A DNA stretch of 64,000 nt from Earliella scabrosa. Its lineage: Eukaryota; Basidiomycota; Agaricomycetes; Polyporales; Polyporaceae. Below, piece after piece: positions 1-64,000 of the stretch; the stretch's first letter is position 1, and every line of letters begins with the position of its first letter. Below the pieces are notes generated by a model. That model was given only the letters and a program-made list of their open reading frames with translations. It was not told where the DNA came from and searched no databases. The stretch is from positions 1,674,001 through 1,738,000 of the forward strand of contig JABYQQ010000002.1 in the NCBI GenBank assembly GCA_022605405.1, read 5' to 3'. Made by a program: the position numbers and the translations under genes.

Positions 1-51
1 GACTCGTCAACCGCGCCGCAAACCCATACGCCGGGTCTTGCCAGGTGTCGA

Positions 52-3000
52 CTAGTTATTTGGCGCGGCAGCAACCACAGCGGTGTTCTCGCGTGTGGCC
101 GTTGGCGTCGCGCTCAGCGACACTAGCCTCGAGTGTGGTGACTGCGGCTCGACTAGGTCTGCGCGGATACGCTTTCCGGCAGAAGGTAGGTGCGCAGTGC
201 TCTCGTCGTCGAGCTCCTCACTTGAGCGTTTCCGCTGCCTGAACGGTGAGCTCGACGGTGGCGGCACAGCAGTAATCGAGGGCGACAAGGAAGGGTCGTA
301 TGAGCCATCTCGCCGTACGCGTTTGGGCGGCGTGCGCGACCGTTCCGACTGGTCGGCGTCGGCATCCGTCGAGGTCGATATCGACAAGTCATCCAAATCC
401 GCGTCGAGGTCCGACGACGGTCGTTTCCGTGCCGTGACCTGGTATGCAGGTGACTCGGGAATGGAGAGCGAGGTATCGTCGCCACGCTCAGACTCGCCAT
501 CTTCGAACTCCTCTTCTGACTCGTCGAGGTCGTCCTCTTCTTCCTCCTCTACCTCCAGACCCTCTACAACAAAGGGCGCCTCCTGGATCTTGATTTGCAC
601 CTGAGGCTGCTTCGGGGGTTGTTGCACCTGCGCAGCAGCGGCGAGCTGGACCTGTGTCGGTATGGTCGCCACTCCCGGCATATTTGCACTCATCATCGCC
701 CTCTCGCATATCGAGCATTGGCACTGATAGAGTGGCGCGCATGCTTCTCGCCACGCCTGCCATGAACGAAGGTCATCAACTGCTAGGTCGCCCAATCGAC
801 ACCATCACTCACGATGTTTAACGCGTCCACGCTGTGATGGGGCATGTGCTCCGTTGTGACAGGAACGTACGGGATAGGTCGTAGCAGCTCGGGAGCCTTC
901 ATCACGGGGGAGATCGGCGGCGGCACACCCGCAAGGGGCGAAGAGACGACGGCTTCGTCATCCTTGACCGACGGAGGCGGGGAGGGAGTCGTCTGGAGGG
1001 TGGTAGTAGAGAGGACAGGACTCGTGGTGTGTGAGCCACCTGAATGCGATGACGACGAGGACTCGTCTTCGTCCTTGAGTCGTCGTCGCTGTTCCTCCAA
1101 ACGGGCATTCGTTCGCCGTTCGAGCCAATCGATCCCGTTGTACCAAGTAGACTCATCGCGCAGCTCGCGAACAACGTCTTCTGGGGTCATCTTGACAGTA
1201 CGGATAGCAGGGTCGGTACCATCTGCAGCGCTCTCCATCACGATCTTGCGGACGATGTTGCGCATCGGGGGAAGGAGGATCTCGCGCATTTGACGCTGGA
1301 ATGCACGGTACGTCTGTTCGCAGAGAGTGTAGGATGGAGGATGGGGAACGAGATGGGTCTTCGGGCGTGGATGTTGAAGCTCTTGAGCCTCGTCGCCCTG
1401 CCCGTCCTCGAGCGCACCTTCATAGATGGCACAACGGTTCCATGGGCATGGATGTTGCGCAGGAGCCAACCGGGGCCGATTGTGTCTGGTGTAGTTGAAC
1501 CACTCGTCGGCAGGACTGATCCAATGACCGTCGAGGATTCGGTTCCGGGCCCAGTCATTGAGAGCTAGATCTCGAATACCACCAGCGTCCTCAGTTAGGC
1601 TCAGCATCTCCGGGTCGTCCATGTCGTCTTCGCTCAACTCTTCATCGCTCGCATACGCTTCTCCGGCTTCTGCTCGAGAGGCGTACCGGGAAGCAGCCAA
1701 CGCTTGTTGCAGCATGTCGCCGAGTTTGGTGTACGTGCGCAGCCAGTGCTTCTCCTGCGCAATCTGTAGCACATCCCGTATTGACCCTTCGCCCAGGTCG
1801 ATGAACGACTCCACGGATTGCTTCGTCTCCCAGTCCATCGAGGGCCATCTTCGAGCGTCCACCGCCTCTCTCCACTCCGGTCTGATCTGAACCCTCCGCC
1901 AAAACTCTTCGGTTCTGCAGGCACGACATGTCGTCTCGACGCCAGGCCAAGTCTCTTCGTCCTCGTTATCCGTGCAGCCGATGGCAAGACTTTGAGTGTA
2001 CTCGTCCTCCAACTCGCCCCTGGCTGCTTCCCGTAGGCAAACACCGCAGAACGCCGACTGCTTGCGGTGCTCCTTGCACACGGCGATGACGCCCAAGGTA
2101 GGTGTAGACGCTGAACGCTTGACGTTCCCGGTGCAGAGACCTTCGGAATTGTAGGGGTAGTTGATTCGACACACCGTGCAAGAGTTATCCATCATTTGAC
2201 GGTAGTGTCGGTACATGCTGAAGCGTTGGACGAGGCCGGTGTTGTTGGAACCCGCTGTGGGGTGCATGAAGACGAGGTTGTTGAAGGTCCCGGCGGGATC
2301 GACGATGGCGCAAGCCTTGTCCCAGAAGAGATGATGTTCGACTACGATGCGCCCGTTAGCGTTAACGGGAAACAGCACAGCTCTGTGCGGATGTTGAAAC
2401 AGTAGCGTAATGATTAGCCGAGCGGCAGAAGACGCGGTGGTAATCCCGGACGCGTCGCGCCTCGACGCGTCGAGAGTCGCCCCAACCACCGCGGCAGACC
2501 AAGCGCATACTGTCCCTCCACCCAAATGCAACAGCGAGATACAGATTATGGACACTCACGATGAGGTTTCCACGTTGGAAATAGGTGCATGACCTTCTCG
2601 ATCTCCAGCGCGTCCCGGAGCGTCGTGTATGCGAGACGTTGAGGCCACATCTCCCGGCTCTCCCAAGTGGCAGGACAGTATCCATTGGTGGAAGCATCGT
2701 GGAGGTAATAAGTTGCAATCAGCCTGGACAAGACGTTAAGCCGGGCGGTGGCGCGGACCAGCAAGCGACATGGAGACATGCCTGACAATCTCTCCGGGGA
2801 GCTGCTGCCACGAGCGTGCGGTCTTGCCCTTGTAGACATGTTGCATGAATGCGTGTTTGTCGTTGCCGACGACGAGGACGTTGTCGGGGACGACTTCGGG
2901 GGACGAGGACGCCATTGCGCAGGCGTCACAGCAATATGGGAGGTGACGGATCGCGACTCGCGACAATGGCTTGTCACAGCTCCATTGCCCCCGAAACGCA

Positions 3001-3083
3001 GCCACACACATTCCCACGCACGGACCACCTCCCCCAGACGCCCATTGTGCGGGCGTCTCTTTGCTGAACTTGGCGCTACGCAA
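52..3083 (-). CDS. F-box-like protein, 912 aa, unknown substrate
   Basis: Four exons, read right to left: 2782-3083, 2560-2723, 813-2380 and 52-756; all phases agree. Residues about 93-110 read LPGEIVRLIATYYLHDAS, an F-box-like start, which suggests a substrate receptor for an SCF ubiquitin ligase (inference). Scattered CxxC pairs follow (CTVCRINY, CGVCLREA, CRACRTEE, and CQCSICERA across the last junction), so a zinc-bound fold is possible. The last 230 residues are acidic and Ser-rich. The first intron (2724-2781) needs a GC donor. The intron at 2381-2559 is long for this window (179 nt) and may hide a small exon. The 56-nt intron 757-812 fuses two otherwise separate reading frames. The start at 3083 is the first ATG in frame, and the relic gene on the other strand begins about 90 bp away. 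Confidence 0.7.
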
Positions 3084-3171
3084 CTTGAACTCGGACTGGA
3101 CTGGGCACTGAGCACGTCGATCCCGCTACTCAACACCATGCGAGCACTTCTGAAAACGCAGCGGGGTCTGT

Positions 3172-4169
3172 TTAGAGATCTCGCGCGTCCAGCGGGAGCT
3201 CGGGCTGGACGTCAGGATCGACTTTCACGGGCGCGTGCATAAGGGCATGGCGAAGCAGCTCGCGAGGGCGCTCGAGCCCCTGCGGCCGCTGTTCATAGAA
3301 GGCACGCCTTCCTTTCGTGTTGCGCGTGCGAGAGAGTGAGAGTGAGCTGACGGTGCGGGCTCTCTGCAGAACCGCTGCTCTCCACGCAGCCGGAGGAGAT
3401 CGCGGACCTCGCGAAGATGGTGTCGACGCCGATCGCACTCGGGAAGCGGCTGTTTTCCCGCCACGAATTTCGTCCGTACCTTGAACGCCGCGCCATCGAC
3501 ATCGCGCAACCGGACGTACGTGACCCTGCGTGCTGGTGGGCCCGGCCGACGGACTGACGGTTTGACGGACAATGTGGACCCAGGTCGCCCATTGTGGCGG
3601 GATCAGCGAGCTCCATCGGTTGGCGTCTTACACCGTGGAGACGTACGACGTCGCGCTCGCCCCGCATTGCCCGCTTGGCTCTATCGCGCTTGCGGCGTGC
3701 ATGCAGGTCGACGTCGCTGCACCGAGCTGTAAGTCGTCGCTTCCTCTTGCATGTGAACATTCCATTTGAGCCTAGTTCGCAGTCATGATCCAGGAGACGA
3801 GCTTGCAGGTACGAGTTGGTTACCGGGGCCGACCGCGCGAGGACGACATACTCATTGATGTCTGTGTGGCTAGATAGGGCTAGATGCATTACAACGAGGG
3901 CGCGGACCTGCTGACATACCTCGTCGACCCCTCGGACCTCGGTGTCTGCCATCAAGGACGGTTACGTGGAGGCTCTCACAGGTACGGTACCGTGCCTTCT
4001 CAACGAAACGAAGTGCTGACTATGGCCATTTGCGTATGCCACAGGACCAGGGCTGGGGATCGAGGTCAACGAAGGCCTCGTTAGAGACATGGCGGCGAAG
4101 CACGCCTCGGAGAAGGCGTGGCGCAATGCCGTGTGGACTGGACCTGACGGCTCTCTGCGGGAGTGGTGA
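3172..4169 (+). pseudogene. D-galactonate dehydratase relic (enolase superfamily), 5'-truncated
   Basis: Six exon pieces (to 3301, 3370-3515, 3584-3728, 3783-3808, 3885-3981, 4045-4169) encode the C-terminal half of a mandelate-racemase/galactonate-dehydratase protein. Landmarks are [68 protein letters not shown] and the terminal DGSLREW. About the first 180-200 residues expected for the family are absent. Three lesions are visible: the truncation; a frameshift within 3941-3950 before the segment IKDGYVEALTG; and Lys (codon 3444-3446) where the family has Glu in GERL. The Asp, Glu and Lys positions are spaced 26 and 26 residues apart, matching the known metal-ligand spacing, so the third metal ligand is lost. 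The intron at 3302-3369 has a GC donor. It is very unlikely to be active. Confidence 0.85.
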
Positions 4170-4199
4170 ACATGTGAACGCTAACCAGGGCTTGAATGA

Positions 4200-4631
4200 A
4201 CGATTATTTGCAGCTTGTCCAGCGTAGCGACGATAACGAGGACGACGCGTCCGCAAGCCCTCCAGATGTTCGCGATCGCGTGTCTGACCTGAAGCAGGCG
4301 CTATCCATGCCGAAATCACGCTGACCTTGCATGACCTCGTTCTCCGCCTAACCGCCATTAGCGTTACGCCAGCGAATGCGAAGCAAGGAGTCAAATGCGA
4401 TGGGACTGTCTGTCGCGCTTTGAAACCCTCAACACGCGTCCGCCATGCGGTGAGAAGGCTTGACGCTGACCATCATCACCCCAACGCTTTGACTGATTCA
4501 CCCTTGCATGCCAGTGCGGGCTGTCACTGCGCTTGGATGGCTACCGAAGTGGTCAATACCTCGTATTATGGGATCTGTTCAGTGAGCAGGAGTCACAGAG
4601 GTGGCTCATAACCGCGTTGAATGAACAATGA
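4200..4631 (+). pseudogene. Unassigned gene remnant, C-terminal exons
   Basis: Two coding-like stretches lie just past the galactonate dehydratase relic. The first (about 4220-4290) is acidic, containing RSDDNEDDASASPP. The second continues in a shifted frame through ITLTLHDLVLRLTA and KCDGTVCRALK. A plausible 65-nt intron (donor GTGAGA, acceptor GCCAG) then leads to an exon encoding LRLDGYRSGQYLVLWD and ending at a stop near 4631. Joining the first and second stretches needs a frame change near 4288, and no start is visible. I do not recognise the family. It could be a decayed gene or an unresolved multi-exon gene. Confidence 0.3.
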
Positions 4632-4894
4632 ATCGGGTGAGGCGCTATACTTGTACAGGACGCTGATATCGGTGCGTCCTCTACCGTCGTTGACAGCGAT
4701 TCACTGACTTTCTGACAGCTCGATTGTGAATACACGAACTATGTCAAGCATCGATGACCACTCAGATACTCGGCTTGTGTATGATCGCGAGCGCGACAAA
4801 AGAAAGAAGATAAACGATGTAGAAGGACTCGGGAAATACATGTAAATGGAGGCTGTAGATAGTACTAGATACAATGGAACAAGACACAAAGACC

Positions 4895-5642
4895 TCAATT
4901 GATGCTCCTGGAGACGCCCTAGACCAGCTGTCAGCGATGCACGGCACGGGGAGGGTAGATGATACATACCACGTCGTTATCCCAGTCAAACCACCACTGC
5001 AGCTTGCTTTCAGGGCCATCGCCTTCGTTCATCGCCGACTTCAAGACATCGACCACCTCCTCGTAGTTGTAGCACATCGCGTAGCGCTCCTTCACGTCAT
5101 AGTTCGACCACAGCGCGACGATGCCATCCCAGTCTAACGAGAATGGACTTCCGGATTGCAGTCGCATCCCGCACTTCTTGGAGAGATCCCTGAGCATAAA
5201 GTGCTGCGAAGCGACGACGATGAAATGGCGGAGTTCGGGGTCGGCGAAATCACTCTCGTCTACGTCGCCGAAATCGAAGACCTCCTTGCCGCCAAAAACC
5301 TCACGTTCCTCTCCTGTGAGCGGAATGGTTAGGCGATGGCGGATGGCATAGTCGATGGCGTATTGTTTAGTGAAGGGAAAGCCGTAGTAGTAGAGCGGTG
5401 GTTTGTTGGGACTACGGTCCGCCAACTCGCGTCGAGGGAGGACGTCTCGAGGAGGACGATTCTGCATCAGTCGCTTCAACTTCTGTTAACGAAATTCAGT
5501 TGGTGTGAAGATCCCTAGATGGTAATGTATATACCGCTGCTTGGGCCTTCCGTGCTGCGTCGGAGTGTCTGTTCGGGTTGACAGGGTCCCATTCTTCGAG
5601 ATACTGCCCGTTCTCCCAAAGAGCAGGGTTTCTGCTTTCCAT
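4895..5642 (-). CDS. Hypothetical protein, about 214 aa
   Basis: Exon 1 (5535-5642) starts MESRNPALWENGQ. A 52-nt intron (5483-5534, GTATAT...TTAACAG) joins it in phase to exon 2 (4970-5482), which carries YYYGFPFTKQYAIDYAIRH and ends WWFDWDNDV. A GTATGT donor at 4969 with a GTCTAG acceptor would give a tiny last exon, 4895-4918. Reading through without splicing would instead stop at 4931. An in-frame ATG at 5768 could extend the N-terminus by 42 residues with poor composition, so I prefer 5642. There is no signal peptide and no membrane segment. I do not recognise the family; the aromatic-rich, acidic core suggests a globular cytosolic protein. Confidence 0.6.
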
Positions 5643-6526
5643 GACAGTGTCGGAGATGACGATGGGGAAGAATGAGGCGAGTGGTGTTGAGGATAGTATG
5701 GGAGTGTGTGGTGGACGTGGTGGATGCAGTTCAGGACATCGGCGCTTCTTAATTCGCGAGTTCAACATAGCGTAATAGGCGCTCTAGATCAAATCTAGGG
5801 ACGCCACGTGCATTACCGGCTAGTAGAGCCGTCTCTCGTACTTAGCTCAAAAGCTCTGCCTCAACTCTCTGAAGTTTCCAGGAGGTGCTGTGCTCCCGTT
5901 CATGTTGCAATGATAGGTCTAGAGCACTCAGTGTGCTGACTACGCAAGAAGAAGCTGAGCCTTAGTGTCACACTCCCCTACTATTATTATTAACGTCACG
6001 ATACGCGTCTCTCACCAACTTGTAGGTCGCCATGAACGCACTGGCACCCTGAATCCCTCAGGCCTATTGTCACCAGAAGCATATAACCCTGTATCCTGCG
6101 CCGTGCTGAACTTTGAGCTACCACTAATACTGGAGGATTTGTACGATAGATGGAGTATTACTCGGCAAGGCCGCCAGGTAATTACCGCGGCCGCTGGCTC
6201 TCCTGCTTCTGACTAGGCAGTGCAGAGCCCGGGCGTACAAACGCAAACTTGCTGATTCTTTATTGTAGGCTAGAAATGGTAGTGCATATAACGTGACTTT
6301 CTCTGCGGTACTTTATCCGAGCGTCTCGGTTCGAGACCCGGCCACATCTCCCTCCTCAACCACTCTGACTCCTCGACAGCTGTCCCAATTATGCCAGCAA
6401 GACTCGGTCGCGCGCACAGGAAAGAGGATGACTCGAAAGAGGTGCGCACAACGACTATCTCATGTGGTAGACATACTGACCAGTTCGTAACCACCCCAAA
6501 CCAACGTACATCAGTTCACTCAGACA
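5643..6526. other. Intergenic, 0.9 kb
   Basis: No coding stretch with plausible composition or splice partners was found. It separates two divergent hypothetical genes, so it should hold both promoters, but no clear TATA element stands out. Confidence 0.5.
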
Positions 6527-7704
6527 TTGGGCGACTTCAACCAAATGCTCTCGAACCTTCTCTACGACGCGTGGTTTCTACGGAGCTCAGAAAGTCCTCT
6601 GTACCTCCTCTACAACCATATCTATGGAACCGAGTGCGCGACGCTCCACTACCCTGGTCACCCTCGCATCTCCATTGGACTCTGTCCGCAGCCGCTCTTC
6701 GGTACGCCAGGTCCAGTAGCAACATACGAGAAGACCAAGTCCGAGTCAGTGGAGAAGAACGAGAAGCCACTTCCACCTCATCAGAGGCCAGATTCCGCTC
6801 GCTTCCTCTTATATAGTGACCGCCGTAACGGCGCGAAGCTACCGCCCGGAATCACAAGCTCCCGCATCCTCATATGCTTCCAGGAGAACAAGACACTCAA
6901 CATCCCCCATGCTTGGTGGACTCGTGAAGCTCATGATACAGCCGGTGCCAGAATTGCAGCGAACTTGCCTCAGGTGTACGACGCCGTCATGGCGGCCTTC
7001 GCGCACAACCCGGACTGGAAGCGCGTTCATGCGGTGTTGCTCATCGGCCCCTTCTTCACCCATATGGCCTGGACCTCCCGTCCTACCGACCAACAGCTCG
7101 CTCCCATTCCATCTAACCCCCTACCTAAGGGCAAAAAGAAAGCCAAGGGGAGGGCGTACGAGATCATCGTTGAGCGGCTGCTCGGAGAGATCTCACATTA
7201 CGAAGCTCGCAAGCTTCCTGACGAGATATACTTCCACAACGAGCCTGTCTTTGAGTACCCCGACCTCAAGGAAGATGAGGAGTACCAGGACGTCGAGCTT
7301 TCACCTGCGTTCCTGTGGACAATGACTAGTCCTGTCACCAAGCACTTCCCACATATCAAGCCGCGGTCTAGCATGTTTGCCCCACCTTCGATCAAGCCTC
7401 GTATTTCCTTGAATCTTGTAAGTGGTCTACTAATTGCTTCCCGTCCTCTAGTGTATACTGACTTGTCTCGATTGATGTACAGGCTGTGGCAAACGATGCG
7501 ATGAGACAAGCGATCATCGACGGACCCATCGCAGATATCAATCAGAAACTCCTGTCTCTAGGCCACGGTTCAGAGAGTAGTCCGAGTCCCCCGGTATCTA
7601 AGGCGGACCGATACAAGCCCTCCGGAAGCACAAAAACTGCACAATTACCACCACCGATGAAGACACGTGCTCGGGACCTCGAAGGTATTCCGGGCGTCGA
7701 ATGA
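6527..7704 (+). CDS. Hypothetical protein, 370 aa, two exons
   Basis: Exon 1 is 6527-7417 (297 codons). The 65-nt intron 7418-7482 has a GTAAGT donor and a TGTACAG acceptor. Exon 2 is 7483-7704. The N-terminal third includes LYNHIYGTECATLHYPGH; the middle holds ILICFQENKTLNIPHAWW and HAVLLIGPFFTHMAW; a basic linker KGKKKAKGRAYE precedes an acidic stretch KEDEEYQDVEL. The C-terminus is Ser/Pro/Lys-rich and probably disordered. No signal peptide, membrane segment or known domain was recognised. It is flanked on both sides by non-coding or decayed DNA. Confidence 0.7.
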
Positions 7705-10268
7705 AGCACGTTCTCGGTATGGCGTGATGTTGGCGGTGAGACGGAGACAGCCATTGGTCTGTAGCCTTAGTGGGACTGCGACGACATACAAGTACCATGC
7801 CACTCCATCGCACACCAGCTATGTGACAGGTAGACTACTAGTATGAAGAGCAGTGTCGTCATGTAAAACTAGTAATGGTCTTGGACGAGCCGCATGTAGC
7901 TCCGTGGGGTCTGATACACCTTCATCTCAATACCCAACAAGTTCTCAATTGTCGTCTCCGTTGGTCTACCGTCTTATGTTGGACATCGAATAGATTCGAG
8001 ACGCCCTCACGCTCTAGGCTAAATCACCGAGGCTGCCCCGACTTCGAAATTTCCGTTCGGCATTCCTCGCAGTTAATCTAGTAGTACACAACAGTACACA
8101 ACACGGCAACCCGACCGCTTGTAATAAGGCGGAGAGGGCCGCGTGTCTATTCTGCGACGCATACAATGGCACACAGTCGTGCGTTCCATATATGTCTGTG
8201 CCACGTGGCACACACTGAGCGCTACGCCGTCGTCAAGGACTGCATGAGTAGCCCGAGTCGCTCAATACATACAATCCACCTCGATCAGACTCTGCGTGTG
8301 AGGATGGACATCTCTCGAAAGAATGCTGCGACCTACCGTGTTGTCAAGAATGCGCCATCATAGTGTATTCAAGCAGAGTCCAAGGTGTGTGTGCGCATAA
8401 CTTCCTTCGGTGTCGTCACCGTGACGTTGACATTCAAAGGTTCGGTTCGGATACCCCTTGCAGTCAGAGCCTCATGGCTTCTGCGTCATATCCTGTGTTG
8501 AGGATCTATATTTACTTCTGCTTACTGGCAGTGCTCGCATCGGCGGAGTCGACTCAGGCCAGCTCAGGTGCCAACTATAGCCTTGCCTAGTTTCCAACGT
8601 GCCTCGTGTTTGACTGCGAAATCGCAGACGAAGACCTCGCTCGTCCTTTCAGCAACGCAGCGAGGGGTCGACAGACTATGTGATCTTAAAAAGGTACGTG
8701 CGCTCGCGTTATTCTAGGTAACCATGTGCTAGACGCTGGAATTTATTGTATTCGTTCGCATTCGCTAGGTTGTCATGGTTCACCAGAACAATGCCGGTCA
8801 CGACTTCGCACACTCTCGCATTGTTGACGACCTTGCGTCGCGACGTTCTGGGGGAGTCGACCGGTCGGTCGGTGGGGAAATGTCTGGCTTATCGAGCAAG
8901 CCAGGAGCGCCCTGCAGCACCGGTCTGTTACATCGAAGTCCCAACCCTGTTTTCATTTATCGCAGATGCGAAAGGGAGTACAAGGCGCACCACATTCAGG
9001 ATGGCCTGGCAGTGTGAGTAAATCTGTGACATTGAACTCGCGAAATAATTGACGACTGAGACGCGTTGTCACACCAGCGCATTCCGACATGGTCCTTCCA
9101 CCGTGGGCCCCAGCTCACCGTGACGAGAACCTCATCCATTCTCCCCGAAATTCCCCTTCTCGCAGTCACACTCGTCCTTTCCCGTCACTCATGAAAATGT
9201 CGCTCATCGTCTTCTGTGGTCACACGCACGTCCGCCACCCCTCACGTTCCGTCCTGAAGAGGCATATCCCGCCGCACCACCCGCGCCCCGAGCCGTGTAC
9301 GCACGCCCACAATTCCTGCTCAGCCTCTGGCCCATGCACGCACTGCGACGACCTTCTACCGCTGCACTCCACCCTTCGCTCGCAGTGCCTCCACTACACG
9401 CCCCTCCAGCGTGCCCCGGCCGCGGACGTGCTTGCGTACGCTCGAGCTCGGCACCATGGTCCCTCCGCTCCCGACGGTTGCCTCTTTCAGAGCTCGCGCT
9501 CGCCTCTGCGTGCTGACTCTAGGAGGGGCGTACCCGAACGACATCGCCATGCTGCTCCTGCGCACGATTTAAGGGATGCTCGGAGAGAACTCGACCCCAG
9601 CTCGACATGTCGTCGCGGTCCTCGCGCGGCAGTAGTCTACGCTCTTACCCATCTTCGCAAGGATGTCCCGCCTACGCCTCTACCTCCAACTTCCATTCCT
9701 ACGGCAAGAAGTCTGCGAACAACAGGCATGTGTATACGGGCTCTCTTACTGGCGGGATATTGACTCTACCCTGCAGGCTTCATGCGCAATCCGCCCACTC
9801 TCGACCCTACCCCCAGTCCGGATACGCTTCATATCACTATGAAAGCTATTCTTCTTCGTGTGAGTGCGCCGGCAAGCACTCGCCTGGACACCTCTCACTG
9901 TTGTTCTACAGATGGCTACGCCTATCCCGCTGCTTCGGCGTCGGGGTCTCAGCGCAAGTGGTGAACTTCGGACTTGCACATCCGCATAATTATTCGCTAT
10001 TTATGACTATACCCACCCTGGCCTCGGACATTTCTCGGACAAGGACTACATAACGCTGTCTTTATAATCGGTACTCCTGCTATAGTGTCTCAGCGGACTC
10101 GATCTCTACCTACTCATTCGATATTCACACGCTATTTGTCTCGCAGGGCGCTGGCGTAGTCCTCCTGCCACTCGCGTGAAGCGGGTCTGAGCGGCTAAAC
10201 CTACCCTCCTCCTCCTCCTGTACTTCTTTGAGCGCCCACCTATCGGTTGTTTCTTTCCATCATCGTTC
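7705..10268. other. 2.5-kb tract with decayed coding fragments only
   Basis: Nothing here assembles into a whole gene. At 8474-8590 an ATG opens a short frame with a hydrophobic start (VLRIYIYFCLLAVLASAE) resembling a signal peptide. At 8770-9017 there is an exon-like frame with possible GTACGT and GTGAGT donors. At 9420-9570 a plus frame reads CLRTLELGTMVPPLP and VLTLGGAYPNDIAMLL, the rhythm of a leucine-rich F-box protein, and ends in a stop. These look like relics, perhaps of the same F-box type as the gene that follows. Confidence 0.35.
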
Positions 10269-12159
10269 ATGCATCGCTGTCTTCACACACCGGACATTTT
10301 CAATCTCATTTTGGAGTTTGTGTCGTTGCTGCTGTGGGATGACGATCCATACCACGGGCATGACCATTACTACTCCTCGAACCCTGTCCTCGCTGCGCTC
10401 GCACGGACCTGCCGTACATTTCTTGAACCAACCCTCGATGTAATGTGGCGGAGTCAACTCACGGTTGGCCCGCTCGTCCGGACATTACCATCGGATGCTA
10501 TCCAAGAAGAGGTCAGAATCGTGGGACCTGTTAGTATCTATGACATCGTGCGTACCATCCCAGCGTTGATAGAGTAGCATCCATCGCCTTCCAGTACGAT
10601 TGACCAATAGGGCTTCACAGAGAGGCATCACACGCCCCCTGACAACGTCAGACTGGGAGCGGTTTGATTACTATGCCCGCCGCGTTACCTCGCTGGGGTA
10701 CTTCATGACCGAGTTCCCCGACCAAGACCTCACCCGCTGGGTTGCCCATAACTATTACCCATGCCGTCACCCGGTGTCCAGTCAAGTGATGGCACGACTA
10801 TGCCTCTATCGTCGACGGTCCGCCCTCCTCCCTAACCTGGTGCATCTACGATGGTGCAATCACGACTTGCCGAACGTCGAGTATATCCCCATGTTCCTGG
10901 GTCCAAAGCTTGCTACGCTTTCATTGGCGTTCCATCCCGAGTGGATCAAGCGGGATCCGATGCTGCCAAACAGGTTGTACGATATGGTACCTCGCATCCT
11001 TGACGCCGCGCACGCTCTCTGTCCGTCTCTCAACGACCTCGAACTTCGGGCAGTTCAAGACGAGCTGACAATACAGTCTGCGACACGATGGGCTTTCAAG
11101 TGCAACACGCTTGTTGGCTTCGCCGTTACCTGCGCGGGCTCAACAGAGCTACTCCATCATCTCGCATGCCAAGAGTCCCTTCGCACGGCTACGATATTCT
11201 TCGACGAGGATCTGGTAGAAGAACTCCCCAAACTGTCTCCTCCTTCCCTAAGATACCCTTTCCCTGCACTCGACTCTATCACCCTGGACATCCCTACCCT
11301 CGCGTCTTGCACCGAATTTATCCGCACATTGGGCCCATGCAAGCTCCGGATCGTCAACTTCGCCTACTACAATGCGGCACCTGCATCTGATCTTCATAAC
11401 TTCCTCCTCGCGCTTCGCCTGCAGTGTTCACTGCACACCCTCCAGCAGATATGCTTGGGCTGCCACCACTACAAGGGCTCGCCGTCTCAAGTGACGCGCG
11501 CCACCCATTCTCTCACTCTCGCCGTGCTAGAGCCCGCACTGGCATTCTCGAACCTCCGGGTGTTCAGACTGTCGTGCCACATGTACGGCCGTCTGTCCGA
11601 CCGCGACCTCATGCGCATCGCAGACTCCTGGCCCCTCATGCTCGACCTGCGCTTCCTCGACGGCTGGGGATGGCACATGCAGTCGCGCCTCACCTGGGCG
11701 GGGCTCGCGTACGTCGCATGGCGGTGCCCCATGCTCTTCGAGCTGGCGCTCGCGATCGACATGACAGTCGAGAACGTCGCAAAGGTGACGTCGAGAGAGG
11801 ACTTCCGCCCGAACGGACGGCTGCACTGGGTCAACCTGCTCGACTCCAGGATGCACGACCCCGAGGTGTGCGCGCGGTCTGTGCACGCGTTTGCGCCCAC
11901 CCTGTACGAGTTTTGTGGGAATGGGTATGTGAGTAGGGACAAGGAGGGGAACGTGTACCCGCCGGATCAGGACCCGATGGCGTTCTACTTGTCGGTGACG
12001 GACCTCCTGCGCAAGCTCCAGAAGGGCGCGTCTATTAGTGAGCAAGGTGAGGAGACCTCGTTCTGCGGCGTGATGATGCACGTTCAGAGTTGTGCTCACT
12101 CAGGCTTTACAGACGCCGTGGGAGATGCGGCTCTGATGGACCTGAATCCATGGGCGTAG
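10269..12159 (+). CDS. F-box/LRR-like protein, 586 aa (module copy 1)
   Basis: Three exons: 10269-10547, 10621-12046, 12104-12159. The protein starts MHRCLHTPDIFNLILEF, a form common in agaricomycete F-box proteins, then LAALARTCRTFLEP, the usual second half of the motif. The remainder has leucine-rich, repeat-like periodicity (LPNLVHLRW, ATLSLAFHPE, LRVFRLSCHM, PLMLDLRFLDGW). The likely role is substrate recognition in an SCF ubiquitin ligase (family inference). The last intron (12047-12103) is 57 nt with no stop, so retention would keep the frame. The neighbouring DUF6535 gene is tail-to-tail 370 bp away. The whole pair is repeated 5 kb downstream, where the equivalent intron removes the same site before the shared ending ELNPW/DLNPW. 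Confidence 0.8.
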
Positions 12160-12529
12160 TGTTCATTGTTGCGAGTTGTGGAACGTGGTATACATGAGAT
12201 GCAATAGTGATGATGGCTTGAGAAGGATGACGAGGACTTTGTGAAAATTGCTGTCTACCGTTTGTCGGAGATTGGACATGACTTCTTTGGTTGCCGCGCC
12301 TTGAGGACGACAAAGATGGTACCGCCGGCCGCGACATGATGGGCGTTCCCCTTCCAACGAACGGAATATGGAACTGCTGTTAACTGATCAGAACGCCGTC
12401 TCTACACAGAATACGATCGTCCATCTACCACACTTCGATATCCAAGTTCCTAACCACTGAGATGGTCGCGCGACATCCCAGCATACTTCGAACCACCGCA
12501 ACAGAGATGTCACTGACGCGCCCTCCACG

Positions 12530-14525
12530 CTACAGACGCCCCGACTTTCGGTGATGCTCCCGAGCCCAGCGCTCCACAATTTCCTTGACGCCAGGGGGCG
12601 CATCGGGCAGCTCAGCGCAGGTGTTGAGAAACTGCGAAGCGCGCTGATAGAGTTCACGAAGGTTCGCGTCCGATGGAACTATGTCCCCGATTGAAGAAGG
12701 GAGCTGTCTGAACACATCGAACGCTGCAAGAGTGGTTCGTCAGCGTGATGTCAACTGACTCGAACGGCCCCGCGAGGCAGGGTCGAAGGGATCGGCACTC
12801 ACCATGGCACACGTTCTTCCATGTCAGCGGGCCATCCAGCTGAGTACGGGAGACGCCTAGTGCGATGATGGACTGATTGACGGATGGGACGAGCGCGTTG
12901 TAGGGATGGTCGTGACTGTCGAACGCACGGGACAGGGATGCAAGGATGCGAGAGACTCTATCCGCGTCCTCCGCGCGCCTGCACTTCCAGAGCATCCACG
13001 ACTCAGCGTGAGCTTCAGTGTCCTTCCAGACCCTCGCGCTGATCTCGAGGGGCTTCAGCTTGGCCACGGCCATCCGGAGCAGCGCGTGCGCCCAGAAGTC
13101 CATCGGGGGATCGAGTATGTCGACGAGATCGGCCAGGCGGTGCCTGTAGTCGATGGCGGCGATGTGGTCGATGGTCTGGATGGCGACGTCGTCGCTCAGG
13201 TCCATTAGGCACGCCGTTCCCACTGTTGAGAGGTACTTCGTGTCGAGGGTGAGCTCGTACGCCGTCCGTACTTGGTCTGAGTCGAGCATCTCCCGCCTGC
13301 CCTCGATGCCCGCCAGACCCCGTCCCCTCCGCGTTCGCATCGGTCGCGGGTACCGCCATGTCCTTGGGAAGTGCTCGCGAAGCGAGGCTAAGAATGAATG
13401 CTTCTCACGTCGCCTCTCCAGCAGTTGGAACGCATGTGAACTGATCCAGCGGAAGCAATGCTGGATCCACTCGGTGACTGGGTAGATGACGAAGGTGATG
13501 GGAGAAATGTAGCAGCAGTCAATGACCAGTGCCGAAAGTACCGTGGTGCCCACCATGAACGTGACCAGCATGCCAATCAGGACGGACGCGACGATGGCGA
13601 CCTCCCGGTGGAGTTGCCACAGCAGGACGAGGAGGCCGGAGAGGAAGAGGACGAGCGAGGATTGGAGGAGGACTGGCAAGCATGCGACTATCTCGGCAAC
13701 GTGCCATTTGTTGAAGTTTCGTAAGCGGAACTGTCGGCGGCGCGCGATTTCCCGCGATGTCCCGGAGAGGCCAGACAGGAACTCGTGGAGCCATTGCTTC
13801 ACCATGATGCCGATGGAAGCGGCAGCAAGACTGCAGATGAGGCCCGCGAACCAGAGACTGTTGAGCCAGACCGCCCATCGTGGAGCCGGTGGAGATGGCA
13901 TATCATGGAGGAGGAACGCCTCTTCTGTTGAGTTCAAGAATGGGCTATTCACAGTGAAACTGCTGATCTGTAAGGAGATTTGTTGAAGCACAGCCAAAGT
14001 GAGATCTGGACCGGCCGGTTGGAGTAACTGGTACGATTGCACATTGAAGGCCGTGAGGATCGCCGAGAACAGTCCACCCTGTGAATCATGGACGTGTTGA
14101 GCGGGGCTGGCTGGTGAGAGACGAGAGCTTACATAGACGAGCAACGTGTCGATCTCTGCGTTCCAACGTTTGATCGTGTCGTCACTGTAGGTCTTCACCA
14201 TCTCTGCGGTTGTGGACCAGGCGTCAGCTTTGTCTTGATCCGTGAAGGTCCGTCGTATCTCTTCGAGTAATCCCTTCAAGCCTCGTCAGCGAACCCTACG
14301 CTAGAGTAGTAACTTAACGATGTAAACTTACCTCCGGCATTGGGAGAGGCGGGACATCGGGAAATGTTGATGTGGTAGCCTCAAATAAAGGAATGAGTAC
14401 TGAGTACACAACAGCGTTTATTGCACGATCCTGCGCTATACCTTGTACACTGACGTGTCAGCTGTGCTCGAGGAGTCGTTGACTACGCCGTTCAGACTTT
14501 CGATGTGAATTGATGTTTCACTCAT
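12530..14525 (-). CDS. DUF6535 membrane protein, 580 aa (module copy 1)
   Basis: Five exons: 14442-14525, 14332-14379, 14133-14273, 12803-14078 and 12530-12723, all in phase. The DUF6535 signature spans about residues 63-115: AWSTTAEMVKTYSD, RWNAEIDTLLVY, then GGLFSAILTAFNVQSYQLLQ. Hydrophobic spans near 160-182, 221-247 and 251-277 follow, so about four membrane segments are expected. The C-terminal half is soluble, with conserved HAESWMLWKCRRAED. The 54-nt intron 14079-14132 is a multiple of three without a stop. The last exon is unlike that of its paralog 5 kb away. The family is expanded in Agaricomycetes and has no known function. Confidence 0.82.
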
Positions 14526-15344
14526 TGAGCTACACATAGTCTTGAGTACATTCCGTGAGTCCGCGAGAGTTCTCAACACACTCACTAGGTTCGTGAAGAG
14601 ACTGCGCTATCGCGTTTGCGTCTGGGGTATGTCGGCGGGTGGGAAAGCGAGGATGGCCCGGGTCTTATTGGCTCAGGCTCCCTGAGTAGCATATATAGTT
14701 CTATACCCATCGCCTCGTCAATCATGTGGGTGCTACGTGGGATCCTCCGAGTACGCACTTTTCATACCAGCAAACACAGCTTACGGCCGTTACGACATCT
14801 CTGGACCCAAGCTCGAATATTGCTCCGAGCTCAGGATACCCGCTCTGCATTTGTTCATGCTGAGTCTTCACCGAGCATGTTAGATTGAATTTGTCTGTCA
14901 GCGTAGTCGCCGTTGATGCATACAGCTGGGAAGAGGATAGATGCAGAGGTCGGGAGCAGCTGCAAGGATCTGCAGTTCAAATGAGTCTGGAAACGAAAAC
15001 CAGAGGAAGAGTCAAGTCAACAGAATGAAGCATTGCCTGCGGCCGGTGCCGGCCGTGAAGGACGCCCATTACATCACCATCGGAAATCCCCGAGATCGCT
15101 TCAGCCTGATCGTCCCAGGCTGCAAGTGCACTGTACTTCAAGTTCGCTCCTTGCTTTTCCTGGTCGACCATCGCGCTCGAGCCACGCTCCCAGCTACGCC
15201 CATCTGCGCCCGACGTGTTCGACTGCTCCCACCATCACCGCTCGCCGGGTATCGCGCTCCCCAATATCTTCGACCCCTCCCACGCCGGTAAGCCTTCCTG
15301 ATTGTTGAACTTGACCACTGCATCACGCTTGTTCCAAGTCGTCC
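14526..15344. other. Upstream region between module copies
   Basis: Shared promoter space of DUF6535 copy 1 (-) and F-box copy 2 (+). Two patches match the region upstream of DUF6535 copy 2: one around 14715-14800 (CTTACGGCCGTTACGACATC, compare 19830-19850) and one around 15040-15100. A TATATAG string lies at 14690-14697. No separate gene is supported. Confidence 0.5.
15040..15055. repeat. GC-rich palindrome-like 16-mer, copy 1
   Basis: CGGCCGGTGCCGGCCG, a near-perfect palindrome. It is followed within 10 bp by GCCCATTAC and then CGGAAAT. The same arrangement sits upstream of DUF6535 copy 2 at 20075. Confidence 0.6.
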
Positions 15345-17253
15345 ATGCCACACCGCTGCCTACAAACTCCCGATGTTCTCTATCACATCTTGGACTTTGT
15401 CCTGCTCCTCCTGCCAGGCCACAACGACAGTATTTACTATCCATATCATGGCTATGAGCATCACTACCTAACCAATCCGGCTCTGGCTGCCCTAGCACGC
15501 ACGTGTCGTACATTCCTAGAACCCGCACTCGATCTCTTGTGGAGACATCAAATGACTCTTGGCCCGCTTCTACTGACTTTCCCTAGCAATGCAGTCGTAC
15601 GGGAAGAAATCCCACGAAAAGGAGCAGATGATACCGCGTATATGGTGGTGAGTTGCACAGGTCGATCTCGCCGATCGCATTGCTAATGAACTCTATGGAT
15701 AGCATCTCTCCCGCCCGCTGATAGCCTCAGACTGGACGAGGTTCGATTATTATGCGAAGCGCGTAACCTCTCTCGGCTATTTCCTGTATGAGTTCCCAGA
15801 CCAGGATCACGGACATTTTGTTGCTCACAACTTCTATCCTCCGCGATATGTGGTACACGATCTGACCCTTGGTCGCCTGATAGTGGCTCGCCGCCGTGCC
15901 GCACTTCTCCCTAATCTCGTGCGCTTGCGATGGTCCTACCACGATATACCATACACCCACTGGCTTCCCTTGTTCCTTGGTCCCAACATCACAACTCTCT
16001 CCATTGCGTTCTACCCTGAACATGTCAGGGAGTCTCGCTCCTTTCCGAACAGCATATGCGATGCTGTGGCAGATGTTCTGAAGGCCGCAACGGAGCTATG
16101 TCCCTTGCTCGTGAACCTCGAGATCAGACCCACACACGGTCAGAACGTGATCAATGCTGCAGTATCTTTCGCATTCAAATGCAAGTGTCTCGTTGGGTTC
16201 ACGGTGACAGGCGCATCCTCCCCGGAGCTTCTTCGTCACCTTGCATGTCAGGAGTCCCTTCGAAATGTCGGGATACTTCTCGACGAAGAGATGGTTGCGG
16301 ATTTACCAGCCATCATCACCCCAACCTCACTTCGCTATCCATTCCCGTCTCTCGACACCATCGTGGTACATACCCCGAACATGCCGTCCACGACTACCTT
16401 GATCAGGCTCATGGGACGCTGCAGACTGCGCCTGATCTTCTTCACCTACACCGCAGGTGCGGCCACCACCGCCGAGCTACTCGATCTCTTCCTCGCACTG
16501 CACGACCATTGTTCGCCGACGTCCCTCCAGGAGATGATCATCCAGTGTGCCAAGGGCGGCGTGATCAACGCAAACGACTACACCCTCGCACTAGACGTGC
16601 TCCAGCCCGTGCTGGTCTTCTCCAATCTCCGCACCTTCCGGCTGGCCATCCCCATGTACTGCATCCTGAACGACTATGACCTCGTGCATTGCAGACCACT
16701 GGCCGCTCATGCTCGATCTCCGCTTCCTCGACGGGTGGAAGTGGATCGACTACCCAGAGGTCACCTGGGCAGGCGTCGCGTACGTCGCGTGGCGCTGCCC
16801 GATGCTCTATGAGCTCGTGCTCGCGGTCGACATGAAGGTCGAAAACGTCGAGGAGACGACGTCCCGAGAGGGCTTCCGCCCGAACAACCACCTGCGCTCC
16901 CTCAACTTGCTGGATTCTCCGATGCACGAGCCGCAGGCGTGCGCCCGCGCCGCGCACGCGTTTGCCCCTTCCCTGTACGAGTTCTGCGGACACGGGCGCG
17001 TGGAGGAACAGGGCGACGCGGAGGGAGACCAGGAACAGCGGCTTCCTGAGCAGAATCCTATGGCGTTCTACTTGACGGTCAACGACCTGTTGAAGAAGTT
17101 GCAGAAGCAGCAGTGCGACGGTGGTGTTGACTTGGAAGGAGGTACGTGATGCGCTGTGGACGGGGATTTGCGTGCTGATGTCGAGTTGTCGCTGTGACAG
17201 GCATGGGGGAGAGCGAGGTGGTGGAGCTAAACCCATGGGGCTGGCATGGCTGA
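15345..17253 (+). pseudogene. F-box/LRR-like gene with frameshift (module copy 2)
   Basis: Paralog of the F-box gene at 10269. Exon 1 is 15345-15647 (MPHRCLQTPDVLYHILDF), followed by a 55-nt intron. Exon 2 runs from 15703 and stays open until a frame change at 16687-16688. There copy 1 reads GAC CTC ATG CGC ATC GCA, while this copy lacks two bases before ATT GCA. Downstream, the paralogous sequence resumes in the new frame (ADHWPLMLDLRFLDGW) to 17141. A 59-nt intron and a last exon, 17201-17253, end ELNPWGWHG. Unrepaired, the protein would end at about 16812 with an unrelated tail. Everything else is well kept, so the lesion is recent or an assembly error. Confidence 0.75.
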
Positions 17254-17429
17254 TGACATATCGTAGTTGAACTGATCATGTTCATGAGAGGAGCGTGCCG
17301 GTCGGGCGTCATTTCTATGGACACATGAGGATGAAGGAACGCTGAAGCCGACTAGATCGGGTCAATGTCATCGACACATCGCAGCTCTACGTACATTGTT
17401 TCTAGTAGACACTAGGAACGTCTGCTGCG

Positions 17430-19628
17430 TCACCGCTTGGAGACATTCTTGCGGAGCGCTCTGAGGGCAGACAGTGCAGGCTCTAGTGCCATCATGTCAC
17501 TGATGGTGCCCGAGAGATGGCAGTAGTGTATGCGAGCCCAGCTATCCACCATATGCCCGGCGTCGGGAGGGGAGCCGGGACACTGGAGGCATATCGCAAG
17601 AAGATCAGCTGCTTGCTGGTAGCTGACGCATCTCTCGGTGTCTAGGACGAGGGGAGGCGGAGACCCTAGTATGAACTCGAACGCTGGAATGACGTTGTCA
17701 AATCTTTGGAAGAAGGACAAATAGGACGGGACGCACCATACTGGACATCCTCCCACCGAAGCGGGACGCCAAGATGAGCGCGATAGCAACTGAGTGCCAA
17801 CATGGACTTGTTGACCGCCGGAGCTAATACATTGTAGGGATGACCTTGGGTTTCGAAGGCTCGAGACAGGGATGTCAGGATTCGAGCAGCTTTATCGGTC
17901 TCCTCCGCGCGCCTGCACTTCCAGAGCACCCATGACTCGGCATGCGACTCGGTGTTCTTCCAGATCTTCGAGTCGATATCCGGGCGCTGGACCTTCGCTA
18001 CAGACATCCGGAGTAGCGCGTGCGCCCAGAAGTCCATCGGCGGGTCAAGGATGTCAGCGAGGTCGGCCAGGCGATGCCTGTGGTCAATCGTGGCGATATG
18101 GTCAATGGTCTGAATGGCGACTTCGTCGCTCAGGTCCATCAAGCACACTGTTCCCACCGTCGCGAGATATTTCATGTCGAGCGTCAGCTCGTAAGCCGTC
18201 CGCACTTGATCCGAGTCGAGCATCTCCCGTCGTCCCTCGATGCCCGCCAATCCTCGTCCTCGTCGTGTTCGCATCGGCCGTGGACACCGCCATGACTCTG
18301 GAAAGTGGTCACGCAATGAGCTCAAGAAGGACTTCTTCTCCTCGCATTGCTTCTCCAGCAGCTCGAACGCGTGTGAGCTGAGCCACCGGAAGCCGCGCTG
18401 GATCCATTCCGTGGCGGGGTAGATGACGAAAGTGATGGGCGAGATGTAGCAGCAGTCAATAACGAATGCCGAGAGCACGGTGGTGCCCACCATGAACGTG
18501 AGCAGGATGCCGATCAGGACCGACGCGACGAGGGCGACATCCCGGTGGAGCTGCCATAACAGGACGAGAAGACCAGAGAGGAAAAGAACGAGCGAGGATT
18601 GCAGGAGCACTGGCAGGCATGCGACGATTTCAGCAACGTGCCATTTGTGGAAGTTGCGTAAGCGGAACTGCCGGCGGCGCGCGATCTCGCGGGATGTTCC
18701 GGAGAGTCCGGAGAGGAACTCGTGAAGCCACTGCTTAACCATGATGCCGATGGAGGCTGCGGCTAGACTGCAAATGAGGCCTGCGAACCACAGGCTATTG
18801 AGCCAGACCGCCCACCGTGGGGCCGGCGGCGGTGAAGCTTCGTTGAGGACAAACGCGGGGTTTGTTGAGTTCATAAATGGAACGTTCACGGAGAAGCTCT
18901 TGAGCTGCACGGAGATTTGTTGAAGTGCAGCTAACGTGGGGTCCGGACCGGCAGGCTGGAGTAGCTGGTACGATTGCACGTTGAAGGCCGTGAGAATAGC
19001 CGAGAATAGCCCTCCCTGTCCGAAGAATCAGTTGTCTGACAACACAGCAGAGTCAAGGGGAGTAGGGTACAATCAATTGAGTACATATGCGCTTAAGAGG
19101 AGGTCGAGCCCATCGGCATGACTGCGCCTGTGGAATTCCAGCGCCGAGACGGCGCGGGCCATACCAGGCCGTGCACCGTCATCCCAAAAATAGCAAGGAG
19201 TAGGGATAGGGCGGCTACTCGCGAGACTAGTAGAGAGGTAGACTTACATAGACTAGCAACGTGTCAATCTCCATGTTCCACCTTTTGAGCGTATCGTCGC
19301 TGTAGGTCTTGACCATCTCTGCCGTTCTAGACCAAGCGTCGGCCTTCTCCTGATCGGTGATGTTGCGACGGATATCCTCGAGCAGTTCCTTCCATGATTG
19401 TTTAGCATTGGGCAGATCGTCATGATTCGAGCTGACCTTTGGTATCGGTGCAGGCGTGACATCGGGAGAGGTGTGCGTCGGATTCTAAAAGGGAGATGAG
19501 CGGTCCTGAAGTTGACTGGTACTTAGGGTCTCGCAATGACACACCCTTCGCTCTGATGCTTCGGCAGTGGTCGACGATTGACTGACTGTATCAGTGCACG
19601 TCTCAAGTTGAGTAGGACGGTCATTCAT
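17430..19628 (-). CDS. DUF6535 membrane protein, 617 aa (module copy 2)
   Basis: Four exons: 19545-19628, 19248-19484, 17737-19015 and 17430-17683, all in phase. It is strongly similar to the gene at 12530 through the DUF6535 signature (RWNMEIDTLLVY, then GGLFSAILTAFNVQSYQLLQ), the membrane segments and HAESWVLWKCRRAEE. Exon 1 is exactly 28 codons in both paralogs although its sequence differs. The intron after LLVY is 232 nt here (19016-19247) against 54 nt in copy 1, so about 180 nt were gained or lost. Copy 2 lacks the intron that separates the first and second parts of the N-terminus in copy 1. The last exon encodes a different C-terminus. Cellular role unknown. Confidence 0.82.
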
Positions 19629-20583
19629 GAGCTGAGCATACAATAGTCCCTATAACGGTCTTAGAGCATTAATGAGGGAGACTCACGATTGCGTGCTAAT
19701 GTGCGCGTGCTGGGTGGAGAGGGTGGTCCCTATGTCGGATTTTGGAGCTGTATAAGTATTTCCGTCACCATCGCCTCATGAAGTATGTGGGTGTCTCGTG
19801 AGATGGCGACCCTGAAAAAGCGAAGACAACTTACGGCTGTTACGACATCGGTGAACAGGGAATCGGTGTGGATCCGAAGTCGGCGAGACGAGTAGTCCGA
19901 GTCTATGCAACTTTGTCATGATCGAATTGTACTCTGTGCAGGGATGTGTCTGTCTGACAACACATGAGCGTAGTGCCGTTTCATACGCTTGGTCTTCCTG
20001 AGCCCGTTCAAAGTGTTCTGACTCTATGAGTATTGAGCGGGAGGCGGAGAGGAACGCAGATTGGTGAATATGAACGGCCGGCGCCGGCCGAAACACCGCC
20101 CATTACCTCATGGTCGGAAATACCCGTCCTCGGGCCCACACAGGCCATCCTAGGCCATCCTCTCACATCGGGGTCTTTGTCATTTTGTCCGAGAGAACAG
20201 ATGAATCGGCATGAGAATCAAGAGCTGAAATGTTTTTGACGTAGTCACAGACTACACACAAGCTGTTAGATCAAGGTTGATAGTCATAATGTTAACCTAT
20301 CGCTTGACTCGAATAAGATTACGCTCAACAGTCGGGGTGTCGGTTGAAGGGACAGATAAGAGATCAGTCAAAATGTGGAGCGCTTCAACATTACATGTGA
20401 ATGCCACATGGCCATCTGGACAGGTCCTCGCGCTCGAGCTGTGCCTCTTCGCGCCCAACGCCTTCCTGTGTCCCTTACATCGCAGAGTATCGCGCCCACA
20501 TCGTCGCCTCCTGTGTATCACTAGACTCGTCTGCCTTCTCATCTACGACGGTGCTGCTAGGTCCTTTCTGTTCTCGATGTACA
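19629..20583. other. Intergenic, upstream of DUF6535 copy 2 and the PL14 gene
   Basis: Contains the second copies of the conserved upstream patches (19775-19850 and 20075-20140). TATAAG lies at about 19750. No gene is supported: frames on both strands are short and lack splice partners. Confidence 0.5.
20075..20090. repeat. GC-rich perfect palindrome, copy 2
   Basis: CGGCCGGCGCCGGCCG is its own reverse complement. It is followed by CGCCCATTAC and CGGAAAT, as at 15040. It may be a binding site for a dimeric regulator of the DUF6535 genes or simply duplicated flank. Confidence 0.6.
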
Positions 20584-21770
20584 ATGGAATCTCATTTCGT
20601 AGTGGCACCATCTCTGGTTTCGACTGGATTCACCACATGTCCGGCGCAAAGCCTTCCGCCGGTCATCACGCTGGTAAAGCTCGCTGATAGCGAGCTCGGC
20701 GTACATCGTGTCACGTCCAACACTACCCACACCCTCGTCGTTCCTCCGGTCCCTGTCCCCGGCGGCGACGCGTCCACGCCTGCGTGGGAGGCCCTCTTTC
20801 CTCAAGGAAGCATTAACCCGGGCAACAAGACTGCGCCGCATGGAGGCTTCGGGTTCTACGTCCGCGGACCTGCCGCGTTCGCTCAAGCGTTGAAGCAGCT
20901 GGGAGATGAGCCTGGGGCGCCAGCTGAGGTCGTTCTCAGCTACGACGTGCTATTTGAAGAAGGGTTCGAGTGGGTGAAGGGAGGGAAGTTGCCCGGAATC
21001 TGTGAGTAGTCAGCCGAGTGGTGTCTCAACGGCCGCGAGGAGCTCACGCGCTATGTAAGGAGACGGAGGGGCTGGAGACCACGCGTATGGATGTACAGGC
21101 GGAAGGCAGACAGACCGATGCAAGTGCTTCAACTTGCGTCTGATGTGGCGGTGAGTGACTCTCCCTCCCGCTGCCGCATACGAGCCTCATTGAGTCGACT
21201 CGGCCGCATATGCTTAGTGAACATGGGTCGGGCGAGTTGTATGCGTACCTCCCCCATTCAGCGCGCAACACGGAACGGCTAGTCGCCATCCCTCCCAAGT
21301 CTATCCAACATCCGGACTATGGCTTCTCCGTCGGACGAGGCGCGTGGAAGTTCGCGCCTGGAAAGTGGACTAGGGTCACGCAGCGAGTTAGGGTGAACCA
21401 TTTGGGGAGCGAGAACGGTATGTCTCTCTCCATTTACCCCGTGTGTGATCTTGTCCGTGGCAGCTCAAGCGCATACATGCAGGGGAAGTTCAGGTGTTTA
21501 TCGATGGCAAGTCTGTCGTACACGCGACCGGATTAGTACTCCGCACAGAAGAAGGCCCCGATGGACGTGTGCAGGGTTTGCATTTTCAGACGTTCTTTGG
21601 AGGTGCGCCCTATCCATCGGTTTCACTCGTCGTAACATATGCTCAAGCATGTGTACCCGCCCCGTGCAGGACACTCGCAGGAGTGGGCCTCACCGAAGGA
21701 CCAGCGCGCATGGTTCGCGAACATCTCGGGCGCAATTCTCGAGCCACACTCCCGTCATGACGAGCTCTGA
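20584..21770 (+). CDS. Polysaccharide lyase family 14 protein, 308 aa, C-terminal HDEL
   Basis: Five exons: 20584-21001, 21063-21150, 21218-21417, 21483-21602, 21670-21770; every junction keeps phase. Family landmarks are ALFPQGSINPGN, GGFGFYVRGP, VVLSYDVLFEEGFEWVKGG, KLPGIYGGAG, YGCTGGRQTDRCKCFNLRL, LYAYLPH, YGFSVGRGAWKF and HFQTFFGGHSQEWASP. PL14 enzymes cleave uronic-acid polysaccharides such as alginate or glucuronan by beta-elimination. The start MESHFVVAPS has no signal peptide; an earlier in-frame ATG at 20401 adds only Arg/Ser-rich sequence. The protein ends SRHDEL, identical to the fungal ER-retention signal, which conflicts with the missing leader unless an upstream exon was missed. 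Confidence 0.82.
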
Positions 21771-22140
21771 GCATCACATCAGAGGACGGCTCTGTCCTTT
21801 CACCTCCGTCACAGGACGGCGTGCTGTAGCACCAAGCGCGGTGCCAAAGAGATGAAAGCAAGAACGCAGGTCTGTACTGTCTTTCAGCGTCACTATCACG
21901 TCTCACACATCCTCTCAGTCGATGTACCCCTATTGTAACAACATGTATCTCCACTGAATGTTCGAACATGGTACGCTCACCATGACCCCATATGGTGTAC
22001 TCACGCTGAAATGTTGATTGATCACACAGAAAGTATTGTACGAAGAATTGATTGCGCGGCAGACAAATGAAGTGCATAGCTCCAGGCCAATGGCGTCTAT
22101 AATGTCCCCTTCCCCTCCATGCTCGGCCTACCCTCTCCGT
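21771..22140. other. Short convergent intergenic region
   Basis: About 370 bp between the 3' ends of the PL14 gene and the Ser/Pro/Ala-rich gene. It should hold both terminators; nothing else was seen. Confidence 0.5.
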
Positions 22141-23089
22141 CTACACGTCCGGACCGTCCTTGGGGAGAGGCGCATCAGGCACATCGATGGGCGTGGTGGG
22201 CGAGGATGGGTTCAGACTCAGGGAGGGCGCCGCGGGGGTGACAGGGCCCGAGACTGCTGGCGCGGAGGCGGACGGTGCCGACACCGGAGCCGATGCGGAA
22301 GGTGTGGTGATAGACGGCGCACCAGCAGAGGGCACAGCTGTCGACGGCGCAAGGCCAGCGGGTACCGATGTCGACGGTGCGTCGGAGGGCACGGAAGGTG
22401 CAGCCACCGACGGCGCGGAGGGTGTAGGTGCAGACTGCGTCGGGACGGAGGGCGCGTCCAGCGAGGGCGCTGAGGTCACCGACGGCGAGGATGGTGCGGA
22501 TGGCGCGGATGGGATATCGTCGTCGCGCGCCGACAGGCTCGGCACAGCGGGGACCGATGGCTCGGCGGGGATGGTGGGTGCTGATGGCACCGACTCGGAT
22601 GGCGCGGAGGGCCCTGACACCGACGGCCCTGCGACGGGAGGGGTGTTTATTTGGGGCGCATTGTCCGCTGGCGCCGAAGGAACGACCGGCGCAGATACCG
22701 CCGGCGCGGAGGGTGCGGAGGGTGCGGACGGGATGGCTGGTGCCGCGGGGCTGGAGGGCGCAGACGGCACCGACGCGGCTGGCAGCTCAGGTGAAGGTGC
22801 GGCATCTGAGGGTGCACTCGCCGCAGGCATGCCGACGGACGATGTGGGTATGGTAGGCGCATCCGAGGGTGCAGGAACGGACGCCGAAGGAGTCGCGTTC
22901 ACAGGAGTCGACACTGAAGGTGTCGGGATGGCGGGCGCGATCGCAGACGGCGCAGAGGGCATAGAGACGGGCGCAGCTGTAGCGCTTTGTGGTAAGTCTT
23001 TTGTCTTTCAGTTAGGCGTTCCCAAACTCACCATGCGCGTTGGCCACCAGGGCGAGAATGGTGAAGGCAACAAGCTTGTTGGAGATCAT
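22141..23089 (-). CDS. Secreted Ser/Pro/Ala-rich mucin-like protein, 297 aa
   Basis: Exon 1 (23032-23089) encodes a signal peptide, MISNKLVAFTILALVANAHA. A 55-nt intron (22977-23031) uses the acceptor CTACAG; the earlier CACAAAG would break the frame. Exon 2 (22141-22976) is almost entirely degenerate P-S-A/V-P-S units with Thr, giving a disordered chain suited to O-glycosylation. There is no globular domain, no cysteine and no GPI-type hydrophobic tail. It is probably an extracellular or wall-associated protein. The antisense frame is also open over this stretch only because of the codon bias of the repeats. A TATA-like element lies 122 bp upstream of the start. Confidence 0.8.
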
Positions 23090-24174
23090 GATGCGGGGTG
23101 TGGTGGTAAGCGGTGGATAGAGTGGGTGGCAGGATGAGTTATGCACTGGTGAGAGTGGCAGAGATGAGATGTGTCTGGTGAGTGAGGATTGCAGCAGAGA
23201 ATGGCCCTCCTTATATATCTTTTGCCCCCTCCCTTGACTCTCGTAGCTCCCGCAACCGGACGGAAATGATGCGCTGCGACTGAGTCGTATCCGTCTTGGG
23301 AGATAATACATATGGTGAGTCCGACCCCACAGCACTCCACTTGAATTGCATAGCCGCCACCTATGCCGTTCTCCGTTGGCCCGGTCGAGAATGCGCATCG
23401 CGTCGGTCCGACTCTCCCGATTTGGTAATCGAAGCGCCCCGGGATATGTTGAGATCGGCAGGCGGAGTTGTCGCTATTAACATCCGCTCCGGAGCTGCCC
23501 TGAAAGTCTCGGATCACTTACCTACGTGTCACGGGCTGGCCAGCAACAGCAGCTATCGTGCAGCTGTCTCATGCGGGTCACTGGCTTCCGATGGCTCAAC
23601 CCTAATTTGGTAACCGAGACGCCGGAATTGTCACGTCGCTGGGACAAGAGCCGCGGGTGCGTCATGATCTGGACTAGGTTCAGTGTGGGCAATTCTGTGT
23701 ACACTAAGTCAAGTGCTCACGTTATAGCATGCACGGCCCCGCGAAGTTTCCTACCCTTCCTCCCTGAACCTGGTTGCATCCAACACTGGTCTTATCGCCG
23801 AATACCCCTCAAAAATTCCCATCGAGATCCTATTGATCAGTGCGTCTGCCACAACATTGGTTGAGACTGCCATGTCGCGCGCCGCGAAGTTGCAATTGGG
23901 TGTGAATGCCAGGCACTTGATGACACAGCTCGGCGCGTTTCAATTTGGTCTAGGATCGTCAAGAGACTTCCGATCGATCGGGTTATCCATAGATGTGAAA
24001 GCATGTGTTTCGTGCTGTCGTGACATGGGCTGACTGGTCTTGCATTGGCTATGGATGACAGTGTCAGCCTCCGCTGACGCTGTATGAGACCCCGACAGCG
24101 CCGTGCCAGTTCTTACCTTCCCCGCCACCATCACATCGGCATTTGCGTACCGTCTTCGTCTCCGATACCCTAAT
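23090..24174. promoter_or_regulatory. 1.1-kb divergent promoter region of two secreted-protein genes
   Basis: Lies between the starts of two divergently transcribed secreted-protein genes. The minus-strand gene has GATATATAAGG (TATA at 23211-23218). Two loosely similar patches occur at 23418 (GATTTGGTAATCGAAGCGCC) and 23606 (AATTTGGTAACCGAGACGCC). No coding exon is supported. Confidence 0.5.
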
Positions 24175-24744
24175 ATGTCTTCGATGAAGCTCGGCGCTCT
24201 CGCTACTGTGGCTCTGGCGCTCTGCGCCTCCGCAAGGGCCTGGCAAGGTGAGTATCCGACACCTTTCTTCCGGTCATCCGACAACTCTGACACGTCCGCG
24301 CCAGGCTTCTTCTACGACGGCCCGCAGACGTCGTTCGCCATCCCTTACGATGCCGCGACGTGCTCGGACGTCCACTGGGTGACGGAGACATACGCGCCGG
24401 AAATCACCTTCACGGAGACGGCATGGACGACCGTCACAGTCCGCGTGCCTCCGCACTCCCGCGTCATCCGCCAAGCCACCACCGCTGCCTCCTCGTCCAC
24501 GACTTCCCCGGTGCCAGTCACGACCACGACCACGATGAGCACCACCACCGTCGTCCGCACCACAACGGAAGTCGCGACCAAGACTGTCGAGGAGACGAGC
24601 ACCGTCGCGACGGAGACTACGACGGAGACGATGACGGAGACGGAGGTGGAGATGAGGACGGTCACGCAGACTTCGTATGTGGAGGTGACGGAGGACGCGA
24701 CGGTCACCGAGACTGTCACTGTCCGTGCGACGAGCACGGATTAG
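24175..24744 (+). CDS. Secreted Thr-rich protein, 170 aa
   Basis: Exon 1 (24175-24247) encodes a leader, MKLGALATVALALCASARA, preceded by MSS. The 57-nt intron 24248-24304 (GTGAGT...GCCAG) joins in phase to exon 2 (24305-24744). After a short region FFYDGPQTSFAIPYD with one Cys, the rest is Thr/Val/Glu-rich (TTTTTMSTTTVVRTTTEV), typical of O-mannosylated wall or secreted proteins. There is no GPI attachment tail. It is divergent from the Ser/Pro/Ala-rich gene, so shared control is possible. Confidence 0.75.
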   Translation: MSSMKLGALATVALALCASARAWQGEYPTPFFRSSDNSDTSAPGFFYDGPQTSFAIPYDAATCSDVHWVTETYAPEITFTETAWTTVTVRVPPHSRVIRQATTAASSSTTSPVPVTTTTTMSTTTVVRTTTEVATKTVEETSTVATETTTETMTETEVEMRTVTQTSYVEVTEDATVTETVTVRATSTD

Positions 24745-25916
24745 GGAGGCGAGATCGCTAGTCTGTTCGTGTATTGCTCCCGGTGAGATAATCTCAGGCA
24801 GTGTTCGTCAGTGCATGCGCGACAGAGTATAAACCATCTGGGCGGAGTACAGATCTCGCAGGACAGAACTCTCGATGTCGACAAAGCAATTCTGGCGTGA
24901 TGCTGTGACGGCTGTGCTAAACATCAAAGAGAGGGGGACTGCGTCGATAGCCGTGATTGAGACGCTGTCAATTGAGCGATTGTCAGTCTTCAAAACACAG
25001 TAAGATCCTTCTCTAGGTTGTTGAGACTGGGGCCAGGCATACACTCCTGGCAGTCCGAGTCCCGATGGGCCCGTCGGATACCGATTTTGTTTTAAACGAC
25101 TGCTATGCCAGCGTTGCAAGTGACGACTGACAGATCTATCCAATGTTGATGTTGTTCATTAGTCATAGTATTATGTTGTGGAAACGAGTGAAACCAGCGG
25201 ACTCAGTGCAGTGGCAACCGGGGGAGTGACGAAGAAGAAGGACGGGAGATATCGCCGACTCCACGCAATGCTGTCCTTGATTCCCACGCCCGATATGGTA
25301 TCTCAAGCGCCGGAGAGCCACGTCACGCTACGTCAACTTGAGAACCATCATCGAACTTGACGTTCAAGCTGTCAGGTTGGAATTCGGTCGTCTTATGCTC
25401 GACATACACTATTCACACACTCACTTGACTCTCTCGTTGAAACCGAGGGGATACTTGACTTTGTGGGCACTGGAAAGGCTGGTTGGCGACGCCGTGAGAT
25501 CCTCATAATCACTGTGAACTTCGCTCGGTCTAATTATCTCTTCATTCTTGACTCCTGGGGGTCTCGACTGACTCATAGTATAATGCACAGCTTACACAAT
25601 CATCATGCCTGGATCTCCCATGCCGGGCCTACTACGGCCTCCTCCCAAACTCGTTTGGAGTTGTGATCGTCTTCTGTCGGAGGTGGGTTGCGCAATTGGG
25701 TCCCACAGTAAACAGGCACACATGTCTACGGCGCTGTAACCTGTGTGTTTGAACCGCTCACGGTCTCCGACTCTAGCAGGCGCACACTTAGCAAGCCACC
25801 TCCGAGATCGGGTATTCTCCCGAACGCTCGGACACAGACGTCGAGTCCTTTATATACCGCACTAGCTGTCGGACTTCCGTCACTCTCATACCATCTACAA
25901 GCTTCTGAAATCCACC
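24745..25916. other. Intergenic region upstream of the NmrA array
   Basis: No supported gene. A patch at 25290-25330 (ATATGGTATCTCAAGCGCC) resembles segments downstream of array genes at 27300 and 30730, so part of the duplicated array spacer may extend here. A TATA box lies at its right end. Confidence 0.45.
25851..25856 (+). promoter_or_regulatory. TATA box of NmrA-like gene 1
   Basis: TTTATATACC, 61-66 bp before the start codon. Confidence 0.6.
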
Positions 25917-27049
25917 ATGTCCAACAACAAGCCCCTCGTCCTCGTTCTTGGCGCAACAGGTCAGACCGGACAAAGCATCGTCGATGGGCTCGTCAAGTCC
26001 GCTGAATTTGTGGGTGTCGCACTTGCTCACCGCACCTATATTCTAACAGAGCTCGTACAGAGAGTTGCAGCCATGGTTCGCGCCGTGTCTCTTTCAAAGC
26101 CCGCTACTGAGCAGCTGCGCGCTGCCGGCGTCGAAATCCGCGAGGGTGATGTCACCGACGACTACGAGAAGCTGAAGAAGGTGGTCGAAGGTGTCGACGT
26201 CCTGATCAGCGCGGTGTATGCCACCGTGGTCCCTCTGCAACGAGACATCTTCCGAGCTGCGAAGGAGATGGGTGTGAAACGTGTCGTCCCCTGCGACTTT
26301 GGCACTCCTGGTGCGAAGGGCGTCCGGTCGTACTATGACATTGTCAGTTCTTCCCTTGAGACCGGGTAACGCACAGCTGACCTCTTGACTCCAGAAACTC
26401 GGCATCCGGGAGTATGTCAAGGAGCTCGGCCTCGACTACACGATCATCGACGTCGGGTGGTGGATGCAGATCAGCCTCCCGCTGCCGCTGCGCAGCCGCG
26501 CCGCTATACAGTTCAAGCAGCACTCATGGAAAATCGGCGGGAATGGAGAGACTCCGATTCTGTTAACATACCTCGGCAACATTGGCATCTGGGTCGCGCG
26601 CATTATCTCGGACCCGCGTACTCTCAATCAGGCGGTGATCGTGTGGGAAGACGAGATTACGGCCAACGCAGTGCACGACATAGGCGAGCGCATCTCGGGG
26701 GATGGGGAAGCCCTCAAAGCGAAGCGAATCTACGTAAGTGCTTGATCTCTGCTACTGCAATAGAGCCAGGTTGATGGGCACGTTGTAGTTGTCCGCCGCG
26801 GAGATGGACAGGCTGCTCGAGGAGGGCAGGAAGGAGTACGCTGAGGACCCGAACAACGTGTTCAAGCTCTATGCGAACGAGTACGAGTATAGTGTCAGCA
26901 TCCTTGGCGAGAACATCCTGGAGAACGCGAAGAAACTCGGGTACCTCGATGCGCGGGAGCTCTATCCGGATATCCCGGTCTACTCGGTGGAGGAATACGC
27001 GAAGGCTTTCTACGCCATGGAGGATCCGGGAGATCTATATAAGTGGTGA
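25917..27049 (+). CDS. NmrA/isoflavone-reductase-like protein, 324 aa (array gene 1)
   Basis: Exons 25917-26009, 26061-26342, 26395-26733 and 26789-27049 (93, 282, 339, 261 nt). An atypical short-chain dehydrogenase fold is shown by the dinucleotide-binding motif VLGATGQTGQSIV at residues 10-22, then RVAAMVR after the second strand, VEIREGDVTDD, VLISAVYA, and VKRVVPCDFGTPGAKG in place of the isoflavone-reductase PSEFG motif. The C-terminal half has TIIDVGWWMQ, WVARIISDPRTLNQAVI and NAKKLGYLDARELYPDIP. It is a probable cytosolic NAD(P)(H)-dependent reductase or redox sensor; the substrate cannot be read from sequence. The second intron has the rarer donor GTCAGT. It is the first of seven same-strand copies. 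Confidence 0.87.
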
Positions 27050-27961
27050 ATGGAGGCAACGAGGTTGCTCTCTCGAGTTGGATGTACGAGGTGCGAGACA
27101 TATCACCTTTCTGCCTGTTAATACGTCCCGGGCTTACGGTGAATGACCAGTAGCGGGGATGATGCCTCTGGGCTAGCGTCAAGTTCGGAATTATCCTGTC
27201 ACATAGGGCATATTCTGCGTCAAACCATGATTCACCGTACAGCCCGAGGCCGTTGGTCTCGCGCAAGCGGTGCCCCTGGCCACGCCGAAGCTGTGCCCGC
27301 TCAATCGGGTATCCCAAGCGCATTGAATCCTGGCCAAACAGGGCCAACCCGAGTTCTCGGACATTCATCATCGACTTGGCTTACTCTATCATAACATCTC
27401 AAACACTTGTTCTAACCCAGACGTCCCAGGAGCTCTATCGAAAGTGAGAGTTCAGGCCTACAGTGGTTACCGTCCCTATGCGAGTTCGGACGAATCCAGC
27501 ACTGACGAGACCAGTTGCTGCCATCGGGAGTGATGCCAGTGGACACGGACGAGTGAGTGGTACATACTTGACATACATCTAGGCTGTAGACCTGATCCGC
27601 ATTTCAAGGCGTGGTTGAATTTGAAGTATACCGAGGTGCAGCGACTGAGAAGACGCGAGTCATATCGTATGACGATCCTCTCGGAGAGGGATGCCCGACG
27701 ATGCCGTTGTTGATCAGAGAATATAGATCGCGCAGCTAGTCGCTGTCTATCCCTAGTCAGCAGGTTCTTCACGCTCACACAGATCCAAGGTGGGCTCGCA
27801 CGCCTAGAAAGAGATAATCTACTAGCACCTCCGAGATGGGTCGGTGATTACTGAGAATTCGATAGGGCACTCCCACACACGAAAGAGAGGTGCACAAGAG
27901 CATATATATTTCTATCGCTGCATCTGGACTCACCTCGCAGCTCTCAGAGTCCCCCAGCAGC
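27050..27961. other. Array spacer 1-2
   Basis: Contains duplicated spacer DNA: GGTATCCCAAGCGC and CTGGCCAAACAGGGCCAA near 27305-27345 recur at 30735-30780, and GAGTCATATCGTATGACGAT at 27655 recurs in variant form at 49381 and 51379. No gene remnant was recognised. Confidence 0.55.
27903..27909 (+). promoter_or_regulatory. TATA box of NmrA-like gene 2
   Basis: CATATATATT, about 55 bp before the start codon. Confidence 0.6.
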
Positions 27962-29118
27962 ATGTCAGGTAGCAAACCGCTCGTGCTCGTTCTCGGCGCA
28001 ACGGGCCAGACCGGACGAAGCATCGTCAACGGGCTTCTCAAGTCTGGAGAATTCGTGAGTATGAAGCTGACATTCACTAACGGCGCGAGGTACTAACCAT
28101 GATCGCCCAGCGTGTGGCAGCCATGGTGCGCCCTGCATCGCTCGCGAAGCCCGAGACCGAGCGTTTACGGGCTGCTGGGATTGAAATCCGCGAGGGTGAC
28201 GTTGCCGACGACTACGATAAGCTGAAGAAGGTGGTAGAAGGTGTGGATATCCTGATCAGCGCGGTGTATGCCATGGCAGTCCCTTTGCAACGGGACATCT
28301 TCCGCGCTGCGAAGGAGATGGGCGTGAAGCGCGTCGTTCCCTGCGACTTTGCCTCTCCCGGTGCAAAGGGTGTGCGGTCGTACCACGACATCGTGAGTTC
28401 TCATTTTCCTATCGCGGGTGACATAGCTCATTCCTTCGCTTCAGAAACTCGGCATTCGGGAGTACGTCAAAGACCTTGGTATAGGCTACACGATCATCGA
28501 CGTCGGATGGTGGTGGCAGTTCTGTCTTCCCCTGCCCCTCCGTAGCGGCGCTGCGGAGCGACACAAGAAGCACTCGTGGAAGATTGGCGGAACCGGTGAT
28601 ATTCCTATGCTGTTGATCAACCTCGAGCACATCGGCACCTGGGTCGCGCGGATTATCGCAGACCCGCGCACGCTCAACCAGGCGGTGATCGCGTGGGAGG
28701 ACGAAGTGACTGCTAATGTCGCGCATGACATTGGCGAGCGCGTCTCGGGCGATGGAGACGCCCTCAAGGCGAAGCGATTCTATGTGAGTACAGTGTCCGC
28801 TCTGCTCTCCGCTTTTTTAGTCGAGCGAGGCTGATGGGCGGGTTGTAGGTGCCCGCTGAGGAGGTGGAAAGGCTGCTTGAAGAGGGTAGGAAGGAGTTCG
28901 CCGAGGATCCAAAGAATCAAAATGCCATATACAAGCTGTTCATGAACGAGTACGAATACAGCGTCAGCATTCTCGGCGAGAACACCCTGGAGAACGCGAA
29001 GAAGCTCGGGTACCTGGATGCGCGGGAGCTCCATCCGGATATCCCGGCCCAGTCCCTGGAGGAATACGCAAAGGAATTTTATGCTATGGCGGAGCCAGGG
29101 GACGTGTACAGGTGGTGA
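27962..29118 (+). CDS. NmrA/isoflavone-reductase-like protein, 327 aa (array gene 2)
   Basis: Exons 27962-28054, 28111-28392, 28445-28783 and 28849-29118 (93, 282, 339, 270 nt). Cofactor motif VLGATGQTGRSIV; RVAAMVRPASLAKPETE; VKRVVPCDFASPGAKG; TIIDVGWWWQF, with Trp where most copies have Met; WVARIIADPRTLNQAVI; the C-terminus ends EPGDVYRW. The protein is the same length as copies 3, 4 and 5. The activity is inferred only to the level of an NAD(P)-binding reductase-like fold. Confidence 0.87.
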
Positions 29119-29309
29119 CATTGGAACAAAGAGACTGGGTGATTTGGGATGGGTAGCCGATCGCGGCTACGATGGCACACTCGGACAGACGGTCATAGGC
29201 GTAAGTACACTCGGCTGTGAAGGAACATGAACTTAAACAGACAGTGCGCGCACACTCGGCCGCAAATAAAGCGCGGGATCCAATCACCTGACTAGCTAGA
29301 GCATACTCG

Positions 29310-29317
29310 TATATATA
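29310..29317 (+). promoter_or_regulatory. TATA box of NmrA-like gene 3
   Basis: CGTATATATAGAC, 80 bp before the start codon. Confidence 0.6.
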
Positions 29318-29396
29318 GACCGTGACGGTCGACGTCGCTGCATCGGAACCACCCCCACATCACCTTTTCAACTCGCGGCTCTCATCCTTCCCCGAC

Positions 29397-30557
29397 ATGT
29401 CTGGTAACAAATCGTTTGTGCTCGTCCTCGGCGCAACGGGCCAGACCGGACAAAGCATCGTCAACGGACTTCTGAAGTCGGGCGAGTTCGTGAGTGCGAA
29501 GCTCATGTCCACCCGCAGCTGACGTTGATGAGTGTGATCGCCCAGCGTGTGGCAGCACTGGTACGCCCTGCATCGCTCTCAAAGCCCGAGACCGAGCATC
29601 TGCGCGCTGCTGGCGTCGAAATCCGCGAGGGTGACGTCACCGATGACTACGACAAGTTGAAGCAGGTGGTCGAAGGTGTGGACATTCTGGTCAGTGCGGT
29701 GTATTCCCTTGTAGTCCCCCTACAACGCGACATCTTCCGGGCGGGCAAGGAGGTGGGCGTGAAGCGCGTCGTCCCCTGCGACTTTGCCACGCCGGGTGCA
29801 AACGGTGTGCGGTCGTACCACGACATCGTGAGTCACAGCTTCGACCCATGCTATAGCGTAGTACAATCGAGCTGACATCTGGGTCACAGAAACTGGGGAT
29901 CCGGGAGTACGTCCAAGAGCTCGGCGTCGGCTACACGATCATCGACGTTGGGGCGTGGTTGCAACTCTTGCTTCCACTGCCCCTCCGTAGCGGCGCTGGT
30001 GCACCTGCCAAGGAGCTCTCTTGGACGATCAATGGAGATGGAGAGTGCCTGAACTTGGTCACCAACCTCGATCACATCGGTACCTGGGTCGCGCGCATCG
30101 TCGCGGACCCGCGCACGCTCAACCAGGCGGTGATCGTGTGGGAGGACGAAGTGAAGGTCAATGTTGCGCATGACATTGGCGAGCGCGTTTCGGGCGACGG
30201 GGAAACCCTGAAGGCAAAGCGGATCCATGTGAGTGTTTTCTACCCTTTCCTTGACGCAGGTGAAGCTAACGGACGAGCGCAATGTAGATGTCCGCAGAGG
30301 AGGTGAAGAGGCTGCTTGAAGAGGGGCGGAAGGAATACGCCGCGGACCCGAAGGACTACAACGCTATGTACCAGGTGTTCAAGAACGAGTACGCGTATAG
30401 TATGAGCATCCTCGGTGAGAATACCCTGGAGAATGCGAAGAAACTCGGATATCTGGACGCGCGTGAGCTTTATCCCGACATCCCCGTCCAATCACTGGCG
30501 GAGTACGCGAAAGAGTTCTACGCAATGGAGGAGCCGGGAGCCGTGTACAAGTGGTGA
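29397..30557 (+). CDS. NmrA/isoflavone-reductase-like protein, 327 aa (array gene 3)
   Basis: Exons 29397-29489, 29546-29827, 29890-30228 and 30288-30557 (93, 282, 339, 270 nt). Motifs VLGATGQTGQSIV, VKRVVPCDFATPGANG, WVARIVADPRTLNQAVI and NAKKLGYLDARELYPDIP. It differs from every other copy at the usual VGWWMQ segment, which here reads VGAWLQ; if that segment lines the substrate pocket, as its position between the cofactor half and the C-terminal half suggests, specificity may differ. The mobile element lies 450 bp downstream. Confidence 0.87.
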
Positions 30558-30998
30558 AATTGAAGAGGAGAAGATGGGCACTTACGTGTAGACTAGTATT
30601 GTTAGTGAAAGACCATGATACTGGCTTCTGACCTTATAGGAAGTCGTTCATGACGTGCTAGTTGTTGTGGATTGAGGTCGTGGTTGAAAAGTGGAAGATG
30701 TTCTACAGTTGTGCCAAGCCCACCCTCGATTTGGTATCCCAGGCGCCGAGCGACCACATAAGGCCCTGGCCAAACAGAGTCAAACCGAGCCATCGGGATT
30801 CAACGCCATCAACGGCATTTCTCGCTCCGTCACGACAGTCGTCGCCATCTTCGAGCCAGATGAAGTGGCCAGGAAGTGGCCTTCCTTTGAGAAGTTATGC
30901 TGTAAGTGAGAGTCCATGTGCTCGAGTCACGACGCCGTTAGTTCGGCGGGAACTCCAAGGTGAGGCCGACTCTTCCTGCTGACTTCAAGCTGCCGACT
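30558..30998. other. Array spacer, left part (before the insertion)
   Basis: Matches the spacer downstream of array gene 5: GTCGTCGCCATCTTCGAGCC at about 30838 recurs at 51138, and ATGCTGTAAGTGAGA recurs at 51195. The similarity stops at the insertion point. Confidence 0.6.
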
Positions 30999-31006
30999 CC
31001 TCGGAC
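30999..31006. repeat. Target-site duplication, left copy
   Basis: CCTCGGAC immediately before the left inverted repeat; an identical 8-mer follows the right inverted repeat. The spacer downstream of array gene 5 keeps a single CTCGGAC at the equivalent place. Confidence 0.7.
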
Positions 31007-31062
31007 GAGAACAATGAAACCATGATGCACATTCCGGCGGAGTCTGGCGGAAGATGCACGTG
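31007..31062 (+). repeat. Left terminal inverted repeat
   Basis: Pairs with 49200-49262. Best-kept blocks are ACCATG-TGCAC and TCCGGC, plus CACGTGAC at the inner edge. Confidence 0.75.
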
Positions 31063-31287
31063 ACCGATGTTGTGCGTGGGTTTGTGCAGCAAGCGCTGTA
31101 CACCAGTGCTTCCAACTTTGTAGGACAGCCGCTTGTGTGTGTGTGCTACAGCATTAGTGCACGCGTCGGTGTAGTCCCTTTTATGTCCTGCAATCCATTT
31201 ATTGTCCATTGCCTATCTCTTCCACTATGCCCGTTCGGTATCTCTTGATTCAGCTGAATATTCACAGCGAGAGAATGTGAAGATCTC

Positions 31288-31405
31288 GTATTCACTCGCT
31301 CTTCATTCAGCAGGACATGTCGCGGTCCTAAGACCGCGTTCCCATCCGTATTCACTCGCACTTCATTCAGCAGGACATGTCGCGGTCCTAAGACCGGCGC
31401 GTCCC
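31288..31405 (+). repeat. 60-bp tandem duplication with internal palindrome
   Basis: Two copies at period 60 (starting 31288 and 31348), nearly identical from GTATTCACTCG through GGTCCTAAGACCG. The first copy holds the 18-bp inverted repeat CGCGGTCCTAAGACCGCG; in the second one arm is broken by a G insertion. Confidence 0.8.
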
Positions 31406-31539
31406 CATCGCCCCCGGTCGTTGTCCCGGCTTACCAAGTGAGGAATACTGTGAGTTCAAACAAACTCGCCACCCCTTTGCGCCTACTGACACTACACTCC
31501 ATCACGCTTTCTTCGCCGCGGGCCGGGTGCACGCTGCGC

Positions 31540-32140
31540 GCCGTCTTCATGCACACCTTCACCCAAATCCATGGCCCCTTCACTGATTCACACTACCCTC
31601 CACCTACATCCGTTCTCCACGACAAAGCGTCTCGCCACCCGCCACCACCCTCCACCTAAATCGGTCAACCCCTCCAACCTCTCTCGCCACCCTCCATACA
31701 GCCCTCCACCTAAATCGGTCACCCCTCCATCCACTCTCCCCACCCTGCCCTTCATTCGGTTACCTCCTCCATTCTCTCTCGCCACCATCTGTTGAGCGCC
31801 ACACCTAAATCTCTCACCCCCTTCACCCAATCTCGCCACCCTCCACCTACAACCCTTACGCACCCACGCCACGTCTCGTCACCCTTCACCCAAATTCGTC
31901 ACCCCTTCCATGCTGTCTCGCCTCCGTCCACGGAGCGCGACCCCTCAATCCGTCACCCCCTCCATCCCGTTCTCGCCACCCTCCACCTCAAACAAGCACC
32001 TCCTCCATCTTCTCTCGTAGAGCGCCAGACCTCCGACCTATGTACGTCACCCCCTTCACCGAATCTCGCCACCCTCCACCTATTTACCTTCCCCACTACG
32101 TGGCCTCTCGCCACCCTCCAACTGTATCAGTCACCCCCTC
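31540..32140 (+). repeat. C-rich subterminal array, left side of the element
   Basis: Degenerate repeats of CTCGCCACCCTCCACCTAAA with CGGTCACCCCTCCA spacers, some ten or more partial units. It has no codon structure despite being open in several frames. Confidence 0.65.
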
Positions 32141-32505
32141 CTCCGTGGCTCGCCCTCTCAGCCCCGGGCGTGTGGTCACGTCCGCATGCGATCCATGATT
32201 TCAATTGCCGTTCACACTGCTACAGTGCTCCGCGGCATCTCGAGGACCTTGCGTCCTTCCCAACGCCGGCTGTCCCCTCACCCTTCGACAACCTGATGTC
32301 CTAGGCTTGTCCTTTGCCGCAACATTGATGCCGCACATCAATGTCGCATTCATCTGGCAGCCATGTCCCCTCGTGTGGGCGATCTCGCGCCCGGTTCCTC
32401 TCCCGTCCCGGAGAGGCTGACCGGTCCGAGGCGCGCGCCGTGTACAAAGCTTGCCGCCGCGAGAAGGCCGCGCTCCTTCTACACCTTTGGTTCCAACTCT
32501 CAACC

Positions 32506-35275
32506 ATGGTCCTGCTCTCTGTCATTGCTGAGAGACTTTCCACGCATAGTCTTCTCTACTCCCACATACACTACGCCCAGCTCGCTGGCTTCTTCACTGT
32601 TTGTCAACGCCTTCTTCCGCTCATCATACTCTCCGCCCCACGCTCTCGCTACGCGTCGCCGGTTCCCCCTCCCCGTGTACTGGACCTTCTAAGCAGTCAG
32701 ACAAGTATCCCTCTGGAATACGTCAAAGCGCTATGGGAACTACTTGGTGATCTCGTGTTATCGGAAGCGGAGGACGCTCTGCAGGTGGGGGCGCGATTTG
32801 AGCAACGCCTCGCCGTCCTGGCCCCAGCTCATGAACTAGGTGCGAGCCATGTCAGCTCCGGTCGCTAGCTCGGCACAACTCACGATCGCAGGCGTCGAAG
32901 TCATGGTTACTCCCTGGCGATCATGTCAAACACCAGGTTGTCGGGAACAGGGAAGGCCCTTGGGCAATCCCCGGCACTTCGCCGGTCACCTGTACACACG
33001 TCGCCGAGGCGTGCTCCCTGTTCGCATTGTTACGTTGTATTGCAAAGGTGCTTCATCTACCGTTGCCATTGCTCTACCTCCCTCCGAACTCACGGCCGTC
33101 ATCAGGATGTAAAACGACCTACCGGGCCAACTACTCAGTCACGAACGCCGAGTCTCCTGCGTCTCGTCGGATCTACAACAGCGGCATTCCCGATGTCCTT
33201 GAGGTCTCGGAGCACACTTATGTTGAAAAGGAGCTGGTGCAGATGTTTCGGATGCAGATGGCATTCGCTCAGTACGTTCAGTCCCTCTCAGCGCGCTCCG
33301 TCTTTGTCTGGGTCCATTAATCTATCTGCGAGCAGCGCTTCCGGGGAGACGGTCGCACGCATGTACAACCTCGGCGTCTCGACGGACCCCGATGCCCACA
33401 ATCTCACGGGAGACCTTGTATGGAACGCCTTTTACGTCCATTCCCTTCTTCTGAATTGCCACCGTCGAGGTGAACAGTTGGACGTTCCGCATCGCTGCCA
33501 CCAGGCCGATCGTTTTTTGGACGCTATCAACTCCCGCAATGATGACATGGTCGGCACGGGTCAGCCCCTGTGGGCCCATGCCTGTGACGATTGTGAGAAG
33601 CTGTACCCGCCTCCGGAATCTGAGGGGCCCAATGGCCGATGGAGTATGTGGAATACCTCTCATGACTCTGTACTACTGGCTCACTCAGTTTTTCTGCAAG
33701 AACGCGTAGCGGCTTGCGTCATGGATGGCATATCGATTGGCCACCCTCGATGCAACATCGAGCGGTGCACCGAGCTGTTGGCGTCTCCTCGCGACCGTTT
33801 CTGCCCTAAGCACCACGAGTTCAACTCGCGATGCGCTGTCAAAGGCTGCGGGCGCCCTCTGAGCGGCGGGATGCGAACCTGCGACACCCCAGATCACCAC
33901 GCGTTTGAAATCGGGAAACGGCAACGGGGTCAGGCATTGTACAAACTTCAAAATCGATTGCACGGGCATAAGTTTCCTCAGGGCCAAGGGCGCGCGCTTG
34001 CCCGCATGAATCTCAACGTCGACGAGGTCACCGACATTCTCGATGCGGCAGCGGCCGCGGGCACGGAAACGGACTCGGGCACTGGTCTCTATCCTCCCAT
34101 TGACCCGACCCTATTGCTCTCGGAATCTGACGCATCTTCCGGCGCGGTTGACGACCGCACTTGTCCAGCTCATCTGGGCGCACCCGAGGGTCACAGTGCC
34201 GCGCACCCAACAGCGCCGCACGTCGCAGCGCACTCCACCTCGGGCTTGCCACATCCCCCCTCTCCGGCCGACCCTCCCGCGCGCACAGGAACCGACCGGG
34301 CTGGGCCGACGGCTGAGACCACAGGCGACGTCCCACTCGTCTATCAAGGTAGCGCTGACCCGGGGAGCATTGCGCAATGCTCTATCAGCCCGGCCGGTGA
34401 CGTCCAGGGCCCTACGAGCGCGGTTCATGATGACGCCCGTGCACCGGGTCCCGCACACAGCCTTCCGCAAGACGTACAGGGAGCCCTGGCTACCCTGCAG
34501 CAACATTCGCCCTCGCCCCCAACTCCCTTGCGCGATGGCGACGCAGTCCCGGCCCCCTCGTCGGTCGGCCCCCAAACCGCGGCCGCTGACGCGCGTGAGC
34601 CCCCTCCCCCTGTCGCGAACGCTCTCGCGACCATCAAGGCGTACATCACTCGCAAGTGGACGCACAATGAGCAGCTCATGGTCCGTCCATGCGGGGTGAT
34701 CATTGCCCGGGCGACATTCTACGAGTCCGAAGGGGTGGATAATGTTCTGGTAAGTGTCTCTCCTGTCCTGCGCGACGTGACGCGCGGTCTGACGTCCCGA
34801 CGCGAAGCGTTTCGTTCGCGCCACGTTCCCGCAGTGGTATCCCCGGGCGCTCCCGAATTTTCTTTTCTTTGACAACAACTGCAGCCTCCTGCGACACCTA
34901 CGCGCCATCGGCGATACTTCGCTCAGCGCCATCGGCCTTCCTGTCGACGTCTTCCATGCGGTTACCAAGCACAAGGAGTCTGACGGCTTCTGTCAGATGA
35001 ACTGCAATCCCGCGGGCTTTCCGGAGTTGCTGACAGCCGACAAAATTTGGCTGTTCAATTCGTCCGCCTGTGAGCAAGTCAACGCGCATTTCGGGGATTT
35101 TGGACCGATCGTGCGCGAGATGTCCGAGCCCCATCACAACTTCTTCCTCGATGAAATGATCATGGTGCTCAACGAGTATCGCGTCTCCGTGCTCCGGAAG
35201 CGCGGCAAGCGTCCACGCTTGGTCCCGACTGAAGAGTTGAGCCTCGAGAGGGAGCCCTTCCACCTCCCAGCTTGA
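32506..35275 (+). CDS. KDZ-type transposase with CxC5/CxC6 cysteine clusters, 817 aa
   Basis: Six exons: 32506-32839, 32892-33047, 33106-33271, 33336-33643, 33701-34749, 34835-35275; all phases agree. The N-terminal part (residues 1-110) is helical. The CxC5-like cluster follows: SCQTPGC, LYTRRRGVLPVR, TLYCKGCKTTYRANY, then HASGETVARMYNLGV. The CxC6-like cluster is AACVMDGISIGHPRC, RFCPKHHEF, CAVKGCGRPL and RTCDTPDHHAFE. A long Pro/Ser-rich linker leads to the C-terminal region typical of these proteins: VRPCGVIIARATFYESEG, FFDNNCSLLRHL, LPVDVFHAVTKHKESD, FNSSACEQVNAHFGDF, VREMSEPHHNFFLDEM. No stop or frameshift was seen, so it may be functional. Expected role: DNA cleavage and strand transfer at the inverted repeats. 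Confidence 0.88.
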
Positions 35276-35680
35276 GGGGCGTTCCGGCGCGGTGTTCAGG
35301 CTAGCGTACCAGAGCGCCACAGGTCCTGTGCACGCTTTCCCCTTGTAACTACCGCTCTGCCGGCTCCAATGCTATCACTCATCGATGGTGGCACCCACGC
35401 AGGCGCCGTCATGGTTCCTATCCACCGGTGTGTCCGCGACATTCGCTATCTCGATCGATCGGCAGGTCTCGATCATATCTGTGCCTCGTAAGGCGCGCGC
35501 GCGGGTCCGCCAAGCCGGGCGAGTTGATGTTATGTCAATTTGCCGCCTTTCGGGCCCCATTCCGAGGACACGCGCGGTCGGGCCCCCGCAGCGCCCATTC
35601 TTCGCTACCGTCCCTCCTTGCGAGCAGTCTCTTTCTGCGCCGCCCAATCGACTTCACTCGCCCGACAGCCGCTCGCTCCC
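35276..35680. other. Gap between the transposase and the next cargo gene
   Basis: About 400 bp. Reading frames here are Arg/Pro-rich without splice partners and are not supported as coding. Confidence 0.45.
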
Positions 35681-36369
35681 ATGAACCACACCACAGCTCT
35701 CTCTTTGCTATTCCAATTCCCTTTGTATGTCTGCGTCCCGAATACTTGCCTCGGGATGAAGGTGAGCAGTCGCATGCAATATCCTCGGTCCCGTCCTCAC
35801 CCGCGACGCGCCCGCGGCGCAACAGCGTCATGTTCGTCTTGACATCGCCCTGTACGGCATGGGCTATGAGTTCGTCGTCGCGGAACTCTTTTGGCAGGAG
35901 CTCGACCCTGCCTATCCGCACGGTCCTTGCCCCCAAGTCCCACCATTCTGGCCTTCGTCCCCCGAATACGACGTTCTCATGCCCGCCAATCCGCTCAACG
36001 ATCCTATCTACATCTGCGTCCGGAAGCTTGGGGCGTTGTCATCATCAGTATGTATCTCTGCTATGGCGCGTGCCCCTCCGCAGTATGTACTCATCCCCTA
36101 CATAGCAGCCTTTCGCGATCGTCATCAGGCTGCGTGAGGAGGGACACGGCATCGTGGCGACAGTGGGTCTCCGGCTCCTGCCTGCCGGGGGACACACCCG
36201 CACAGGGCCATGGCGGGTTGGGATCGAGCAGGAGGACGCTACGGCAGTACGTACCACTGGCAATCCATCTCTGCCCCTCCCCCCCGCGTTGTAGTATGTT
36301 AGCGTTCGCACCACAATCATACTTCCCCCCCTCCCCGGGCGTTCAAGAAGTGTCACTGCTCTCTCATAA
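35681..36369 (+). CDS. Element cargo protein of unknown function, 172 aa
   Basis: Four exons: 35681-35761, 35826-36047, 36106-36246, 36295-36369, with introns of 64, 58 and 48 nt. Composition supports coding: FPLYVCVPNTCLGM, LDIALYGMGYEFVVAELFWQ, PPFWPSSPEYDVLMPANPL, DPIYICVRKLG, then FAIVIRLREEGHGIVATVG. No known domain was recognised. The last exon is short and Pro/Arg/Ser-rich, so the 3' end is the weakest part. It is the only cargo gene on the same strand as the transposase and lies 405 bp behind it. Confidence 0.5.
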
Positions 36370-36606
36370 ACGGCAGACGCGCTCGTGGTCTGCGTGCGCT
36401 CGCCAGAGTTGAATGGCTGCTCGAAGTGTGGCCTGTCTCGGTCGTTCTCGTAAGGGGTAATTGTAGGGTTGCGGAGGTACAACGGTGTACGGCCCCATCG
36501 TTGGCCATGCGCGAGGTAGTAAGGTGACGCTCGTCTTCATTGACGTTTGGGACACTCCGGGTACGTAACACAGGTGTGCGATACTCTTTTACGACGGCCC
36601 ACTACT

Positions 36607-38437
36607 CTACAAGTTCTCTCCGAAGCGTCGGCGTTTGGTGGGGGCGGTGCTCGCCTGCGGGGAGGGCGGTTCGCGGGAAGGACGCACTTTGCATACCTCG
36701 CGCGGCCAGGGGACGGCGACCGAGCCTTCGTTCGACGACTCATCAGACCCTCCAACATCCATGTCGTCGGCAGACCTCAAGTCCGAGTCTGAGCCATCAG
36801 GTTCGTCGTCAGTGCCATCGTCCTCTGAGCCTCGCCTGGTGGCGCGCGCGCCGGCTCCGCTAGCGCGCGCTGTGCTGGCCTTCGAGGGACCAGAGGGCTT
36901 GATGACAGCCGGGCTCAAGAGGCGCGTGGCCGTGGTCGCAGTCGGCGGCTGTGCCGGAGGGGTCGGGAGCGTTGGCTCGAGCTCGCCGAGGCGGATGGTC
37001 TCCCGCAGGGCGAAGAGTAACGTGTGCACGTGGAGTCTGACGGTGTAGAAACCGTCGAGCAACGCCTGGATTTCGCCGCATGCGCCATAGCTCCGCAGCA
37101 ACTTCGCGCACGCGCAACACTCGCGCACCCAGCCCGCTCGACGACGGAGGTATCGTCCCACGAGCTCCGTCGTGACCGGTCGTCCGTGAATCATGGGCCA
37201 GGAAGGCTCGTCCACCGTGCCCAGGGAACACATGGCTTCGACCACGTCGATCCAGGACAACACGCGGGACACGCGGGCGGGTCTGTGTTTGGCTGCGATT
37301 GCGCGTATTTCGGCCACGATCTTGTCCCAACCGGCCATGTTGTTGGCGTACGTGTGAATGAAGTGAAGCATGGCGTACTCAATCCCACGAGCGAGGTCCG
37401 CAGACTGCTGAAGCGAGGCGACCATCTCCGGCGGAGGCCCGTCAAGGAGTATCACGTCGTCGTCGCTGCCGTCTTCGCCACCACCAGCACTCCCGGCGGA
37501 GGAGGACAGTAGGCTTTGGGACGATGCCTTGCGCGGCTGTAGGGGTCCCTGCAAGGTCAATGTCAGCCTCGTATCGCGCACGAAGGAAGGAGAGTGGCAC
37601 TCACGCCGGTGACACGAAAGTCGGCCGAGAAGTGGTAACACGCCAGATGCGAGGGGACTGTCTCAGGATCGAGGGGGTCAAGACTGATGTACGCGAGGTT
37701 CCCAGTCAGCTCGATGTCGGCGGCCCCGCGCACGATAGCAAAACACTGCCAATGCATTTGACCACGAGCCTCGATCCGGCCACTGAGGAAGAGTTGGCCT
37801 GAAACGTCGTGCGGCAGACGTCAATAGCAGGCGCATGGGGCGAGCCATGACGATGCTCACCTCGTTCGACAGGGACGACTTTCGCAACAGCGGTGGCCAC
37901 TCGCATGACGTGGATTTTGACCGTCTCGTCGGCCGGATGCAGCCGGAGAAAGACATCTGGCGCGGTGACGATGAGACCCTGTTCGCCTGCCACTCGTCGG
38001 AGATCTTGGCCGAACAGCACGATGTCACCCCGACCATGCAGATCCTCCTCGGAGGGCCACGGGGCACAGCCTACTGGGAGGAGGGGGCGATGACGTCTCT
38101 GCGCGCGTCGCTATCAGTACGACGTTGGGCCCGGAGGAGGAGCCAACATACCGGGCGGCGATCACCACGCGAGGTCTCCGAGGCAAAGTCCTCGTGCTCT
38201 GGGAAAGAATCCTCGCTGTCGATGTCCAAATCATCTTCCGAAAGCGCATCTGCAGCGAGGTCGGAGCCACTCCGGTTCGAGTCGGACTCGCTGGCGTCAG
38301 GCCCGGGCGGGAAGTACTCAGGGTCAGACTGGTGCCCTCAAAGCGTCAGTACGGCGACAAAAGCGCACGAGAGGGGACGAAGTACTCACAAATCCGCATT
38401 CATGCACTGCTGCCGCAAAGTTGGGGTCGTCCGGCAT
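36607..38437 (-). CDS. Cargo protein, GRG-x-I-x2-F-x-QDLR family, member A, about 519 aa
   Basis: Six exons: 38390-38437, 38166-38328, 37861-38073, 37605-37798 and 36607-37548, with one weak junction (donor GTGATC at 38165) that nevertheless keeps phase. Order of parts: FAAAVHECGF; an acidic Ser/Asp/Glu stretch (LSEDDLDIDSEDSF); a conserved block GRGDIVLFGQDLRRVAGEQG; a beta-rich block RGQLFLSGRIEARGQ, WQCFAIVRGAADIEL; a helical block (ARGIEYAMLHFIHTYANN, VSRVLSWIDVVEAM); a Pro/Ser-rich acidic tail; and the basic end TKRRRFGENL. Its paralog at 41742 shows the same order. Not recognised from any known family. Exon boundaries near 38.1 kb and the start are uncertain. Confidence 0.6.
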
Positions 38438-39122
38438 TGTCGCAGAATGTCGTTCGCCCACGGGGTCCGTTCTGCATAGAGATATGGTCAGCATGGGAGT
38501 TAAGCTCGCAGGGCTGACAGTGAGCGCTCACCCTGGAGGTTCGCTCCGAGGCCGGGCACGACAGTGTCCTTCATCGCGGGCGGCTGCTTATGAATGTGAC
38601 GAGGTACGGATGGTGTGGCCGTGCCCCGATTAGGCCGCATGAGACATGGGCGGCCGGGTGAGGGTCAAAGGAACTTGTCGATTTCCGCGCCACCGTTGTG
38701 GCGGGCGCGCGCGATGGGGTCCGGGGCAAGGGAAGCTGATGGTGGTGGTCAATTCTGCTCACCATCATGGGTGTTTGGTTTAAGGCTCAAACGGCTATTC
38801 CATCAGACATCAGGACCCGTAGCTTGGGGATGATGAAGGTAACAAGACACCAGAGGGTACGCGATGGCGCATCGATGAGTGTGACAGATCTGATTGTCAC
38901 ATTATCTTGAGTCGGCTATTGGTACGCCGTCACCGGTCACCTATGGCCGGTCCGAACATTGCGCGCAAGCAAACCTTGCCGTCGAGCTGGGGCACTCAGT
39001 GCGGGATACGCATGAGGTAACGAACCCAAGATACATTTTTCGCCGGCGACTACCACACTAGTGCCCATGTCTCGCGCATCCCGTTCGCCCTCGCACCATC
39101 CCTCCTCCGTCCACCCGCCAAA
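38438..39122. other. Spacer inside the element
   Basis: May hold further 5' exons of the minus-strand gene to the left (a coding-like frame ends at a GTGAGC donor at about 38530) and the 3' end of the gene to the right. Nothing else is supported. Confidence 0.35.
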
Positions 39123-40007
39123 TCACGTCAACCGATGGAGCTCCCAGGCACGCAACACATTGTGACGAGCACAAGGTCCTCCGCACGGCCGCAAGTCCAA
39201 ACGCCATGTCACCCGAGGATTGAGGGGCGCGTCCGCAATAGGACTGACGCGCGCGAGGATCGAATGTGGGTCGGTGAAAGTATGCGCTTGGACGGGGCAG
39301 CAACCATGCGCGGCAGCACACCGCGGATGATTGAGATCGGGCCAGAGAGATGTCGCCAGTCGCACCTCGAACCCTGCGGCTTCGTACCTCGGAATGTATT
39401 CGTGTTGGTGGCGATCATCGTCCGCGATTAACGCTCGGCGCATGAACATCAGCTCGCGGTAGGCGCAGCCGAAGTAGCGTGGATGAACGAAGTTCATGAC
39501 CGCGGTTGTGTAGCCACGGACGATGGGGGAGAGGGCGGTGTGGGTCGCGCTGCGAAAGACCACGATTTGGCCGAGGGGAGAGCGTAGCCACGCGATGCCG
39601 GACAACGCACGCTGTTCCAAACCCTGCCCCTCCATGTCCTCGGGAGACGTCTCGCCTTCCAACCACGCGCCCTGTCTGTGTAGGAGGTGGAAGATGAGAC
39701 GGGAGTAGTAACGGCGGGGCACGAATAGATCGAGGTTGCGGGGCCGGATGGCACCGTCCCCGAGGAAGAAGGGTATGGAGCTGGACCCGCCGACAAATGT
39801 ATAATAGTCGACCAGCGTCCGCATGAGTTGATCGGGCTCGGTAACGAAGAGCGCGAGGGTGTAGCGGAGACGGCCGTTCAACACCCACGCGATCGCGGCG
39901 AGGGCGAGTTTGGAGGCTCTTCGAACGCGCATCATTTCGGCGAAGGTGAGGAATAGACAGACATGTTCGAAAGCCTTGGTGAGGGCGATGTCGGCGAAGC
40001 GCGCCAT
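39123..40007 (-). CDS. Cargo protein: F-box-like start plus nucleotidyltransferase-like strand, 294 aa
   Basis: Single exon. The start MARFADIALTKAFEHVC is the first Met with good composition; an earlier ATG at 40394 adds a Pro-rich, unlikely stretch. Residues 10-45 (FEHVCLFLTFAEMMRVRRASK) look like an F-box variant. Next comes VGGSSSIPFFLGDGAIRP, NLDLFVPRRYYSRLIFHLL and GAW, the pattern of a large agaricomycete family in which a Gly-Ser turn is followed by a D-L-D-[IL]-[YF]-V-P strand, reminiscent of nucleotidyltransferase folds (inference). Here the first acidic residue is Asn. The C-terminus holds HPRYFGCAYRELMFMRR and a Cys/His-rich end. Related in plan to its neighbour at 40482. Confidence 0.65.
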   Translation of the reverse strand: MARFADIALTKAFEHVCLFLTFAEMMRVRRASKLALAAIAWVLNGRLRYTLALFVTEPDQLMRTLVDYYTFVGGSSSIPFFLGDGAIRPRNLDLFVPRRYYSRLIFHLLHRQGAWLEGETSPEDMEGQGLEQRALSGIAWLRSPLGQIVVFRSATHTALSPIVRGYTTAVMNFVHPRYFGCAYRELMFMRRALIADDDRHQHEYIPRYEAAGFEVRLATSLWPDLNHPRCAAAHGCCPVQAHTFTDPHSILARVSPIADAPLNPRVTWRLDLRPCGGPCARHNVLRAWELHRLT

Positions 40008-40481
40008 GGCGTATGGCGTAGACGGGGGAATGGTGTATGAGGTTGGAGAGCTTGGAAGGAGCGGGTTCAAGCAAGTGGGGTGCCACAGAGGGTTAGGAAG
40101 TGACGGGGGCCCCCGAGTCATGCACAAACGCTTGCGCGGCGTTCGTACCTCAGGCCGAAGGCTCCGAGCATTAATCTCTGGTATCTCCTCGAACGGGAAA
40201 CTTGATGGATCGCGGTTGCCTGGACTGATTCCTCGGGACGCCATCAGAACGGTGGCCTCCACTCCCAGATAATCACGCACCTGCCTTGGGCCCTGGCAGA
40301 TTAATCCATTATTCGCGCCTTGAGCCGACAAGCCGGGTGAGTATTGCGGTGTTGGCGTACACGACCGCGCGCAACAGCTTTGCGCAAGACGCACGAGCGG
40401 CGCCCGACGTGGGCAGTGACAGGGAGCAACGATTCATTGCGTTCAGCATGTAACCGAGCCCGCGTTTACAGCACAAGCACA
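40008..40481. other. Spacer inside the element
   Basis: About 470 bp between two same-strand genes; probable promoter and terminator space. No motif stood out. Confidence 0.4.
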
Positions 40482-41567
40482 TTAACTACGCCCCAGTAGA
40501 CTCCAGACACATCGACGCGTCCCAGGGCCCACGCTGTGCGCTCCAGAGTGGCACAACGCGTCGCATGTATGTCCCCCTCTCCACCACAGCACAGTCTCCT
40601 CGGCGATTGGGTCATGGTCTTTGTCCTCCAACGAGGCGGTGCCGAGTGCGCGGAGGGATCCGAAACTGCACATGCGGTCGCGGAGGAAGCGGATCTCCAC
40701 CGCACACCCAGCGAGTTTCCCGCCCCCGCACGGCCCATCGAAATCCGTCCAGAAGGACGACAATTCCCATCCCACCCGTTCGTATCGTGACACCTCCGGG
40801 CGAAGGCGGCGAGGAGGTCTCGAGAAATCCCTGAGGACACTGGGATTCATGAGACCCTGGCGCTCGCGGGTGAGGTAGGGGTAGGCGGAGCAGAGCGAGA
40901 CGCCGGAGATGTAATTGAAGAGGCCCGAATGCCACTGGGTCGTAAGCGCGACCAGGGGACTGGGGTCGGAGCATTGATAGAGGTGGAAGATGACTGTCCC
41001 CTTGCGGACTCGATCGCGCATGAGCAAGCACGACGGCAGAGTCTCGTCGTGGTCTTCGTCGTCCTCATCGCTTGAGCTGGACTCTGAGCCCGACGTATCG
41101 CTCGCGCTGGAGTCCGAGTTGGACGTGTCCGACACACTGCCCTCGTCCTCTGCGATCCCCTCTCGGTCGCGGCGACGCTTGTCCGGGGGTGGAGGGAAGT
41201 GCTCGGACACGAATCCTACGGCGCGCAGAGACGCCCGGAAGGGTCTGAAGGACATTTTGGGGAGGTAGACGTCGATGTACGTCGGGATGGGGTGTTGCGG
41301 ATAGAGGATATGGAGGGCCGCCTCTCCCGTGATGATCCCGCCGCGTCGATGGAGCTTCCCCATGAACAGTTCGCATTCGGCCACCCCGATCTGGAGGACT
41401 GCGGCGATCCGGACGAGGAGATGGTATGCGACATATTGGTCGGCAGTATGAGAGGTGAGGCGCAGGCGGACGAGCGCGTCGACGTCGAGGAGGTCAAGGA
41501 TTTTGATGCATACGTCGACCACCAGTGACGGCAGGAGAGGGGCCGAGGGGTACCCTTGGGACGACAT
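40482..41567 (-). CDS. Cargo protein: F-box plus nucleotidyltransferase-like strand, 361 aa
   Basis: Single exon starting MSSQGYPSAPLLPS. The F-box-like segment is LPSLVVDVCIKILDLLDVDA and VRLRLTSHTADQYV (residues 12-46). It is followed by GGIITGEAALHILYP, PTYIDVYLPKMSFRPF and LRAVGF, matching the G-[AG]-x-I-[ST]-G-x-x-A-L-x-x-L then [ID]-D-V-Y-[LV]-P pattern of the same family as the gene at 39123. A Ser/Asp/Glu-rich insert (SDTSNSDSSASDTSGSES) separates this from a second globular part (VIFHLYQCSDPSPL). Function unknown; possible roles are ubiquitin-ligase adaptor or nucleotide transfer, neither shown. Confidence 0.7.
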   Translation of the reverse strand: MSSQGYPSAPLLPSLVVDVCIKILDLLDVDALVRLRLTSHTADQYVAYHLLVRIAAVLQIGVAECELFMGKLHRRGGIITGEAALHILYPQHPIPTYIDVYLPKMSFRPFRASLRAVGFVSEHFPPPPDKRRRDREGIAEDEGSVSDTSNSDSSASDTSGSESSSSDEDDEDHDETLPSCLLMRDRVRKGTVIFHLYQCSDPSPLVALTTQWHSGLFNYISGVSLCSAYPYLTRERQGLMNPSVLRDFSRPPRRLRPEVSRYERVGWELSSFWTDFDGPCGGGKLAGCAVEIRFLRDRMCSFGSLRALGTASLEDKDHDPIAEETVLWWRGGHTCDALCHSGAHSVGPGTRRCVWSLLGRS

Positions 41568-41741
41568 GGCAGGACGAGAGGTGAGTGGATAGATCGAGCA
41601 CGCACGGTCTAGCAGAGGAATTCATGTTATGTAATCGTCCCAATAGGACGAGAAATCGCACGGCAAGGACGGAGCCACGTGGTAGCAGACACGGACGCAA
41701 AGCATATCGCATTCTCCATGTACATCGACGACACAGAATAA

Positions 41742-43840
41742 CTACCCTCTGAACTTGGTGTTCTCCCGTTTCCTGGGACGAGGTCCAACTAGGCCCGAGC
41801 GCCCTGTCCGACTCGCTTTCAGAGCGCGCAGAGCCAGCACAACCTTCTTCGACGGTCGACGCTTTGGGGGTTTGGTGCCATCGTGCTCTGGCGTTGAGGC
41901 TGGGGCCCACGGACCTTGGGCCTGCGCCCTTGTATCGGATGCAGGTTCCGACTGACCTGCCTGAGCGTCGTCATCGGCCGCGTCGTCAATGGATGGCGCA
42001 GCCCCCCGCACCACGGCCTTGCCCCGTGGAGCCCTGGGAGCAGGCTCGCTGCTCGACACGCTCCTGCCCGCATCGTCAGACCGCATTGAACCACTCTCCT
42101 CTGATGAACTGATCCCCCCGCCTACATCCGACCCATCCACCACGCTGACGGGCGCCCTCGCCGAGCCTGCGCGACTGCTGCGCGCGCGTGATTCCGTTCG
42201 CAGAGGCGAACGACTCTCCCGCACGCCCCGCGGGCCCGAGGTCGAGCGCAGCACGATTTCCTGTTGCAGAGCCTTCGCCGACAGGACCCCGATGAGAGGA
42301 TGAGGTCCGCGCTCTGGCCCGGCGACGCTCCACTGAATGAGGTTGCGGAGGGTCTTCACGCCCAGGGTAACATCGTTGCGATGGGCGCGCTCAATCTCGA
42401 CGAGCATGGCGGTCTGATCGCGGTGCTGAGTATACAGGCGCCAGCACTGCAACGCGAGGGCGGTCCACTGGGGGCCGCGGTGTATGAAGGCGGCAACGTG
42501 CGCCTGCGTGATACGGCGTTTGGGAGCTTCCTCCAGCGTGGCGTCGGTATGCCCAACGGCCATCAGCTTGCTGGTCGTTTCACACCAAGTCAGCAGTTCG
42601 GACACCACTTGGCCGACGTTCAGGTTGGCCGTAGCTCGCATGTCCTGCACGCCGGGGAGCTCGAGCAAAGCGCCGTCGCGGTGAGTCTCCATCCACGCGA
42701 CAATGGCTTCGGTGATCGCGGTCTCATCCTCCTCACTGTCGGATTGCGCGCGTGCCTTCTTCGGCCGCCGGAGCCGTCCTGCCTCCTGCGGTCCGCGTGA
42801 GCCCATGGTAGGCGGATCTTGCAAGGCGAGCTCAGGTGTGCGGCCGGAAGACTGTGCGCCAACGCTCTCGCGCCCCACCTCGGCTGAAGCATCGCGCGGC
42901 CGTTTCGATGGAACGCGCGTGGGGCGCCCCTCCACCCGTCGCGCCCCGCCGCGGCGCGGCACGCGAGGGAGCTGTTCGTCGTCGAGCTGGAAGGCAACGA
43001 GCGTCAACAAAGTGCCACATAGCTCGGGCGTACACTCACTCCTTCCAAAACGAAGTCGAGGGCCCACTGCACATTGTTCATGGCGCGCCTCGGGTGCACC
43101 GCCACATGCGGAGCCAGGTCGGTCTCGCCTTGCGAGAGCAACTCGTACTGACCGGGTTGCTCTACCAGCGCCAGTCGCTCATATGCTACCTCGCAGTCGA
43201 AGTGAATGGGAACACTAATGTATGCATCCCCTGTCCACGCATAAGGTTAGAGGGGCCGAGGAGACAACAAGAGGGAAGATGCGTACTCGCGCGCGGCACC
43301 GCATGTGCCACCAAAGCGTCAACAAGAACGTCGTTATCCAGCGCGACCTGTTCGCTCTGCCGATAGTATCGGAAAGGTATGTCTCTCAAAACGGTGACGA
43401 CCTTGCGGCGTCCCTGCGCCGCGACACGAAGATCTTGCATGAAGGCGGCGATGTTGCCGCGTCCAACCCATGCTGACTGAACCGCGACATCAAAGGCGAG
43501 CCACAGAGCGCCGCGGATAGTCAATCACGCACCTCGTCCTCGTCCTCGTAATCCTCCTCCTGACCCTCCTGTCCCCAAGTCCCCTCACTCTCCTGCTCCA
43601 GGTCAGCCCTTCCAAAGCAGCATCCTAAGCGCGAAATCTACTGACGTAGCCACAAGCCCGCAGGGCTCGATCCACCAGTGTCTCAGCCGGTCGAGCTGGA
43701 GAAGCCGGGCCATCAAACTGAGGAGCGTGTCAGCAAGCAGGCGACCAGGGACTTTGGGAACATACGAACTCCTGGACGAGCGGCGGGTAGTCCCTCCCAA
43801 CCGTGAGCGATCTCCCGGTCAAACTCGGGAGTGTCCCCAT
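41742..43840 (-). CDS. Cargo protein, GRG-x-I-x2-F-x-QDLR family, member B, about 610 aa
   Basis: Six exons: 43766-43840, 43646-43717, 43533-43592, 43287-43476, 43040-43230, 41742-42986; every junction is in phase and introns are 48-56 nt apart from one of 53 nt. Order of parts: YPPLVQEFFDGPAS, ETLVDRALRACGY; acidic EEDYEDEDE; GRGNIAAFMQDLRVAAQG; IPFRYYRQSEQVALDN; RDAYISVPIHFDCEVAYERL, ALVEQPGQYELL; then a helical block (ITEAIVAWMETHRDG, VVSELLTWCETTSKLM), a Ser/Pro-rich acidic tail and the basic end RPRKRENTKFRG. The same order and several identical positions occur in the gene at 36607. Not recognised from known families. The first exon overlaps, in another frame, the open tail behind the next gene. 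Confidence 0.65.
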
Positions 43841-44360
43841 GGATTCCCGCAGCTTTGCGCGGTGGGACGCCGGCCGACACGCTGCCATGGCGCGGTGGGG
43901 AACCTGAAGGGGCCCGGGAGTCATGCGAGCCTCCAGAGGTCCGTTCTGACCCATCCTGCCGCTGAGAGCCCGTCGACGGAGGCCGCATGGAAGGTTCAAC
44001 TGGGGTGCCGAGCTCGGAGGCAGCGCCTTGGAAGCCCAGGCCTGCGTCGAGCGATCCCGCGCGTGGACCTTCGGGGACTAGAGAAGCCCTGGAGGATGCC
44101 ACCCTTGGGCAGACGTCCTGGCCCGTGGACGTCGCACCCTGCACGACCACGTCTTGGGAGGGGACGTCAACACGACCTGGGTTAGAGCCGTGAGCAGCGA
44201 GCGGACGGGTGAGCTTAGGAGCCACATCGGGCGACGGGATACGCTCTGAATTCGGAACCGGCGCTTCAGGGACTGGATGAGCGTCGGCCGCAGGAATTGG
44301 ACCCGCGTCGCCTTCGGGAATGGAAGTGAGAGGTGAGGAAGGCGTTTTGGCCGGATCCGC
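43841..44360 (-). pseudogene. Open Ser/Pro-rich tail behind a TAG stop
   Basis: The frame of the gene ending at 44361 continues after its TAG with no further stop down to 43713. It encodes a Pro/Ser/Ala-rich sequence (ADPAKTPSSPLTSIPEGD, VPEAPVPNSERIPSPDV) like the tails of the two GRG-family genes. Either a nonsense mutation cut a longer protein or the openness is due to composition. Confidence 0.4.
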
Positions 44361-44868
44361 CTAGCGCGCAAGCTCAGATGAGACCGTTTTCGGCTCAACA
44401 GAGTAGGTTATGCTGACCTCAGAAGGTGGTGGCACGTCGACTCGGCCGTGAATCACCAAATCGTACACATGCCAGTCTAGCAACCACTCTCTGCGACTGG
44501 CGCCGCTGGGCACCCGCCGGGACACCCTCGTCTCCGAGTCACGCCAACGCAACAGTCTGTGCCAATTCACGGTGACACCCTCCGTCTCGAGACATGACAG
44601 CAGCTCCGCCCGGTCGCGGAGAAAATTCGCGCGCTCGGGAACTTTCAGCCACAGCCGTACCAAAGCCTGAGCATAACGGAGATGAGCTCGAGGACCCTGA
44701 CCGCCCGCGGAACCATACGTACTCGTACTTCTGAGGCGTCAAGCCTGGCGCTATAGAACTAATGAGCACACGCACCCATGGGACGACGGAGATAGCATAC
44801 ACTTACATGTCAGCGGGCGAGAGCAGCACACGTTCGGCGTCCTCCTGCACCCCTTGAGACTCAGACAT
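44361..44868 (-). CDS. Short cargo protein with helical block, 143 aa, possibly truncated
   Basis: Exon 1 (44807-44868) starts MSESQGVQEDAERVLL. A 76-nt intron (44731-44806) leads in phase to exon 2 (44361-44730) with LRYAQALVRLWLKVPERANF, LSCLETEGVTVNWHRLL, REWLLDWHVYDLVIHGRVD. It ends at a TAG followed by a long open frame. The helical segment has the same position before a Ser/Pro tail and a similar L-L-x-W motif as in the GRG-family genes, so it may be a remnant of a third member lacking the N-terminal half; that link is weak. Confidence 0.5.
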
Positions 44869-45641
44869 AGTGAAGATGGGGAGCGGGAGTCAGTAGGAAC
44901 CTGCAAGTTCAGGTGGGGCCGTCCGGGGCCCAAAACGTGCCGTTTCTGACCACCGTGTGCGTACTCCAAGTCGCTCGGCGAGACCGCATGACCCAAGAGA
45001 CTCAGACGGCGCGTGATTGCGTGGCGACACCACGTACTAGCGAGATAACAGATAGACCGTTCGTCGGCGCAGCGAAATGGTGATCGCGAAGCACGTTCCG
45101 AGTGGCTCCGTTGGACCTCATCCTGATCCCTGCCGGGAACCGTACTCCGCATAAGGACACGCCCACGTCCGTGATCCCTAAGACATATCCACGTGCCCCG
45201 AAGGTGACTCGAACTGGAAAAAAACGGAGGCCGGCGATGCAACCATCTGGCAGCCATGCTGATCGTGGCACGAACGGGAACTGTTCTGATGAGTGCTTTG
45301 ACGAGGGCGCGTAAAATGTAGGCTAATTGCAGGCGACCGACAGCCCTTAATTGTTTGGGATGCACATTAATCCGCAGTGGATCGTCGACGACATACGATC
45401 GGGTCAGGAACGGTGCAGATGGGTGCCAGGGGACCTTAACCATGCGCGCTAGGCGACCCGATAACGATCGTACTGAGACGATTCATGCTCAGTGATTGCC
45501 GCCCACGCGTGACGGGGATCATTGTTGTCAAGCGGACGAAACGCCGAATTGAGGCAAGCAGCGTGGAGTCGCGGGCCGACGGTATAACATGGACTGGGTA
45601 GTACGGCTAAATACAATTCCGACAGAAGACGCAGAGCCCGC
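44869..45641. other. Spacer inside the element
   Basis: About 770 bp with no frame of convincing composition. It should contain the promoter of the 143-aa gene and the 3' end of the zinc-cluster gene. Confidence 0.4.
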
Positions 45642-47419
45642 CTAGCGAGTCTTGTATTTCGCGTAGAGATGACACCACTCGCCCTCGGCCGTCCGTCCGT
45701 GTTTGACCCATGCGGCGACGTCGTCGGGGTGTTGCAATGCGGCACGCCATGCCGCCCGGTTCTGATAGAAAGTTTGCCTCACCGGAGGGCGCCCGAAGGC
45801 ACTCTGAAACGCGTCCTCGGTCTTCAGTCCGTCACGTTGGAGCTGCTCCATCTTGGCAAACCCGGCAGCCATGTCGACGACATAACGCAGCGGCCAGCCA
45901 GACCGCCCAGTGGGAGGAGCAGCGCCATCCGGAGGAGGAGCGATGATCGCGGAGGCGGCCATGGTGGATAATAATGAGGGCAAGGGTGGTTCAGGCGGCC
46001 GAACGTCGGACGGAGACTCCGAGCCCCCGAGGTCCCCACACGCGATATCTCCAAGTTCGCCTGTGGCGCGGGAAGATACCGTGGCTGACGAGGACGGTGT
46101 CGGAGCCCGAGACGAGGCAGCGGAAGGGGATAGGGATGAGGAAGACCGTGTGATGGGAGTCGAGGGTTGCGCTGAGGACGGCGATGGAAGCCTGGGTGTC
46201 CAAAGCGCGCTGCTAGAGGGCCACGAATGCGCGGCCTGAGGTGTTGTCCATGGGCTACTAGTGCCTAAGATGCGGCGGGAAGGAGTGATCGGCGGGGCAG
46301 GCGAGGGCTCGCAGTCGGGCATGTCTGGCCCGTCCGTAACACCATCAGGCCGGTAGTGCAACTCGCCCGCGGTGAGGACGCTGCGGGCCCCCGTTTCGGA
46401 TGAACCGTCCACCCAACGATTGAGTTTCCAATCGAAGGACTGCCAGTCGATCGTATCAACCTTGTACTTGGCGACAAGATGGGGCGAGTCCTTCGGGTGG
46501 AACATCGGCCAACGGTTAGGTGCGATGTCAACAGGAACGAGCCGCGCTGGAGCGCCGTCCTGAGCTAGCGCGTCAGCGGACTCGGACACACCTGCGATTC
46601 AGGGCCCGAGGTACGTACCTTCTCATGCCAGTACACCACGACGCGCTTGGCTTCGTCGGCGGCTGCTTGCTCGGCACGAACCTGACGTTCGGCGCGGCGA
46701 CGCTCTTCGATGTCCATGGCATCGACGCGCTGCGCATAGCGCGACGAAATTGACGTGGCGAACAGAGGGGCGGTGGAAGGCGGATGTTCTCTAGCGGGAA
46801 CAACCGCGGCTGGCGACAACGCATCTACCGAGGCAGAGGCAGCTTGAGGAGCGGCTGTCTGCTGGATGAGTTGGACACCACGACGACGGGCTGTGGAGGC
46901 GTGCTTAGTTCGCGGCGGAGACGATAGAGGCATTCGACTGGCTCACTGGTAGCAGTGGGAGCCCGATTGTGCGTGTACACGCGGCAGGCGCGTAGACGAA
47001 GGACGGCATGGGCGTGTTGACAGCACTGTGAGCATAGCCCGAAGGAGCAGTCCTGGTTGATGCGGTGTGCTTGTGTCAAATTGCGACAGTTCATCCCTGG
47101 GCATGTCCTGCGATCTCCGACAAGCGACCCGGGCGGACGACGGCCTTTCGGTATGTCACGTCGCCAAGTGAAAGCAGGGCAGGTGTCATCCGTGTCGGGA
47201 AGAAGAACGACGCACTGCGGGACGAATGTGCATGGGCGCGACAACAAGGTGTGGGAGAGGTGGGGGACTTACGACTTGGTACCAGCAATCTGTGTGATTA
47301 GGATCCTTCTTGCCGCTGCAAAGGAGGGGCATACTTAGGCGTCCATGATCGCAGTGCGAGCACGGCGTGAGGTGAGCCAGAAGATCGGCGGCCTCGAGGG
47401 GAGGCTGGGAGTGAGACAT
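45642..47419 (-). CDS. Cargo zinc-cluster protein with WPMFHPKD motif, 534 aa
   Basis: Four exons: 47273-47419, 46947-47214, 46619-46890, 45642-46559, introns 56-59 nt, all in phase. The N-terminus is Cys/His-rich: PCSHCDHG, LLCSGKKDPNHTDCWYQ, TCPAFTWRRD, RTCPGMNCRN, NQDCSFGLCSQCCQHAH, enough ligands for several zinc ions. Next is a Pro/Ala linker, a charged helix (ERRRAERQVRAEQAAADEAK) and VVVYWHEK. Then come RWPMFHPKDSPHLVAKY, a Ser/Pro-rich region and a C-terminal helical domain (RYVVDMAAGFAKMEQLQ, TFYQNRAAWRAALQHPDD, WVKHGRTAEGEW). It resembles a widespread uncharacterised agaricomycete family often seen near transposons (from memory). DNA binding is plausible, not shown. Confidence 0.75.
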
Positions 47420-48758
47420 GAGGATCGAGGTGAGAGGGATGGGTGAGGAAGACAACAAGGGAGGAGAGACGCGGTGAAAGAGTGACGAGGGCGGGGAAAA
47501 GGAAGGCGAAGAGGGAAGTGATGTCGATGGGTGAAACGAACGAGGGAGGAGAGACGCGGCTAAAGAGGGATGAGGAGGACGAAGAGGAAGGTGAAGAGGT
47601 CAATGATGGCCAAGACGACACTGGGGGCCGACGTGAGCGAGGTCGATGGCGACTGGCAGAAATGCTGGGGCGAGTCAACGCCGTCGGAAGGAGGGCGCAG
47701 GAAGGGGTGAGGGTGGGGCACGAAGATTAGGAGGGCGCGAGGGTGCACCGAGGGACGATCAATATATGTATATATATATGCGACCGCAGATGAACTATGC
47801 AGAACCAATCAGCCACCAACCGGGCGCACACAAGGATGTTGAAGAGTGCGTCCGTGGTGGTCTGTATGTAACGTATGAAAGCGCCCACATAAGATATACA
47901 TGCCGCAGAGTTCGGTGCGGAGGAGGGCCAGAGACGCGTGCGGCGGCAGACTGCGCCCCGCGTGAGTCTACGTGATAGAATGGCAGATGAGTAAAGGGAG
48001 GGGGAGAGCCCGTTGGCTCTACGTACCGATAGGAGGCCACGTTGGAGATCGGGGGAAATCCCTTCAAAACGACTTGAGGGGAGGATGCGAACGGCAGCGC
48101 GTGGTGAGGGGTACTGCGACCAGGGTTACGAGGTAGTGGAGGGTGCCGTGTGGCGGTGCACAGGGGCTGGCGCTAGGCGTGCAGAGACGAGACGCCAGAA
48201 CCCACCAGAAGAGAACAGGTGGTGCATGATGGAAGACACGCATCCAGAGGGTGTACGTTCGTACTAAATGACAGTGAGGTTGAGGATGCCTGGTCAGCGA
48301 ATATGGAGACCATGGGCGGGGGGAGTTCACCGAAAATGGATTGAGGGATGCGAGGTCGAGAGGGGAGATGAGGTTGGGGGAGGGGTGACGTTGTCATTAT
48401 GTGGGAAGGGTGGAGAGGATACCGCGATGCCTTGAGAGGGGTGGACCAAAGAGTGCACCGATTGGCGAGGTGGGTTGTACGTTCATTGAGTGGGGGGGAA
48501 GTCCGTGACCCGAATACGGGGGACGGTGAACGGTGTGTTGCAATCGGTGGAGGGTGGGTAGAGCTTTGGTGAATGGTGAACATATCGGGGTAGCGATATT
48601 GGTTGCACTGTGCCGGGATGGACGTCACGAGGACCATGGATGGGTGGAGGGTGGGTGAGGTTTCGGTGAATGACGACCATGTCGGGGTGAACGGTGAATG
48701 GGTGCCCGGCTGTCGGTGAAGGACAACCATCGCCGGGTGGCTAGATGAATGAGCTGGG
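47420..48758 (-). repeat. G-rich subterminal array, right side of the element
   Basis: Purine-rich and GGTGG-rich DNA, for example GGATGGGTGGAGGGTGGGTG near 48635. Its reverse complement has the same CACCCTCCACC core as the left array, so the arrays are mirrored. An ATATATGTATATATATAT stretch at about 47762-47779 is the most AT-rich point. No gene is supported here. Confidence 0.55.
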
Positions 48759-48820
48759 GGTGCATGGGTGCAGGTGTTTAGGTGCATGGGTGCGGGTGAT
48801 TAGGTGCATCGGTGCAGGTG
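48759..48820 (+). repeat. 22-bp tandem repeat, about 2.8 copies
   Basis: GGTGCATGGGTGCAGGTG plus TTTA, then the same unit with GATTA, then a third with one change. Starts at 48759, 48781 and 48803. Confidence 0.8.
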
Positions 48821-49199
48821 GGTGCATGGTGAGAGCGGTGATACATCAAACGAAGATAGTCGAGAATTACCTTGATCAGGGTGGATGGTGAGGCAAGTGC
48901 TGGATGATATCAGCCGTAATCGGGGGGACTGTAGGAGAAGATACGTCAGGTAAGCTGCACTGCTCGCGCAGCACATACATGTACGTCCTGGCGCACGGCG
49001 AGACAACGAATGGATGTATTGGCCACGAATGTTAGATGACATTGCGCTACAGTAGGAGTACATGGGAGGGAGGTGGCGTCATGAGGGAGGTGGCGTCAAT
49101 GGGATGAAAGGTACGCATACTACGTGGGACACGGGAGGAGGCTAGGAACTGCAACCGCGGGCAAAGACGATGGAGGAGGGACGGAGGAGCGTGGGATGA

Positions 49200-49262
49200 T
49201 GTCACGTGAAGCGGATATCCGGCGGAGTCTGCCGGAGGGTGCAGCATGGTTCCGGCATTCTG
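49200..49262 (-). repeat. Right terminal inverted repeat
   Basis: Read from 49262 inward on the minus strand: CAGAATGCCGGAACCATG, TGCACCCTCCGGC, then CACGTGAC. Pairs with 31007-31062. Confidence 0.75.
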
Positions 49263-49270
49263 CCTCGGAC
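49263..49270. repeat. Target-site duplication, right copy
   Basis: CCTCGGAC, identical to 30999-31006; array spacer homology (CTCGGACCGTG, TAGTGCAA) resumes here. Confidence 0.7.
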
Positions 49271-49753
49271 CGTGTTTTGTAGTGCAAGATTGCGTGAATG
49301 GTACGTGCCAACTATACGCCAATGCTTTGGTATTTTTGACAGAGGCTTCACCGATGATCAGTATGTCGTGTGAGAAGACGCGAGTCATATTGTATGACAT
49401 TCTGTCGGAGATCCTGGAGTCACGAGTTGCCAGCATAACGCGGATGCCCCAAGTGTGCCGTACATAGTCGGTCAGATCAGATAGATGCCGCGATCGGCCC
49501 TCTCTTTGCGGCCGAGTGTACGCGTACTGTCCTTTCTGTGCTCAGGTATGTTCCAAGTCCGCTATGTTCCATTCACTCACGGTGATCACGCAGACGCCCC
49601 CTTAGGAAGCTCTAGAGTAGCTCCGACGTTCGGTCATTGGCACGTTGGAAGAGCACTTTCGCACACGGGAGCAGTGTGTATAAGAACCTCCATCTCTGTA
49701 GTAGAGACCGCCAACAACTCACATACGCAGCTCACACCCATCCGAAACACTAC
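49271..49753. promoter_or_regulatory. Upstream region of NmrA-like gene 4
   Basis: Closely matches 51275-51751 upstream of gene 5. Shared blocks include CTCTCTTTGCGGC, CTCAGGTATGTTCCAAGT/CAGGTATGTTCCAAGTG, TAGGAAGCTCTAGAG/TAGAAAGCTCTAGAG and TTCGGTCATT. TATAAG lies at 49679-49684, 75 bp before the start. Confidence 0.65.
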
Positions 49754-50918
49754 ATGTCAGGTAACACACAGCTTGTTCTCGTTCTCGGCGCAACGGGCTC
49801 GACTGGTCGAAGCATCGTCGATGGACTTCTGAAGGCGGGACAGTTCGTGAGTGCTGCGCTCGTGTCCATCCGCCGCACAACATACTGAATGTGATCGCTA
49901 GCGTGTGGCAGCACTGATACGCCCTGCATCGCTCTCGAAGCCCGAGACCGAGCGTCTGCGCGCTACTGGCGTAGAAATACGCGAGGGCGACGTCACCGAC
50001 GACTACGAGAAGCTGAAGGCAGCGGTCAAAGGGGTGGACATTCTGATCAGCGCGGTTTACGCCCTCGTCATTCCCTTTCAACGGGACATCTTCCGTGCCG
50101 CAAAGGAAGCAGGCGTGAAGCGCGTAGTTCCTTGCGACTTTGCCACGCCTGGGGCAAAGGGCGTGCGCTCCTACCACGACATCGTAAGTCACAACTTCGA
50201 CTCATGTTATGGGGACGATGGAGCTGACATCTTGGACAGAAACTCGGGATTCGGGAGTACGTCAAGGAGCTCGGCGTCGGCTACACGAGCATCGACGTCG
50301 GATGGTGGATGCAAATCTTCTTGCCGCTGCCCCTCCGCAGTGCCGCTCCTATGCACGCCAAGGAGCTCTCTTGGAAGACCGCCGGGGACGGTGAACGCCC
50401 CAACTTGCTCACGAACCTCGACCACATCGGGACCTGGGTTGCTCGCATTATCGTCGACCCGCGCACGCTCAACCAGGCGGTGATCGTGTGGGAGGACGAG
50501 GTGACGGCCAACGTCGCGCATGACATTGGCGTGCGCGCCTCGGGTGACGGGGACGCTCTCAAGGCGAAGCGGATTCATGTGAGTACCTCATTGTCCCGCA
50601 TCCGCCCCTCGACGCAAGTGATGAGGCTGACCGATGGGCGCGACGTAGGTGTCCGCCGAAGAGGTGAAGAGGCTGCTTGAGGAGGGCCGGAAGGAATATG
50701 CCGAAGACCCGAAGAACTATGCCGCAATGTTCAAGCTTTTCATGAACGAGTATGCGTACAGCCTGCACGTTCTCGGCGAGAACACCCTGGAGAACGCGAA
50801 GAAGCTCGGATACCTGGACGCGCGCGAGCTCTACCTTGACATCCCCGTCCAGCCGTTCGCGGAGTACGCGAAGGAGTTCTACGCGTTGAAGGAGCCGGGC
50901 GAGGTGTACAGGTTCTGA
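49754..50918 (+). CDS. NmrA/isoflavone-reductase-like protein, 327 aa (array gene 4)
   Basis: Exons 49754-49846, 49902-50183, 50240-50578 and 50649-50918 (93, 282, 339, 270 nt). The cofactor motif is VLGATGSTGRSIV, with Ser instead of Gln. Others: RVAALIRPASLSKPETE, VKRVVPCDFATPGAKG, SIDVGWWMQIFLPLPLR, WVARIIVDPRTLNQAVI. It is the closest relative of gene 5 in both coding and promoter sequence, sharing the MSGNTQLVLVLGATG start. It is the first array member to the right of the transposon. Confidence 0.87.
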
Positions 50919-51668
50919 GAAGGGCGAGGAGGATCAGGTTGGGTTTAGTTTGTAGGTACGAGTCCATACGACTGTTTCACTCATTGTCGCGCTCTTAGCT
51001 AACCACACGGCTCAGTAACGAACTCTGTTGAGTCAGCATAACCATGAGCGTCAATCATATGGCGCCTTCGCATCTTGCTTGAGTGTCTTCCAGTTGATAC
51101 GGAGAAGCTCACACCCAGTTTCAAACGCTCACGCAGGTCGTCGCCATCTTCGAGCCAGTGAGGAGCCTCGGCCCTCGGCCCGTTGAAAGCTGAGCTATGC
51201 TGTAAGTGAGATCCCGACGCCGCTAGTGGAGCAGGAACTTCAAGTTGAAGTGGACTTATACTGCCCACCTGTTGCCGACTCGGACCGTGCTACGCAAGTA
51301 GTGCAAAAATGACGTGCAAACCATAAGTACGTCGTCACTTTGCATTTACCGCGAAAATTGAGTGCGAATACATGAGTCATCCTGTATGACATTCTGCGAG
51401 ATCCTCCGCGGCCGAGTCCCGAGTTCTACAATGTACATAAGTACCCAAGGGTGCCGTAGTTGGTCAGATCAGATAAGTTGATGACCCGATCGGCTCTCTC
51501 TTTGCGGCCAAGTGTACTCTCTTTCCTGTTCAGGTATGTTCCAAGTGCACTTTGTTCCATCCACTGGCACTCACGCTGATCGTGCAGAGGCTCTCTTAGA
51601 AAGCTCTAGAGCAGTTCCGAGATTCGGTCATCAAGTTAGGAGAGCACTGTTGCCCCTCAAGCAGTGTC
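50919..51668. promoter_or_regulatory. Array spacer 4-5 and promoter of gene 5
   Basis: The left part carries the spacer block that also follows gene 3 (GTCGTCGCCATCTTCGAGCC at about 51138). TTGCCGACTCGGACCGTG at about 51262 is the uninterrupted counterpart of the transposon insertion site. The right part matches the promoter of gene 4. Confidence 0.65.
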
Positions 51669-51674
51669 TATAAG
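51669..51674 (+). promoter_or_regulatory. TATA box of NmrA-like gene 5
   Basis: TATAAG in the context GTCTATAAGAAT, 78-83 bp before the start codon; same position and context as in gene 4. Confidence 0.6.
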
Positions 51675-51751
51675 AATAATATCTCCACAGTAACGACCTC
51701 CAACACCTCGCATACACAGCACTCGCCGCTCGCACCCATCCGAAAGACGAC

Positions 51752-52932
51752 ATGTCAGGTAACACACAACTTGTTCTCGTTCTCGGGGCAACGGGCTTCA
51801 CTGGCAGAAGCATCGTCAATGGACTGCTCAAGGCAGGACAGTTCGTGAGTGCTGCGCTCATGTTCATCCGCTGCACATTGCACAACATACTAAATGTGAT
51901 CACTAGCGTGTCGCGGCACTGATACGCCCTGTATCGCTCTCGAAGCCCGAGACGGAGCGCCTGCGCGCTGCTGGCGTCGAAATCCGCGAGGGTGACGTCA
52001 CCGATGACTACGAGAAGCTGAAGAAAGTCGTCGAGGGCGTGGACATTCTGATCAGCGCGGTTTACGCCCTCGTCATTCCCTTTCAGCGAGACATCTTCCG
52101 CGCTGCGAAGGAGATGGGCGTGAAGCGCGTAGTTCCCTGCGACTTTGCCACGCCTGGGGCAAAGGGCGTGCGGTCGTATCACGACATCGTAAGTTCTGTT
52201 GCCAGGCTCATCGCGGATAGTAGAGCTGATTCTATCTTGGTTCTTTTCCCTTCAGAAACTCGGGATTCGGGAGTACGTCAAAGGGCTCGGGGTCGGCTAT
52301 ACGATCATCGACGTCGGATGGTGGATGCAACTCTTCTTGCCGCTGCCTTTCCGTAGCGCCGCTCCTGAATCCGCCAAGCAGAGGTCTTGGACGATCAGTG
52401 GGGACGGCGAACGCCCCAACTTGCTCACGAACCTCGACCACATCGGGACCTGGGTTGCTCGCATTATTGCAGACCCGCGCACGCTCAATCAGGCGGTGAT
52501 CGTGTGGGAGGACGAGGTGACGGCAAACGTCGCGCAAGACATTGGCGTGAGCGCTTCGGGCGACGGGGACGCTCTCAAGGCGAAGCGGATCCATGTGAGT
52601 GCTTTGTTGTCTATCCTCCGCTCCTTGAAAACGATGGGGGCTGACCGATGTGCGCGATGTAGGTGTCTGCCGAAGAGGTTAAGAGGCTGCTTGAGGAAGG
52701 AAAGAAGGAATACGCCGAGGACCCGAAGAACGTTGCCGCAATCTACAAGCTCTTATCGAACGAGTACGCGTACAGCATGAGCGTGCTCGGTGAGAACACC
52801 CTGGAGAACGCGAAGAAGCTCGGATATCTGGACGCGCGCGAGCTCTATCCCGACATACCCGTCCAGTCGTTCGCGGAGTACGCGAAGGAGTTCTACTCGT
52901 TGAAGGAGCCGGGCGAGGTGTACAGATTCTGA
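51752..52932 (+). CDS. NmrA/isoflavone-reductase-like protein, 327 aa (array gene 5)
   Basis: Exons 51752-51844, 51907-52188, 52256-52594 and 52663-52932 (93, 282, 339, 270 nt). The cofactor motif is VLGATGFTGRSIV, with Phe at the variable site. Then RVAALIRPVSLSKPETE, VKRVVPCDFATPGAKG, TIIDVGWWMQLFLPLP, WVARIIADPRTLNQAVI. Probable recent duplicate of gene 4. The fold is clear; substrate unknown. Confidence 0.87.
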
Positions 52933-53749
52933 GATGGGGCGAGGAGGGTCCGGTTGCGTTGAGCTTGTAGGTGCGAGGCCATACGAGTGTTCTACTCATG
53001 TTCGCGCTCTTAGCTAACCACACGGCTCAGTAACGAACTCTGTTGAGTAAGCATGACAATGAGCGTCAATGATATGATGACTTCGCATCTCCTTGAGCGT
53101 CTTCCAGTTTGGACCGAGATCCGGCCTGCGTTCGAACCTCATCCCCGCCCTCCCCCGGATCCGGAGAAGCTTTCCGCCAGTTCCAAACGTTCGCTCGAGC
53201 GCTGGAGGCCTGATCTGTGTTCTAATCATAGCCCAACGGCGCTGTTCTCGACAAAATCACCAGCTCGCGCCTGAATGTGGTGATGGGCGGACGGACTTCG
53301 CACGGCGAATAAAGACCCTCGATTATGGCTCCCCTTTGTAAGCCTCCCGCTTCTGGTACGTTTCCCCATTATCGAGCGTTGTGTTGTCACCGCTTGGATC
53401 GACATCAACATCGATTCTTACAGACACCTGACAAATCATTGACCCTGATACAGACAGCATCCCACGATGGCCGCAGTCAACCCGACTACCAGAATCAGTC
53501 ACGAAGACCCCATTTGGTATGGACAGTGGGGTTCGACTCTGGTACTCGACAAGCTAACGCTGCCCCAGACAGGTCGTCAGTGACTGAGTGTGGACGCTCA
53601 TGGGGCGAGCGCCGATGGGGTCAATGCCCCATGGTGAAGGATATAAGCGGGGGCATGGGGTTTGCAGATCGTCAGGTCACTCACCTTCCATCTGCATCAC
53701 TCGTACTCACCCGCAATCGCACTTGCATTAGCATCCACGCTCAGCCAAC
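52933..53749. other. Array spacer 5-6
   Basis: The first 130 bp (GCTAACCACACGGCTCAGTA, then ACGAACTCTGTTGAGT) repeat the sequence just after gene 4 at 50997. The rest is unique. TATAAG at 53642-53647 precedes gene 6 by 103-108 bp. No gene is supported. Confidence 0.5.
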
Positions 53750-54964
53750 ATGTCCAGCATCAAGCCACTTGTCCTTATTCTTGGAGCCACCGGCCCCACT
53801 GGGAAGAGCATCGTCAGCGGGCTGCTCGCCTCCAACGACTTCGTAAGTCTGCTCCCGGGCCTCTGCTCCTCATCCTCATTGCAGCATTCGTGCTCACCGA
53901 CCAACGTCACAGCGCGTCGCCGCCATGGTCCGCCCCGGCTCCGTCAACAAGCAAGCCACCGCCGGCCTGCGGGCTGCTGGAGTCGAGATCCGCCTCGGCG
54001 AACTCTCGGACGGCTTCGAGCAGCTCAAGAAGACGGTCGAGGGCGCGAGCGTCGTCATCAGCGCCGTCTCCCCCTTTGCGCTCGACGCGCAGCGGGAGAT
54101 CTTCCGCGCCGCCAAGGCGGTCGGCGTGCAGCGCGTCATCCCGTGCGACTTCACGATCCCCGGTGAGCGGGGCATCTGCACCTTGGTCGAGACCGTGCGT
54201 TTTTCCTCACTGTCTCTGTCGAAGAATCAATTTACTGAGATGTTGGGTATACAGAAGCACGCAATCCACGACTATATCAAAGAGCTCGGCATCGGGTACA
54301 CGTTCATCGAGATCGGGTGGTGGATGCAGCTCTACCTGCCACTGCCTCTCCGCAGTGCTGCCCCAGACCCGGTCAAGGCGATCACTTGGGCCGTCCACGG
54401 TGATGGCCATGGGCGCGTCCTCGTCACGGACCTGTACAACATCGGGACGTACGTCGCGCGCATCATCGCGGACTCGCGCACCCTGAACCAGTCGGTCATC
54501 GTCTGGGAGGAAGAGGTGACACAGACGGCGGCGCACGAGCTTGGAGAACGCCTCTCTGGCGATGGAGAAAAGCTCAAGGCTAAGCGTATCTACGTAAGTC
54601 TCAGTCCATCGTCATCCCTCATGCCCGCCGAGCCTCTCCGAATGCCCTATGAATGTCGCCCGAGCTGACTCGAAACAATCCGGTCCAGATTTCCGCCGAG
54701 GACCTCAAGAAGGACATCGACTCCGGACGTGCGGAGCACGCCAAGGACCCGACGAACTATGGCTTGTTCGTGAAGATGCTTCTGAGCGAGTACATGTACA
54801 GCCTGCACATCCAGCAGGAGAACACGCTCGCGAACGCCAAGCGCCTCGGATTCCTCAATGTGCAGGAGCTCTACCCCGAACTTAAGCCGCACTCGTTTGA
54901 GCAGTGCGCGAAGGAGTGGTATGCCCTCGAGAAGCCCGAGGAGATCTTCGCCAGGGAGACTTGA
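53750..54964 (+). CDS. NmrA/isoflavone-reductase-like protein, 329 aa (array gene 6)
   Basis: Exons 53750-53842, 53913-54194, 54255-54593 and 54689-54964 (93, 282, 339, 276 nt). The cofactor motif is LGATGPTGKSIV. It is the most diverged copy: RPGSVNKQATAGLR, VEIRLGELSDGFEQL, VQRVIPCDFTIPGERG, TFIEIGWWMQLYLPLP, YVARIIADSRTLNQSVI, and a C-terminus with LYSLHIQ-type and NVQELYPELKPHS segments. Intron positions are nevertheless the same as in the other copies, and only the last exon is 6 nt longer. Confidence 0.87.
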
Positions 54965-55884
54965 TAAATGCGCTCGAAGGCAACTGTTGCCCCTAGTAAC
55001 CCATAGATCGACGTTTTGTGTTTCCTCGAGTTGGAATCCAGAGTTGTGATGCTAGTTGTATATCCGTGATGGTCCTCAGTGTGCTCATATTAACCTAGAT
55101 AAACCTCTCATGTCAGTTCCGAATACTTAGTAAGTACAACCATTGGGAGGCTCGGTGACGTCATCGTAACGTACCGATCAGATCTGGGGCGCTACTTACC
55201 ACGCGGCATCGATTATGGCTGTGCGACTCTTCTTCTCCGTTCCGTTTAGATCTTTGTACCACGTCTACCAACCTTCAGCAGCTAGTAATCAAGTATTTCA
55301 GCTCACTCACAGCACTCAGAAGTCGCACTGCTACGTCTGTCACGCATGTGTAAGGTAAGTAGTGCGAAGAGTCATTTCTTCAGCCGAGTCGGTGATTATC
55401 GTCATCGAAGACAACAGACTGCGTTCGTAAGGACAATTACATGACAATTTGTCCTCGATGAACTCTCCGACATTACCTTGGTCAGCGATCATGCGTATTG
55501 CTGCCGCACAGGCCGCACTGCGCCATCACATCGCACTGAGCGCTAGTTGGGCAATTTGTCTGGGTGTAACTGTTGAAGCTTCCATAGACGCCTCATGACA
55601 AATTCCCGGTATAGGAACTGCGCTCTTACTTAGGTACCGCAACATCTTCCCCTCCGATAATGCTTGACGAAGCATCTTGAATGGGTGACATTGTCAACGC
55701 GATCCCGGGACATCCTCACACTCCTGGCGCTTAATCAGCGGGAGCAAAGTCCGATATCGGGCAATCCTCTTGCTCAGTTCGAAGGCACTCCTGCTATTTA
55801 GGAGCGTAGCCAGAGGGGTGAGCTCAACATTGCATCGACCAACAGCACCAACAGCACCAACAACACACTCCACACTCGCACACC
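54965..55884. other. Array spacer 6-7
   Basis: No supported gene. An ATTTA-type TATA substitute (CTATTTAGG at 55794) lies about 85 bp before gene 7. A CACCAACAG triplet repeat occurs at 55845-55862 in the leader. Confidence 0.45.
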
Positions 55885-57079
55885 ATGGCCAGCAACAAGC
55901 CCCTCGTACTCGTTCTCGGCGCGACCGGCCAGACCGGCCAGAGCATCGTGCAAGGACTCATCAAGTCGGGCAACTTCGTACGTGCACAGCTTTTTGTATC
56001 TCTATCACAGCGACGTCTGGTAACCACCCCCTTCTTTATATGTCCATACAGCGGGTCGCCGCACTCGTCCGCCCCGCCTCCCTTACGGCGAAAGCAACCG
56101 ACAAGCTTCGAGCCGCCGGCGTTGAGATTCGCACAGGCGACCTCACCGACCCCTATGACCAGCTTCGGAAGGTCGTTGAGGGAGTCGACACGCTCATCAG
56201 CGCAGTCTCCGCCTGGGTACTCGACCAGCAGAAGGAGATCTTCCGCGCGGCCAAGGACGTCGGCGTCAAGCGCGTCATCCCTTGCGAGTTCGCGACTCCC
56301 GGCGCAAAGGGCATCCGCACCCTGAACGACGCGGTACGTGCTTCTCCAGTGTCCTGGACTCGACTAGATACTGACGAGAACCTCGATTGCACACCGACAG
56401 AAACTCGCGATCCGGGAGTACGTCCAGTCCCTCGGCGTCGGGTACACTTTCATCCAGGTCGGGTGGTGGATGCAGAACACTCTCCCGCTTCCGCTCCGCA
56501 GCGCGGCCCCGCCGCCGATCAAGGCGATGACCTGGCAGGTGCACGGCGCCGGCGACTCCCGCACGCTAGTGACCGACCTCCGCCACATCGGGACGTATGT
56601 CGCGCGCATCGTCGCGGACCCGCGCACGCTCAACCAGGCCGTCATGGTTTGGGAGGACGAGGTGCAGGAGAATGCGGCGCATGAGATGGGAGAACGCATC
56701 TCTGGGGAGGGAGAGGAGCTCAAGGCCAAGAGGATTCCGGTGCGTGGTGCTCGACGTGGTTATGACAGCGAGATGCTAATAGGACCCGGGCCCTCGGATG
56801 CAGGTCTCCGAGGAGGACGTCAAGCAGGCGGTGGCGGCGGCGAAGGCGGAGGTTGCCCAGAACCCGAGCGACTTCATGGCGCTGCTGAAGCTGACGTGGG
56901 CCGATTATATGTACAGCATGCGCGTCCTGCAGGAGAACACGCTCGAGAACGCGAAGAAGCTCGGGTATCTGGACGCCCGCGAGCTGTACCCCGACATCCC
57001 GAAGCACACGCTGGAGGAATACGCGCAGGAGTTTTACAGCATGCCCGAGCCGGGTGAGGTGTACAACAGGGAGAAGTAG
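55885..57079 (+). CDS. NmrA/isoflavone-reductase-like protein, 329 aa (array gene 7)
   Basis: Exons 55885-55977, 56052-56333, 56401-56739 and 56804-57079 (93, 282, 339, 276 nt). Motifs VLGATGQTGQSIV, RVAALVRPASLTAKATD, VEIRTGDLTDPYDQL, VKRVIPCEFATPGAKG, TFIQVGWWMQNTLPLP, YVARIVADPRTLNQAVM. The segment PCEF (Glu) is closer to the isoflavone-reductase PSEFG motif than the PCDF of the other copies. It shares the 276-nt last exon with gene 6, so 6 and 7 form the older branch. Confidence 0.87.
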
Positions 57080-57484
57080 ATGACCGATGCTGTTCAGAAC
57101 ATTGGACGCTACAGCCGGAACAATAATTATTCTTAGAGATGGGGGAGTGGGAGGTGTTTAGTCACTGTTCGTGTATTGCATTTCCCAGTCCCGAGTCAGC
57201 GGTCCAAACTCCTGTACGATACATGAATACTGCGATTGGAAATCTGACTATCTTGCTCGACGCACCCTGTGGAGGCAACGTAATGGGGTACGAGGGGTCG
57301 AGCTGCATGGAAGTCTACCACATGTAAGATCATGAAGGAGACTGCCAGTGTCGCAACCGCCATTCACAATTGAACGCAACACATTGGCATGCCAATCCGC
57401 ATTTCATACAAAGTATCATACACGTTCCAGTCCGTAAACCAACACGACACCAAGATGCACAGCCCAGAGTCCACCCAAGCAGGT
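57080..57484. other. Convergent intergenic region
   Basis: About 400 bp between the 3' ends of NmrA gene 7 and the dynamin-like gene; no gene is supported. Confidence 0.5.
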
Positions 57485-60244
57485 TTACAGCCACACCTCC
57501 GTCAACTGCTTCCGCGCCGTCTCAAGCCGCTCGCGCTTCTTCATGAGCTCCTCGCGACGCTCAGCAATACTGCGCGGCTCCTTAATGTACTCCGCGCATT
57601 GCGCGAGGGAGTCCTCGCCACCAATACCGAGGCCCTTCCGCAAAGCCTTCTCGAACGCTTGGTCACGGTCCAACCCAAGCACGAGCTCGTAGTCGATCGC
57701 CATGGGGACCATGTCTGTGAATCGCTTGAAAGCAACTGCGAGGCCGATCAGTGACAGCTTTCCCGTAGCAGTGTGCACCGAGCGGCCCACCTTGGAAGTA
57801 CGCGCGAGTGCACGCCATGATCTCGATCGCGGAGTCATGTGGGTCTGGCGGGAGAAGCTTCGCGAGGTCCGTTGCCTGTGTGCCGTGCAGTCCCATGTTC
57901 GTGAGCCCCGAGAGGACATTGTTGATGGTGCCCATAAGCTGAGGATCAGCGCCTGAACCGCTGAGGGCCTCGTTGATGCGCTGCGTGAGCGAGGACCGCG
58001 GCTGATCGCCCTTGGGGCGCCATCCTTTGTAGTGGCCAAGGAAGCGGTTGCGATAGCCGCAGTAGTACGGCTCGTTGAGCGTGCGCGGACGTGTCTCGAG
58101 CGCGAGGAACCACTTGATGCGCTCGAGGGTGCTGTCAGCGGCAGAGATTATGAAATCCGTGATGATTGCGCTGTAGAATGCGGAAAGTGAGCTCGCGCCT
58201 ATACTGACAGTGAAACGAGACCTACGTCACGCGGCTCTGCAGGAGTGGGTACTGCGCGAAGTGTTTCACAACGAGCTTCTTGACGTAGGTGATGAGAACA
58301 TTGTGCACTTCGCGGAAGAGTACCTCGGCGGGCTGCTCCCATGTCGTTATGATCGTGCTGATGTACTCTTGCGTGACGATGAACGGAATGTGTTCGGGAA
58401 GCTCGCGAGTGCGCGCTCTGAAACAAACGTCCCGTCAGTTTGACGTGAGTATGGCCAACATTGTAACATGGACTGACTCGCGAGCTCGCTTCATGACATC
58501 GTCGAGGTATATAGCTCGACTGTCATCCGGCGGGTTGTAGAGTTCTCCCTCGTTAGACAAGAAGGACGGGGTTTGGAAGTGGTGAATAGCCGGGTTCGTC
58601 GTAGCCATGCGTCGGGTGTAAGGGCGGAAGTCCGGCTCGGTCGCGCGAATGGCCTTCTGGAAGTTGAAACAGGCAGGCTCGACAAGTTGGAGCAGGCCAT
58701 CAGCGTGAGGCGTACCCTCCACGTGCTTCCCAAGCAACCTAGAGAATTCCGATATGTGATACAGAACTTCGGACAATGCATCAGTTGAAGGAGGCTTCGG
58801 GAGTTGTGTGAGTTTCGCGTCCGTCCCGGCAAGCAGTTTCTGGAGCTCCTCCTGTATGTGAGGGAGCCTGTACGCCAGGATCGGATATCAAGGGAGAGTT
58901 CCGTCTCCACCGAGATAGATGACGCGTACCTTTGCGAGATGCACTCGGACAGGACGTCGCTCAGGCGGTCCACTAGCTTGTCAGTACCAAGTCGGTTCTG
59001 ATACTCGAGGTCGAGGACGTTCCAAGGACTTTGGGTCGAGAAGAACTCGTGCTCCTTCTCGCGAGCCTCTTCCCACGTAATGCCAGCGGCGATCGCTCGG
59101 GAGTCCGGCTGCTTCACACTGAACCATCCATGCTCCAGGGGCTCTTCCTGATTACGGATGTAGCGGAGCCAGTTATCCTCTTCACCGCTAGGGATACGGT
59201 CCGGCTTCGTAAGGACACCTGGAAGGAGGGATGCATTCATCAGAGTGCAGACTAGATAACCATATTCTTTGTCTTACCAATGGTCCGCGAGCCATCAGGG
59301 TCGTGCTTCTTTGCCAACCTGTGAGCGCCCTGATTCTGAAAGTCGGCTGTGACACGGTTTCGTCATCTCAGACCGTTGCAACCTATCGCAATGAGAACAA
59401 CCCACTCTCGCAAGCGACGGTCAGCAGAATGATGCAACTGGGCTTCTCGACGTACGACGTGACGAGGCTCTTGACGAGGTCGATGTCGCTCTCGTTCCCG
59501 CCTGTCCCCACGCTTGCGATGAGACCTATAGCAAAAGGCGTGAACATGGAAGCCTAACCAAGGGATAGTCACGATTGTACCTGGAAGGTCACAGAAAGAC
59601 AAGTCTTGCACATCGGGACCACTGATCTGCAGCGAGACCGTGTTCGTAGAGAATGTCAGCTCTCGTTGAAGGACGTCTTCGTCATCCTCGAGAAAGCGCT
59701 TAGGGTCGGTGCTTGGGTTCAGAATAGCGCGCTGAGCACGCCGAATGCGGTCCTCGACCTCGTCCTTGTCCATTATCACGTCACCGAACTGTTCGTGACG
59801 AGGGTGGCCGAGAGGCTTGCCATCCCTGTCGATGACGATGTGAAGCGACACCACACATTTCCATGGGTCGTCTGAGTACGACAGACGACACTCCGTAGGG
59901 CACCTGGTGGTAAGGATAAGTCGCAGATTATGGATGTTATGCAATCGCAAAGACATACCTAGTGCAAGTCCCGCTTGCGCGGGGTAGTGTGATGCCTGAG
60001 ATTGACTCAATCAACGAGGATTTGCCCGCACTCTGGGAGCCTATGACGGCAATTACGGGTAGGTCAATGTCGACTTGCACCCTATGAGGGCATCACTGTT
60101 AGAGTCATGGGAGAGCCAACAGTGTGTGGATTACCCAGTCAGATGCAAAGCGTTGACGACATCGAGCATGCGCCGCCTTCGTGCCGCATATCCGGAGCCC
60201 GAGAGGCCAACGCCAGTCCGTCGTGTGTCATCGTCTGCGAGCAT
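57485..60244 (-). CDS. Dynamin-family large GTPase, 748 aa
   Basis: Ten exons: 60135-60244, 59959-60081, 59581-59903, 59406-59525, 59278-59346, 58930-59218, 58478-58867, 58226-58417, 57791-58170, 57485-57735; all phases agree. GTPase motifs: P-loop GSQSAGKSS at residues 50-58, switch region [14 protein letters not shown] at 183-186, TKPD at 252-255. The middle/stalk region includes [12 protein letters not shown] and [17 protein letters not shown]. The C-terminal part ([20 protein letters not shown] and the charged helix [13 protein letters not shown]) is a GTPase effector domain. No PH or Pro-rich domain is seen, as in Mx- and Vps1-like proteins. Expected to self-assemble on membranes for scission or remodelling; which compartment is unknown. 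No lesion was found. Confidence 0.88.
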
Positions 60245-60751
60245 GCTTGAGGATAATGATACTGTGGTAGATGCAGATGGTGGGTGAATGAGTGCAAGTG
60301 GTCATTCCTGCGGTGTATAAGTAGAGCGAGAGTCAATGAGAAGGTAGGAAAGTGTACTACTGTCTACAAGTCACATAGGTTCTCGCACACCTGTCCGCTG
60401 CCGCAGCAAGTACCGCAGCTCGCGCCTGTGAAACACATCGTCGTCGTCTGAGAGGCGTTGGACAAACTCTGCAAACCAGTTCACCCGTTGACACCTGTTG
60501 TGGGTATTTGTGGTCGCAACTTTGTAAGTTCTGCTGCGGCAGAACTAGGATGCGCCAGACGCTCTCCTTATGCGGCCTCAGTCAGGTATCAGATGACGTC
60601 CCGAATCCATCCTGGAGCATCTGAGGATACATATGGGAATGAAAATAAGGGAGACGATCCATTATTCCTCTCTTCTCCTCTTCGTCTTGCCCTTGTATTG
60701 CCTGTCCGAAGCCTCATTTCTCTGCAGCGTTCTGGAATCGAGACACACTAC
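60245..60751. other. Intergenic, dynamin promoter and UTP20 3' end
   Basis: About 500 bp upstream of the dynamin gene and downstream of UTP20. A GTATAAGTAG box at about 60314-60320 reads on the plus strand only. No gene is supported. Confidence 0.45.
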
Positions 60752-63700
60752 TCACATGAACGTCTCCGTCTTCCTCTTCCGGCTCTCCTTCTTGACAAAA
60801 TTCCTCTGCAGCTTCCGTTTGGCTGCAGCAGCAGGGTCGATTGTGGTCTAGAGCAGGTGCATCCGTCGATAATATTCGAGAAGATAGTTGAGTTCTGCCT
60901 ACCTGGATGGCGCGTGCAGCCTTGCGGTCGCGTCTAACACCAAGAACCTTCTGCCGGATGTTGTTGTACACGTTCGCGAACTTCGTCGTCCCAACTTTAC
61001 TCTGTAAGAGGTCCTGCAGCTCGATGGCTACGCTCTTGAGCTCGTCTACAACACACGATGAGAACGTTAGAAGGCAATGCCAGCGTCAGATGCACAACTC
61101 GACGGACCCATTTGAGGATCCCTGATCGTGTCGTCCTCAAGGATTCGATAGATCGGGTTGAGCATGTGAGTCAGAAAACGCTCCACCAAGTCCGCATCCA
61201 TGTAGTTGACCATCGCAGCAAACCACTTCAGGACGGCTGACGGTTGCTGCGACCAGTTCTCCTGCAATGAAATCAACGATGTAGCAGCGAAGAATGATGC
61301 GCCAGGACGTACCTGGATCTTCGCCCTACTCCGACGACGGATAAGAGCAGATCGCGCTTGGAAGGACATCCTAGAGAACAGCCTTGACAGCGGGTGGCGC
61401 TCACGATCGGCTGAGGGCTCCTCCTCGGCGGACTCATCGTCGTCATCCTCCTCTACAGGGACATACCCGGTAGGAGATTCTGATGCGCAGAAGCGCTTCC
61501 CGATGTAAAACAGGTTCTTGACGACCTGGAGACCAAGCTGTTCGTCAAGATGCTCGCTCTTCAGCTGGAGGGTCAATTTGGTCGCGATCTCGTCCAGACT
61601 TGTCTGCGAAAACAGGGAACTGTCCGGGAGGGGTGGACCGACAGGAACAGCTGCAAACAGTGTACCGAGTAAACGACATGAAGCTGTGCGGACCCAGGCA
61701 TGAGGGAAGAGGAGTAGCGTGACGACCGACGGCCACTCCACGCCCTCGTCCTGAGTCGTATACTCCGGCTTCTCGCGCAGGACTTTCGAGATGGCGACTA
61801 GAGCATGATAGGGAGTCTGCCACTGTCCGGATAAGGGGATAGTGTCGCTGTCGTCGGCTTCGTCTGTGTCGCCTGTAGCAGCCGCATCAAGTTCCATGGC
61901 ATTGCGATGAAGGATTGCGTTCATGTCTTCCAAGATGGAGAGTGTGTAGGAAGCGATGTCCGTCTTCAAGAAGTCTATCACAAGACCATATAGCTGTGCA
62001 GAGACTCGGGTGAGCTGGGGTTGAGCATGCTGGATCGCCCACGAATGGATGTGTGACATCAGCACATTGCGCTGGTTGGACTCGAGACGAGCCAGCAGAT
62101 TCTTGATGAGCTCTGCAGCCATCTCGCGGCACTTCGCAGACTCGTCGTTCGCTATGACCATGACAAGACCGACGAACAACAGATCCGAGTACTCTCGCAC
62201 AAGTTCTCCCTCGAACTTCGCGATCATTGCACCCAGGAGTTCCATCACAGACTTGCGACCGCTCTCGTAGACGTACGAAAGATTCTTGACGAGGAAGGTC
62301 ATCTGATTCTTCAGGCGGCCCTTGCCCTGCGGATAGTCGAGAAGGAACTGGAGAAGCGCGCCGCGACATAGCTCCTGGACCTGAGGCGATTGGTTGGTCA
62401 CCATGATCTCCGCGACCTTCTCCATGACGTCATAGATCTCGGGCACGACGAAGCGCCGGGCGACGATGGCGCGCAGCATTGTGAACACTGCCGCTTGACG
62501 GGAGGGCTCTTCGAGGTCGGGAGCCAACAGTTCCAGCAAGTAGACGAGATCCTTCTCTTTGACCTGTGCGCCGGAATGGTCGCGGAGGATGGTGGCCAGC
62601 GACTTGAAGGCAGTTTGGACGACCTCCGGCTCAGTGGACCCAGCCTGCTTGATGATGTCGATGATCTGGCGGATGAAGACCGGCAGCGACTTGTCGACTG
62701 ACTTAAGAGGACACTTGACGATGGCGGAGGCGGCTTTCAACCCTGGGGCTACGACTTGCATGTGCGACGAGTAGAGTGTGTTCCCTATCACCGCGACCAT
62801 CGGCTCAAGGCGAGATAAGACGGCCGCATCCTTGAAGTCGAACCGACCTCGACGATGCGCAGTGTTGAAGAGCTCCAGACCAAATACGACGAACCTGGTA
62901 ACATGTGAGGATAGTACCACTCAATGAATTGAGTGGCGACGCACCTGAACGAGTTGTTCGCATAGTGGTCGTCATCCACAGTGACGCGACGCTTCAGCTG
63001 CACAATGGCAGCGTCCTGCTTACGGCCCTTCTTACCGACGTCAGCTTTAGGCACCTCCTTCAAGAAGCGGGCGTTCTGGCTAATGAGCGTGTGGCAGAGC
63101 ACGAGCAGCTCCGTAGGTACCAGATGGACGTTCGAATTGAGGCCACTAGCGATGCGGCGGAGAAGCTCCTCGACCTGCTGCATCACCTTCAGTGTCTCAG
63201 TCTCGTGCATGATCTTGCGGATTGGGAGAAGGAGGCTGCTGATCTTTGGAGGGGTGATGTGCTTGGCCAGAAGAGCGAATGAGTCCACGCCTTTCGACGA
63301 CGACCCGCGGACCTCTCGCATCTTCGTCTTGAAGCCCTCGGCCTGAACGTCTTTGCCTGATTCCCCGAAGATGACTTCCGAAGAGACAGCAGCGACGTCG
63401 TTGACACAGTCGTCGAGCTTGTCGAACACAGCCGCATGCTCTCCTGAAGTGACGTGGACGAGGAGCGCATGGACCGAGTACGCCAGCACGTGGAGATGGG
63501 GACCGCGAAGCAGAGCGGCTCTCATCTCACGTATCATGACGGGCAGGTAGCCGGGGCCAAGCGTGCAGGCGATGCGACAGAGCGTTTCCCTCGCGAGGTC
63601 CCTGGTCTCCTGGGACTTGCTGCGCAGAACCTGACTCAACACGGTGAGCAGCTTCGAGATCTGCGCGTCGCGCTGGTCGAGCGGGAGGTGCTTCGCGATC

Positions 63701-64000
63701 TGCACAATGCCGACCGCGACAGGGATACGGAGACTGTCCTCAGTCTCGTCACGCTTCTCGAGGTACAGTATCAGGCTGGGAAGCAAGCGGGAGTTGACCG
63801 CGTCCTGGATCCGTGCGACCTTCTGCGCGTCCTGAACCAGCTGCGCTGGAGGTTGTGGCTCACCTTCGCCATCTTCATCGTCCAGATCCGCACTCGTCAT
63901 GTCAGCAGCATCCTCATTGCGGACGGCCTCGTCCATGGGGAAGTGGAAGCTGTCGAGGACAGCGACGATGGTCCGCACGTACACGCGCTCCGATGGATCT
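60752..64000 (-). CDS. UTP20: UTP20-like small-subunit processome component, C-terminal part
   Basis: The 5' part lies beyond the right edge. Exons: 62945 to the window end, 61313-62894, 61108-61261, 60903-61045, 60752-60847. The sequence is a long HEAT-type helical repeat: RLLPSLILYLEKRD, LRIPVAVGIVQIAKHLP, SQNARFLKEVPKADVG, FVVFGLELFNTAHRRGRFD, SVDKSLPVFIRQIIDIIK, and near the end VGTTKFANVYNNIRQKV, LGVRRDRKAARAIQ, RNFVKKESRKRKTETF, the basic C-terminus typical of Utp20. It acts in the nucleolus in pre-18S rRNA processing and 40S assembly. The last small exon is joined by a 55-nt intron. The gene is essential in yeast, so this marks a conserved chromosomal segment next to the variable array. 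Confidence 0.9.

Follow-up and report, generated by a model that had tools for sequence, protein, structure and literature searches.

A multi-gene, probably autonomous DNA transposon with a CxC5/CxC6 protein in Earliella scabrosa

An insertion of 18,256 bp (31007–49262) was delimited in Earliella scabrosa (Polyporales), within a 64,000-nucleotide stretch that was analysed as a whole (the window). It is likely to be a DNA transposon, complete, intact in its structure and probably autonomous, that belongs to a multi-gene family of 17–24 kb; a mechanism for it is proposed below. Inverted ends and a fixed 8-bp duplication at independent sites, the marks of a class II TIR transposon, were both found. 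No description of such a multi-gene CxC5/CxC6 element was found in the accessible text of the open-licence PMC literature, and its novelty is provisional.

Ends and target site of the window element

The boundaries of the insertion and the features around them were as follows.

30999..31006, strand not applicable: left target-site duplication (TSD), CCTCGGAC
31007..31064, plus strand: left TIR, on the transposase side, tip GAGAACA
31560..32154, strand not applicable: left subterminal degenerate repeats of CCACCCTCCACCTAAATC type
48543..48820, strand not applicable: right subterminal degenerate repeats
49201..49262, minus strand: right TIR, tip CAGAATG
49263..49270, strand not applicable: right TSD, CCTCGGAC
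51274..51289, plus strand: unoccupied paralogous target, in the neighbouring spacer of an NmrA-like array

The original prediction of a complete TIR transposon with an 8-bp TSD was borne out, CCTCGGAC being present on both sides and the inverted ends (75%-matching) lying in register with it. The imperfect inverted repeats of ~60 bp predicted at 31007 and 49262 were present and were refined to gapped TIRs of about 58–62 bp. Local alignment of the two ends gave 51 columns with 38 matches, 9 mismatches and 4 gap columns, and the aligned core began 11 bases inward of the tip at both ends. In this formal alignment the ends scored 35, against a maximum of 34 among 19,868 random 100-bp pairs from the window, so that their similarity exceeded chance, but narrowly and with generic scoring. 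With a 45-column family end model, built with the window's own ends included, these ends scored 51.7 and 49.9, and shuffled windows (n = 20, one strand) scored at most 9.4. A TCCGGCGGA-type motif occurred twice in each TIR, with ~10-bp spacing at element positions 27 and 37 on the left and at positions 18212 and 18222 on the right.

The joined flanks of the insertion matched a paralogous spacer (50850–51910), in which the unduplicated site occurred once (51274–51289). Homology to this spacer broke off and then picked up at the insertion point, as the original prediction had described, showing that the element was inserted after the host array had been duplicated.

Related elements in the genome

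Scanning the whole genome with the end pattern gave 32 matches, and the reversed control gave none. Eight facing pairs of ends were obtained, seven with a perfect 8-bp TSD and one with 7 of 8 bases identical; over all ten delimited elements the TSD was perfect in nine and matched at 7 of 8 bases in one. Four further large elements (16.6, 16.7, 24.3 and 21.4 kb) with related ends and perfect 8-bp TSDs were delimited at other targets, together with five short derivatives (1.7–2.7 kb) with related ends. Thus the predicted additional copies, with related TIRs and 8-bp duplications at different sites, were found in the same genome. For the C16 element, the TSD was predicted before the far end and was then found there. 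Six single ends lay outside the delimited set (C19, C29, C32, C2:128731, C17:645359 and C1:1268532). The C11 left end, with an atypical tip and a perfect TSD, was included in the 45-column model and excluded from a later end scan; in that scan an end was seen in 1 of 18 further stretches, those drawn around transposase matches mostly reaching 1.5 kb past the match and not necessarily including an end. One further copy (C9:1777001–1801437) contained the genes and had no recognisable ends.

The element at C9:1264776–1281407 was bounded by GGGTGACC on both sides. A sibling at C2 was 99.1% identical to it over 3,285 columns and 97.4% identical over the adjoining 663, and its flank differed from the exact tip outward (30 bp compared), indicating from the sequences that a member of the family probably moved recently. 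Because the window copy lacks a near-identical sibling (48% in protein for the best other relative), this evidence for recent movement is that of the relative. By protein similarity the window copy stands alone, as would be expected if it were a decayed relic of a former transposon, immobile and with its ends surviving; this is improbable, since its transposase gene and gene F (listed below) are open and annotated and a relative appears to have moved recently.

Genes of the element and a proposed mechanism

By homology, the element contains a transposase gene and five or six others (A, B, C, D and F, plus E if this is counted apart from D), fewer than the at least seven cargo genes originally claimed.

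32341..35275, plus strand: transposase gene with CxC5 and CxC6, annotated as P0002 (538 aa, C8Q76DRAFT_608605)
36607..38110 (approximate extent), minus strand: gene A, helical protein, paralogue of D; relative only in the C9 copy
39123..40007, minus strand: gene B, predicted F-box and nucleotidyltransferase fold, 294 aa; relatives in C16, C17 and C9
40482..41567, minus strand: gene C, paralogue of B, 361 aa; direct relative in C16
41742..43246 (approximate extent), minus strand: gene D, conserved middle and low-complexity tail; direct relatives in C16 and C9, and through these in C17
44361..44738, minus strand: segment E; direct relatives in C9 and C17, and through C9 in C16
45642..47419, minus strand: gene F, cysteine-rich, 4 exons, 534 aa (P0001, C8Q76DRAFT_689393); relatives in C16, C17 and C9

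The transposase matched the CxC5 (7.7e-31) and CxC6 (1.4e-23) profiles and no lesion was seen in its reading frame, both as predicted. Its splice structure was settled except for the start and two introns that were absent from a first 900-aa model as compared with P0002. A conserved upstream exon within 32329–32865 suggested that the true start may lie upstream of the annotated one. Candidate D, D and E residues were invariant in all 13 Polyporales proteins aligned. Relatives outside Earliella included P0004, P0005, P0007–P0011, P0013 and P0014. The predicted fold was of low confidence (mean pLDDT 60.8, core mostly <60), and none of 93 Foldseek matches reached E ≤ 0.001.

The original description as "KDZ-type" was not upheld in the strict sense: the KDZ-associated cysteine clusters (CxC5 and CxC6) were present, but PF18758, the profile of the KDZ core, had no match up to E = 10 in any of the four proteins scanned. 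A weak profile–profile match to three KDZ cores was obtained with hhalign (E = 0.00096, a probability of only 22%, 95 columns), which aligned FDNNC with the D..C motif of KDZ and CEQ with CER, hinting at a distant relation to the KDZ core. The element thus behaves as a KDZ-like cut-and-paste transposon, and is at most a tentative member of the KDZ superfamily proper.

Both hAT and KDZ transposases make 8-bp duplications. The CxC5/CxC6 protein could be a passenger, with a hAT or canonical KDZ transposase elsewhere in the genome moving the ends in trans; the missing canonical core profile and 129 exon-level matches to that core elsewhere in the genome would fit this, but there is little probability in it, as no such match lay inside the window element, no KDZ match and no hAT transposase or dimerisation domain was found among 20 element ORFs scanned with Pfam (shorter ORFs excluded), and the CxC5/CxC6 gene, with its invariant D, D, E residues and weak KDZ similarity, was present in all four copies compared (window, C16, C17 and C9).

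In these four copies D, E and F kept the same order and strand, and gene B was present in each, at varying positions (beyond F in C17); the order of genes A and B in C9 differed from that in the window. Segment E may be the 5′ portion of gene D, or else a small gene in its own right. The splice model of gene F was identical to the annotated 534-aa protein. At 16 of 20 loci, gene F lay no more than 30 kb from a transposase gene, on the opposite strand in 16 of 16, whereas at most 2.4% of the genome lies that near a transposase; three of the 16 loci were repeated C16 units. Conversely, 5 of 21 transposase loci had no F within 30 kb. These counts took in every one of the 56 transposase matches and, of the 70 F matches, 67; the other three overlap C16 matches that were counted. 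Searching 5.8 billion proteins with gene F, by a method that needs shared 5-residue words and keeps limited candidate lists, returned only F itself; it also missed the F relatives of the same genome, so that uniqueness of F is not implied. No NCBIfam match was obtained for five proteins, and CxC5/CxC6 gave the only Pfam matches above the cut-off in the 20 ORFs. The F-box was seen solely by fold comparison, Pfam giving none in six B/C proteins, and the modelled nucleotidyltransferase fold of B/C lacks the usual first acid.

Since D, E and F keep their order in all four copies and B is present in each, the genes are probably largely the element's own and not cargo, as they had been called. A Starship-like carrier, in which a transposase is accompanied by accidental host-derived accessory genes that vary by copy and perhaps benefit the host, is very improbable. 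B and C may have been captured: the gene B family is large (at least 133 matches in the genome, most of them outside these elements), and B and C vary in number and position among copies. The C16 sibling, too, had TET/JBP-like matches (two, below the cut-off) and the window element had none, of 39 genome-wide. Against this stand the constant arrangement of D, E and F, the regular pairing of F with the transposase, the absence of other Pfam matches noted above and a size small for a Starship. The Starship captain is a tyrosine recombinase (Pfam DUF3435), and no such captain was found in the 20 element ORFs (Pfam; shorter ORFs excluded). Recurrence in relatives led us to reject Starship-like cargo for most genes, and it is mostly refuted for F and D.

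The original prediction had also read selection rather than decay from these genes. In all 12 in-frame comparisons (a 13th, out of frame, was dropped) the first and second codon positions exceeded the third, but the same excess was seen, under the same alignment, in 35 of 40 pairs of unrelated genes; the test is uninformative, and the pattern was withdrawn as a sign of selection.

Under the mechanism proposed for the autonomous transposon, the CxC5/CxC6 protein would act as a DDE-type transposase and cleave the element at its two tips (GAGA.../CAGA...), its zinc modules would read the tandem TCCGGCGGA-type motifs, and it would insert the element with an 8-bp stagger. Gene F would most likely encode a second transposition protein for end binding or complex assembly. 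From their modelled folds, B and C are most likely adaptors through which the SCF ubiquitin ligase of the host would be recruited to a partner. The short derivatives, which share the ends, would be mobilised in trans.

Comparison with known elements and significance

The closest descriptions were taken from the accessible text of the papers cited. KDZ1–3 of Cryptococcus resemble the window element in having TIRs, TSDs (8 bp in KDZ1, 4–8 bp in KDZ2/3), a zinc cluster in the transposase and a large size among DNA transposons, about 9–11 kb (PMC12810828). They differ in a KDZ core with CxC1 and TIRs of 139–241 bp, whereas the window family has CxC5/CxC6, no PF18758 match, TIRs of ~60 bp, a length of 17–24 kb and a larger set of genes that recur. 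In Agaricomycotina, TET+ Kyakuja/Zisupton elements also contain an extra gene beside the transposase, Zisupton with TIRs and 8-bp TSDs, and two TET+ Kyakuja families with 7-bp TSDs, CA..TG ends and no TIRs (PMC12730594); this gene is TET/JBP, to which the window element had no match and the C16 sibling the sub-cut-off matches given above. Starships of Ascomycota, classified by their tyrosine recombinase, are likewise large multi-gene mobile elements, with sizes of up to about 700 kb and accessory genes numbering in the hundreds (PMC12134995); the window element has TIRs and 8-bp TSDs instead, and at 17–24 kb its family is not comparable in scale, contrary to the original suggestion.

CxC5/CxC6 ORFs are multi-copy in the mushroom Pleurotus ostreatus as in the window family, with 44 and nearly 60 genes in two Pleurotus genomes, and they include a 6,792-bp insert interrupting poMSH4 (PMC7641404). 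In the accessible text of that study the element was not delimited, no KDZ transposase was found at the expected distance and a link with Copia retrotransposons was proposed; "inverted repeat" and "target site" are absent from its main text. Our results, in contrast, suggest the CxC5/CxC6 protein itself as the transposase.

More speculatively, a superfamily-level basidiomycete group might exist in which a CxC5/CxC6 transposase and a dedicated, cysteine-rich second transposition protein are joined by F-box/pseudo-nucleotidyltransferase adaptors that recruit the ubiquitin ligase of the host against silencing or set the transposase level, as a counter-defence module; we regard this as doubtful.

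Annotators can now define CxC5/CxC6 elements by their ends, their TSD and the partner genes that recur in them. Judging from the Earliella DNA, the spore-less poMSH4 mutation used in mushroom breeding may alternatively be read as such an element. The CxC5/CxC6 protein and F form a testable two-protein transposition system, and what looks like cargo in large fungal elements may in part be genes of the elements themselves.

Ends and target site of the window element

The window element was 18,256 bp long, and its claimed boundaries were exact, with CCTCGGAC duplicated at 30999-31006 and 49263-49270. Both inverted-repeat ends aligned at an equal 11-base offset from the duplication. The similarity of the TIRs exceeded chance, but narrowly under generic scoring (35 vs a maximum of 34 among 19,868 random pairs). 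Scored with an end model of the whole family, to which the window's own ends contributed, both ends ranked far above shuffled sequence. A ten-base unit of the TCCGGCGGA type was repeated in tandem two or three times in the ends, plausibly forming a binding array.

The insertion sat in a spacer between tandemly arrayed NmrA-like genes (one exon matched Pfam NmrA at 1.3e-11). Aligning the joined flanks to the next spacer revealed the target present once, at 51274-51289. The G+C content was 60.8% in the element vs 56.5% in the remaining window. The host array (25882-57065) contained seven or more gene copies, similar to one another to varying degrees; a second direct duplication (11512-14277 and 16585-19392, about 71-80% identical) was also seen in the window.

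Related elements in the Earliella scabrosa genome

Annotated proteins that match the window's exactly or almost exactly identified the host as Earliella scabrosa. A pattern derived from the ends (at most three mismatches) was scanned over the 51.7-Mb genome, giving 32 matches vs 0 for a reversed control. Five of the 32 were a second match inside one end, and some three-mismatch matches are probably due to chance. Eight pairs of ends faced each other at spacings of 1.6-24 kb, with perfect 8-bp duplications at seven and 7 of 8 bases at the other. Three of these were large elements (window, C17 and C1) and five were short (1,661-2,706 bp, longest frame at most 258 aa). The short elements had mainly ends in common with the large ones, and two also shared about 450 and 750 bp with one end of the C1 element. 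One single (unpaired) match was followed, that of the C16 element. The scan of a transposase locus on C9 revealed a fifth large element. To place its far end, 5.5 kb were searched for the 8-mer GGGTGACC, the far-side copy of which directly adjoined the end motif.

Large elements on other contigs
C17:227916-244588, 16,673 bp, duplication GAAAAGTG
C1:95594-119847, 24,254 bp, duplication ACCAAATC
C9:1264776-1281407, 16,632 bp, GGGTGACC on both sides
C16:461607-522168, three units of about 19.56 kb

Other copies with related ends and 8-bp duplications at other sites, the kind of support named in the original prediction, were found in this genome. Counting against the family reading, a copy at C9:1777001-1801437 contained the genes, but recognisable ends were not found with the family end model.

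A C2 sibling matched the C9:1264776-1281407 element at 99.1% identity in 3,285 columns and at 97.4% in a neighbouring stretch of 663, but its flank was wholly different beyond the tip (30 bp compared), making recent transposition likely.

The transposase-side end of the C16 element lay at 522168, followed by GAAGGAGG, and the other end of the last unit (21,446 bp tip to tip) fell exactly at the junction of the 19.56-kb tandem repeat. GAAGGAGG was predicted ahead of the first unit's far end and was found there (461599-461606), which points to a probable later tripling of a 21,446-bp insertion, one of the breakpoints coinciding with its tip. The units were 99.9% identical (3.48 kb compared); units 1 and 2 lacked the transposase-side end and adjoined the exact far tip of the next, while unit 3 was complete. 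The arrangement points to aberrant transposition, either one-ended or replicative, or to a tandem duplication that began at a transposase cut, though the triple unit may be an assembly artefact.

The transposase and its possible relation to KDZ

The transposase (32341-35275, + strand) contained CxC5 (7.7e-31) and CxC6 (1.4e-23) Pfam domains. Among the matches listed, drawn from the first 7,995 candidates, were at least 13 related proteins, four from Earliella (including the window's own) and at least nine from Lentinus, Ganoderma, Polyporus and Lenzites. In the alignment of these 13, the D of CVMDG (D233), the D of FDNNC (D405) and the E of CEQ (E472) were invariant.

The KDZ core profile PF18758 matched none of four scanned transposase proteins; in the rest of the genome its exon-level matches numbered 129, with 0 within the window element. 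Profile-profile comparison with three KDZ cores (E 0.00096, probability 22%) placed FDNNC over the D..C motif and CEQ over CER. Of the "KDZ-type" designation, the CxC5/CxC6 clusters were confirmed; the profile-profile similarity may reflect distant kinship with KDZ but does not establish membership. On C26, where the transposase and its F gene (encoding a cysteine-rich protein) are 28 kb apart, a canonical KDZ match (C26:472197-472921) lay between the two; it may be a nested insertion, explaining this spacing.

Large KDZ elements with 8-bp duplications (KDZ1-3, PMC12810828) and transposons with added TET/JBP genes (PMC12730594) are already described, and in PMC7641404 the high-copy CxC5/CxC6 genes of Pleurotus are put down to an association with Copia. 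No description of delimited CxC5/CxC6 elements was found in the open-licence papers searched.

Element genes and a proposed mechanism

Within the C16 element, the strand of the transposase carried TET/JBP-like matches (514458-514715 and 475341-475577; 33.5 bits, just below the Pfam cut-off of 34.9), and a Pfam profile search found none within the window element. At five loci (C35:279469, C13:1516862, C24:644416, C28:51649 and C16:513347), relatives of gene B had TET/JBP matches close by, at distances up to about 0.3-3 kb, hinting at a recurring pair outside the element family. Two 3.5-kb stretches (C21:336501-340500 and C27:541501-545000), 99.9% identical, each carried an F relative, with no CxC5/CxC6-type transposase match within 30 kb.

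The paralogous B and C proteins (predicted F-box plus nucleotidyltransferase fold) would most likely be ubiquitin-ligase adaptors; PMC12062965 mentions an F-box in one isoform of a fish Zisupton, a precedent for F-box proteins in this neighbourhood. With less certainty, A, D and E may be other partners, and, less certainly still, TET/JBP of the C16 sibling might help by demethylation. F, which regularly accompanies the transposase, most likely serves as a second protein in transposition. In the best supported step, the CxC5/CxC6 protein would act at both tips, moving the element by cut-and-paste with 8-bp staggered insertion.
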